From: Gavia stellata
Taxonomy: Eukaryota > Chordata > Aves > Gaviiformes > Gaviidae
DNA: 64,000 nt
Assembly (NCBI RefSeq): GCF_030936135.1
Contig: NC_082595.1
Span: forward strand, 21,341,930-21,405,929
Reading direction: 5' to 3'
Shown here: in pieces, positions 1-64,000 of the stretch
Layout: every line of letters begins with the position of its first letter
How positions within the stretch are numbered: the stretch's first letter is position 1
Made by a program: the position numbers and the translations under genes
The notes under the pieces: generated by a model
Database searches by the model: none
What the model was told of the DNA's origin: nothing
What the model saw: the letters and a program-made list of their open reading frames with translations, nothing else

Positions 1-849
1 CTCTCCTTACTACTATTTCGTTGTTTGAGAATTCTTATGCACATAGCCAAATTAGATGCAAAGCTAATTTCAGTTAAAAGAATTTGTGTGTTCAACTATA
101 TGTACATGTACAAATGGTGAACATGAAGCGCTGAATTATTACTCAAAAACTGTCCTTAAAAAGAAGAATGAAATTATACAACTCGCAAAGTTAATTTTTA
201 TTTTAATCGTCTTTTACAAATTTCAGAAGATCTTACTATTGGCTGGAGCTGGATTTTTATTCTAGAAAGGTTTTGGGTTCTTGCTGCTCCAGTACTAAGT
301 TACGTGTATATTTTCTCAGTCTGTAAAACTGTGTCCATGTCAATATAGTATTTAGGTCTATTTTATGAAAATTAAAACCAGATTTTTCTTATCAGCAGCT
401 AACATCAATCAAGCCCTCCCCCCACCCCCCCTCGTAACCTTTAATGCTAAACAATGTTCCAAAAGGAAAATCTGTTAGATCACCTATTTTGATTCTCTGA
501 CATCATTCTGTCATTGCGATGAACTAATTTACATGGAAAAATATATTGCCTCTGCTTTTAGACAAAATGAGTTTATGATGATTAATGGTTTTACTGCAAA
601 TACGAGAGAAATTGGAAATGTCCAGCCTTTTTAAAGTGAAACATGAGCTATGCTCAGTTTCCTCCTTATTTTCTTCACCTATTGTAAAATGGTTTTGAGT
701 AAATTAAAATGCACAAATTATGTCTTGTAACTGAAGTAAGCTATAAATGCAGGGTATCCATGGTAACATCACTACATAACTGGGACTAGAGACAAAAGGG
801 AGAAAGTAATTACCTTGAAGCACAGAGTCTAAAGTATTTTGATGGTAGG

Positions 850-985
850 GGACCTAGATCACGTATTCCATGGTCAGTCATAGTCGTTGAGGGAGCTGGA
901 TGTTTCGTTTGGGGAAGAGCAGGCTAAAGGGTGATCACCTCCAGCTGTCCCTCCTGGTCAGCATTTCTAGGATTCTGTGATACAG
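850..985 (+). repeat. Possible old CR1 3' end remnant
   Basis: The stretch has the order expected of a decayed CR1 tail in + orientation: a 'ggtgatcacctccagctgtccc' type segment followed by a single ATTCTGTGA unit near 971-979. Only the overall layout matches, so this is tentative. Confidence 0.35.
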
Positions 986-3483
986 TTGACTTTGGGCAGA
1001 GGACTTTGTGTACAGAATGGTCATATGAACGGCTAAATTGTATGTTAACAAAAAAGCAAAGAGCAGATCATCTTTTCTGATATATGCCTTAAAATGACAC
1101 TTGTAACATTTCCTTTAGCTTCATACAGAGCTGTCTTTTTCCTTAGATGTTTTATAAATTACAAGTTATACACAAAGGCCTAAACTAAGATGAGAAGATG
1201 ATGCTGAATAAGAACTCTGAAATATTTTCTTTACATATGCTAACTGAACTAAAACCCAAAGGCCATTAAGGCAAAAGCTGTTCAACTATGGAAATACTTA
1301 AATTTAGGAAAAATGTAAATAGTGACATTTTTTTCCAGAGGGCTTATGGAACAAATTTAGTCTGATAAAAAGAAGGCAAAGGTTGAGGTGAACACTGCTG
1401 GCAATTCAATCTGCGTGGAAACTTTGCATCAGTCACAGGATGTAATATTTGGGAATGAATGGAGAATTATTTCCGTATGACAGATCAAGCACGTTTTGCT
1501 GTGGGACCCCAGATTCTGACCAGTAGGATGCTTAATTGCAGCCTGCAACGAATGTTGGGGCACAGAACACTGTTCTGTCACCTCAGTGGAGCTTTGATGC
1601 ATAGAAGGTCAGTGTGTTGAAATGTGGAAAATGAACTATCAGGGGAAAATGAAAACTGGATGAATTTACAGTCATGGTTTGTCCTTAGTGACATTGACTG
1701 GACAACTGTCTTTGAAGGCACGCTTGGCAATGGAAAGTCACTTGCTGTTGGATTCTGTGCCTGAAAACACATTTGCAAGTAAAAGCAAAAGTGTATTTAA
1801 AGTGGTAATTAAAAATACACTTACGCAAGTCATACTAACTATGGAAGGAAGACAGCAGTATCACACAAGCATTTTAACTGTGTTATTTTTATTCAGATGA
1901 TTAATCCACGTCTTGCATTAGGCATATGTTGAATTTAGCATTCTACTGCAGTTCTCTATATGCAATCTTGAAATTTCCACGCTATCATTCATTGATTTCT
2001 ACTAGCAGTACAGACTCTTGAGAGCTCTTCAAGATAGAACCATCTTTCCTGAATTACACAGTTGTTTATCAGGAGCCACGTACTCTTGTTCTCCTGGTCT
2101 TTTTTTAAATGGTTTGGCTTCTCCTCTGATATAGGTTATTGATGTTCAGTTCCCTGCTGTGTGTCATTTGTTCATCTGGCTATTTGTTTTCTAACATGCA
2201 TGATTTCCTTGGAGGAACAGCTAGAAAGGAGTGGAAGGAGGTTTAACACATCAGTAGGCAGTGCAGATACAAAAGGATATTTTGTTCTCTGGAGTACCTC
2301 TGCTTCAGTCTTCCTTTGCTGTCATCAACAGCAATTGTTTGTGACCGAGTGTATATTTGTAGTGTTGGGTGGTTGTTGTTTTTGGTTTCTTTTAAACTAG
2401 AGGGAAATCTGCATTGAGCTAAATCATCACTCGGATGTGATTTCCAACCTTGTCTTCCCTGTTCTGTCATATGGATCAGGTGGTCTCTATTAGACCCTTC
2501 ACATGGCTAATGTTTAAAGCCTCCCAGAGAGCTATATGACAGCAGGTGTGTCAGTGCCTGTGTGACCTGCCCACACACTCTGTTGCCTTTAGTGACTACG
2601 AGGCAGATGGGAGACATGTTGAATTGAATCAGCAAGAATTTTTCCCCCCCTAGTTTAGGTCTTTTGTAATGCTCTGGGACTTACCCAGAATCCCACATGC
2701 TATGGCAAAATTCAGCCAGCCAGACGATCGCATGATTTCTCTTGTGACTGCTGCTGAGCTGGGGGCCAGCCCCTGTGAATTTCATATATCACACCAAGTT
2801 TTACTGGTTGAAACTGCCTTAAAATCCAGTTGAGATTTGCACAGTGACAACTTGGTAGTTCAGAGGACGGGTCCTGTTGGCAGACTTATAATTTCCTTTG
2901 CAGCAATCCTGCTGTTGGCTATTTAGTTTTTGATCTGCCATGTCACCTCTGTTTCCTCTTGAACCATTGCCATGGTATGGTGCCAGCAAACATTTGCAAG
3001 GTTTTCAGGACAGCCTGAACTCTAGCTATAGCCAGGATGGAGGCTGGGACTCGCATCCCGCAGGACCGTTCCCAGCCGGCATGCACGGGGATCTGGCACC
3101 CTGATTTCCCTAATGTGAGAATGTTGGTGCTTGGCTAGGCTGGTTGTGCATATGTAATGATGATGGCCTTGTTACATCCTAAATTAACTACACTGGTACC
3201 CCTCGGGCAGCGTTAGAGTTGCTGTCGTACTCTACGCTTAGAATTGTGCTGCACTGGGCTTCAGCTAAGACTGCTGTACTGCTGTGTGGCATCCAACTCA
3301 TTGCTGCCTTCTTACAAGCTGCTTAAAATAATTGTGGAGATAAGATTATTATTACCAGAGGTTTCAAACAAGGGAATTTTGACCGACAAAGTCTTGGAAT
3401 TTTATATTGATGTGGTTATTGCTAATTTAGGTATGGGAAAAGGTTTTCTGTGGCTGAAAACTTACAGTTTCAAGGTGAGAGAA

Positions 3484-3533
3484 CAGGATCTTACAGGTCT
3501 TTTCCAACCTTAATGATTCTGTGATTCTGTGAC
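3484..3533 (+). repeat. CR1 3' terminal fragment
   Basis: A short segment reading GGTCTTTTCCAACCTTAATG followed by two tandem ATTCTGTG units, which is the diagnostic 3' end of avian CR1 LINEs in + orientation. Only about 50 bases survive or were inserted; upstream sequence is not recognisably CR1. Confidence 0.75.
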
Positions 3534-4369
3534 TTCTGGAGATAATCCAAACCATTGTTTAGGAATAGGTTGCAAGACATTTTCTGTTGGTATTCTTTTT
3601 CTGAATCACATGCTTGTTTAAATACCTGAAAGAAAATAGAAAAGATGGTAAACCCCCCCCATTTTGCTTTTCCCATTTGCTTTCCTGGTAAATGAGAAAA
3701 TGCTTAATGAAGCAGCAGAGGCAGTCTTTAATGATGGCAAATTGAATTTATTACTAGACTTTAGTTTGCTTTAGTTTTCTGATTGAGGGGTTCCTGCTTT
3801 TTTTTTTGTAAGATGTGTTCATATGTTTGCTATCAGGGGACTGGGATGTGGTTGCTTTCTACCCGTGCAGCTTTATGCAAAGAGTTTATGAACTACTGAA
3901 GGCTTCATGCATGCCTGTGGATGTGGGTTGGTAGGTGACGACAATGAATGGAGGTGCAGGACAAATAAATTTAAAAAAAAAATGCAGTAAGTGGTTAAGC
4001 TGGAAGTATGCAGCACAATGGTGGCAACAGGAAACTGTCTGCAGGTTTTTAAATGCAGTGAGATGTGATATGTTTGAGCAGCATGCTCCTCATGTAAACC
4101 CACCTCTGGCAAACTTAGCAGATCAACCTGCTTGTTATTTTTGCAAATATACATTTATATTTGGTTTAAGCATAATTTTGGGCATTACTCTCAAGGTTTA
4201 ACAACTTCTGTTGTGTGCAAGTCTCACCACAGTTACCTCATTTCTAAATGTCTTTGAGGGGGGACAATAAAATGCCTTTTCTTACTCCCAGGAGATCTTC
4301 TTAAGAACCAATGCAAGCAGAGCCCTAAGATTAACTCAGCTATCTTCCCACGAGAAGCAGGGCTACTTA

Positions 4370-5805
4370 ATCACATAATCACTAAGGTTGGAAAAGACCT
4401 GTAAGATCATCAAGTCCAACCATCAACCCAACACCACCATGCCCACTAAACCATGTCCTGCAATGCCACGTTCGCACGTTCCTTGAACACCTCCAGTGAG
4501 GGTGACTCCACCACCTCCCTGGGCAGCCTCTTCCAGTGTCTCACCACTCTCTCAGTAAAGAAATTTTTCCTAATATCCAGCCTGAACCTCCCCTGGCGCA
4601 ACTTGAGGCCATTTCCTCTAGTCCTGTCACTTGTCACTTGGGAGAAGAGGCCAACACCCACCTCTCTGCAACCCCCTTTCAGGTAATTGTAGAGAGCGAT
4701 GAGGTCTCCCCTCAGCCTCCTCTTCTCCAGACTAAACAACCCCAGCTCCCTCAGCCACGCCTCACAAGACTTGTGCTCCAGACCCCTCACCAGCTTCATT
4801 GCCCTTCTCTGGACACGCTCCAGCACCTCAGTGTCCTTCTTGTAGTGAGGGGCCCAAAACTGAACACAGGATTCGAGGTGAGGCCTCACCAGAGCCGAGT
4901 ACAGGGACACAATCACCTCCCTACTCCTGCTGGCCACACTGTTTCTGATACAGGCCAGGATGCCGTTGGCCTTTTTGGCCACCTGGGCACACTGCTGGCT
5001 CATATTCAGCCGGCTGTCAATCAACACCCCCAGGTCCTTTTCTGCAGGGCAGCTTTCCAGCCACTCGTCCCCAAGCCTGTAGCGTTGCATGGGGTTGTTG
5101 TGACCAAAGTGCAGGACCCGGCACTTGGCCTTGTTGGACCGCATACAATTGGCCTCGGCCCATCAATCCAGCCTGTCCAGATCCCTCTGCAGAGCCTTCC
5201 TACCCTCAAGCAGATCAACGCTCCCACCCAACTTTGTGTTGTCTGCAAACTTGCTGAGGGAGCACTCAATCCCCTCATCCAGATCATCGATAAAGATACT
5301 AAACAAGACTGGCCCCAATACTCATCCCTGGGGTGCTCCGCTTGTGACCGGCCGCCAACTGGATTTGACTCCATTCACCACAACTCTCTGGGCTCGGCTG
5401 TCGAGACAGTTTTTAACCCAGCGAAGAGTGCACCTGTCTAAGCCACGATTCGCCAGCTTCTCCAGGAGAATACTGTGGGAGACAGTGTCAAAGGCTTTAC
5501 TAAAGTCCAGGTAGACAACATCCACAGCCTTTCCCTCATCCACTAGGCAGGTCACCCGGTCATAGAAGGAGATCAGGTTGGTCAAGCAGGACCTGCCTTT
5601 CATGAACCCGTGCTGGCTGGGCCTGATCCCTTCGTTGTCCTGCACGTGCCCTGTGAGCGCCCTCAAGATGAACCTCTCCATTATCTTCCCCGGTTCCGAG
5701 GTCAGGCTGACAGGCCTGTAGTTCCCCAGATCCTCCTTCCAGCCCTTCTTGTAGATGGGCGTCACATTGGCAATCCTCCAGTCGTCTGATGCCCTGCATG
5801 GTCTC
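4370..5805 (-). mobile_element. CR1 LINE, 5'-truncated, 3' half of ORF2
   Basis: A non-LTR retrotransposon of the CR1 family inserted on the minus strand. Its 3' end is the conserved CR1 tail (4370-4432, 'cactaaggttggaaaagacc...tccaacca'), and it runs back through the reverse transcriptase to about 5805, where recognisable CR1 sequence stops. This is the usual 5' truncation of a target-primed insertion. The tail is nearly the same as in the copies at 39.86 and 47.6 kb, so these belong to one subfamily. The endonuclease region is absent and the copy cannot move by itself. Confidence 0.95.
4446..5765 (-). pseudogene. CR1 reverse transcriptase fragment with two stops
   Basis: Remains of ORF2 in one continuous frame. 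The N-terminal part carries [13 protein letters not shown] and [20 protein letters not shown], the finger and palm motifs of CR1 reverse transcriptase. The C-terminal part carries the thumb-side [14 protein letters not shown] and [10 protein letters not shown] segments, ending at the stop at 4446-4448. Two in-frame TGA codons interrupt it, at 5322-5324 (after GAPQG, where the other copies have a serine codon) and 5163-5165 (CGA to TGA type change before WAEAN). The catalytic FADD motif reads FADN, so an active-site aspartate is also lost. This is a dead copy. Confidence 0.93.
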
Positions 5806-5812
5806 TGCCTGA

Positions 5813-8800
5813 TAAAGAACCTGCTTCTTTCCTTTCTGGACTTTTAACTAAACAACCTTAAATACAAAATTTTGCTATCTGAATTACAGGAATGTTACCA
5901 ACTCTAGCATTAATATTATCTAGACATCTGAGGATGACAGTTTATTATTAAATGACGGAGATATAGGCACTCTTAATGCAAAGGGTAAGTAACATTAATA
6001 TAGCTGGAGAACTAAATGGACCAGGTTGTCACTTTTCAAGAGCCAAAAAGTTGATTCTGAGGCAAGAAACACAGAAAAGAAGAGATTGCAGCTTGCAGAG
6101 ATGATAGGCCACAATATGCAGAACACTGGCAATCAAGATGGAGCATTGTGGTTTGGGATTTGCTTTCTCTGAGCCTTTATTAAAAATAGAGGCAGTGGTT
6201 AGATTATTTTAGAGCTGTACTATAGTAATTCACTGGGTAGATATTGTATTTTCTGTACTCATGTTCTAGGAGAATAAAGCAATGGTACCAAAAAAATCTC
6301 TGGAGAATGAAATATTTTCACCTGTGATTCGTTTTAGTAATTGTGGAACTTATTTTTACCCCCATTCAGCTTACTGTATTTCAGAAAGCTCACGTTCCAA
6401 TATAAATGCCTGCACGTTCCACCTAATGTTGTCCCTATCTATGGAAAAGGAGAGGAAAATAAAGCTCAGAGAACTGTTTTTTGAAGACAAGTAACTGCCA
6501 GACCTAGTGCATTTATACATATATAAATATGTAGATGTGTATGTATGTGTATATTTATAGCAAAAAAAAAATAGAGAACATATATCTGAAATAGCTTCTG
6601 TACCTGGTACTTCTTCCTTATGGTAAGATAAATGTAAACCTGTGTCTCCTTTCCATTGAAAAATGCTTCTGATTTCTGTTTTCTAACTAGAGTTGACTGT
6701 CCAGGGAGATGAGTCCACGTGACGGTGACTGGCTTCTGGGGAAACAAATAAGGAAACAAGAGAAGAACCACTTCTAAAACACACTAATGCAAAGGCAGCA
6801 CGGAGGTAAAAAATGAAGATGACGTGCCTGAGAAACTCCAAATAAAAACCTAAGCCTAAATAATTCTCCTTCACAGGGATCAGAGTAACATAGCATAGTC
6901 CCAGCTTAAATGTAGGTCAGCTGGATTTGTGTTCAGATATTTATGGGTAAACAAGGCAAATTAATAATATGGTTGCTTGCTTATCAAGTTGTTTGCCTCA
7001 GGATGTAAAACAGAACATTTGTTTATGTAACACAGAAACATTTTGGGGAAGAAAAGCTCCCCTAATAAACATCCTATGTATAAGATTACATAGTTGCATG
7101 GAAAAAAAGATTGTTTTGTAGTAATGTTTTCTTAACAATATGATTCCTGCCTGAAACTGAGTGCCCTATTTGATATAGCAAGCAGAGGTTAAACTGGCTT
7201 AAAGCCATCATAAGTAGTGTAGTACATTTATTTCCTGTATTATACAAGAGCCTTTTTTTTTTTTCTCAAGTAAAGAATTCAAGCTCTATTGCTGCTTAAT
7301 AGGTCATCATCCAACCACAGTACTGATGAGAGTGCCACGGTGAAGCTCCCTAGAAGCTGTAAGTAGTCCAGTGCCTTACCTGTGTTAGCATGATTTTTAC
7401 CTGCTGCAAGGGAGTCTCCTCGACAGGCTAGCAGACGTGCACAATCTCTACCTTGAACTTACACCAAAGACTTAGAGAAGAAAAAGAGTAACAAAACCCA
7501 TCCAACAACACCAAACAGACTGCTGTAGACCCAGTCAATCTATAGTCACACACGCTTTATTCTGCTAGTACCTAAACATCTAACATGTAGTTACTGGAGT
7601 GAAACTTGAGGGTGTTTACAGGGTTCTTATGTTTCAAGTTTTCTTGGGTTTTTCTAGATTGCCATCTTTGTTTTTTCCTGTATAGCACTGGTAGGATTAC
7701 AGAGGAGCATTAATTCATACATTTATGCACACCTTTTACCCAAAGCAAATTCCAGAGGAAACCTCTAAATTTTGCAGAGGGGATATTAATGTCCATATTT
7801 GAAGAGTCCCGTGTCTGCAACTGCAAAACAGTTGTTTATGCGTAGCAATCAGTGTAATGAGTGGTTTGCTCTCATGGAGCATAGGGTCTCATAGATTGCT
7901 AAGCTGTTCCCTCTTTGATACGTAGTGTAGATTGAATCAGTCAGAAAAGCTTGGCATTGTTGTCTGTGAAGCATCAGGAAAGATTATTGACTTAGTATGT
8001 GGTGTGCTCTTCCTTCCGCAGAGTGGCTACAGCGATTCCAATGGCCGGTAACATCCCACGCTACACTGCATGGCAGTGTGTCTGTCAGTGGACAAAGGCA
8101 GTACCAAAAACCCTGGGGTAAAATTCCATAACAAGCTAATTAGCAGTTGGCTGCCCTTTGCGCTTTTGAAAACAATTTCTGTTGATTTTCAAAACATTTT
8201 CTACAAAAAGAGTGTAACAGTTAAAACACAGTACCTCAATGTGATGGTTAGAAACTGTGATCTATCTACAGAGGTTTCTATTCAATTTGATGAATTGGTA
8301 AAAGATGAGGGCAACTGGTTTAAAAAAATACTCAGTTTTCTGCATACCTCATAGGATTTACTGTGATTTTACTGCAAAGTAACATAGCTACCTTGTGTGT
8401 TATACCTAAAAACCTGAAAATACGTATTTTGTTTCTGTTGCCAAGTTCACAATTTACTTACTAGACTGTAACATAGTTGCAAGTTATTAAGGATTGAATC
8501 TCTGCATTAATTTGGTACAATACTATTCTAGCTCAGGTTAGAGCAAAAAAATGGTAATTGGTACGTGGATACAAATTAGAGTTTAATATCCCATGCAGCT
8601 GTTTACATCTGCTTAATTAAGCAGCAGTGACTTCACATTAGCATTGCTATGATACCATAAATACAACACTAGAGAAAAAGGTATAATCATGTTAGCCACC
8701 CTCTTAATGCCAAATCAATGCAAGTTAGGTACTTTTGTTGTTCTTTAATTAAAAAAAAAAGCTTTCATGTTTAAGGAGGATCTTCAGGTCTGATACATTT

Positions 8801-9840
8801 GGTTTTGGTACAAGTGCCAGGATTTTATAAAAAGACTATGCTTCTGTAGGCAGACAGTTAAAGCAATAATTGAAGAGCTCTAATGGAAACCACTAACTTC
8901 TTAAATATAGTTGGAAGTCAGTGGGTAATTTTGCTTTTGGAGCCTTTACAAGAGTAGCACAGTCGTTTTATACAGTAATAGAAGGTAAGTAAATACCCAT
9001 CTAGAAGAATGCAGTGCTGTTTTAACACTGATGAAGTTCTAACACTTTGACTATGTGGCATAAACGCTGTTTCATGTATTTACCAGCAGCTCGGGCACAG
9101 AGCTGCTTGTTTCGCTTTTTGATTAAGGATCCCCTGAAGTAACGCAGACGTGCCTAAGTCAGTATTTTGAGAGGTATATACAATCAGGACAGGCCTTGGA
9201 TTCACACAACATATCAATCGAACAGAAAAATTGTACTTTGGTCAGAACTATCAAAGTCTGTTATCCATCAGCATAAGAACACAACCTCAGTTGGTGCCAT
9301 TTTTAATGATTAGAAATAATACATTGTAAAACAAAAAGTGAAAAAATTCCAGCGTGATACTTATAAACAAAGAACAAATAGAAAACAAAAAAGCTTCGGT
9401 TTTGCCTGAATTATAGTATTTATAATACAACAGATCATTAGTCTGAGGTAAGACCAGTAATAACTTTTTAGTCCTTCAAGGACTGCTCAAAACCTAAGAA
9501 CAGTGATAGTAATGCATGTTATGTTAAAAGCGAGACTTGATTGTTAAATCAAACAAATCCCTTACCCTTTTTAGTTAGGGATCTGTGGTTGCACATATAA
9601 AATTGGAAATAAGTCTATACAGTAGGAACTACAGAACGTTAGAGTCCTGTGTGCCACGTCATTAGCCCCGTCAGTACTTACGAGTACAGCTGATTATGTA
9701 AAAATCAGACATGTCACAGAGAAAAGACTTTGTTCCAGAATAGCCCTTAAGAAATTTAGAATACTGTTAGTTTACATAAAATAGCCAAACAAAAGATGAA
9801 TTCAGAAGTCCAAATTTTGGCATGAGGTAAAACCATGTGC
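5813..9840. other. Intergenic / 3' flank of BIRC6
   Basis: No recognisable exon, RNA gene or repeat family beyond short AT-rich runs (for example TA/TG-rich 6513-6560). Open frames such as 8070-8354 (94 codons, +) have no recognisable domain and ordinary non-coding composition. The right part may include distal 3' UTR of BIRC6 if a polyadenylation signal further left than those listed is used. Confidence 0.5.
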
Positions 9841-9841
9841 A

Positions 9842-10493
9842 TTTATTTCATCTGCATTTTAGAATTAGTAAGCATAAAATTAAATATGTTGACTGTAATG
9901 AATTCAGTCATACAAGTGCAAGTCCTCAGCTAGAATGTATTTTACGGCAGTTTATTTAAAAAATGTACCAGTAAATCATAAAAGAGGGATCATGTCCATT
10001 TAACGTTTATTGAAGTATACAGGAGGTTTTCTTTAGAATCAAATATGAGCATGAATATATGGCCAAACGTAAAATCTATCAAATTCAGTGAAAATTTTCT
10101 GACTTTAAATAGTAGCTGTAAGAATGACCAATATATATTCTTTGTTACAACCGCCCTCACTCTACAAGTAAAAAAAAATAATAAACATTCAGTAAACATT
10201 CTTTCCTAAGGTAGTTTCCCTTATATATCAGTGATTTATCCATTTCTTGTATACATAACTTTTTAAACATACCAATCAGTGGTTCTCACAATTGAAAAAT
10301 AAAAACACAAAAAAGTTTACACTCTTGTACAGGTAAATAAAAGATCATCTTGAATTAAACTGTATATCCTTAAGGGCATAGTATAGTTTCAATTTCATTA
10401 CCTATTACATAATTAGCTTCTTACATACAAATATTGACATATTTGGCTTGTGCTTCAAAGCCTTTGTGTCTAGAAAGTCCATGTCAATGCAAC
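9842..10493 (-). other. BIRC6: BIRC6 3' UTR (end uncertain)
   Basis: Directly follows the BIRC6 stop codon on the minus strand. Minus-strand AATAAA hexamers (read as TTTATT on +) occur at 10006-10011, 9951-9956 and 9842-9847, and an ATTAAA at 9303-9308. Any of these could end the transcript. I set the boundary at the third AATAAA; transcript data would be needed to choose. Confidence 0.5.
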
Positions 10494-10673
10494 TCATAAC
10501 TTGAAATCAGTGGGGATATCTTTACTGCTGCTGGGTTTAACCTGTTCGTGCAACACAGTCTCTTCTGAACTTGTTGTGGCACTGCATTTTTCTGTGGAGT
10601 CGTCAGTGTCTGGATCCAATCCTTCAGGACAGGGAAGTTTTAGAAGTTCTTCCCGCAACTGAGCTGTGTGACG
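10494..10673 (-). CDS. BIRC6: BIRC6, last coding exon (C-terminus)
   Basis: Final 59 codons plus TGA (10494-10496) of BIRC6, a giant cytoplasmic and membrane-associated inhibitor of apoptosis that acts as a combined E2/E3 ubiquitin enzyme. The exon opens in phase 0 straight after a good acceptor (tatattcag at 10674) and encodes RHTAQLREELLKLPCP, then an acidic, serine/threonine-rich tail ending KDIPTDFKL. It has no catalytic motif; it lies beyond the UBC fold. It joins in frame to the exon at 11714-11848. Confidence 0.97.
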   Translation of the reverse strand, partial: RHTAQLREELLKLPCPEGLDPDTDDSTEKCSATTSSEETVLHEQVKPSSSKDIPTDFKL

Positions 10674-11713
10674 CTGAATATACAAAAAGAAATCAGCGTG
10701 GAAGAGACCACAGTTAAAACATTACTTTTCACAATGCTAGAGAACATGAAGCAGAAAAAGGATTAAGTAGAAAAGGTTTCAATGTACTATCTCAGTGACT
10801 GAATAAACTTTTCCCCTGTACTTAAGGATTGGTACTTTTCTTGTAGTGACAGAGTAATTAGCAGGTGCTGCTAGGGACAAATTAAAGGTAGTAAACAGAA
10901 CTGCAGCAAACTAGTGCATCAGTATGAATGCTATGCTATTTGTCTTGCAGTTGAGTCATCTGTATTCTGCGATCACAGCAGAAACCGGCTGGGACTAGGT
11001 AGGTCATACAGTCAAAACATAAATTTATAAAGAGTTCATGGTCTTGATGAGATCTGTTACAGAGACAGATATACAGAGATTTGTTACTGATCGTAGTAAC
11101 TAACAGTAACTTCATTTTGACAACCAGTCACGTTGAAAGAATGCAAGTCTAGCAATAGAAAAAAGAAGACTTGAATTTTTTTTTTTCTCCTGGGGAAGAA
11201 AGAAAAATAAAATATAGGTCTGTTGTCTGTGTGGACACAAACTACACAATTGATAGTACTTGGCTAGGAAGGAAGAAAACACTATAATGGTCGTAACTGT
11301 TGATAAAAGTTTAACACAGGGTAAAACGTAATGGACTACCGTTTAGTAACTGTTCTTGTCTAATCAAAAAGCTTGTTTTCTGGCAGGGAATTGGTTGTAG
11401 TACAACTTTATGATAAGCCCCCACTCACCCCTAGAGAGAAGAAAATAAAGTCTCTATATCTTACATTAGTACTTATAGAAAAATAGGCAGGACAGGCGCT
11501 AAAGGAAAATCTAACTTGTGGAAAAAAATACTGAGAAAGTGGTATGCACATACACTTTATCTCTTGACAGCTGGGAAACTTACGTTTATTTACATGTTTT
11601 AAAGTTGCTGGGGTTTTCTGTAATTGATATTATAAAACTCAGCTGCTAGGCAACTTCATTGCCATTTGTCGTCTTTGTGTTAAAGAACATAAAATTATAA
11701 AAGCAAGTCTCAC
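10674..11713 (-). other. BIRC6: BIRC6 terminal intron
   Basis: GT-AG intron of 1,040 bases with a GTGAGA donor at the right and a TTCAG acceptor at the left (minus-strand reading). Apart from poly-T and A-rich runs I see nothing in it. Confidence 0.85.
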
Positions 11714-11848
11714 CTTTAGAGCTGCTGCATGATGGGACATAGTCCTGCCTACCCGTTTGTCACTGCTGTACTGCTGTATGTCTGCTATCCACTCCTCACA
11801 CTGAGCCATGATCTCCACTCTTTTCAAGTAAAAGTGTTTGTGGATGAC
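11714..11848 (-). CDS. BIRC6: BIRC6 exon, region after UBC core
   Basis: Exon of 45 codons, phase 0 at both ends, bounded by a TTGCAG acceptor and a GTGAGA donor. It encodes VIHKHFYLKRVEIMAQCEEW and continues to HHAAALK, a helical, charged segment following the E2 fold that in BIRC6 packs behind the UBC domain. Its start completes ...PSPCFKE from the upstream exon, so the reading frame is unbroken. Confidence 0.97.
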
Positions 11849-11995
11849 CTGCAAGAAAACATTCCGAATGAAAGAACAGAGTGTTCATTGTTTTCTAAGA
11901 ACCATATACTTTAACAATACAAAATTTGCAAGACCCCTATGACTCTAACTGAGTATAAGGAAAAAAAAAAATCAGTATGAGGATAATTCAGCGTT

Positions 11996-12153
11996 GAACC
12001 AGGCTGCAGATAAATTGTGGAATTTCTGTCCTTGGAGGTTTCCAAGACCCAACTGGAAAAAGTCCTGAGGAACCTGGTCTGAATTCAGCCGATCCTGTTT
12101 TGAGGAGGAGGTTGGCCTGGACATCTCCTCCAGTCTGTATGAATCCACGATTT
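11996..12153 (+). repeat. Old CR1 LINE 3' end
   Basis: Reads as a diverged CR1 3' region in + orientation: 'ccaggctgcagataa...ccttggaggtttccaagaccc', then 'gaggaggaggttggcctgga' and 'tcctccagtctgtatgaatcc'. These correspond to the ORF2 end and 3' tail of older CR1 subfamilies. It is antisense to BIRC6 and more diverged than the minus-strand copies. Confidence 0.85.
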
Positions 12154-13820
12154 ACGTGCAGCCTGCCATTCCAACATTCACTTGTGTTACCTGGGTGAAG
12201 CGTAGATGAGTGCCAGAAATACAGTCTCACACCAGGGAAAAGAAAAAGTGATAGCAGAATGGTAGACACATTCTTCAGTTCAAAGACGATCTTACTATGC
12301 AGGCACTATGTATGGATGTTTATTTTGCATAGGGCCAGGGTTACACAAACACAATATTAAGGCTTTTACTGTTGGTTTCACAGTCCTATTTTATTAAAAA
12401 AGCACAGGTAGGAAGTACATGCACCATGTCTTCCCCTGTCACTAACCTCTTGCTGTCTGAACAGAAAACAGATAAGCAGAAACACTGTCAACAGTATGAG
12501 CATAGGAACGTAACATACTTCTGCACAGAGAAGGATCATACCAGCTGCTATGGAAGAGGTACAACCACAGTTAGACGTACTAGGCAGAGGCAGCACCTCT
12601 GAGGGAAAACTAGATTTCCCAGGCAATAGTAGTTGAGCTGCCCCCAGTTTGGGTAGTAACCAGTGTTTGATCACATAGTAATTCTGGTATTTCTGTACAG
12701 ATTTGAGTTTAAAAAAACCCCAATCAATCAACCGTTAGACAAAGTTGTCAAACTCTACTTAGTATTGGCTTTGTCTTAAACAGTTTTCTGAAAGTCTGCC
12801 TGGTGAAAGAAACAAAATAAAAGAAATTTTATTGAGCACAGGGAGTTCTTGGCAATATTGCAACATAATTGACAAAATAATCTTTCCCTCTAGAGGTTAG
12901 AGAATATAGCTATCTGACTAAAGAAAAACTGCATATTGAAAGCATAATTTGCTTCAATTCTGGATGCATTCCTTATATCCATAATGGAGCTTGGAAGAAC
13001 TCCCAAAGACCAGCAGTTCACATCTCCTGAGCCTACCTGTCATTTAAGACACTGAAGGGAAGACAACTCAGATTTGTGAAGACAAAAGATCTTAGGAGCT
13101 GAAAGATGTACATTCTTTCTCAGACCTAAGTTTTCAGGATGCCTTTGTTACTGAATGATCATCATCATTAAGGTTCCTAACACAACCTTACAAAAAACCT
13201 AGAGGTCTTAACAAGAAGCTAGTCTCTCAGAGAAGTGCTCAAATAATCTATATGAGACACATTTTCATTTGGATGGGGCTGCAGATGGAATCTAGTGTTC
13301 TTCCAAAATCCAGCTATTGCATCAGAGGAAAATGTAATGCTTTCTAGTGCATAATTTCCATTTTTTGATATGTAAAGAAAGATACATGTCACTTTACATA
13401 ATGATAAGGAATATGTATTCAGAGAAGCAGAAAGAGAGTTCTCATGTTGCACAAGCTGATAAGGCACTGGGTTAAACTAGTATGATTGTGTTTTTAAACA
13501 CAAAAGCAAGCTATCTTAGCCTTAAACTTCTCCTCACAGAAGCGGGCTATTGTAGCTTCAAACATCTCAGAATCTTGAAGATTTCATCATTCTGTCCTAA
13601 AGACCTCAACACAGGGAAAAATAGAAAATTATATCTTGGGAAATTCGAAAAACTGCAGTTACCTAAACCAGAACGAAACAGTTTGGATGCAAAGGTTTTA
13701 AGTGTTGGCCAGTCCTCTTCCGTGCAGCAAAACTCTTGTCTCTTCACAGGTAACAGAAGGGAGTTTTAAATGTTAAAGATAGCTCTGCAAACTATCTACC
13801 TCTTAATGCAACTTTTCATT

Positions 13821-13836
13821 TGTGTGTGTGTGTGTG
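13821..13836. repeat. (TG)8 microsatellite
   Basis: Eight perfect TG units within a BIRC6 intron; a short potential length polymorphism. Confidence 0.9.
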
Positions 13837-14914
13837 GCTTAGCTTAACTCAGTCCTAGCTACACACCACATTTAGAAAGCTAGTAGTTGTTTTCAACATC
13901 TGCCTTTTGGTAACAATGTGCTATGCATAAGTCATCTGTTCTTAGGGAATGATTGGTTTTCCACTAAAACACCACCACCTGGATACACCTTATTACTTTA
14001 CCTTCCTGAAGAGGGGCAGGATATCAGCTTACAAGCTGCCTTTTTCACACAAGTAGTAAAAAAGCTAAGCTGCAGAGCAAGCACAATATTGCTGAGATTC
14101 TTTTGAAGAAAAGTGCAATAACAGCAAACTGGGATTCAGTTACCAAATACTGTAATATTGCATATCCTTCGTTTCTGTATATGTGCAAAGAAAGATGGAG
14201 CATTATTGTCAGGGAGCCCACCGCCTTCTGATATCTTCAATTAATTTAAACTTACTGTAATTTGAGAACTTCTTTTGCAAAAGTGAAATTGTTACGTTTA
14301 GCTAGAAAAAAGAACCTATTAGCAGAGGTTATTTAGTTACGCGTCACAATATTATCTTTATCACGGTCTTCAACTTACTAATTAAAACACATAAGAGGTA
14401 GTTTAGAACAACCACCGTGTTTTTCTTCATTAATTCAAGACACCAGAGTACACAGCACATCCTTTTCCAGTTGCATGTGGATAAAGTATTTAACTCCTGT
14501 CAGGCAGGTGAAGTGTCTATGGTTTCGTATTCCATAAGACACAGTAATTTTAATGGAAAAAGGTTTTTGCATTCCAAAGCATGTTTTTACAGACCGCAAG
14601 GAAGGGATGGGAAACTACCGTCTCACTCACATGCCACACTTAGCAGTGTGCATAATCCTAAAATAATTATGCTTTTTCAACATTTTAGTACGCAGACAAT
14701 TGAAAGCATAGGTGATGCTACAAGATGGTTGCACACCTCAATTTAGAAGAGGCAAAAGTTTTAGTAGCTCAGAGTAAAATGTGTTTTTCTCCAAGTATTT
14801 GCTGGTAGTACTGTGAGATGACTCATGTTTGACCAACCATTTTGCATTCATATTCATACAGATTCTCTTAATTAGTGTATCTTCAGCTCTTTTTTCCTTG
14901 AATCTTTTGCCATA

Positions 14915-15025
14915 TATGTTCAAGTCCCTGAGATCTAATTGACCTGCTCTGAGAAAGGAGTTGGACTTGAGGAATAAAGACATTGAGAGAAGTCCCTAAC
15001 AACTAAATTATTCTGTGATGCTATG
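14915..15025 (+). repeat. Old CR1 LINE 3' end
   Basis: A decayed CR1 tail in + orientation: 'gacctgctctgagaaaggag' followed by 'ttggacttgag', 'aagtccctaacaactaaatt' and ATTCTGTGATGCTATGG. The order matches the end of CR1 elements; the 5' boundary is a guess. Confidence 0.7.
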
Positions 15026-15694
15026 GGTGAGTCAGTCTATTTTCAGGAATGTAAACAAATTAAGCAATTTGATTTCTTTCACTAAGTTTTTTAAGACAGT
15101 GTAAATGCATGAAGGTTAGTATTGCTTTTTTCAGCATCCAGACAGTTGCTTTCAAAGGCACAGATTTCTAGTTTAGCACAGATGTTTTGTGGATCCTTCC
15201 ATAAATAATATGCAGGCTGGAATTTGTTGTAAAGTATTTTTCCAATCTGCACTGTTTTGGTGTATCCAAAGTGTTTCCTAATACTTGCTTCAAATTCATG
15301 TTTCTTGGAAAAATACTTCCTGTTAGCTGTGCTGACTAACAAACACTGAGTGCCCATTTGTAGGGCTGATCAATAGTTTTCACATGGAATATAAAATGTA
15401 CCACCTGGCATTAAGAATGAGCCAAGCTTTATGAACCATGTTTTATCAAACTGTGCACCAAACCTCCTTACAGGTCAGTCCCAATTTGCGTGCATTCCCC
15501 TTTCCCAGAAAAGGATCTGTGAAGTCAGGTGCATCCTTATTCACTTCAGTCTCTGGAGTCAGTTGCCCCAGGGAATAAAGAGGAGGTTAAAACAGACATT
15601 TCGTGCATGATGTTTCCAAATATTTGCATTATTCTTAACACTCAAACAAGATAAATAAATAAACAAGATATTTACTGTGTTTCACAAAACCTAC

Positions 15695-15883
15695 CTCCTT
15701 AAAACATGGCGATGGATTTCTGATTTGTTCAAGCATTGCCCACTTGACTGTGGCCTGTCGTATATTTCCATCATATTCTCTGGAGCTCTGGGTACCACTC
15801 GGAGTACCTCTTGATCGTTCATAACCCGGTTCATTAAAATATGGTTCTGCTACCAGTATTAGGGATTGGACAGACACTAACAC
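15695..15883 (-). CDS. BIRC6: BIRC6 exon, C-terminal part of UBC domain
   Basis: Exon of 63 codons, phase 0 at both ends, with a TTAACAG acceptor and a GTAGGT donor. It encodes [20 protein letters not shown], the helices after the catalytic cysteine of the E2 fold, then a serine/glycine-rich loop and [18 protein letters not shown]. The [10 protein letters not shown] stretch after the second active-site helix is typical of the large, BIRC6/UBE2O-like E2 enzymes. Confidence 0.97.
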
Positions 15884-18800
15884 CTGTTAAGAGAAGAAAC
15901 TAAATATTAAAATTGTGCCATCTACTTGTTTTTACAAATATACATAGTTTTGCTTACCTTATATGCAAAACCACTTCTATGGCAAAGTACTGTAATTTGT
16001 AATACAGGCTACTTGCAAGTAGGGAATGTCCATGCTTTCAAACCAAAACCATCAATACATATAAAAAAATGTAAGTCCTACAACTATGTATTTAGCTTAA
16101 ACACTGAGAAAATGGCAAATATAAGTTAAAAAAATAACAAAAATACAAATTTAAGTAAAAGAAAATGTTTAAAGGAAGAGATGTCTGATTGCATCCTTTT
16201 GTGAAAGAAAGTGTATTTGTGAAGTTCTCAGTCAACAATTCTTGAACTTTTCCTGTGGCTGAGCTTACTAATTCTTCTGATTCTGAACTAGATGGAAAAG
16301 GAACAAGGGAGGTGAAATGCGAACCACTGAAATTAATCTCGGTATACATGCTCTCCCATTTTTTCTTTCAAATGCATTCAGTTGATTTAGGTATGTTTTC
16401 AGCCCTTTAGTTTCAGATTTTACATATAACATTGTGTGTCATATGCCATTAAAACAAAACCTCAGTATTTCTCTTGAGATAGGAAAAAAATGTTTTCAGT
16501 ACTATATCAACAAAGCACCAACTATTCAGTGATAAGGAAACAACAATTTTCCCCCTTTCAATTTTATTATCAAGTACATGTGGGAAGAGATGCTTACATA
16601 CATACATGGCATTTAACTATATGCCCAAGTATTTCTAATATGAAACAAAGAATTAAATAGATACACAGGGCACTTAGGAATCCAAATGTATACGTATTGC
16701 ATATTCATGATTTGATGGCTTGCTAATTCTTCCAGTATTAGAATGTTTGGCCCTGTTAACTTGTTGTTCAACTTAATCAAAACTATGTTACATGAGAAAA
16801 CATTGTTATATAGGTAGAAAAACATCACTGACTTTTTTTTTAAAATTTATTTTAAATGAAGGATAGGTTTTTCTTATGTACATAAGACCAAGTCCAGCAA
16901 GAATTTTAGGGATTACAATTCTGTGACACAAACCTAGTTCCAGAACTGTAAAGAATTCAAAAAAGGTGATTTGAACACTAGTATTTCCTCAAATATTGAA
17001 AATCTGATGGTATGTTACATGCCTAAGAATGGCATTTTGAGCACCTGGCATACTTAGGTGCAAGACATCCACTGCAGTAGATTAAAAATGTCAGGGCAGC
17101 TGTTGCTGGAACCGACTCTCCTCCCAGCCTAGACACAATTTAAAGCTTGGAGCCAACCCCTAATTTAGCAGCCCAGTTTGTGAATTTGGGTACAGATGAT
17201 GACAGTCCTTCTTTTTCTTGGAACATGCAGAACGTACAGCTCACGTCAGATAGATACCGTGTCAGTGACAATTCAAGACTTTGGTTCTTTCACAGGGCAG
17301 TATCCCAACAACTAGGTAATTGTGCTCTGTGCTTAAGTGTGGCATTCTCTTGGAGTTTCTCTTGTAGCAATGCCAGCACAAAAGCGTTCCAGCTTTCCAT
17401 ACTCTCTGTGATGTGTACTCACTCCATAGGCACATCGCCAAACCTGTAACTCATGTCAAAGCAACAGCCCAAGAATCAGCTGAATGACCCAGGTTCATCT
17501 GAGTCCCACCATCACCTCACAGAAACACACCCTTATTCCTTCTGGTGCCATGACACTTTGTGTTTGTAGCTGTGTAGTTGCTGTGCTTGAACTATAGCAT
17601 AGAAGGGCAATCTAGGGCAGCGAAGTCTTTATCCTGATGGTAGGGCAAGTGGCTGTGCAGTAGGAAATGTGAACTAGCATCCTCCTTTGGGCTGTGAAGG
17701 AAAATTAAACAAGTTTTTCTGCTTCCCAGGCAGGGAAGCTAGCTGCTTCTCCAGCTAGCTGCTGTTAACACAGTATAGTGTGCACCATCACATTGTCTCC
17801 TGTGCTTGCCATGCATTCAACCAGAAGCAGCCATGACTATTTTGTGTTACACTTAAAAATTAAATTATGGATAAATGCCTTAATATGTACAGAATGTGCC
17901 TCACAAATCAGTTTCCAGCAAGAAAATGGCCACTTGTGACACTACAAAAGGCAGAATATTAACGCAAATGTGCTAAGCCAAGGTAGAGTATTTCAGGTCC
18001 AACACTTCAGGTACCTAAGGTGTTTTGTGATCTATGACCTTTACATGTGTGTGGACGTAGTTGGGTTTTGCTTTTTTAAATTTTGTATTTTAGAGAGAGA
18101 TATTCAAATAGCTATGGTAGAGAAATTTGACACTACGCAGCATTGTACTTTCTTGGCCTTAATAATCAGTTGTTACTTTGAATTATAGTTGTAATGAATG
18201 AGAAACTCTAAACTGATCTTCCAGTTTCATTTGGGTTATAAAAGTTAATTTCTGAAGTATTTTGGGTGGTCTGACAATAGTTTCATCTTTGAGCCAGAAA
18301 AAACATGTACTGCTTAATTCTTTCCAAGCAATTTATTTTGTTCTACAGCTGTTTTCCATTTAAAAGCTACAAAGTGTTTTTCTCCCAGTACCGGGGGGGA
18401 CTTTTTCCAACAGCTTTCTTACTCGTTTCAAAATGATACCCTGAAAATCTTTAAAATTTTAAACTTAAATGCTGCATGAGATTTCTAACAACCAAATCCA
18501 ACATTTTAATCTAAGAAAAAGGACTGTAGTGAAAATAAGACTTCATAATACCTGCACATTTCTACACTGATTTTATAGTTATAGTTCAAAATTTCAGTTC
18601 ATCTCTTGATTAAGAAGTATCTTGGGAAAGTGACACTATGTAAGGAACCACAACTTAGATCTCCAAATCATAATTGTCCCTTGAAGGGAGAGGGAACATT
18701 AACATCTGCAAGGATGGAAATTCCACAATCTTGGACACCTGTCCTAGTGTTTGATCACCCTCATAGTGAAAAAGTTTTTCCTAATATTTAATCAAAATTT

Positions 18801-20676
18801 CCCATGGCCCATCTTGTGTCAATTGGTACTTGCCCTAGTGCTCTGCATCTTTAAGAGGTCTCTGGCTCTATCTTCTCTATACCTTCCCCGTTTAGGTACT
18901 AAAGACAACAGTAAGATCTCTTTGCCATTGGTCCAGCCACTTTTTCACCCACTTATAATGCACATCTCACTGATTTGGCTACAAGGGTACTAAGGGAAAC
19001 TGCATCACAGGTCTTGCTGAAGTCAAAGTCAGCTACACCCACTGCTCTCCCTTTGTGCAGAGCCAGTCACCTCACTGTAGAAGGCAAGCAGGGTAAGCAC
19101 TATTCGTCCCCAGTAAATCCACATTGGCTGTTCTCAATCACTTTCTTGTTGTCCATGCACTTGAAAATAGCTTCCAGGAGGATTTGCTCCATAATCTTCC
19201 CAAGGAGTCAGGTGTTGCTGACCAGTCTGCAGCTCCCCAGATCCTCCTTTTTGCCTGACTTGAAGCTCCGTGTGAGATTTGCCAGGAAGCTCCCCTGATC
19301 GTTCTGAACTTTCAAAGATGAGAGCTAGTGGCTTTGCAGTGACATTGGCTGGCTCCCTCAGCAGCCTCTGATGCATGAGATCTGGTTCCATGAACCTGTG
19401 GATCCAATCAGCTTGAATACTGTGGGTAATTCCTCATTCTCACAGACCTTCCTAGTGAGGGCTCACTAAAGAGTGAGGCAGAGATGGCCTCTGCCTTTTC
19501 TATGTCCTTGTCAGTGGGTTCCCTGCTCCACTGAGCAGCAGAAAAGCCTAAGGAAAATGTGTTCTTTTGCTGCCAACACACTTACAAGAAGTTCTTGTTG
19601 CTTTTTATATCCCTTGCCATTTTCAACACCAGCTGAGCTTTGGTTTTGCTAATTTCTCTCCTGAATGCTTAGACAGTGTCTTTATTTCTAATGAGTAGCC
19701 CATCCCCTCCTTCCACCTTCTGTGTACCTTCTTTTTGCAGTTGAGCTTAGGCAGGAGTTCCTTGTTTACCCTTGCTGGCTTTCTGCCACTCTTGCCTCAC
19801 TTCCACACACTGGAATAGACAATTCTTGAACTTTTAAGAGACTGGTCAACCAGCTCTCCAAGGCCAATTCCTGAACAAGCCAAAATCTGTTCTCCTGAAG
19901 GCCAGGGTTGTTATTTCTACTACGCTGAAACAGAAACTGTACAGACTTTCAGGATTTAGAACAGAAGATGTACCTTGTGCTACATAATAATTACTTCAAG
20001 GAAGACTAAATTCAGAAAGCACCATAGGCAATCGCCATTGCAAGCTTTACTTTTATTTAATGTATGTGCTTATTAGTCAGTGCATTTCTATTACGTGAAG
20101 CTGAAAATTATAAGGACTGCATGTCCTAATAAATTCCGGTCAAATTTAACACTAATTGTTATTGAACACACTATACCTACACTTTAACTCCCTTCAGCTT
20201 TACTCCTCTATTCAGCTTACTTGTAGACTTCGGAGGAGTACCTTTACAGTCCTCACTAGTATACTTCACTTTCTCATTTCTCACAATGTGGAGCCTGAGT
20301 TGGCTTCACCATAAATAGCTTGTGATAGAGAGTTCCAGGAGGTGATGCCATCTTCCAGTCTTTTTGCTTTTTTTTTTTTTAAAATATTTGAACTCATCCA
20401 AGCAAAGTCCAGACAGTGCAGAAATGAGCTGCACACATGAAGAGCCACTCTTCAAGACAAGACCAATAGAAATACTAGTTGGAAAGAGCGCTTTGAAGAA
20501 CTAGTCTGCTCTACAGTGTTTCTTTTCTAGTGATCCAAGGACGTTTTCTGGACTTTTGTCTTATTTATGCTTTTTTAAGAAAAGTCTGATTTAAAAGCAC
20601 TAGAAAATCCTTAGGACTGACAGACCACTTATTACTCCTAAATGACATCTACTGAACAGAAAGAAGAAATGCTCAC
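15884..20676 (-). other. BIRC6: BIRC6 intron with an old CR1 copy
   Basis: GT-AG intron of 4,793 bases. Its right third is occupied by an old, heavily diverged CR1 (18700-19930). The remainder (15.9-18.7 kb) is AT-rich with no recognisable gene. Confidence 0.8.
18700..19930 (-). mobile_element. Old CR1 LINE, degenerate ORF2
   Basis: Recognisable on the minus strand from its 3' side ('agtgaaaaagtttttcctaa' near 18766, the antisense of the CR1 ORF2 end) through the palm region ('tgaagtcaaagtcagctaca', 'cagctccccagatcctcctt') to an upstream segment ('ctggtcaaccagctctccaa'). Compared with the other long copies it is riddled with substitutions, frameshifts and a probable internal deletion near 18.9-18.97 kb. 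It is clearly an older insertion, in the same orientation as BIRC6. The true 3' tail is not clear. Confidence 0.85.
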
Positions 20677-20754
20677 CTGCAAAAAACTTGATGTTTGCGG
20701 ATTCCATTTCTCTTCTGGCCTCCCATGCCATGTGTTAAGTATGCTTAAACATAC
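20677..20754 (-). CDS. BIRC6: BIRC6 exon with the E2 catalytic cysteine
   Basis: Short exon of 26 codons, phase 0 on both sides, with a TTTTCAG acceptor and a GTGAGC donor. It encodes [20 protein letters not shown] and TSSFLQ. The cysteine at the second codon (TGT, 20749-20751) is the ubiquitin-accepting active-site residue of the UBC fold; the following LSILNTW and the GRPEEKWNP loop are conserved in this E2 class. The exon was too short to stand out as an open frame and was found from its flanking splice sites and from the gap between neighbouring exons. Confidence 0.96.
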
Positions 20755-22226
20755 CTGAAAAGGTGACATTGTTAATACCACAGACAAATATTATGATGAA
20801 ATAGTTCTGCTTGGGCAGAATAAAAAGTTAACATTACATTTAAATTTGTTTTTGACAAACTTCTGTGTAACTGCATTCTAAAAGACAAATTTGTTTCCTG
20901 TGAAAATAATTTGAAATGAAAGCAGATAAAAATAATGTGGATAAGCAAGAACAGCATGTTAATAAATGAAAAAAATAAGGTGGATTACTTTTCTTCAAGG
21001 AAAGCCTACGGATTCTAGCACTTATTGTTGTGGGTTTTAAAGACAATCATTCTGCTTCAGCATGTGAAAGGTGGTTTCTGTCACACAGACTATCAAGGAA
21101 TTGAAAATAGTAACTTTTATGACTGATCTGGACTTCAGGGAAGTCTATGGAGTTCTTGAACCTTATCACAAAGATAGGAAACACAAAAAGACAAACAGAA
21201 GAAATTTAGAGGCGCATATTTGCCAGGACTTAATGTATGTTAGGCAAAGAAAAAAAGCAGATAAAGTCTCCAGTATGAATTACATTCTGTGTCCATGTTA
21301 AGAGAAAACCTTGTGCCTAGTACTGGAAAGGAGTATTATAGCTTGTGAAAACACGGAGCATGGGGAACCCATGAATGACAGTGGAATAAGGGAAAAATGT
21401 TAGCCCATGGATTAAATATTTACACAAAAAAAACCCCAAAACCCAACCCTGAAGGAGTGCCACAGTGCTACAGCGAAAACTATTGTGTGAGTCTGTGCTT
21501 CAGTGGAGACATACACATAGCCATCTCTCTAGATGCAGAGAATTTAATGTGTGCTTATTTTTAATATAAATAGAAGTTGCATCTCCCTGATATGCACTTG
21601 ACTTTTTGTTAGCTTTTTGGAGCCTTTAGAATGAGCCACATACCAAGGAGAGCGGGGAGGGAAGGAGGAAAGCTTGTTTGTTTTAACTTTTAATATTATT
21701 TCCAAAAGCTTTACTATTTTTTGAGGAAACTGTCATTAAGCCCATATTTTGGAGTTACCTTATTTTTTTGTAAAAGTATACCGAGGTTAAGGAAAGTCTT
21801 TATCTTCCCTCAAGAAAAAGCACTTTGGCATGGAAAAAGAGAGACAGGGCACTTGGCAAACACATTCAGTTGCTGCTGATATGAAGCATGCTTTGTCCAT
21901 GGAAAGGATCCCGGGTATTTAAGCTAGCCAAAATAGATTTCTGCCTGGTTAATTTAGCAAAGAAGATGGAAAAGAACATTTTTCTAGGGCAAAATTATTT
22001 GCTTTTTGGTCCAATCCAGCTCATAAAGGCTTTAAAAAAATCTCCAAGACTATTCTGAAAGGAGATCATTCCCATTTGAAACTGTTAAATCACTCTTCAT
22101 TTCAGTTTGAAGACCAGTTTTAACCAAACACCTTCCTGCAGTATGATCATTTGATTGCAAAAGGAAAAAATTTTCATCTGTTTCACTTCCTTGTTACATC
22201 TATACACAAGAACAAAGTTGACCTAC
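20755..22226 (-). other. BIRC6: BIRC6 intron
   Basis: GT-AG intron of 1,472 bases with a GTAGGT donor. I see nothing else in it. Confidence 0.85.
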
Positions 22227-22388
22227 CTTGCCATCATTGTAGAGGTTTGGATTAAATCTCACGCTGTGGCCTCCAGTTGTTTCCAGATTCACAAGTGGAG
22301 GGGAATTAGGATAGTCTTGTGGAAAATATACATCAAATTCAAAGCAACCATTTGCGTAAGGGGTGTCTGCAGGACCAGTAATGAGAAC
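22227..22388 (-). CDS. BIRC6: BIRC6 exon, UBC beta-sheet and NPN motif
   Basis: Exon of 54 codons, phase 0 at both ends. It encodes [20 protein letters not shown] and the [17 protein letters not shown] segment, the beta-sheet core of an E2 fold, ending in [10 protein letters not shown]. The NPN tripeptide stands where most E2s have HPN, a feature known for the BIRC6/UBE2O type. The catalytic cysteine follows two codons into the next exon. Confidence 0.97.
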
Positions 22389-23066
22389 CTACCATTGTGG
22401 AAAAAAAGAAAAAGATGACAGTTTTCAAAAAAACCCTTCTATTTGTCACACAGTTGAGATTTTTATAAGGTATATGAAGCATTTTATTTCCACATGCTAC
22501 TTATCAGAAAATACTGTTAGACATCATAATCATATGCAGGCTGTCAGTCTGTTCATTTTGACACTAGGTAAGTGAAGCCCTCTGCTAATGTTCATTTATC
22601 CAGATTACAAATGGAAAGCAAAACAGAAGGAGCTAAAACTCTGCCCTCTATTGGATGCTATTAATAGAATTTTTCTTCAAACTTCAGGTCCAGAGATACT
22701 CAGTGTACTTCTCATACCTACTGCTTTTAATGGACTTAAATGGTTGTATGCAAAGATACACTTTGACCATAATGGAGTAACAAAATTAAACTTTTCCCTT
22801 CAGAATAGCTGAAGAAGAATGAACCTTGTTCTGTGAAGTCTCCTTGGCTAACAGAGCACTCCTGGGGTAGATGGACTCTCCCTGCTCCCCACCAAGTTAT
22901 TGAGAAATTGGGACCAGACACTAAAATACTACTACTTATGTTAAAGTTTGGACAGCAATTAAAGTACACATGAAATACTTCTGTTTCTTCTTAAGACTGA
23001 AGGCACCTTCTTAAACATTTATATGCCAAGCTGAAAGAGGGAAATAAAAATAACTTTGCTTTTTAC
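22389..23066 (-). other. BIRC6: BIRC6 intron
   Basis: GT-AG intron of 678 bases with a GTAAAA donor after ...DIMK. No repeats or genes recognised. Confidence 0.85.
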
Positions 23067-23284
23067 CTTCATAATGTCAAGCCGCTCCTCATCACAACGT
23101 ACAAAAACGCTGGATGAAGATGAGAGAGGCAGCGATGTTGAAAGAGTCACAGCTTCTTGAGCAAGACGTCGGGCTCTGGCAGCACTGTTGGCGTCACTTG
23201 CATTTTTTACCTGAGACATGTAGTGGTAATTTACTTTAAAAACCAATTTTCCGTCATCATCTTCAGAAACCATTTCAAATGTAT
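23067..23284 (-). CDS. BIRC6: BIRC6 exon, N-terminal part of UBC domain
   Basis: Exon of 218 bases. Its first two bases finish an aspartate codon begun by a G in the upstream exon, then 72 codons follow: TFEMVSEDDDGKLVFKVNYH, a long alanine/arginine helix (ANSAARARRLAQEAVTL), a serine run, and VFVRCDEERLDIMK, the first helix and strand leading into the UBC fold. The acceptor is TTCTTCTCTTCTAG. Confidence 0.97.
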
Positions 23285-24465
23285 CTAGAAGAGAAGAAAA
23301 TTTTAATGCATCAGGAAAACAGTGAAGTTAATAGTGGATTAGTCTTGGATACACATTCTGAGTATTAAAATCAGGAAAGTTTAATTTGCATTATACTAAT
23401 GCAAAAAATACATATTTTGTGAGTTAACTGTGATCACAGAAAACAAAGCATTAACAGTCCTGGGTTAAATTATTTTCTGCAGCAAATCTACAACTTTTCA
23501 TGTGCAACTTGTCAAACATACACCGTTTCTGATTTGGAAAGCTACCAGCTACTCCAGACCAGGAATACAATGATACTCATGAATACATAATAATGCTAAT
23601 AAGGGAATGAGCGTGAAGCAGAGTGCCAACAGTATTTATTTGTGTGGTGATTGCAATGTTATTAAAGAATCATAACAAATTACAGTGAAGCTAGTTTTCT
23701 TTAATCACTTAGTAGGCAAAACCTGCAGCACGGCTGCCAGGGTGAAAAGCTACCATTACAAACTTTCCTACCTCCTATTCTTGGCATACACTCCACAAAC
23801 ATTTGTGAGGAAAATCCCTTACAAATACAACTGCAACTCAAAAAAATACTCATAGAACATGTTTTTGCCATAATTTTATAGCTCTTTTTGGATGACATAC
23901 TATTTGTTCTTCATGATTTTTTTTTGAACACGTTCCCTTTATGGCCAAAAGAAGCACCAATTCCCATCACATTTTGCAAATGCAAGATATTGCCCTCCAT
24001 GAAAAGACACAGTGAAGTTTACTACAATTTCATTTTAAAAAAGCCATTTTGATCTGAAATCTATTAAATTTAAAAAATAAAAGCTACATTAACAAACATA
24101 TATATACACAGTCATATATGAGCTTTTAAAAAAAAATCTACTAACATTTCAATATAATTTGAGGACTGAAAGACTCACAAATCATTACTGGAATGAAAAC
24201 ATGAACACCATCATTGAATTCATCTGGTCCCTTGAATTAATCTAGTTGATGCTTAAAACATTTCTTATTAGTTCAAACAGTGCATTAGTTGGTAACCTGA
24301 AAATACAGACTTAAGAATTTTCCATATGTGAAAAGTATCAGTGGTGACATATGTAAAAAAATTGGTAACTTTCTAAAATAGTTAGGGATTCAGTGTGGTG
24401 ATTCAGATTGCATATTTCTTAGGTATTTCTTTCTAAGACACAAATATTCACACTTCTCAACCTAC
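23285..24465 (-). other. BIRC6: BIRC6 intron
   Basis: GT-AG intron of 1,181 bases, with TA-rich runs near 24100. No gene recognised. Confidence 0.85.
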
Positions 24466-24576
24466 CAAACTGGAGTTTTTTCATGACAGCCACATACTTT
24501 TCTTCAAGAGACCGTAAAACAGACAAAGGCTTGGGCTTCACAGCAGCCTTTTTGGAGCATTCAGCCATCTTCTTTT
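24466..24576 (-). CDS. BIRC6: BIRC6 exon upstream of UBC
   Basis: Exon of 111 bases: two bases completing a glutamate codon, 36 codons, and one base carried into the next exon. It encodes KKMAECSKKAAVKPKPLSVL followed by RSLEEKYVAVMKKLQF, a basic linker and a helix just before the E2 domain. The acceptor is GTGTAACAG and the donor GTAGGT. Confidence 0.95.
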
Positions 24577-25322
24577 CTGTTACACAAAACATGATGATTA
24601 TTTGTAGTTAACCATGTAATTCTGAGACAAATACAGCAAGCACTCAGGGATTATTTAACTTGAAATGACATTTTATGGTGACATTGTTTGCAGAGAAGTC
24701 TGAAAACTGGGGATCACTCACAACATACGACTCTTGTTTTTCTCACTATATATTTCATTATCTGAACAGCTCAAAGTAAATAAAGATCGTTATCTCAGCT
24801 CATAAATAATTTATAACTACTGCTGCTATGAATATTCTTTTATCATTTCTTCTAATTTTTTTTTTTTTAATTTAAAATAGGAAGTATGACACGCTTGTGT
24901 GGATGGACATTCACACATGTATTCTTGATACATTCTCCAAAATCAGGAGTTGATTATACAAGTCTTTTTAAAATCCGCTCCTCCAGTTGAGCTACTTAAT
25001 CTTTAGTTTTCTTTACTAGACAACTGGATGGTCCTTTGAGTATCAGCAGGTTCAATCCATGACTTAGATTTTTGTTCTGCATTCATCTAGTTAAGAGTTA
25101 ATTTAATTCGTAAGATTTAGTTTTAGCAGCAAAGGCTTTACTATTAAAGGTCATGTATGCTGTCTTCTGCCAAGGTTCCAACCGCCTTTGAAAATGTAGT
25201 CAGTGGTTGGGGGTAGAAGGGATGTATTTTTTCTTGCTTTTAAGCTAATTTATAAGTTATCTGTTAATGAATGTATTACGAATAAACACTATACAGTATT
25301 TATAATAGTATTTCTATTTTAC
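24577..25322 (-). other. BIRC6: BIRC6 intron
   Basis: GT-AG intron of 746 bases, AT-rich with a poly-T run near 24857. Nothing else seen. Confidence 0.85.
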
Positions 25323-25468
25323 CTTGGTTTGCTTGGCGCAAACTGGTGGTAGCAGCATAAACTATCTCTGCAGTCTTTTGGATGTCTGGTACCAAAAGTG
25401 TCAGTCCCTCTGGTTCTTGATCAGAAGTATCTGGTTTTGCTCCTGCTTTAGCTTTGTCTTTTTTAGAC
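25323..25468 (-). CDS. BIRC6: BIRC6 exon
   Basis: Exon of 146 bases in phase with its neighbours (one base completes an arginine codon, 48 codons, one base carried on). It encodes SKKDKAKAGAKPDTSDQEPE, a polar linker, then GLTLLVPDIQKTAEIVYAAT and TSLRQANQ, an amphipathic helix. The acceptor CCAAAAACAG and donor GTAAAA are normal. I know of no catalytic role; it belongs to the BIRC6 C-terminal scaffold next to the E2 region. Confidence 0.95.
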
Positions 25469-28400
25469 CTGTTTTTGGCAAAGAAATAGGATATAGCATG
25501 AGGGAATATTTTTCAACCAGTCATACAGTACTCAGTGTATTTGTCAACAGGGAAAAATACCAAAGATTAAAGACCAAGATTAAAACAAGTCTTCTGAAAT
25601 GGAATGTCTCTATGTATCTCCAGGTTAATCACTGAATGCAGCAATCAACCGTGACAACACTGAACATACAGTCTTGATTTGACAAACAGAAATATGTCTG
25701 ATGTGAACAGTAAAAATATGAACACAAAGCCAGTGATACCAGTATACTAGTTTCTGCTTCAACCATTTACTATTTTTGATTGTTACTCCTGCATGCTGAC
25801 CTTAGGTTTACACTTTTTCAAAAAACATTAGAAAAGCTTACAAAATCAGCATAAGAAAGATCACGTCATGAATGTGCACTTCATGCACCCATGTAGATCC
25901 TGGTACAAAATCAAGTCCTAAATAGGTAATACAGAACTCTTTTCTATTCCATAATACACTAGCGATTCTTTAAAATGCATTAACGGTAAAACACTAGGAA
26001 ACCTCTAGTAAAAATTCACAGTATGTCTATGAGCTACAACCTCAGTATCACAATAGAGTGGATCAAAAATGAAGTTTGTGTGTCTCTGCAGTTCTCTTCT
26101 GCACTGTAAATTTAAGACCTTTTTTTCAATAAATGGTTTAATGTAACATAATTTTAAAAGTCTTAAAAATATAGAAAGTGCCTATATTGTATTGGATGTT
26201 TATAATCAATGTATTGCAAATTAAAATGTCAATTTAAAGACCTCAAATTTTTATAATGAAACAATTTGAAAATACAGTATATACTAACACTGTTGTTTGA
26301 TAGAAGCTAGTTGCCTAGTAATTTAAGATATATTTAAATATTTTGATTGTGATAACCCAGTCTTTACTAGCGCATATATCCAATTGTTGAAATTAAGACA
26401 TGATATTTGATAACACTGTAAACTAAATGTATGTATTTAAAAGCCGCAATGTTTTAAGAGCTAGCATAAATTTACATTGTCATCCTGCAAAACTTAGGAC
26501 ATTTTAATGCTAACAGCCCCCAAATTACTTCACTGTAATTTCTGGGGGTTTTTTTTGTTTGTTTGTTTTAAAAGCTTTTGTTCATTTTAAGATCCAAACA
26601 AGTTCAACAGCCCGGAAGCACTGGTTTTCTCTTTCCCACTACCATACCTAGAAGCAAAACAGAAAGCTATCTGCACAAGAAAAATTTAGCAATTTAATGC
26701 TTTGATGTCCCAAACATATTTTAGCAACTACCAAATACAATATTCTTTCTGTATTTTAATCTAGACTGAAATAATCCATAAAGAATGAGTCTCTAAACTA
26801 TTCAATAGAGGTGACTACAGTAATACTGAAAGTCTTTGTACTGTACCTAATCAAGTGAGAATATCCCTAGAGTGCATTAATAACAAAATTCGTTACTGCA
26901 GCATGGTATAGCTTCCCTGTTCCAGATTTAATCCAAAAGGATGTTAGCCCATTGTTGATTTCAAGCAATACTGAGCTTTCAGGTGCTCAAAGTTAGGAGG
27001 AAAGCATCAGAGCCAAACAGTGTCATCCAGCATTTGAGGAACAGTTTAAGACAAAGAAGCAGCAGCCACATCTTCCATTCATACTTTCCAAAATCCTAAT
27101 CACTGCCTTTTTGCTTGTGGAAATCTCAGCCAATATTTTTCAAATAACCTAAAAATGTGTATTTAAGCCCATTAAACCTCAGTGATACCTGTTTTAACAT
27201 CACAGACTTGCTAGCAGCCACCAGTCCCAAGAAAGGTGCTGCTTTAGAACTGCTTGCTGTTGATGTAGAATCCTTAAGCTATTTGCTACAAAACCCTTGG
27301 AGAAATTTTGACCAAAATGAAATGTCAGTGGGCTTGTCCAAGAAAGAGATACATGAAAAGCAATGAAAATGTGATTGGTGAAGACACTGAAAGTGAAATT
27401 AATTCTTACAAATTTATTTTCATGACAGTTATCTTGTAGGGCTTTTACCTTCCACATGGTTTTACAATTTAGACTACCAGCCTTTTCCTCGTACTCAGTC
27501 TTTGAGCAAAACAAAAATTCAAGTGCTGGCCTCAGACAAAAGGCTTAACCACATGCTTAAAACCTCCTACAGATACACCGAGTTACTGACAGTCAGCTAC
27601 CTAAGCAGACAAGGAATATCAATCTACCTAGTTGAAGCAGTAGGAAAAGGACACATCTAATCAAATGCAAATTCTCAGTACCAGTAATAGAATTTCCGCT
27701 TGTTCCCCCTGCTGTCTGGAACAGTTAACACTTCAGCACTTTTGAACTATCACAAGAGAACATATTTTCTTAATGTCCCTTTTACCACCAATACAACTAT
27801 TCTGTCCACTGTTATACTGAGCAAAATAGACAAAACCTCCCATTCCTCAGAATATACCTTTTAAATCAATTGGTTGGCAGAACAGCTCTACCTTATCACC
27901 TATAGGTATCTGGAGCTTGTGTGATGGTCTACATTTCCAGGCTGCCTAAACTCCCCAGTCAGGCCAGAACTCAGACTGCATAAAAGCAGCTGAGGAAGCA
28001 AAGCGCAGGAGTGATTCCACCTTGGACGCCAAGAAGAAACCAGGTCTCATATTTGACCTTGATTCTGCCTAATCAGGGATTTCAGTCAGTTTCTCAGTGA
28101 GTTTAAGCTAGCTGGCATCACAAAACCCCCAAATCAGACATACTGCCTTATCAAGATTTAGTTTCGTCACACAAATCATGCTTTATATTCTAATGGTTAG
28201 GGTAAAGATAAATTTTTTTCTTTCTTTTGGGGAAAAACCCAACTAATACTGCCATAACTTGTAAGACTCCTAGTAATGATGACCTCCATTTTTTCTTCCC
28301 TCATTCTGCCTTCCTACCCTTGTTTGATTCAAATCTTTTGCTGTCTAAATAAGAATAACAACTTAGCGCTATTAATCCTGCAGTTCCTAAGATGTCACTA

Positions 28401-28800
28401 TATGACCTTCTTTCCATATTTAGTGTTATACTCAATTATCTGGAGTTATTTAACTATACTTTACAGCTTGTCAGTTTATTTACAATCAACATATGGTAAG
28501 TGAAGTAATTCCCTAGACTCTAGATGGGGAAATCTGTCAAAGGTTCCCCAGTGGTATATATTTTCACACTGATTGTAATTTGTAAGGTTCACACAGTTTT
28601 GTCATCTCTAACCATCTAGAGACAGAACTGAATTTCATTGCAGACATGAGCTGTTACATTTGATTTTATACTTCTTTTACATTAGAAGACCACAGCGGCC
28701 CTTTCTAAAATCATATCCTTACAATATGGTTTATAATGACTATTAAATAAATGCAGTTTAAAGAAAATTAGATTAGGTACACTGTAAGATTAAAATCTCA

Positions 28801-29160
28801 TGTGAAAAAGCTCTGGAACTGCAGATGGAGGTGTGCAGCTGGTCCATATACCCATCTCCCTGATGTCATAACACACCCTGGTCTGGAAAATTTAAAAGTC
28901 TATATGGTTTCCTAAACTCGATGGTTATAAAAGGGGAGAGACACAAATGTAACTCAAAGCCCTGTGAAGAAGTTGAGTGGGTTTTACATATAACTGATGC
29001 ATAGATGAATCTTACAACACTTGGAGAAGTAAAGGTCAAAGACTCTTGTGGCCTCTGTAAGCCTGCTGTGGCCTATCAGCCTGGTGTATGTATCCTAAGA
29101 AATAAATACTTTAACAGGCTTTGTTAGGTTTAGTCTTGGAGGTGGGAAGCAGGACTTTCA
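28801..29160 (+). repeat. Possible degraded solo LTR-like cassette
   Basis: A TATAAAAGGGG box at 28926-28936 is followed 165 bases later by an AATAAA at 29101-29106 and a TG-containing tail. The stretch can be framed as TG...CA (28801 to 29160). That order (promoter, then poly(A) signal) is what a solo LTR of an old endogenous retrovirus would show. I see no target-site duplication and recognise no family, so this is a weak call. Confidence 0.25.
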
Positions 29161-32100
29161 GGGCACTGCAAATGTTACTCTAAGGACAAAATTACAGCGA
29201 TACCGGAGATGATTTTTTACTCCCCAAAGCCATTTCTTAGTGTAATCTGAAACACATGGTATTACTTTGTGTGCACATGCAAAAACAACCCGGTGACCAC
29301 TGTACCATTTGTGAGCATGTATAACATGGGCAAACCAATTATTAGTTGAGAAAATGTCATCTTCCCTTCTTGGTATCATCTCCACTTTTATACTGCTGCA
29401 CTCCCGCCTGGGTTCAGAGCCGCAATGAGCTCTCTCCAAGCTGTGTATGATACACAAGTGCTTCAGAGGGACAAGTAGAGTCCCAGCTCTAGAGAGGGAG
29501 TTGCTGGGAATTACAAAGCTCTCCCCCCAGAAAATATGAATGAGATCAAATACTGGCTTTATCACTTTAATCTTCATAAGATCCTTCCCTGCACTCTAGC
29601 AGCCTGTATATAAATTTATGTATACAGATAAACTAACAGTGTTATCAAACTCCTGAGTTCTAATTATATGTTTTTCAGTGGTTTTCCAAAGAAACATGAG
29701 AACCAATAATACTCATAAATAATAAACTAAGGTCAAATATATAACCACATGAATATTTCGCTGTACATCTTCTCTATTTTTAGAAAACATCTAAATGTCT
29801 GTGTTTCACTGTACATTTCTTTCTGCCAAGATTCTGTGCGTGAAGCAAAATTTAATGCTGTTATTTAATACAGGCCAAACCTTTATCTAAACGTTACAAT
29901 TTTCAGAGTGGAGGAGCAGCCAAATATTTAATTCAGACTTAGAAACTTCCCCATACTGTTGTTCAACCATTAAAGAAAAAGCAGACAAAATCATGTCAAC
30001 TCATCTTTAAAGGGATGACAGTCACTAATATATTTGCTAGAAGAGACAGTAGCGTACACGCTAATAATTTAAGCCATTAATTTAGCTTGTGTTAGAAGAT
30101 GACAGCCTTCTCTTCACGCTGTGCTAAATGAATAATGAATGATACGCTCCCAAGACAACTTTAATTTTTAAAGCCAATACTGATACTTACTCACCCATGC
30201 CTGATACTCAGAGGTAAATGTAATGATATGGAATTATACCTTTATCAAAGTATTCACAAAATAAAGCCAATGAACCATTCAGCCCCTCTGTACTCCAGAG
30301 ATGGTGCTTATAGCAGAATTCTGCTCAGTTTTATACTGACATTCACTGTGTTGGAATAAAACTGTCATAGGCTTGCAATCGTGCTATCTATCAGCCCTCA
30401 TGGTCCCCCACCTTCTGCAGGTTTCCACAGGTACCAAGTAGAAGTTTGTTCCTTGTAGTACTTCACAGATTCTTAAACCAATCTCCCGAAATCAGGCAAA
30501 ACAAGCAAGGGACCGTGCCTTTGCAAATAAACACTGGCGAAAGCTAGTAACCTCCTCTGAGATGGCTCCGCATACTCCTCCTTGGGGCTTCGAGCACTGC
30601 ATTTACAGACACTAAGCTGAAGCATGCCAAACCAGCAAAGGCTGCAGGACTGCTCCCTGCAGCCAGCCATCAGCTCCAAATACGAGCTTGAGGGTGCAGC
30701 TAAAGAAACCAACAATTGTTTTGTCTTTTAAAGAAAAATAAATTAAAACAAATTAGGCCTCAGTTCCTGGGATCCAATTATAAAGAAAAAATTTTGTTTG
30801 CAAAATGCATTTCACATAGAAGTTCTGCAAAGTAACAGCAAAAGACAATGAAAAGCCATAGCAGAGAAAATGCCTCAGGCCTACCTGGTTGTATTCTAGC
30901 ATCCCCATGCAACAGAAAAACATCCGCGTCATAACAACAATGTGATAGACAGAGCTGATACATTCAGACAACTTTGGAACTGGCAGGATTAACCCTTAGT
31001 AGCAGTGTGACAAGCGACAGAAGTGTAAAGATGACAGAATTCAGATCTCCCTCAAGCAGTTATCATGGGGGTGGCAGGGGTGATGTGGAAAGGGAAAGCA
31101 TAGTTTGGAATTTTAGACGCAGGCTTGCTTTACTCCACATTACACAAAAAAGCCATCAGCTTATTTTGCCAAATTTAACAACTTGCCATGAAGCTCACCC
31201 AGCAGATGGTGGTTCAGATGAGCCTGCTTTGCTACACAGCAGCAGTCCTCCACAGCAGAGGGCTCAGCCATCATAGCAAAAAATGTCTCAAACTCAGCCC
31301 TTGTGGCAACCCATTACACGAGCCTGACCATTCTCAAATTAGTGATTGATTCTGAATCCCTAGCAGACCTACAAACAATCATGAGAAAGCATCTCATACC
31401 TAAATGCCTTCTCCATTATCCAGAATTTCCCCAATTTTCCAATAGACTATTATGGCCTTTGAAAGTACATGAAATAAAATGCTAACTAACTGGAATCCAA
31501 ACCCCAAAATGTTCTTCAAATTCTGGATCCAAGTGGACACTTTTGCTCCAACATAGAGATGACATTTGGTAGACATGCAAGTAGAACTGCTGTTCAGATA
31601 AAGGGAAGTTTTGTCTTTGAAAGCAGATGCCGTAATGATGATGTTGTTCTGGCAATTGACCTAAAAGGGGCAGCATGTTGTCCCATTTAAGAAATTCATG
31701 CCAACACTTGCTTATATTGCTGGCAAACTTTCAACTAAAATGCTGAGAATTAAAACCTTCCACCCCAACGATTCCAGGCTGTTCAGGCTGTTGGTGTTTT
31801 CATCCTTGTCTATATACTGCTTTAAAGACAAACAGTATTATGCTTAAACCAACCGTGAAAGACAAGATTTCTTTTTGTGCTGGTCTATCGAAGTAATACA
31901 AGAAAACTGTATAGACAATGGAACTGAACCAACCATGGACTTTTTATCAAATTCATCAATTATTAAAATAATACCAACTGTGCTTCTAGAATTGTTCTTA
32001 ATTTTCAGATCCTAAGCTGACACTGAAGAACTAGTCATACCATATTTTATTTCACCAAATTAAAAAGAGCTTATGACTAGTAATCATGTGCCATTCTCAT

Positions 32101-34111
32101 AAAGAAACTTCTTAGACTTCAACCTGGGTAAGTGACAAGAAGATACAGGTTTCCACGCCTATTAAATCTGAGGCTAACAGATGACCAGACTAGCAAAAAA
32201 AAAAAAAGTAATTGTGGTGGAGAATTTTATACATACATCTATACTGGAAATGGATTACACAGAAGCCAAATATATTTTATTTTCTATTTTAAGAAGATTA
32301 CATATACTATGATCTACATAATACTGCCAGCAAGCACAAGCTGACATAAAAAACTGTTATTTGTCCTTCCTAATTCTGTTTCTTTTATATTAAGTCTGCA
32401 AAAAAAAATATCCCACCACAGGTACGTTACATGCTTGATATACAAGACTAGCAATCTCATTCAAGAAGGATCAGAGAAATTCAAGGGTAAGGTCCAGTCC
32501 ATCAGGAGTTACTAGGAAGATTTCCCAATAATGGAATTCCTGCTCAGAAAATCCCTCAGATACTGGTTGGTAAATATTGTCAATTTATAGTGGGAGGAAG
32601 AACATTCTACACTCGCCTTTTCCTGACCTTATATTTACCTTCTTTTCATGATGTTACAACATATGCTTAGAGACAGCACTAAATTTTGCAGGGAAGGATG
32701 GGTATTATTTCCTAACAAGCCATCTTTAAATTGGAAGCAAGTAAACAGAATCAAGAAACCAATGAATTGCTGGAAGCATAGAATTATTAAAAGAAAGAAA
32801 TGAAAATTTATATAGCAGCATTTGCTTTTCCAACTCCCTCAGTCAGGGCAGAAAAAGATGATTCAGCCATTAAACCCTCCCCAAATCCTCAGTTCTGAAA
32901 ACTAGAATGGTTGAAGACATACAGAAACAGAGATGAAAAGCTGGTTGTGAAATCTGTACCAACTACAGCACCTCCCAGAGGCAGGAGGTATTGGGAGGCA
33001 TGACGGGGGTTCCTTCTGTGTGTGCTAGTCTGGTGACTGTCCTTCAAATAGCAACCACATGCAGCGCTGACTTAATCCGTCAAATGACTAAAACCAGGCC
33101 CTCTCAGGCATGTACCCTGATGCAACATTTTACAGAAGGTGACAGTCAAATCTCAGTGATAGTGGCATTTCTGAAGAGGAGAAGCCATAGTTTTGCAGTG
33201 TGAGAACTGATGATAAAAGCAACCATAAAGTAACACTGTGAATCACTCGGAAGTGCTCTGAGAGATGATTTGACCTTTGGAATAGTCAGAAAAGGCAAAA
33301 GAAACATCAGAAAGGTAAAAGTAAGTAGTTTTGGCTGTTAAAATAACACAAAGCTGCATTGTATTTATCCAGAACGTTCAGTTTTTCTTTGTCAAAGGAG
33401 AATATTTAAAGGGAAAACTGATTTAGCAGTATGGGTACTGGTTGTTACTGAGTAGAACAGGAAAAAGACGGCCAGCCTACATTTTATTCTTCTACAACAT
33501 CTATGGCTCAACCAGCTCAGGGGATAATAGGACAATAATACCAGGTTTGACAAAGCAAAACTGTCTTCTAACTGTGCACTACACCAAAATCAAGGAAGAA
33601 AAACAGTTAACAATTAGACTGTGTTCACACATTCCCTGGAAGAGAACCTGTGCTTGCTATCACCGTTATAACCATTTTACAAAGGGAATTACCTAGAGGC
33701 TGGTCTATGGTTACTGAAAGAAACTCTCATTCATGGTTTGTCTGGATGTGTTTCCTTAAAAAGTAAGCTGACCTCTGGAAGGTGTGCAGAGCAAGCTCAT
33801 ACAGCATCATACTGCAATGCTTACACAGCCCGATGGCATCACAGCTGAGACAGGATATTCAGATACTTTTCCATTTGTTTGCTAATTGCTCTACTGGACC
33901 GCAGTAGACAGTTCCAGTCAAACACAGAGTTTCTCAGAGGTGGCTGGAAGACCCTGAAGGCTGACATGGACGGGACCAGGGCATGTGTTTGTAATTTCAC
34001 ATCATCTTTAGCATATCAGCTCACCTCAGAGGCCTGTGCTAAGGCACAAAGAAACTGTTGTAAAATCATCAATGCAAGGAAACATGCTTTCCATATCTAG
34101 CACCAGCAGAT

Positions 34112-35366
34112 CATAGAATCATAGAATCATTTAGGATGGAAAAGACCTTTAAGATCATCAAGTCCAACCATTAAACAAACCCTGCTAAGTCCACCACTAA
34201 ACCACATCCCTAAGCGCCTCATCCACACGTCTTTGAAATACCTCCAGAAACGGTGACTCAACCACCTCCCTGGGCAGCTTATTCCAGTGCCTGACAACCC
34301 TTTCAGTGAAGAAGTTTTTCCTAATATCCAATCTAAACCTCCCCTGGCACAACTTAAGGCCATTTCCTCTTGTCACTTGGAAGACGAGACCAGCACCCAC
34401 CTCTCTGCAACCCCCTTTCAGGTAATTGTAGAGAGCAATGAGGTCTCCCCTCAGCCTCCTCTTCTCCAGACTGAACAACCCCAGTTCCCTCAGCCGCTCC
34501 TCATAAGACTTGTGCTCCAGACCCCTCACCAGCTTCGTCGCCCTTCTCTGGACACACTCCAGCACCTCAATGTCCTTCTTGTAGTGAGGGGCCCAAAACT
34601 GAACACAGGATTCGAGGTGCGGCCTCACCAGCGCCGAGTACAGGGGCACGATCACCTCCCTACTCCTGCTGGCCACACTCTTTCTGATACAGGCCAGGAT
34701 GTCATTGGCCTTCTTGGCCACCTGGGCACACTGCTGGCTCATATTCAGCCGGCTGTCAATCAACACCCCCAGGTCCTGTACCGCCAGGCAGCTTTCCAGC
34801 CACTCGTCCCCAAGCCTGTAGTGTTGCATGGGGTTGTTGTGACCCAAGTGCAGGACCCGGCACTTGGCCTTGTTGAACCTCATCCAATTGGCCTGGGCCC
34901 ATCGATCCAGCCGGTCCAGATCCCTCTGCAGAGCCTTCCTACCCTCGAGCAGATCAACACTCCCGCCCAACTTGGTGTCATCTGCAAACTTACTGAGGGT
35001 GCACTTGGTCTCCTCATCCACATCACTGATAAAGACACTGAACAAAACTGGCCCAAGAACTGAGCCCTGGGGGACTCTGCTTGTGACCGGCCACCAACTG
35101 GATTTAACTCCATTCACCACAACCCTTTGGGCCCCACCATCCAGCCAGTTGTTCACCCAGGAAAGAGTGCACCCGTCCCAGTAATGAGCAGCCAGTTTCT
35201 CCAGGAGAATGCTGTGGGAAACAGTGTCAAAGGCTTGACTTAAGTCTAGATAGACTACATCGACAGCCTTTCCCTCATCCGCTAAGCAGGTCCCCTGGTC
35301 ACAGAAGGAGATCAGGTTAGTCAAGCAGGACCTGCCTTTCATAAACCCATGCTGACTGGGACTACA
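34112..35366 (-). mobile_element. CR1 LINE, 5'-truncated, open ORF2 end
   Basis: A minus-strand CR1 copy whose 3' tail carries repeated ATCATAGA units (34112-34130) followed by 'ggatggaaaagacctttaag'. This tail differs from that of the other long copies, so it belongs to a different subfamily. CR1 sequence stops near 35366, in the middle of the 'SQHGFMKG' segment, by 5' truncation. It lies in the BIRC6 intron in the sense orientation. Confidence 0.95.
34197..35366 (-). CDS. CR1 reverse transcriptase C-terminal fragment, uninterrupted
   Basis: About 390 codons of CR1 ORF2 without a stop, from [18 protein letters not shown] through [20 protein letters not shown] and the intact catalytic [10 protein letters not shown] motif to the normal C-terminus ([11 protein letters not shown], stop at 34197-34199). 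The endonuclease domain and the first part of the reverse transcriptase are missing because of 5' truncation, so no functional enzyme can result and there is no start of its own. The lack of stops suggests a relatively recent insertion; it is not a host gene. Confidence 0.9.
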
Positions 35367-35883
35367 TACCACTAGTCAAAAATCTTCAACCTTCTCTATA
35401 CAGTTAGAGTTCTCACCACAAATAGTAACTCACAAATCTTTTGCCTCCTGAACCTTATTCTTCCTAACAAAAGCCAAAGGCTTCTCTCCTAACCAGCTAG
35501 CCTCCGATGGAGAATCCATTGAGGAACCTGGTCCTTACTCAATGGGTAAAGCAGCACAGAAGCATACAGAAGATAGATGGGACATTTATTGTAAAAATTA
35601 CCATTCGGTTTGGCCCTCCCTGATCCCATTCATTATAGAACGGGCTTGTTCAACAGCTCCCGAGGAATGCCCCTGCCTTCAGACTGACAGCAGGAAATGT
35701 ACCGTCCTGCAAACAAAAGATTCACCTCATTGAAGAGGGAAAGAAATTAAAGAAAGATTTGAAGCAGACTGCAGCACCTGTTCAGGTGAATATATAGAAC
35801 TGAATCTTCTTTCACTTCTATATTTTAATATGTAAGTGCAAAATACAGTTTAAAGGAAGGTGAGGGATCATAAAACTGATTAC

Positions 35884-36094
35884 CTCAGTCGGTTTGTATA
35901 GGTATCTACACAGGTCTTCATTTTAGCCAACAAAGTCCCAACAGAAGTTTGTGACTCCAGCTGTTCTTCCTCCTCTTCAGTATTTTCCCCTGACAGAGGA
36001 AGCAGTAATGGTACCATCGATGTGCAGGATGCAATAGCACGGAGTAATTCTAGCAGGGCTCGGTAAAGGGGAACATGGCGGGCCATATCCAAAA
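35884..36094 (-). CDS. BIRC6: BIRC6 exon, most upstream in window
   Basis: Exon of 211 bases: two bases completing a codon, 69 codons, two carried into the next exon (AG|G arginine). It encodes LDMARHVPLYRALLELLRAI, then an acidic loop (GENTEEEEEQLESQ) and TSVGTLLAKMKTCVDTYTNR. The leucine-rich helices belong to the helical scaffold before the E2 module. The acceptor is TTTTTCTCTCTTAG and the donor GTAATC. Together the nine exons give 475 contiguous C-terminal residues of a protein that is about 4,850 residues long in mammals. Confidence 0.96.
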
Positions 36095-37652
36095 CTAAGA
36101 GAGAAAAACAGTTTACAAAAATTACTAAAGGTTGAAGATGACTCTTAGTACAGATGTTTTAGATTGAAAAGCTAGATTTTAATAAGTATTAAAATATTAA
36201 TGACATTTAATGGTAAAATGCAGTATTTTATAATACCAATTTATAAGTTATGTTTTAGTGGACTTGTCCAAAAAAAAAATTGGTAAGATACCTGGAAAAC
36301 AAAGGTTAGCAAAAGACACAAGAGGACAAAAGTGCTAACAAGGAACAGAACAGGATTACCACATGCTATATTCATTTCTAGTAGCTTAATATACAATGCT
36401 GGCTCAAGTTGTATGCCAACAGTAATGGCAAACAAGTATCTATGGAGGAAGAATTGTAAACTATGGTGTAGCAGGGCACCATTTGCTGATTCTAATAGCA
36501 TAAGCATTAATAAAGAAAGACTTTCATACCACCCATGATTTATAGCTATCTTCTCCTTTGGGAAAATTTGTCTGCATTATTGCAGGAGTATTTATGGTCA
36601 TGAAATAAATGAAGTGGTCTACTAAGAAGTCTAGCTTGCTTCTTTTAATGGAGAAAGTATAATTTTAAAAACCATTATGCATTCTTCAGAGCATGCAAAG
36701 GCTCTGAAGAAGATGCAAATTTTATCTGCATACATTTGAACCACAAAACAGTAAAGATGAATAAGAATATATATTAGGTAGGCAAACCTCACTGCCTAAG
36801 TGTTGCTCAGTGTGATGTATATGTATTATAGAAGTAACTGTGGGTAGAATATAGATAACAGCTCCTCTGACTAGGAAAGACAGGCAGAGACACACAATTC
36901 TAATGGATTCTCTAGCACCACATTGTTTATTTTTCTTTTCCACTTGCTTGGACAAGTATGTAATGGATGTAATTTTAACTGACTTTGTATCATTAATAGA
37001 AAACCTGAAAATGTAGCAATATACAGATACTTTAACACAGCTGCTTCCTCTGTCCCTAGGACATGCTATTTTTAACCTAACTGCAGAAAAAAATCACTCT
37101 AGTTCAGAGTATTTACAAATGACTGAGTTTATGATAAAATAAATTTATGCTTTTTCCAGCAAAAAAACCCCAACAAACAAAAAGCCCCTGACAACTCACA
37201 TTAGGACAGAACAAAGCATAGAAGAAAGCTTTAATGTTTCATTTAGCACATCTTGCCCTCCAAGCTAAAGCATATCACAAACCTTCATGTCCCGTCATCA
37301 AAGCCTTAGCTCTAAATACAGCACAATGGGACAGTATAAACAGGCAAGCAAAATTCAATAAGCAGGTTTGTCCAAGTTTAAAGCTGGATTTATCGCTACC
37401 AAGAGTTCTTTGATCAACAGCATGCTATTCATATTTTGAAACTATTACAATGGCACAAACTCTTAACTGAGTGAAGTTCTGTTGTGTTGAACAGGAAGAA
37501 AATTCACTGAAACAAAGCATTAATCTGTCAGGCCTGGTATCATGGCTCTAAAAATACCCTGTGTCAAAATATTCCATATATTTAAAGCAAACTCAATTGA
37601 ATTTAAGCATCGGCATTAAGAAAACCAGTTTCAATTATCTGTCAATTCTCAC

Positions 37653-37692
37653 ATTTTATATATTTTATATACATATTTTATATATATATATC
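37653..37692. repeat. AT-rich simple repeat
   Basis: Runs of TTTTATATA and (TA)n, about 40 bases. Confidence 0.85.
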
Positions 37693-37804
37693 TCCATTCC
37701 TTATGCTCAGTCGCTAGCCAACAATGATTGCCCACAGAAAAATCCCCACAATGTGTAAAATGGCCTTAAAATAAACATGAATAGATCTGATGATGTGTGA
37801 ATTT

Positions 37805-37833
37805 AAAAAAAAAAAAAAGAAAAAAGAAAAAAA
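37805..37833. repeat. A-rich run
   Basis: Nearly pure adenine with scattered guanines, about 29 bases; not attached to a recognisable retroposon. Confidence 0.85.
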
Positions 37834-39902
37834 GGAGTGTGGGAAGAGAGTGGGGCAAAAGAAAGGGAGAAGGGGAGACCATAAAACCCCATAGTGTAGC
37901 CCTCACCAGAAACCACCTCCCACCTATGAGCTAAAGATCGAGCAGCTCCTCAATTTAATCAATAGCTGTTTATTATGAAGATAGTGAGTGAAGGAGAGAT
38001 ATGACCTCTTAGATAACCACAGCATTTCACTTCTGGAAAGCTTTCATTTATTTATTTTAACCATGAAATATTCATGAAGCCAGAATAAATAATTTCAAAT
38101 CCTTCAATGATTGCTTGCCCTCTCCTTTGCTAAATGGATAGTTAAATTCAAAACTACTTTCAGGAGGGAAACTTTAAAATGGGCATGTTTTCCAGAAAGA
38201 TAGGAGAGAATTTCTGGTTTTAGCAGATTCAATTCACTTGCACTGCTTTGCAATTGTTCCCATGTGAAACAAATGAAATGCATTCACTTGGTTTCAATTT
38301 AAACAATCTTTTAGGGAACAACCAGCAATTTCTTTTACCTTAATGCTAGACTCCTCTAAACTCAATTTCTTGATACCATTCTGTGTCTTACACTATTTTT
38401 GTCCAAGGCCTTTATTATACTTACTAAGGATTATGACCCATGCAAGTGTGTTTGTCTGTTCAAAATGCCAGAATTCTCCCCCATCCCCAATCTAAATCCT
38501 AAAAATGTTTATCAAGACTGGATATCTGGGTAAGTATCAGAAAAACTTGCTGTGAAGAACTTAAAATTGACAAATTACTGTTCATTACCTTTATTTGGCA
38601 GTTCACCTACTCCTTGTGCCTACTTTGCTTTCAATTGAAAGAGAACTGACTACAGTGTGTGTCTTCTGCAGATATAGCTCTGCTTTCTGAAATAGGTTAA
38701 GACGACTTCAACATTTTTTTAATCTCTATATTTACATTTAATTAGACGTTCCAAATTGGATAATGCTCAATTTTTAAGACACTATGTTTAAGCCACTAGG
38801 ACTACAAGACACTCCTTTGTCAATTAACGCCCTGGCCCAGATCTATTGTTTGCTAACCTGTCCATCTCCTCCTGGTGTGGCCGGCTGCATCTACAGATGT
38901 CCCAGCAGCACCCTTCTGGACTGACAGAGGCTTTGCAAGTCCAGCAGCGTTCAAACTAGAGCCTCAATGTTCAGGCTGTACCACTCAGACTCCATCATCA
39001 CCTTTACTTCTTTTAGTGTTTGCAGCATATTTAGTTAGTTGGGATTTATGATAGATGTCTTCCCTTTAGATATCATTATGTATATATTTGGGGAGAGTAT
39101 TTTAGAAATACAAATGATACAGCTGTGTAAAAAAAATAATTAGATCCTGTAACAAAATCCTTGAAAGGAATTGAATTAAAATACTAAAAACACAAAGAAA
39201 AATATAAAATACAAATCTGCAAATTAACAAACCCTAATTCCATCAAATAGAAGCAGTGGAACCTTTGGACTATCTACCTCACATACAGGTATCTTACCAA
39301 TTAAGATGCCAGCAATTTGGATTTTAAGCAAATATAAATGTCAGTGAAGAACAAGTGTTAAAAGTAATCCACTGCTTTCTTCAAAGTATGCTATTCCTTG
39401 GGAACATACCCAACTTTTTTCTGCCTGACTGAATTGGGCAATGCAGGTATATTGTAACATTTTACTTAAATTAAATAAGGTAGCTTCTTGTGTAGGGAAG
39501 AAAATCCCAACACATAACAAAAAAGAAACAAATACTTTTGCTTATAGCAGAGCTATAATCTGAATAGCATTAGCACATCTTAAATATGTCAGGTTTTTTT
39601 TATATAGGTACTTCAGTTGTGTAAGAAGGCACTAACAACATTTGATTTATATGAGCATGCACATAAGCACACCAAACTGCAAATACACAGCATTCCTAAG
39701 AAAATGAAAACGGGACATTAAAATTCTTGGCTTTCTAAAAATGACAGATGGATGGATATATTATCCAGGATACTCTGTTATCTCAAAGTCAAAAACGTTA
39801 TTAAATAATGACAAATATCTTTTCCAAACAGCTTAATGTGGTGCTTTCAGACTCAGAATCACTAAGGTTGGAAAAGACCTGTAAGATCATCAAGTCCAAC
39901 CA

Positions 39903-40018
39903 TAAAAAAAAAAAGAAAGAAAAAAAAAACCCCACAGAAAAAAAAATTCAAATCCACCCACAAACCACAAAACACACCACAACCCACACCAAAACAACCC
40001 ACCCACACCACACAGCAC
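39903..40018. repeat. A/C-rich insert inside CR1 3' tail
   Basis: Between 'tccaaccat' and 'caccatgccc', which are only about a dozen bases apart in the copies at 4.4 and 47.6 kb, this copy has about 115 extra bases made almost wholly of A and C: A-runs first, then CCACA-type units, with very few T. It is not a known CR1 segment. Confidence 0.9.
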
Positions 40019-40042
40019 CATGCCCATCAAGCCACATCCCAC

Positions 40043-41737
40043 AATGCCACATCCCCACGGCTCCTTGAATACCTCCAGGGAGGGTGACTCCACCACCTCC
40101 CTGGGCAGCCTCTTCCAATGTTTCACTACTCTCTCAGTAAAGAACTTTTTCCTAATATCCAGCCTGAACCTCCCCTGGCGCAACTTGAGGCCATTTCCTC
40201 TTGTCCTGTCGCTAGTCACTTGGGAGAAGAGACCAACACTCACCTCTCTGCAACCCCCTTTCAGGTAGTTGTAGAGAGCGATAAGGTCTCCCCTCAGCCT
40301 CCTCTTCTCCAGACTGAACAACCCCAGCTCCCTCAGCCGCTCCTCGTAAGACTTGTGCTCCAGACCCCTCACCAGCTTCGTTGCCCTTCTCTGGACACAC
40401 TCCAGCACCTCAATGTCCTTCTTGTAGTGAGGGGCCCAAAACTGAACACAGGATTCGAGGTGCGGCCTCACCAGCGCCGAGTACAGGGGCACGATCACCT
40501 CCCTACTCCTGCTGGCCACACTGTTTCTGATACAGGCCAGGATGTCATCGGCCTTCTTGGCCACCTGGGCACACTGCTGGCTCATATTCAGCCGGCTGTC
40601 AATCAACATCCCTAGGTCCTTTTCCGCCAGGCAGCTTTCCAGCCACTCGTCCCCCAGCCTGTAGCGTTGCATGGGGTTGTTGTGACCCAAGTGCAGGACC
40701 CGGCACTTGGCCTTGTTGAACCTCATCCGATTGGCCTGGGCCCATCGATCCAGACTGTCCAGATCCCTCTGCAGAGCCTTCCTACCCTCGAGCAGATCAA
40801 CACTCCCTCCCAACTTGGTGTCGTCTGCAAACTTGCTGAGGGAGCACTCAATCCCCTCATCCAGATCATCGATAAAGATATTAAACAAGACCGGCCCCAA
40901 AACTGAGCCCTGGGGGACTCTGCTTGTGACCGGCCGCCAGCTGGATTTCACCCCATTCACCACAACTCTCTGGGCTCGGCCATCCAGCCAGTTTTTTACC
41001 CAGCGAAGAGTGTACCTGTCTAAACCACGGGCCGCCAGTTTCTCCAGGAGAATACTATGGAAGACAGTGTCAAAGGCTTTACTAAAGTCCAGGTAGACAA
41101 CATCAACAGCCTTTCCCTCACCCACTAGGCAGGTCACCTGGTCATAGAAGGAGATCAGGTTGGTCAAGCAGGACCTGCCTTTCATGAACCTGTGCTGGCT
41201 GGGCCTGATCCCTTCGTTGTCCTGCACATGTCCCGTGAGCACCCTCAAGATGAGCCTCTCCATAACCTTCCCCGGTTCCGAGGTCAGGCTGACAGGCCTG
41301 TAGTTCCCCAGATCCTCCTTCCGGCCCTTCTTGTAGATGGGCGTCACATTGGCAATCCTCCAGTCATCCAGGACCTCCCCTGTTAACCAGGACTGTTGAT
41401 AAATGATGGAGAGCGGCTTGGCAAGCTCCTCCACCAGCTCCCTCAGCACCCTTGGGTGGATGCCATCAGGCCCCATAGACTTATGAGTGTCCAGGTGGCA
41501 TAGCAGGTCGTTAACTGCTTCCTCCTGGATCATGGGGAGCCTATTTTGCTCTCCATCCCTGTCTTCCAGCTCAGGGAGATGGATACCCTGAGGATACCTC
41601 GTCTGGCTATTAAAGACTGAGGCAAAGAAGGCATTAAGTACCTCAGCCTTTTCCTCATCCTTCGTGACAATGTTCCCCGCCGCATCCAGTAGAGGATGGA
41701 GATTCTCCTTGGCTCTCTTTTTGTTGTTAATGTATTT
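40043..41737 (-). pseudogene. CR1 reverse transcriptase domain, disrupted
   Basis: Reads [20 protein letters not shown], then [40 protein letters not shown], an intact [10 protein letters not shown] catalytic box and the thumb region. It is in the same frame as the endonuclease upstream but separated from it by an in-frame TAA at 41738-41740 (after DNKKCF). Near the C-terminus (about 40060, after EVFKE) an extra base shifts the frame, so the normal ending is lost and translation would run through the A/C-rich insert to a stop at 39890-39892. Non-functional. Confidence 0.92.
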
Positions 41738-41926
41738 TTAGAAGCATTTTTTGTTGTCCCTCACGACCGTGGCCAGGTTGAGCTCTAGCTGGGCTTTCGC
41801 CTTCCTAATTCCCTCTCTGCATGACCTAACGAGGTCCTTGTATTCTTCTTCACTTGCCTGCCCCTTTTTCCAGAGGTGGTAAATTCTCTTTTTTTCCCCG
41901 AGCCTCAGCAAAAGCTCCCTGTTCAG

Positions 41927-42829
41927 TCAGGCCGGTCGTCTTCCCCGCCGGCTCTTCTTATGGCACATGGGCACTGCCTGCTCCTGCGCCTTCAAGATTT
42001 CCTTCTTGAAGAAGATCCAGCCTTCCTGGGCCCCTTTGCCCTTCAGGACCGTCTCCCAAGGGACCCTCTCAACCAGTGTCCTGAACAGGCCAAAGTCTGC
42101 CCTCTGGAAGTCCATGGTAGCAGTTTTGCTGACCCCCCTGCTTACTTGGCTAAAAATTGAAAACTCTATCATTTCATGGTCGCTAAGCCCAAGACGGCCT
42201 CCGACCTTCACTTCTTCCACCAGACCCTCACTGTTTGTAAACAGTAGGTCAAGCAGGGCACCTTCCCTGGTAGGCTCGCTTACCAGCTGGGTCAGGAAGT
42301 TATCTTCCACACACTCGAGGAACCTCTGGGACTGTTTCCTCTCAGCTGTGTTATACTTCCAGCAGACATCCGGTAAGTTGAAGTCCCCCACAAGAACAAG
42401 GGCTTGCGACTGTGAGACTTCTGCCAGTCGCTTGTAGAATGCTTCATTGGCTTCTACGCCTTGGTTGGGTGGTCTATAACAGACCCCCAGCAGGATATCC
42501 GCCTTGTTGGCCATCCCCCTCATCCTTACCCATAAGCATTCAACCCCGTCATGACAATCATCGAGCTCTATACAATCAAAGCACTCCTTGACGTACAGAG
42601 CCACCCCACCGCCTCTCCTTCCTTGCCTATCCCTCCTGAAGAGTTTATAGCCCTCCATCACAGCACTCCGGTCATGCGAGTCGTCCCACCATGTTTCTGT
42701 GATGGCGACCACGTCATAGCTGCCCCGCTGCACGATGGCTTCTAGCTCCTCCTGTTTGCTGCCCATGCTGTGTGCATTGGAATAGATGCACTTGAGTTGG
42801 GCTATCGATCTTGCCCTCGACAATGGCAC
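41927..42829 (-). pseudogene. CR1 ORF2 APE endonuclease domain
   Basis: Three hundred open codons with all recognisable APE-type endonuclease motifs: IYSNAHSMGSKQEELEAIV, VVAITETWWDDSHDRS, RRGGGVALYVKE, VLVGDFNLPDVCW and GLSDHEMIEF. This domain nicks target DNA for target-primed reverse transcription. It ends at a TGA (41927-41929) where the tryptophan of the RRPAWLNREL-type linker is expected. Upstream the frame is broken near 42830: the preceding part (VNKRELLNWSLVLG, to about 43100) reads in a different frame. It is therefore part of a dead element, although the domain itself is intact. Confidence 0.92.
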
Positions 42830-43110
42830 GTCACCCCTAGGCTCATCTCTAGGTAGCCTGGCTTCATCCCCTTCCCCCTTCCTGCCACACTGAGTAGGAC
42901 TGGACCGTCCCAGATGTTAGGCACACACAAACTGTGGAGTCTTTCACATCTGTCTGCTTTTGTGCTGTTGGTCGTCCCCGATTCTGCAGGGCAGTGAATT
43001 GCTGAGGAAGGACCAATCCCCAGTACCAGGGACCAGTTCAGAAGCTCCCTCTTGTTGACTCTCAAACAGAACTGCTGCCTGAGAGAGCCTACCTGAACTT
43101 TTGCTAGGTT

Positions 43111-46100
43111 TCCTGAGCATTTCTTCAAATGACTACTATATGCCACATCCTTACATCAAAAGAGAGGTAAAGATTAAATTATGTTATTACAAGACTCAGA
43201 GCAGGGATTTGCACTCAGTTTTTATCCTGCTTCCTTGTCTGCCTAAAACAGGGCTGGCAGGACAGGGCCACCTGGCAACAACAGTGTTGTCGCAGAAAAG
43301 GCTCCAAAGCCAGTGCCTGGAACATGGCTTTTGCACTGCCTGACCCAGTCTGCTTCCCTTGCAAGCTTCCTATGTGCTTCTCAACTTACATCCAGTAAAT
43401 ACACAACAAGGTCTCACCTTTTGGCTATACCAGTAGCTAACCAGTTCAAACAGTGGAGCATGAAGCAGAGCTCAAGCTAAAAACTGCTGCTGAACCTGGA
43501 GCATGAGCAGCCAGCTACAGGAGACCTGAAAAACAGCCCCTTGCCAGTGGGTGGAGGTGGCTGTGACAGCCCAGGGCAAGGGAGCCTCTGGGAGGTGACA
43601 GAGAGCAGCAGGGCAACACCACCACGGGGTGGGCAGCAAGACGATGACAGCAGTGCTCTTGAAGGTTGGAATCCCAGTGCTGCCACAGACAGCTGATTTA
43701 AAGGATAGTAACAGCAGCTTCTTTATTACCACCTTTGTTTTATTAATTGCAGGAATTACGAGTTCTAGAAGGATAAGTGGACATGTCCAAAAAACAGGTC
43801 GATGTCTTATTGTCCTTGATAATTAGCAAGGAAGTTCACTGTAGCCTTTCTGGACACAAGGCAGCATGCATATATACTCACAATTCACATCAAAAACGTG
43901 TCTCAGGTCTAAATTTATTCTTTTGCATTTATGAAAAGCAGAAATCTCAGCAAAGTCACTGTCATTTACTAAGACAGGTAGGGATGGCAAACATCTGGAA
44001 AATATCTCATGGTTTAGTGGGATAAGGTCTCATCCCTCCCTCCCATTCCTTTGGGTAATAAAGGTAAAATTTTACTGGAATCACTACAATTCAGTTAGCC
44101 TCTTGTCACACTGTTTGCAATTTAGAAAGACACTGAAGACTAAATGAGTAAAAACCAGACATTTCATAAAACCAGATCTCCCTTACATGCTAATAACAAG
44201 CAGTTCTGATTTGGGGGGTGGGGTGGAGGGAAGAGGAGTCTGACTGAAGCTATTTTAAGAAGTCTTGACTTTCAAAAACTGCTGAGCATCCCGTCTTTCG
44301 AAAACTGCAGTCTTTCACAAATGCCTAAAGGTCATGAGATATTAAGGTACTGATCACATTTTTGAAAACTTCTAGACACAGCCCTTATTCCTGGGAAGCA
44401 AATGATTACCATTCAAAGACTGTGTGTGTGATTTCAAAACATTTAAATTGCTTTCCACACATCTATTTATTCATCACCAATATAGATCTATTTCTTACAA
44501 AGACCTAAGACTACACATATGAAATTACAACCTTAATATAATGAAAAAGCATATGAGGGCAGGTGGTTTCATAGGATCAAGCTATCACCTTAAATTGCAT
44601 ATATATCTGTAACACGATAATGGCCCAACTGAGTCTAATACTCCTTTGATTTCTTTTAATATTATACAATACTCAAACAAAGAATAGCCAAGCCTAATGG
44701 CCCATTAAATAGATAGTACTGAACAGCAATAAATTTTTTTTGCAATTCATTTAACATCCTCAGTACAACTTAACTGGCTATGAATAAGATTATAAAACTT
44801 ATTTCCATTGCAAAGGTTATTTAAAATGTATCACAAAGAATATGCACATTTATTTTAAAATAGAGGAAATTATTAATATAGCATATCCATTCTATCAAAA
44901 AATCGTCACACTTTACAGCAGATTAAAGAAACAAATAGAGAATAATAATTTGTAAGAAAATGATGAAAAGTTGCATCTAATGTCAAGGCCTTCCTACCGT
45001 GATTCTCACTGTGACCAAACTAGGAATTCCTACCCCAAAGAGCTTACAAACTTGATGTAAAATAAAACAAAACATACACCTGAGGGGAAAAGAACCCCAA
45101 ACACCCTTACCAGTTTTACATATATCACATTGCGAGATGCATACCCTCCCTGCTTCTATACTACAAGAAAGACTGTATACAGATGCTCTCAATCTATTTC
45201 CTGTACATCATTTCTCATTTACTGGACTCGCTTCATTTCAGGACGACTTCTTGAATTTCGGTTATTTTAGAGGCCCACGAAAGTTTGACTTTTTCAAATT
45301 ATTTTTTCTTACGTGCAATTTCTTTATACTGACCAATACACATGACTGACTTTCTGCCTTTGTTGAAAGAAAGAAGGGTCTGCCGGCAGCCACAGCAGAA
45401 GGCACCACTGGAAACTCTTTCCAAATTACAGCCATTTTACTTGTTTTCTCTAAGAGTTTTGCCACTGCAAACACAAGAGGGATGGTCATGAATGGACAAT
45501 TAAAAGGATATAACTGAAAAAAAGGCATTCTGGAGAGAATGCATATCTAAAAATGGGAAATGTAAATTTAAATGAAAAAATTCTTGCAAATGGCTACAGA
45601 TGTGGCTTACATTTAACAGATCAGAAGAAGGGGGAAAAATGGGTTAAAACTTGTAATGAACAAATTGACCTCTATAATCAAAGACGAAGTTGAATTCTGA
45701 TTTTATAATTATGCTCTCATCTTCCATTCCAAGCGGCCTCTTTCTTGCATAGGGTAGAGTTACCAGAGACCCAAGAGACTCCTTCAAGTCTCATTTCTTA
45801 TTTTGTTTTGGTTTTGGATCTATTTTTCTCCTATTTCAATGAAACTTAGATGACAGGTTGTATTTTGTTAAATTATTTGTCCCAAAGTAGCCATCTAATC
45901 CTGTCTCTATTTTAAGTAACGTGAAAGAAAACCACTGACAGTTAGGTAGAGCAGCTGTATCATAAAACTGTTCTATTCACATCATGTACAAACGCTCAAA
46001 ATTTACTACAGTGTATCCAAACCTCCTCTGCAAAAAAGAAAAAGAAAATACCTTTGTATTCCAAGACACCTTTTTTTTCTTTCATAGTAATGAAGTTTAA

Positions 46101-47598
46101 AGCACATTGGTCTCATCAATTTAAGAAGCTAAAAGTAAAATAAGACATTCTCATTACCATGCTACCTACTAAAAAGTTTAGTCCAAGATCACAACTGGAG
46201 CACCACACACACCTGCCACTACATTTTTCTCTTTTATTTTACCTTTTTTTACCTCCAAATAATGTAAAAATAGATCTTAAAGTTCCATCAATTTCACACC
46301 ATTTCTAAAACATGATTAGTAATTACTGAGGACATATTTTTGATGCCTCAGTATGTTATTCACAAACCTAAAACCCATAGCCATGATTAAGACTTCAGGA
46401 TCTCATTATCGTATTAAAGACTCTCAGTAGCTACAAACACTGCTGTTCAAAAACACCACACAAAAGAAACACTCATTTTGTATTTTTAATTAAAACCTTC
46501 AGACGCAGTCTTGTGGCCACAGATACTGCCAAGCATGAGTGAGACACAGTGTCTTTCCAATAGGGCCACACATCCTTTTCCTAAATATTTTATAACTGGA
46601 GCAGTTCCTCAGTCCCCCTTTACTGCATCTTTGCAAACATATGATCTATGAATGCAGTTCACACTGCAGGCAATAGTGTCAGTTCCAAATACGTCATGCT
46701 CTATTGCCTCTTGATTTTCTGTTTCAGAATCAACCCAGGGCAAGCCTCTTTTATAATAGGCCTAATTAACACCCTGTGTTCTGCTCTGATTTGATAGAAA
46801 AAAGGATTGCCTACAGAGTATTTCAAAATCAGATCTCTTTAAGAAAACATTAGCCTTCAAGTAAAAATAAAACAAAAGCTTTCTAAATGTTGTCATCTTG
46901 TAACAATTTAATTAGCTTGACTTTTTCTTCACTTTTCTTTATAGGAATTAACACAAGCATTTTCACAGTACCATTTTGAGTATCAGAAAAAATGGCACCA
47001 GAAAAGACTAGTCCCCTTGCATAATGAAGCAGGAGAAGGAGAGGTTAAACCCCCTTACGGGTCATGAGTTTCAAATCCTGTGTCAGAGCAGTAAAACAAT
47101 GCAAGAAGGGTGGGCCTCTGAATTCAGCGTGTAGTGTCAGGCTCCAAGATGATTATTAATGTTCAGATACAGCCTTAAAATTTTGCTCTTCTGATGTCAG
47201 CACTGAGCCCATTAGCAGTCAAAAAAAAATTAAAAAAAATCATATCAAATGTTAGAAAAGGTGAAGAGAAATTAGTAATTACTTAATGAGACTGCACTCA
47301 ATCATTAGTACCACTTCAACACCATGTGCATTTTTCCCCTTTCTCAAACAGACAGGACAGAACTGGAAAAGGGACAAGAGAAAGGCGACTAAACAACCCA
47401 AGGTACAAAATGAGCTGCTGTACTATCTAAAATGAAATAAACTAAGACTTTGCAGCCTCAGTGACTAATGAAGTGTATGATAAAGGGGTTTTTTTTAAAT
47501 TATGAGTGGTAAAAAAAGTGAATAGAATTGGACTTATCAATACATTCACAGGACTAGGCACACCATTAGAAAAAATAATGCCACTTGTAAAGGAACAC
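43111..47598 (-). other. BIRC6: Large BIRC6 intron, middle part
   Basis: No recognisable gene or transposon. It includes a G-rich stretch at 44213-44230 and a somewhat more GC-rich patch at 43470-43640 with overlapping short frames that look like chance. Confidence 0.65.
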
Positions 47599-47812
47599 AC
47601 AGAATCATTAAGGTTGGAAGAGACCTGTAAGATCATCAAGTCCAACCATTAACCCAACACCACCATGCCCACTAAACCATGTCCTGAAGTGCCATGTCTA
47701 CACGTTTTTTGAACACCTCCAATGATGATGACTCCACCACCTCCCTGGGCAGCCTGTTCCAATGCCTGACCACTCTCTCAAGAAAGAAATTTTTCCTAAT
47801 ATCCAGTCTAAC
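47599..47812 (-). mobile_element. CR1 LINE 3' end, severely 5'-truncated
   Basis: About 214 bases of CR1 in minus orientation: the tail 'aatcattaaggttggaagag', then 'caccaccatgcccactaaac' and the end of ORF2 ('gggcagcctgttccaatgcc' to 'ttttcctaatatccagtcta'). It stops abruptly at about 47812. Same subfamily as the copies at 4.4 and 39.9 kb. Confidence 0.93.
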
Positions 47813-50800
47813 ACACTACACAACACATCACTGTTAAGCTTTGGAAAAGCTTAGCACTAAATGCTGGAGCAGTAAATATTGTTACAGGTTATAAAAGCAA
47901 TTGGGTAAATTAATGTAAGAACAGGACATCAACAGCTAATAAAGGAGGAGACACCACCCCTGGCAATATAGCAGCAATACTAGGGCAGCATCTGTATGTG
48001 AGCCCCATTCCTATACTCTCCCACAGGCATCTGTAATTGTCCACTACTGGCGATAAAGAAATGGGTAACAACCTTGGTCTGTCTTGGCATTGCTATTCTT
48101 TTAAGTGTCTTCTAGGAAACTTGGAAAAAAAAAAGTTTAACTGCAATATAAAAGGAAAACTGTGTATTTCAATTATAGAAGCAAAATACATTGCTCAAGT
48201 TAGTTGGTCAGTCATTTGGAGTTAGTGTAGTAATGTGGCTCAAGGGAGCAGACCATTGCTCTTAACTATTTCTGGTTTGCTTATTTTTAAAGAATAACTG
48301 ATTTTGGTGAAGTTAAGTATTTTCAGGAAAGTTTTGTTTACAAGTAAAGTTGAACAAAACTTAAAAACTTGGCATAAGTGTATCCATTAATTCAGAGAAA
48401 AACTTTGCCAGAAAAAGGACATGGCATTATTTCATTAGGCCAGTGTGTACAGAGTAAACAGACACTATTTCCTGTGTTTGGAAAGGACAGGAAAAAGAAA
48501 TCCAACCAATATAAAAGACATAAAAACCAAACTAAGCTTTTAAAGCATAAGTGGCTACTAATACCGTGCATGGTCCCCAGTTTTGGAGATACTACTATTT
48601 CCATACCATACCTGATAATGGAATTCATTAGAGAGATCACTCTCTGCCATTAAGTAGTGCTCCAAATAGTCTTGAGAAGGTGGTCAGGTAATGAAGGAAT
48701 CCTTATTGGAGGCTACAGAGGCATCTAACATGAGGGGTGGGGAATACATCATCAAGTAAGAATAATTAATGAAAACTAAAAAGGCAAAATTCTGTATTAA
48801 TTGGTTTTGTTTGTTTGAAAAAATGGCCCAGCAGGCATTGGTGTAGAAAGGGTGTGAGCAGAGTACTGCAGAGGAAGTTCATACTGCCACGCAATCCAAC
48901 CCCACTGCAACTTTTAAGAATCTCTCCTCTGAAAGATCACTCGTTTACCTAACATCAGTTCTTTAAAACAAGTAAAATGTGAAGAAACACAATTAAAGCA
49001 TAAAGCTATAACCAAATCATGCTTGTATCCAAACACAGAAAACAAGTGTAAGGAAGCATCAATGTAAAGCTACAGGATTGCTCTATATTATCCAATAAAT
49101 ACATAATGATATAAAGAAAGGCATAGATAAAAGAAAGATATAAAAAAGATGTGAAGAAATACATATAAAGGCATTCAGAGACTGCATGAGAATAAAGTTT
49201 TTTGCCTGGTCAAGGGATGAAAAAACCTACATTATTAATACAACTCTTTACTATGGCATTTAGTAAGATAAAAAGGACGAATAATTTCTATCTGAGGTAG
49301 ATGAAATAAATCTAATGTTAAAGGTAAGGTAGAAGCATGAAACTAATCTTCCACTTAGCCAAGAAAATAAGAAAAATACTTTCTGTAGAGAAAAAAAAAT
49401 GCAAGATTTAAGTCCTCTGCAGCCAAAATCTTTCCTGAAAAAGTAAAAATAAAACCAAAACAAATCAGGTGCAAGCTTGCCTACCACCTCATGTTAAATG
49501 TCTCAAGTGTAGGTGCTCCACAGAGATGAAAGGAAAAGTATCACTGCTCTAAGAACACAATGTAGGATTTTTAAGGAAGTTAATCTGGCTTTCATCATCC
49601 CTGCACTGGAGGAGGGAGTAGTGATTTCACTATTTTTGGCAGAGGAGCGGGCAAGCAGCCATCTTGAAATGGGCCTCAGTCTAGGCGTTACCCCTTCTAG
49701 CCCATAAAACAGTCACTAGTATTTTAGAGTAAGACGGGAATTGAAAATAAGATGGAAACCTGCCATTTCATTGCACATGCTGCAGAAATCAATATGGAAA
49801 ATCAAAATTAGGTAATGAAGTTGTGAGGTTTTTTTTAAACCATTACTTCAGCAGATGGAAAAAGGCCAAGACTCGGGTCTTCTGTCCTTACTGTCAGACT
49901 GTCAGCAGAGGATACCAACATTGTTACTGGAATGAAAGGACATGAGGTTCCTGTGCTTTATGGCAAACTTCCCATATGTGTGAGCACACCTACAAGATCA
50001 TGTCCTCAGGGGACAGAAAGGAGAATACTTAAGAATCTCATTCTGCCTTAAATATCTAATTATTTTGCTTGGCCAAGACGGCAAAGCCCCTGTGCATATG
50101 CAAAACAGAACCTTTATCACTTTAGTCTATTTTCTGGAGAATAGTTGGTTGTTTAAACACCAAGATGGGCTTCTGGTAAACATGCAAAGTGCAGGCTGAG
50201 GAGAAAAATTCAAGCCTAATAGCCTCCCTGAGTCTAAGTTAAATGAAAGGTAACCCCTTGCACTCACTGCATACTGAAAGTGCCTTAGAGTGCAAATAGC
50301 TATGTGGTAAATTTATCAACCAGTTTAACTGAGCACCACATATGACGGAGAGAATCATCTCCATGCCCCAGACTTGCAGAATAGGAGAATTTGCACCTTC
50401 CATGCAAACTCATGCAAGTTCCTGCATCACTTCTTAAAATGGATCATCCTCCATTATGTTAGAACATAACAACAAAGACAAACTCAGAAGAAAAGAAAAT
50501 ATTCTTTTGCTAATGAGTGGTACTATTTTGAAGTTGTCCTCTAGGGAGGACAGGAAGATATAAATACTAATAAAAAAGCTAGAGTTTGTGTGTTGGAATA
50601 ACCTACCATAAATTAACTCTTTCTAGACTAACTCCTTCAGCCACAGAGATCTGTTTCCTTTGACTTGTACTCAATATTATGACTACCCTCAGAGTACAGT
50701 CAGAAAGGAAATACCATGAATGGAAAGTGTCTGCATATGAGTATGGGAAATGCCAGATACATTTACAGTATTTTGTTTTCAAAAACAGGAAAAAAACCAC

Positions 50801-53800
50801 GAACACAAAAGAAATAAAAGACAAGTGAGACTGTTACTGCCTAGAATAACGAAGACCTACCACTTGATCAAACAAATGAGACTTTCAACTGCTGAAAATG
50901 AAAGCTGGCCCTCACCTCAATGTTCCAGTAAGTTCCTCTTCAAATGCATGCTGAGCTACACATCTCAGCTGACAAAACTCTTACCTGAAAGTACAGTGAG
51001 TGCTTTCTTACGTGAAGTAAAAATATCTAAAACTAACCCTTGCAATCTGCTCTGTACATGAACAGGAAGAAAGCGATTGCTAGTTTGTTTGGTCAAGAAA
51101 TTTTTAGCAGATTATCCAATTGTGCTGCCACTAATCGACAAAGCCACTAATATGGAAAAAGACAAAAAAATTGAAAATGCATGCATGCATTACAGTCCTT
51201 TCAGGAGTCTCTTGTGTGTACCAATAAAACATTTGTGCCCCGTTAGCAGCTACTGTATCTTTAGCAACAAGAACAAGGAAGGCATGAGAGTTAAAAAAAA
51301 AGGAAAAAAAGAAAGAAGCAGATCGTACATTTCTGCAATATAATATGGAACCGTAGGACATCTAGTATGGTGTCACATTCTCCTCTGATGTTATATTCTC
51401 TTCTCAAAAAGGATTGAGTCTGTTGGTAATGACAGGCATAATTTTTAAACTTAATTCTTAATGCCTCCAGTAAAATCTGTGAATGGTTGTAGCATGTGTT
51501 GCTGCACAGGAATCTATTCCAGACACCCAGCACTCATATTCCCAACCATGATTGGGATCCCAACCATTTGAGATGTACTGTTGACTAAAGTAAAATAAGA
51601 AAAAAATGGGAGGCCCAGTAACATTTACACTGGAAATTTTGAAAGATGCAGTGTGGTATCTCAAATTAAAGGGTCTGCTGAATGTGTTTACCAATTATCT
51701 TCAGAGGGAAAACCAGTCTAGTACTTACGGGTTACCAAACTTGTCCTGCAAACAGGGATATAGCTACCAGTTTTGGCTTCCAGTTATTGAAGGGAAAAAA
51801 GGAACTCCTGGATCAAACACTCACAGGCCTTAGCAATGAGATAAATGGACCAGGAAAGCTTAAGGATAGGCTCCCTCCACTTTAAACAAGGTGGAAGCTT
51901 TACTGCCATGTGCCTTGAACAGTCACACCAGTGACCTGTACTGTTTTCTGCACATTAAACAGCTATCGCAAGATGATGACAGTCTGTTGGCAGAGAGAAT
52001 TTAATGGAACACTTATGGCCCAAACTAAACACTTTTGAAGACAAGAGCCCCTACCTTTTATTTCTCAAGTGAATAATTAAAAATAAACATATAGAAACTA
52101 ACTTCAGGAATGAAATGAACACCAGCTGCATCTCAGGTATGATTTGTTAGCTTCTACACATCCTTGTATCAAGGATCAGCATCTAATTGCATTTCTCCTG
52201 AAAACGTATTAAAAAAAGATAACTCATCTGTGGGAGGCAGGAAGGCAAACAGTTTAGTTTCCTTTTACATAAAACATATTACACAGTGGAGTGCAAGGCA
52301 TCAAGGTCTGTCAAAAAAGTATATCTCATGTTAGTACTAGAAGAGTGATGTCTAAGTGGATCCAAAGGGGAATAGTAAAAAAAATTACAGGTCCTTGGCA
52401 GGCAGGTACAGATACATAAGCAGTCTGTTGTTCATGCTTTCAAGACAGTCATACTATCCTGTAACCACAGAGCTCCAGAACTTCATAGCCGTCTCCAGAT
52501 GAGAAAGAAACCTTGTTTACTTATGTTTTCAGGATTGTCCTGTAAAGCACGTTCAGTGGCTTAGTCATCATTTGGAACAATGTCTGTGATTTAAGGCTCA
52601 TAAAAACAAACAGACAAAAAACCCACCCCACTCTTGATTGCAGAGTACTGTTTTTCTGAAAAGTACTCTATTATGTAGGCAGCAGGACAAAGAATATGTG
52701 GGTGAGAAGCCCAAGAAGGAAGAACAAGGTGAGATGTGCGAAGTCACACTGACATCTAGCCTTTACCCCTCCTATTTCTCATCTGATAATTTCTTGACTA
52801 TCTTTCCCACAAAACTCCCTTCCTTCTGGAAAATCTAACAGGCACTTTAATTCACTGTGATCAAGTGAGGGGGGCCAGAGGTTGCAAGCTAGTCAGAAGT
52901 ATGCTCTGTACATGCAGCTGCAAAATCTACCACCAGCTGTGTAAATCAATGAAGAGCTCTCCAGTTAATGGATTTATGTTTAAAAGTCATATAGAACAAC
53001 GTGCAGTACAGAAACAGATAAAGATTGAAGCAGAAGTTACAGTCTCTCAGTGACCTTTGCTAAATAATAATTTGTTGACAAAAATATTTCCATTAGCTCT
53101 TTGAAGTAAGTAAACTTCAGTCTTTAAAGGACTAAGTGCTTTATCTGCCATACAAGCCAGTACCCAATCACAAACCAAATCTAAGCTGCTTCATTGCTTG
53201 TAACAACTAGGTTTTTAATCCTCAAAGATCTCAATGCCATGATGTTTCAATACATGCTTCATAATTACTACCTATGAATTACAACAAATTTCTGCAACAC
53301 AGTACAGCTAGAAGTATACATTTACAATTTGTTCTTTCATAAATATTTTATATCATTAATGACTTAGATAGTCGGTTTTGACATTTAAATAAAATTGTTA
53401 TTTATGTTCTACTCCAAAAGCACTATCTACTAGGAAACAGTATTTTCAAGTGCTTTGAAAATATAACAAGCATATATTCATATTCTTTTGCAATAGAAAA
53501 TAAGAGATTTCATGAGATGGTAATTTCAGCCTCTTATTCCAAAACTATTTCCAACTAAAGATGATAAATCAGAGGAAAAAGATGTGGCAAAAGGTGCTGA
53601 GATGGTGGTATCTTCTAGGTTGGTTGGTTTGTTTTTTAAGACCAGTCATCTGGAAACTGATACAGACAAGATTTGTTCTTTCTCACAAGGTAAGATGCTT
53701 TAAGGGCTCTGGAGAAAGAGGAACTTGTTTTAGTACTATTGTTTTATGATAGCCACCCTCTTGGACTAGGATCAGTTCCCACTACTCTGCTTCCCTTTGC

Positions 53801-56800
53801 TTGCCCAGTAAGGACACAATATTACCTTAATGGGACTCCTCCAACACAACAAAATTTATGAATATTTTGTTCAAAAACCTGGTACTTGAATGCCCTAATA
53901 CTCCTCCAGAACCACGCAGCCAACATTCAAAGCCATGTGAAGAAATAGTCCCAGATACCTGCTGTCTTTGACAAAAACCCTCTTAAGCTGCAGAGAACAG
54001 CACTGAATCACAACTGAAACATTTTAGAAGTTACTAACTGCTTTTTAAAGGTACAATACCCATAGAAGAGATTCTTTTTGACACCAGTGAAGAAGAGAAA
54101 AATGAAGACTACCTGATAAGCCATGTGAGACTAGGGACTGAAGAAGAGAAAAAAACCCTCTCTCTTTTTTTCCATCATTCCCTTCCACCATATCCAGAAG
54201 GCCACCACACACAGTTGGGGCTGAAACCCTCACCTCTAACTCAGGAACATTCATGAGACACCAACTTCCGAGTTGCTTCAGTTCATCAAGACAGTGATTA
54301 AAATAGTTCCCTCAAAACCATTATGTGACACGTCACTCGACACCCTCCAAAGGCAGGTTGGCTCAGTTTTTCCTAAACTATTACGCAACTGTCAAACTTA
54401 CCGCTTTTCTTGACAAAACACCAGTGTGCATTCTGACCATATTCACAGACAATAAAGCAGTGGCTGATCTTAACTGGTGCTAAGAGAAGCTGGTGTCACA
54501 AGGGGTGTGGCAGAAGAACCGGTACTACTCTGGTCTGTTCAACTGATATCTTAACAAAGAACTATTTTAAAGCAAATGTGAGAGACTGGAACAAGTAAAT
54601 TTTTGGTAAGTGAAGACTGACAGGTGGGAACAATCTAGAGGAACTTCTGCAGTTAGTTATGAGATAATTCTGGATTTTTCCAAGGATATTCTGGGTTGGT
54701 AACTAAGTTACAAAATCAGAAAAAAACCCTCAGACAATAGCCAAAAGGCATTGAAGTTCCTCAATCAGAAGGAAAACAAGATGTAGACACACAGTTGAAG
54801 TGTCATCAAGTCAATGTTGAGATGAAACACATAAAAGAGGTGTGAATGAGAATAGTAAGAAACCTAAAAGTAACTTGTGTTGCTACTGATGAAGGACCCG
54901 AGTTCTTCCTCTTTTTTTAACAGAAGAATAAAAAAAATACTTTGAAACCTGTCTCAAATTGGCCATGCCCATCCCTGCTGACTCAAGGGCAGCACACATC
55001 AATCTATATCATAAAAATAGGCTAACAGCTCCCACAAAGAAAGCAGTAGCTGTGCTTAGTTCTCAGGAGAGAGAGGAAAAAAAAAAAAAGAAACAAAGAA
55101 AAAAAACCTAAGGAAGAAGGAAGGAGCATGGATCAACTTCTTGCTTATGCTAAGCGAACCAGTTCGTCTTAATTTGTGCATACTACTGCATCTCCCAACA
55201 GACACAGCTTTGCTCTGTTGTTCTGCAATTTAACTGAAAAAGTGTCAGATCTCAGAAGTTTGTGGAGGTTGTCAGAGAAGAAAACTAGAATGCATCACCT
55301 ACAGGATGCATGTGCTACTACATTTCAAGTACTTTCCTGCGTCTTAGGGAAAATGCAGAACAACTCCAAGGAAAAACAGTCTTCATGGACAACTGATGTA
55401 TGAATGATCTTTTGGATTTCATTACAGCATTTTAACTAAATAGATTTTTAAGTCTAGACAGTTCTTTACATTTTTCTTTTCATTTTCTCCTTCAAATCTT
55501 CCTTTACATTCTGCTTTAACTTGTGATCTTCAGAGCATTTGCCCTCTATAAGAGCAAACAATATCTGACTCAAAACACGCTATTTTAATGAAAAAATACA
55601 GGATATAGAATAATTTTAGAGTACATGAAAATCAAAACTACATAAATCCATAAAAATACATGAGGAAAAAGAAAATTTACACTTTGGTTAAAAGTACTTG
55701 TTCCTTTTGTAAATGTGATGTTATGGGTGTACCACATTACTCACAGAAGTAGCATATAGCAGGATAATGATCATCTAAGGATCAAGACTGTAAATCACTG
55801 AATTTATACCACTGATTTTTTACAAGATAGCCTGGCAACTCCCTCTTGAAGTATTAATATCTTTAAAATATGACATACATTTGTATTGCCTAAGGTCTAT
55901 TCCCATGCAATACAAATGCTCAGACATCACCAGTAATGAACAGAATGACCTCTAATCAACAGAATTTGTTCTGCTCTTGGGATGCTACATAAAATCAGTT
56001 ACCAAGGAGTTGCCAAAGTCTTGCTAAGTGCTTGAAAGCTCTGCCTCGACGGAAGTAACATAATTAAATTTAGGACAGTTTTGGATACCAGTGTCCAAAC
56101 CCAAATACTATGTAACCATGTAATGTTCACCCCCAAAACAGGTGGTTTTGTTATTGACTTGTATAAAACGTACTCCCAGGCTAATATTATTTTACACAAA
56201 ATGTAAAATATCTCCCCATCTTTCCAGATATCATCAAATACTATGGATAAATCAAGACCTTTTCAAATCAACCTATACTACTCACTTTACTCATGTGAGA
56301 AATCTCACATGAAATTTTCTCTTCATACTGAAGATGCACTGTAGCTATAACATGGATGAATTCCTCAAGTTTCCTACAACTGAGACATGTTAAGCCTGAC
56401 AACCTTTTTCTTTCCTTCCCCCCCCTCCTCCGGCCCCAGCAACTCTTTGCCAACACTGACAGCTAAACCAGTTACTGCTCCATCCCTCTTACTGCGCTAG
56501 AGATCTATTTTTGGCTGGGTCTGTTTTCCAAACCAGTTCACGGCATGTCCGCACAGAAACACGTATCAATACAATGGAAGGACAAGGTGGGGGGAGAAAT
56601 GCCATCAAACCAAGGTCCATGGCAAACACTGGATCTGAATCACGGTGTGCAGGAGATGTCGCTCCCCCTCAACTGCATGCAGAGGGAGCCCAGAGAGATC
56701 TGTTTCCCTGGGTTCACCTTAGCCACTGAAGTGCCAGTTGCATCAGAACTATGAAAACTGCAGACCTCAACCATGGCAATAATCAAGCCAAGAAATATTT

Positions 56801-59800
56801 TGTGAATCTTTTTCTGCTTTCTGTAGACACATCTTAATTAGCTGGTTATTTGCAGTGTAGCTGCTGAATTTACTTTATTGTTGCTATTTATACTTGACAA
56901 TATTGCAAGAAATTCTTCCGCTGACGTTGAATCTTTACACCTGGCTGTGTTAACAAGGTGACAGATTCCTACCCTCTAAATACATCATTAATCTTTAAAT
57001 CCAAGATGCACATTGCACAATTTCCCCCCTTTCACAAAGCAAAGGGTTTGATTTTTAGCATGTAAGGGTTAATACAGTACAATGGCTTGAAAATTTGGTT
57101 ATCGCTAGGTGCTCTCAGCAACGTGAATGGTCAGAATGCACAGGTGAAAATTTCTCCATCTTTGTGTCTCTGAATTGTTCCAAATGAATAGAGAAACACG
57201 TTCAAGATACACAGACAGAAAACAATTCCAGGAACAACTGAAGTTGCAGCAACATTTTCGGAATAAGGGAAGAGCTTAAAAGTAAAGACCATATACACAT
57301 ATTAGAATATATTTTAAGGAAGATATGCTGCAGAGATTTAACATAATTACTTAATTCTTCTAGAATGAAACAATTTCACTGAGGCAACATGACTTTCAGG
57401 ATAAACAGCACATCATGTACAAGTACCACACAGCTCACAGTTCTTCAAACATGGTATTTACCATTAAAATAATGCACATGTAAAATATGTGGTTTTGGCC
57501 ATTAGTAAGAAACTAACAAATGTACTTAGACACTTTAGAAAAATAACGATAAAAAAATTTTAATGTGTAAGTAAATTAATTTGAAAATGGAAGTATATAA
57601 AGCAACAATTTTACCCTCTTTTGCTTTCTCACAAAAAGATTATTGAAAACTGAATTTCAAACAATGCCTTGTAATTTCTAAAATACACTGTTCTGGAAAG
57701 TGATCAAGGTTTCCAGTTACAACCCTACTGTTTGCATTCAATGTAATTAATTATCTTCTGATTTTTCATATGCATAAGCTTTTTTTACTTTTGAATTCTG
57801 AATTGCTTGATACTGCAAGTATTTTTTTTTAAATTAGTTTTCCAATATGTGTAAAATATAGCTGCTTTCATATCAAGAAGCTATGCTATATCAACAAAAA
57901 CATATTGCATTGGTAGCCTTCATAGAACAAAGTGACTGAATAAAATTATTTGAAACACAGCTACTTGCAGAGGTTATTAAAATTGTGGCTTTTTATCTGA
58001 AGAGATTGGGAAGAAGAGAAGACTTCGCAGAGCTCCCCCCCACCCTTTCCAATAGAGCAGGCAAAAAATACCTCTCTGATTTACCTAGAAAAAAAATGAG
58101 TCAACGTTTCCTATGAAATCAGAACAGGAATATTTTTCTTTAAGTCTGTGTTTTCATTAATTCCACACTAACCTGCATTCTTTGGGTGGCAAATAAAAAG
58201 GCGAAAAGCATTAGAAGTAGTATTTCCTATAGCAACAATTGCCTGTCAAACAAAGCATAAAAAGACAAAAGGCAGAAACACTGTTTCAGCTTGAATGCCT
58301 TAATGTCACCATTTGTCATGCAGCACTTCTTCAGAAAACCCCGAAGTACAGTTAACTCTACTCCTCTTTACACCGCTCACTTTCTCTGTTGGTACAGGAT
58401 TAAAATGTGCCAGGCCTGACAATGAAACAGCAGAGCCATCGCACATTGTTATGCAACTCACTGTCTGCAAGGGTGGCTCGTAGCTCCTTCTTTATTCAGC
58501 AAGTGCCAAGTGCATGTTTAATCAATGTCACAGCTCACCACAGTGTGCAACTACAGCCACTGTCATTCCTCTCTTCAGATTTGCCTGGCTAAGTTATGCA
58601 ATGCTCCGAAGAATACCTTGGAATTCTTTCCAGAGGCTCTGAATGCAGGTGTCTGACAGTGTTCACACTATTGCCAGTAAAGCAGACTTCTTTTCATCCT
58701 TTCTCAGGCTGGACTAAAATTACATAGTGTGACTGCACGTAGTTCGCTGCATTTGGAATTACAGCATGTCAATGTGAGAAAGCCTCTTCAGACCGCTGCC
58801 ACAAAGAGTAAATCAAAGGCTGGGTTTTTCTGAAGTCTTAATAAATAACTAAGTATACTGAATTAAACCAGGAGCTGTTAGCATTTTTTTTTTTTTTAAA
58901 AGACAAAACCAAACAGCATGCATTTCGTTGCTCTGCATCATCTAAGGAAAAAAAATCCTCAATTTTAATGAGAATTAGTCAACAGTGAGGATCATTACCA
59001 GAAAGGGTTTTACTGTTTTTCGACTACACTTGCTTTAGTGGATTACTGAGAGAGAAGGCCAGTCATTTGGAAGATTCTGTAACGTTATTATCCTCACCGA
59101 TAAACTTCTTCATCAAGGAACTGTTCATGCTCCTATCTGGTCTATCTGAGTAAGGAGAGCAGCCCCTTCATGAAGATAAAAGCCTGGTTTGCCACTGAAT
59201 CGACGAGTAAGAAGCATGTCTGATGACATTTTATTCCTGATGCAATGTAGGGTAAGAAACATCTTTTTTTTTTTTTACCTTTCTGTGAGATACGCTCTGA
59301 GCTGATGGCTTTAATTAGACTCACAGCAGAAATACGCTGATCTCCAATGATTAAAGATGTTTGCCAGGAGAGAAAAATGCTATTGCACTATAAAATGTGA
59401 TTTTAAATTTTCATTAAATCAGGGTTATCTGAACTAGTAGAAATCCCAATCAAATTTTGGTTTAAGGTTAGAAATTTCTGATCAATAAGGCTAAAACAAG
59501 ATAGCAGATTACATATAATATCAACATCTCAGCCACCAATGAACATAATTTTACAGGGAACATGTTTCTAGAGGATATTTGACTGTCAATTAAGAGCACA
59601 AGAACAGCTAAGTAATAGAGACGACCTGTCAATATCACTTTTGCAACAAAAAAGGTAATAAATCATATACGCATCTGTAAATATCTATCTCAAGTCCATA
59701 TATTGCATAGAATTTTGTTACTATAAAAGTACTACTGTCCTTTGGCATACTGCAATAATAAGCATATACAATGATAACAACAACCTTTATATTTGAAGAG

Positions 59801-60397
59801 GCAGAGATTTTCTGTTAAATGTTTACTGTTGCATGGATGTCCAAAAGCTGATCTATTAAACAAGTAAAAGGATAAGATCTCACCTGCAATTGCCTACTTG
59901 GGGCTCACTGGTCAAAAAAGACTGTGATACTGTATCAAGGAGACATATTTTCCATGCTCAAAAAGAGCAGACGTGAATATTTTCAACTGTTTTTGTACTG
60001 TAACAGTTAAATATTTAACAACAGCTGAAAATTCACATACTCTGAAATGCCTGGGGAGGTTATTTGACAATGCTTACATACCTCCTTTCATCAATCTGAT
60101 GTTTCCTAAGGAAACAAATTAGCTGGCTAAAGACAAATTTTAAATTTCTTTTATAATAAAGCATTTTAATTGACTTGAAGCATCAAGCTATTTCTCACTC
60201 CTTCTGCCAAATCTGTATCTACAGAACAATTACTTTTAACATGGACATGTTCATGCAAAAAGAAAACAAAAGATGACTACAACTCAATAAACATAGCATT
60301 GAGAAATACTGTGTAAAGAAGTACAGAATTGTTTTTAAAAAGATCAAAGCTTGCACATTTGTCAGACTAGATTTACCACTTGCTTTCTTTCTTCTAG
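47813..60397 (-). other. BIRC6: Large BIRC6 intron, distal part; upstream flank of the TUNAR-like exon
   Basis: About 12.6 kb with no BIRC6 exon that I recognise. Low-complexity runs occur at 55077-55107 (A-rich), 58885-58899 (poly-T) and 59264-59276 (poly-T). If the TUNAR-like gene has first exons and a promoter in this window they should be here on the + strand, but I found no CpG island or convincing first exon. The stretch 56510-56760 is more GC-rich than its surroundings and carries two overlapping frames of about 70 codons without recognisable content. Confidence 0.6.
55077..55107. repeat. A-rich run
   Basis: Poly-A with G and C interruptions, about 30 bases. Confidence 0.85.
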
Positions 60398-60640
60398 CTA
60401 GCTGCCAGAATACTGGTGAAGGTATTTGCAGGAAAAATGGGGACCTCTGCCATCACAACACCGGAAGATGTAAAAAGGCAAGAGGAGAAAGAGGAAAAAG
60501 AAGAATCTATTTTAGCACTGCTTGGGATTATTGGAACTGTGCTCAATTTATTTGTTATTGTTTTTGTGTACATCTACACTACACTTTGATGACATTTTTG
60601 AACATCAATTGCACAGCACACAGTGCAAAGACCAGCGATG
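60398..60640 (+). other. TUNAR-like: Predicted coding exon of a TUNAR-like (linc-birc6/megamind-type) gene
   Basis: A 243-base segment bounded on the left by an excellent 3' splice site (TTGCTTTCTTTCTTCTAG ending at 60397) and on the right by a good 5' splice site (GATG|GTAAGA, donor GT at 60641-60642). It contains the whole 50-codon frame at 60437-60589. Alternatively the right donor is not used and the exon is terminal, running to the poly(A) signal at 61141. The gene is antisense to BIRC6 and wholly within its large intron. As I recall, the zebrafish lncRNA linc-birc6 (megamind) has the same arrangement and is related to mammalian TUNA/TUNAR. Confidence 0.7.
60437..60589 (+). CDS. TUNAR-like: TUNAR-family micropeptide, 50 aa, single-pass membrane
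   Basis: Fifty codons and a TGA. The ATG has a strong Kozak context (A at -3, G at +4) and is the only in-frame ATG upstream of the hydrophobic part. Residues 1-12 are short and polar, 13-23 form a charged run (KRQEEKEEKEE), 24-47 are hydrophobic with LGIIGTVLNLFVIVFVYIY, and the chain ends TTL. That C-terminal half matches TUNAR (also pTUNAR, NEMEP, BNLN), which in mammals is 48 residues and ends in the same FVYIYTTL; by memory about 25 of the last 30 positions are identical, while the N-termini differ. TUNAR sits in the ER membrane and has been reported to bind SERCA2 and affect calcium handling, and to act in neural differentiation and beta cells; the same role here is inference. The position in BIRC6 differs from that of mammalian TUNAR, so this is likely a paralogue. 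Thirteen open codons lie between the acceptor and the ATG, so an N-terminal extension is possible. Confidence 0.85.
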   Translation: MGTSAITTPEDVKRQEEKEEKEESILALLGIIGTVLNLFVIVFVYIYTTL

Positions 60641-63600
60641 GTAAGAATGATTTCTAAATTTAAAGCAAAAAACCCCCACTGTCTGAAAAAGATTATCGAA
60701 AACATTCCAGAGCAAAGTGTCTGGCTAAGGGCACTGCATCAATGGCTGCTAAATGTATCTGTGAGCCCAGCTAGGGTGCTAAATTACATAAATGAAGGCA
60801 GATGTTATTCAACTTCTCATTGATAACAGATGAAATCCAAATAGCAGAAACAGAGATGGCACTGTTTTATTGCCGGCAAACATGCAAGACACCAGAAATG
60901 TAAGCAAGCAGTGAAAACATTCAGAACATAGAAAGAGATCAATTAAATATATAAATACATATAAGCAAGCCCCACGATGCTTTCTATGGTTTTGTGCAAT
61001 ATGTTTCTTCATAGCCGAGACCAGAAAACAGACAAAAGGATTTTATTTTTAGATCACCATAATTTTGGCTTATAACTTACACTAAGGTATAATAAGTGTG
61101 GAAAGAGGAACAACGTTATACATGAAATTGTAATAGTATAAATAAAATTTTAACTATTGACTACATTCTGCAGCATTTTTGTTAGTCTTGTGGCAAGCTG
61201 AAAAAGGTTAGATTTTCTTGCCTTTACTGAATCTGTACTTGAAATCATCATGCTATACTTACGATGTGCTTTTCTAATTAAAAATCCTTTAAAGTGGTGT
61301 GAAAAAATAAAGCATAGTTTCAGTACTTCTTTTACGCGATATTAACAATTACAATGACACACTAACACAAACGAAAAAAATCTTAAGTTACATTTTCTAT
61401 ATCGCCATTTTTAGAACATGTTTAACATAAGTCAAATACAACTTTCATGTTTTCATCCTGATGTTTATTTTCAAGTAAAATAAAACATATCACACAAGGA
61501 TTCATGGTGTTGCATGAAAACAGGTTTAATAACTTTGCCCAGAAGAGTGTACTCTCGCTTTCTGGGCCAGGTCCTGAAGACATTTTTCCTTTTTGTAACG
61601 TTTATGAATGTGGCCCAGAATTGCAACTCTTATGCATACTTCATGGAACATGCAATTAGACTAATGAAACTGACAAAAATATTTCCTTGTTTTAAATTAA
61701 ACCTATGTATGCCTTTGAAATAAATCCAAAGCTGCAGACGGTCTGAGATCATAGAAGTTTTTATATATATGAATGTATCTCACATGTATCTTCTGATAGA
61801 AAAGCTACTTTTGAGAGCTTAGCATTAAAAACACAGTAGAACAACAACACTAAAAAAAAAAGAGGAGACACTGATTTTAATAAATACCATTCTTAGTATT
61901 ACATGTACCCCAGAGGAACAATGGAAGACCTTCATTTTGGAAAATAAGCTTAGTTCCTTCTCCTAGGCTGCAAAGCTACATCCAGTCCTTCCATAAAATA
62001 ACAAGCAAAGAAATACGTTCTTTGTATAGGTGATAGCTTATTACTGTATAGAACTTCATAACTGCTAAATCAACTGAGCCTTTGGAAGTCACTTCTAAAC
62101 AAGCACATGCATAAAATAAGGTCAGGGATCTAGAACAGAATGAATTTGGCAATGATATTTCAGTCAGTGGCAGAAACTGCACTGTAACACACTGATTTAT
62201 GGACGAATGAGGTGGAAGATGGTATATTCTGGTTTTGCCACTCTGAGTCAACACTGGCTCATCCAGAAGAAATGATAAACAGCACTAAGGCTGCACTGGA
62301 AGGAAGCATGTGCAGACAAGAAGATCTATTCACAATCCATAGTCTACAGCAAATCTCTAGTATTGTATACTCATTTTCAGTATGTAAAGCACCAAAGCAT
62401 TCTGTAAAACTAAGCTACATTCTAAAGCAATTATGCAGGTTATTCATGTTTATTTAAGACTATAGAATAGAGTCAATACTTTCTTAAATTTTTCAAGGTA
62501 CTTCTTATATCTACATACTTCGGAATATTATTGCATTAATCTTGTAATACAAGGATATTTGAGATGGGGCTTAAAATGAGAGGTTACAAGAACCTGAAAA
62601 CTGAACAGAAATAGAAATTCAGGTAGAAATTACTGCTGTTTATTTTGATCCTGAAGTTATTTAAAACTTGTCAATTCTGTGAAATAAATAAACAAACACT
62701 TTTATTTCATGCCATTTCAGTGCATAGCTCTCTCCTCGAAACTGTGAATCAACTGATACACCAGCACTGGAGTGAGATACTGCACCTTTTTTGGAAACAC
62801 TTCAATAGCAGAACAAATAAAAAGCAATTCCAAAGTTGTAACTAAATGTAGCAAAGGTGCACCATCATTCTTCTACCAGTGAATGAGTTCATTAACATTA
62901 AGGAAAACTAGTGGAATTTTTAATTTCAGTAATTACATACTGTCTATCTAAATTGCCATTGTATTTCTGATTTCGCTTATAGCAAAAGGCTTTGACCCTT
63001 TGAAGGAAGTCACAGGGTAATATTATCATAAGAGACTGCCCTGGCATGCGAGTTACATTTTGTATTAAACCAGAAATCCAATAACCTCTCTTAACGGGCA
63101 ATACTTGTGCCTCTATACTCAGGTGGACCTAAGTCTAACTATAGTTAAATGAGCTGCAATATACAGCTTTGGTGCTTATATGTTTAATCCAATATACGCA
63201 TGCATAAGAATCTCAACTACTAAAAATATCTTAACAGCAACTACCTCTTATTAGACACAGTAAAAAGTCAATAGTCTAGGGAAAAGCAGAATTTCACGAC
63301 AATTCAACATTTACACTGCAGCAGTACCTTCACACCTTCAGCAATGGATAAATAAAGATGCAGTACTTCTTAGCTGAATAAGCTCAATGTACCAACTTCA
63401 GAGATCCATAAGGGAAGATAAGCTTGCTAAAGTACTCACCCTAGTCAGTCCAGTGGAACTGGACTACTTTGCAAAAAGTAAAGCAACACCATATAATGCC
63501 TTGAGAATATGTATGATTAATAGAAAAGAAATACTCTAACTTCAGCAGGAAATCTAGTGTAGTTCAAGCTCTGAGGTAAGGAGGTGAGGCCTGAAAAGTA

Positions 63601-64000
63601 CGACTTTAATGGACTCAACCAACAAAGGCTGAAAGAATTCAGTACATTCACCTTCAACAGATCTGTCCATAGTACTTAATAAATAAAGTTCACAATGAGG
63701 TATTTGGCAGCAGGATGAAGCAGCACAACTGTTAATACATACACAAGTCCAGGGTCCAATAGTATTTGGTAAACTATGAAAGGTGCATTAAAAGCAAATA
63801 CTGGACTCTTATGAAGTGGAACATGCTGGTCAGTAAACACAATCCTTTTAGAAAAGCCCTCACATAGGAATGCATCATCTCTTCTCAGCAGTCAAACCCC
63901 AGGAAGACTAAACTAATCTAACACCAAAAGCTATGCTGACCACATCACATGGAGTCTTTGTCCACCAAAGAAGGAAGGATGACTAAGAGAGCTAAGAGGG
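60641..64000. other. BIRC6: Large BIRC6 intron, right edge
   Basis: Contains the possible 3' UTR or downstream intron of the TUNAR-like gene, then AT-rich DNA. I recognise no BIRC6 exon, repeat family or RNA gene up to the window edge. Short frames such as 61976-62254 and 62898-63101 (both -) resemble nothing known. Confidence 0.6.
61141..61146 (+). terminator. TUNAR-like: Candidate poly(A) signal of the TUNAR-like gene
   Basis: AATAAA about 550 bases after the stop codon, followed within 35-60 bases by T/GT-rich sequence (TTTTTGTTAGTCTTGTGG). Other AATAAA hexamers lie near 61306 and 61477. This is the first well-placed one if the coding exon is terminal. Confidence 0.45.

Follow-up and report, generated by a model that had tools for sequence, protein, structure and literature searches.

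A probable TUNAR-like microprotein gene with two coding exons, antisense within a BIRC6 intron of Gavia stellata

Gene content of the locus

The window analysed is the 64,000-nucleotide stretch C2:21341930-21405929 of Gavia stellata, and the genome searched was the 1.32-Gb assembly. Minus-strand frames of the window matched BIRC6 chains in the PDB (residue numbering follows 8atm; Table 1), and a further frame, corresponding to residues 4323-4383, was found just past the window end (L003 4385-4651, minus strand). The BIRC6 exons bracketing the TUNAR-like gene are consecutive (8atm 4383/4384). The intron between them is bounded by an acceptor AG at 36096-36095 and a donor at L003:4459/4458 (window-equivalent 68459/68458) and measures 32,364 bp. 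This single 32.4-kb intron holds, on the opposite strand, the two coding exons known for the TUNAR-like gene. The BIRC6 Pfam domain was located farther along the same contig, on the same strand as the BIRC6 exons. The original prediction had proposed a nested antisense position within a BIRC6 intron, and the consecutive minus-strand exons on both sides, the far one just beyond the window, establish it.

Table 1. Coordinates of BIRC6 and TUNAR-like features in the window
Feature	Position	Strand	Evidence
BIRC6 frame, ubiquitin-conjugating domain, 8atm residues 4613-4667	22203..22388	-	PDB match
BIRC6 frame, 8atm residues 4539-4613	23022..23327	-	PDB match
BIRC6 frame, 8atm residues 4450-4504, E 6.5e-21	25303..25512	-	PDB match
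BIRC6 exon 3' of the host intron	35884..36094	-	frame 35883-36158 = 8atm 4383-4454, E 3.1e-34
Host BIRC6 intron, part in the window; extends to window-equivalent 68458	36095..64000	-	acceptor and donor
Coding exon 1, ATG...AGG, MSDDILFLMQCR, 12 codons, then donor GTAAGA	59216..59251	+	P0008 and donor
Phase-0 intron, 1146 bp, GTAAGA...TTCTTCTAG	59252..60397	+	sequence; same intron in C7 TUNAR
Coding part of exon 2, LAARILVKVFAGK, inner Met 60437, 50-aa core, TGA	60398..60589	+	sequence, PF21954
ORF of 50 codons, TUNAR domain and transmembrane helix	60437..60589	+	PF21954, 73.6 bits; hydropathy
Candidate donor G/GTAAG 3' of the stop; intron would begin at 60641	60640..60645	+	sequence only

Roughly 150 bp separate the BIRC6 exon at 36094 from a 111-aa open frame in the host intron (36244-36576, minus strand). 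This frame was rejected as a BIRC6 exon, as the exons on either side of it follow directly on each other in the BIRC6 residue numbering; it had neither a PDB match at E<=0.001 nor a Pfam match, and its trimmed frame gave one weak, unrelated match (E 1.6) at E<=10. The same intron hosts a LINE at 39893-42916 (minus strand), which we take to be CR1-like, with a 615-aa frame carrying a PF00078 reverse transcriptase and, immediately upstream of it, a 329-aa frame with a PF03372 endonuclease. Resembling reverse-transcriptase-like frames were noticed by eye at 34200-35375 and 4449-5843 (-).

Membership in the TUNAR family

The plus-strand frame 60437-60589 reads as 50 codons followed by TGA (60587-60589). 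Since the interval 59500-61500 is overlapped by 23 ORFs of 30 aa or more, its size by itself is not unusual, and homology, not length, constitutes the evidence. The TUNAR profile PF21954 matched the ORF with an E value of 1.2e-20 and 73.6 bits, far beyond the cut-off of 27 bits, and the gene scored 72.1 bits when the genome was searched with the same profile. With the 50-aa core as protein query, 70 of 71 candidates matched at E<=1, and PF21954 was present on all 70 of these matches; P0002-P0008 were 94-98% identical to the window over the core. Core residue 9 is P in the window (60461-60463, CCG) and L in these other bird-like matches.

The inner Met at 60437 has a strong start context (GGAAAAATGG, with A at -3 and G at +4). 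The core consists of a charged N-terminus followed by a C-terminal transmembrane helix at about residues 25-46, ending YIYTTL, with a hydropathy maximum of 2.81 at residues 25-44, and is of a predicted tail-anchored form. The coordinates, codon count and Kozak context of the original prediction, as well as its charged N-terminus and single helix, agreed in all points with these readings. Its likening of the peptide to the C-terminal half of TUNAR was right as to the family and too narrow as to the extent, the match covering nearly the whole model (profile positions 6-48 of 48).

Coding structure and products

The gene had been equated with the 50-codon ORF, which is indeed present, and the coding exon upstream of it (59216-59251) had been overlooked. 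Exon 1 joins position 60398 in phase 0, giving a product of 75 aa; in-frame stops precede the first ATG, and the coding sequence is free of internal stops and has consensus splice sites. Protein P0008 (75 aa) reads MSDDILFLMQCR-LAARILVKVFAGK-MGTS... across the exon junction, unbroken. This record comes from the source 'lgn' (25 contigs, the longest of 4901 bases), and because 1146 bp separate the two exons in the window genome, it is probably derived from spliced RNA. When the joined 75-aa sequence was used as query (79 matches from 82 candidates), P0008 and the snake Pituophis protein P0011 matched over the full length, at 96% and 80% identity. A single-exon gene for 50 aa was rejected in view of the P0008 junction, these full-length matches and exon 1 with its donor in the window. 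A further 3' exon is possible, given the candidate donor past the stop.

Judging from its two start codons, the gene can yield either 75 aa from the first ATG or the 50-aa core from the strong inner one. The N-terminal extension, identical at 25 of 25 residues between the window and P0008, has a net charge of +2 and is moderately amphipathic; it was conserved in snake, amphibians, sturgeon and eels and weakly conserved in percomorph fish (P0031, P0035, P0037), and may add a second function. A stronger version of this idea, in which the 75-aa form is the main product, its extension giving another destination or a second partner, and the 50-aa form is minor, seems to us less likely than not. The conservation of exon 1 together with the extension in the lineages just named, the agreement with P0008 and the presence of an equivalent first exon in TUNAR copies are in its favor; however, the inner Met, shared by every one of the 32 alignment rows, stands in a strong context, whereas T occupies +4 at the first ATG, and the hydrophobic moment of the extension reaches only 0.41. 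Moreover, ribosome reads of TUNAR are stated to prefer the short form about threefold (authors' data not shown; PMC8758570).

No CpG island was found 5' of exon 1 (observed/expected at most 0.42 in 500-bp windows over 58001-60000), and Rfam gave 0 matches at the gathering threshold across the whole window. The interval 61001-61500, about 0.4 kb past the stop, had the highest CpG ratio of the 500-bp windows in 54-64 kb (observed/expected 0.68, at 29% GC).

A second copy in the genome and coding constraint

Two family members were recovered from the genome, the window gene and a copy at C7:17098422-17098565 (minus strand), by a protein search, which scored 3 candidates, as well as by a profile search, which scored 11. 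The two proteins are 71% identical over residues 9-50. The C7 copy clustered with the TUNAR proteins of Rissa and Sarcoramphus in the tree described below (support 100/93) and is, on this placement, TUNAR proper. Its acceptor (AG/GTTGTCCTG) lies 13 codons before the inner Met. Its first exon was not found within about 10 kb upstream and was found farther up, about 28.5 kb upstream at C7:17127184 (13 codons, MLCASHLFLMHCM/GTAAGG). Thus, a phase-0 intron position 13 codons before the inner Met is common to both genes.

This shared coding intron bears on the suggestion that a retrocopy or relic of TUNAR had inserted into BIRC6, which would be in keeping with the fact that none of the 25 named records in the 70 core matches bears a bird name. 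The retention of the TUNAR phase-0 intron in the window gene means that it is not a retrocopy, and a retrocopy is excluded on that ground. A relic would also be at odds with the stop-free coding sequence, the consensus splice sites, the 94-98% core identity of P0002-P0008 and the placement of the window gene alongside fish and amphibians in the tree, and we regard this whole explanation as extremely improbable.

Comparison of the window gene with the C7 copy over the last 42 codons gave pS 0.83, which is saturated, and pN 0.21, with 12, 4 and 27 mismatches at codon positions 1, 2 and 3. Downstream of the stop, the first 150 nt of the two copies, compared without gaps, were 20% identical. Three bird-like proteins reading past the stop (P0004, P0006 and P0072) showed 1, 1 and 2 differences from the window in the core, counted by eye, and insertions or deletions beyond it. 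In a 32-row alignment 21 columns, including the inner Met, were invariant, and the helix with the residues directly before it was the most conserved part in both paralogues. That the gene is protein-coding, as originally proposed, is supported on comparative grounds by the PF21954 match, the homologues, the P0008 junction and the pS and pN values.

Phylogeny and origin of the two genes

An unrooted tree was built from 47 rows chosen among 191 fetched proteins, over 73 columns. A branch with 100/100 support parted 20 TUNAR-like rows, including the window gene, from 27 TUNAR rows, and the window gene grouped with the TUNAR-like proteins of snake, amphibians and fish, outside the TUNAR clade. With TUNAR itself separate on C7 and on the opposite side of this branch, the idea that the window gene is a TUNAR paralogue was upheld. 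Ray-finned fish and tetrapods were present on each side, and both genes were found in three named species, Pituophis catenifer annectens (P0011/P0064), Menidia menidia (P0037/P0086) and Knipowitschia caucasica (P0056/P0178). The simplest reading of this distribution is that the duplication predates the split between fish and tetrapods, and the copies fit two sisters of one duplication. Against this reading, fish and amniotes were grouped together within the TUNAR-like side, with amphibians outside (98/94); this contradicts the species tree and shows the low resolving power of 73 columns.

The age of the duplication can also be approached through other gene families of the two chromosomes. The SIX pairs and the EML pairs date from whole-genome duplication, and matches of both families occurred on C2 and C7: five SIX-family matches in the genome were divided between C2 (2) and C7 (3), and eight HELP (EML-family) matches among C2 (1), C7 (4) and C23 (3). 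TUNAR and TUNAR-like are thus a probable pair of that age, and an origin in the early vertebrate whole-genome duplications appears most likely, although HELP matches fall on C23 as well.

Annotation and taxonomic distribution

Neither birds nor mammals were found among the names in the core search (25 of 70 matches named) or in the 75-aa search (27 of 79 named). A search with nine TUNAR queries gave 395 matches among the 8000 best candidates, and the best 120 of these 395 included seven mammal-named and two bird-named TUNAR proteins. Since TUNAR of both groups is named among the matches listed, mammals and birds are represented in the database; no mammal- or bird-named protein occurred in the TUNAR-like group among the named matches. 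It is likely, on these records, that mammals kept TUNAR and lost TUNAR-like; most matches of the core and 75-aa searches are nameless, and the best 120 of the 395 TUNAR matches were those inspected.

Snake, amphibian and fish records of the gene are entered at NCBI as 'protein TUNAR-like', 'protein TUNAR' or hypothetical protein. The gene therefore looks unannotated in birds, yet known in other vertebrates. The expectation that annotation would miss it seems to hold for birds, with 0 bird names in the 25 named of the 70 matches, and failed for snake, amphibians and fish, in which it is already recorded. NCBI names and clades did not always agree: Anomaloglossus P0013 is named 'protein TUNAR' but was placed on the TUNAR-like side, and Acipenser P0063, named 'TUNAR-like isoform X1', on the TUNAR side.

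Known systems and the megamind question

The window gene resembles TUNAR (also pTUNAR or BNLN; 48 aa, PF21954) in its domain, its near-identical helix and the two-exon coding structure seen on C7. Unlike TUNAR, it lies in a BIRC6 intron and belongs to a separate clade (100/100); it has an acidic EEKEEKEES where TUNAR has KESKEES, and its core is two residues longer. The snake, amphibian and fish proteins entered as 'Protein TUNAR-like' are the same gene as that of the window, being in the same clade, with the snake protein P0011 at 80% identity over 75 aa. Regulins and DWORF are likewise small single-helix ER proteins, possibly with the same target, the ER location of the window product being predicted. 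However, the regulin motif xLFxxF, as given in PMC8758570, is absent from the window, where the second F of LFVIVF stands one position beyond the one required; a lack of this motif is also described for mammalian TUNAR (PMC8758570).

The antisense position of the window gene in a BIRC6 intron has a possible counterpart in fish. Zebrafish megamind (linc-birc6), named after birc6 and described as a lincRNA, lies antisense in a birc6 intron. In the literature it has been equated with TUNAR (PMC8758570, PMC5300904, PMC6347452, PMC12019361), and linc-birc6 has been mentioned as a lincRNA (PMC3877055, PMC7494506). In the part of the TUNAR and megamind literature surveyed, a second TUNAR gene located in BIRC6 was not mentioned. 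We give an even chance to the possibility that megamind/linc-birc6 is the fish orthologue of the window gene, and hence a protein-coding paralogue rather than an orthologue of TUNAR, mammals having lost the BIRC6-nested gene.

These first descriptions of megamind and TUNA also invite the opposite emphasis, in which the locus functions chiefly through a regulatory RNA, with the peptide in a secondary role. The naming of zebrafish linc-birc6/megamind as a lincRNA (PMC3877055, PMC7494506) is consistent with it, as is the description of mammalian TUNA as a lncRNA, for which function at both levels was not ruled out (PMC6886504). However, replacement sites were held between the copies while synonymous sites were saturated, the 21 invariant columns of the 32-row alignment include the inner Met, and the zebrafish megamind mutant was reported to be without phenotype and the morpholino to be non-specific (PMC6347452, citing Kok 2015). 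A mainly RNA-based function appears quite improbable in the face of these observations.

Proposed function

The window gene is very probably a protein-coding TUNAR-like paralogue, antisense to BIRC6, with two coding exons, paired with TUNAR since the early whole-genome duplications, and a putative SERCA tuner. Its transcription and translation in Gavia stellata are presumed, and so, by analogy with TUNAR, are the ER location and SERCA binding of the peptide. Mammalian TUNAR has been reported to be expressed in neurons, to be located in the ER (mouse TUNAR), to co-immunoprecipitate with SERCA2 and, upon overexpression, to speed calcium reuptake (PMC8758570). Li 2021, as cited in the same paper, found SERCA3 and a decreased reuptake in beta cells, so that the two reports on the effect of TUNAR on SERCA point in opposite directions (PMC8758570). 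For BNLN, ER location and lowered ER calcium have been reviewed (PMC12733331).

As the helix and the preceding residues are the most conserved part in both paralogues, a target shared with TUNAR is our best guess, and we lean somewhat towards it. The TUNAR-like peptide would be tail-anchored in the ER membrane, where its invariant helix would bind SERCA pumps, and this binding would set calcium reuptake in neurons or endocrine cells. Differing N-termini and promoters could allow each of the two copies to serve its own tissues or SERCA isoforms.

The paralogue itself was already present in NCBI records; what is new is the avian gene, with its exon structure, location and probable origin. The TUNAR family would then comprise two ancient sister genes, of which the one antisense within a BIRC6 intron was apparently lost by mammals, and the two paralogues would offer a means to separate SERCA isoform or tissue specificity. 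The disputed megamind lincRNA gains a concrete test, peptide versus RNA. If megamind is indeed the fish orthologue of the window gene, the cross-species comparison of megamind with TUNA was one between two microprotein genes that are ancient sisters.
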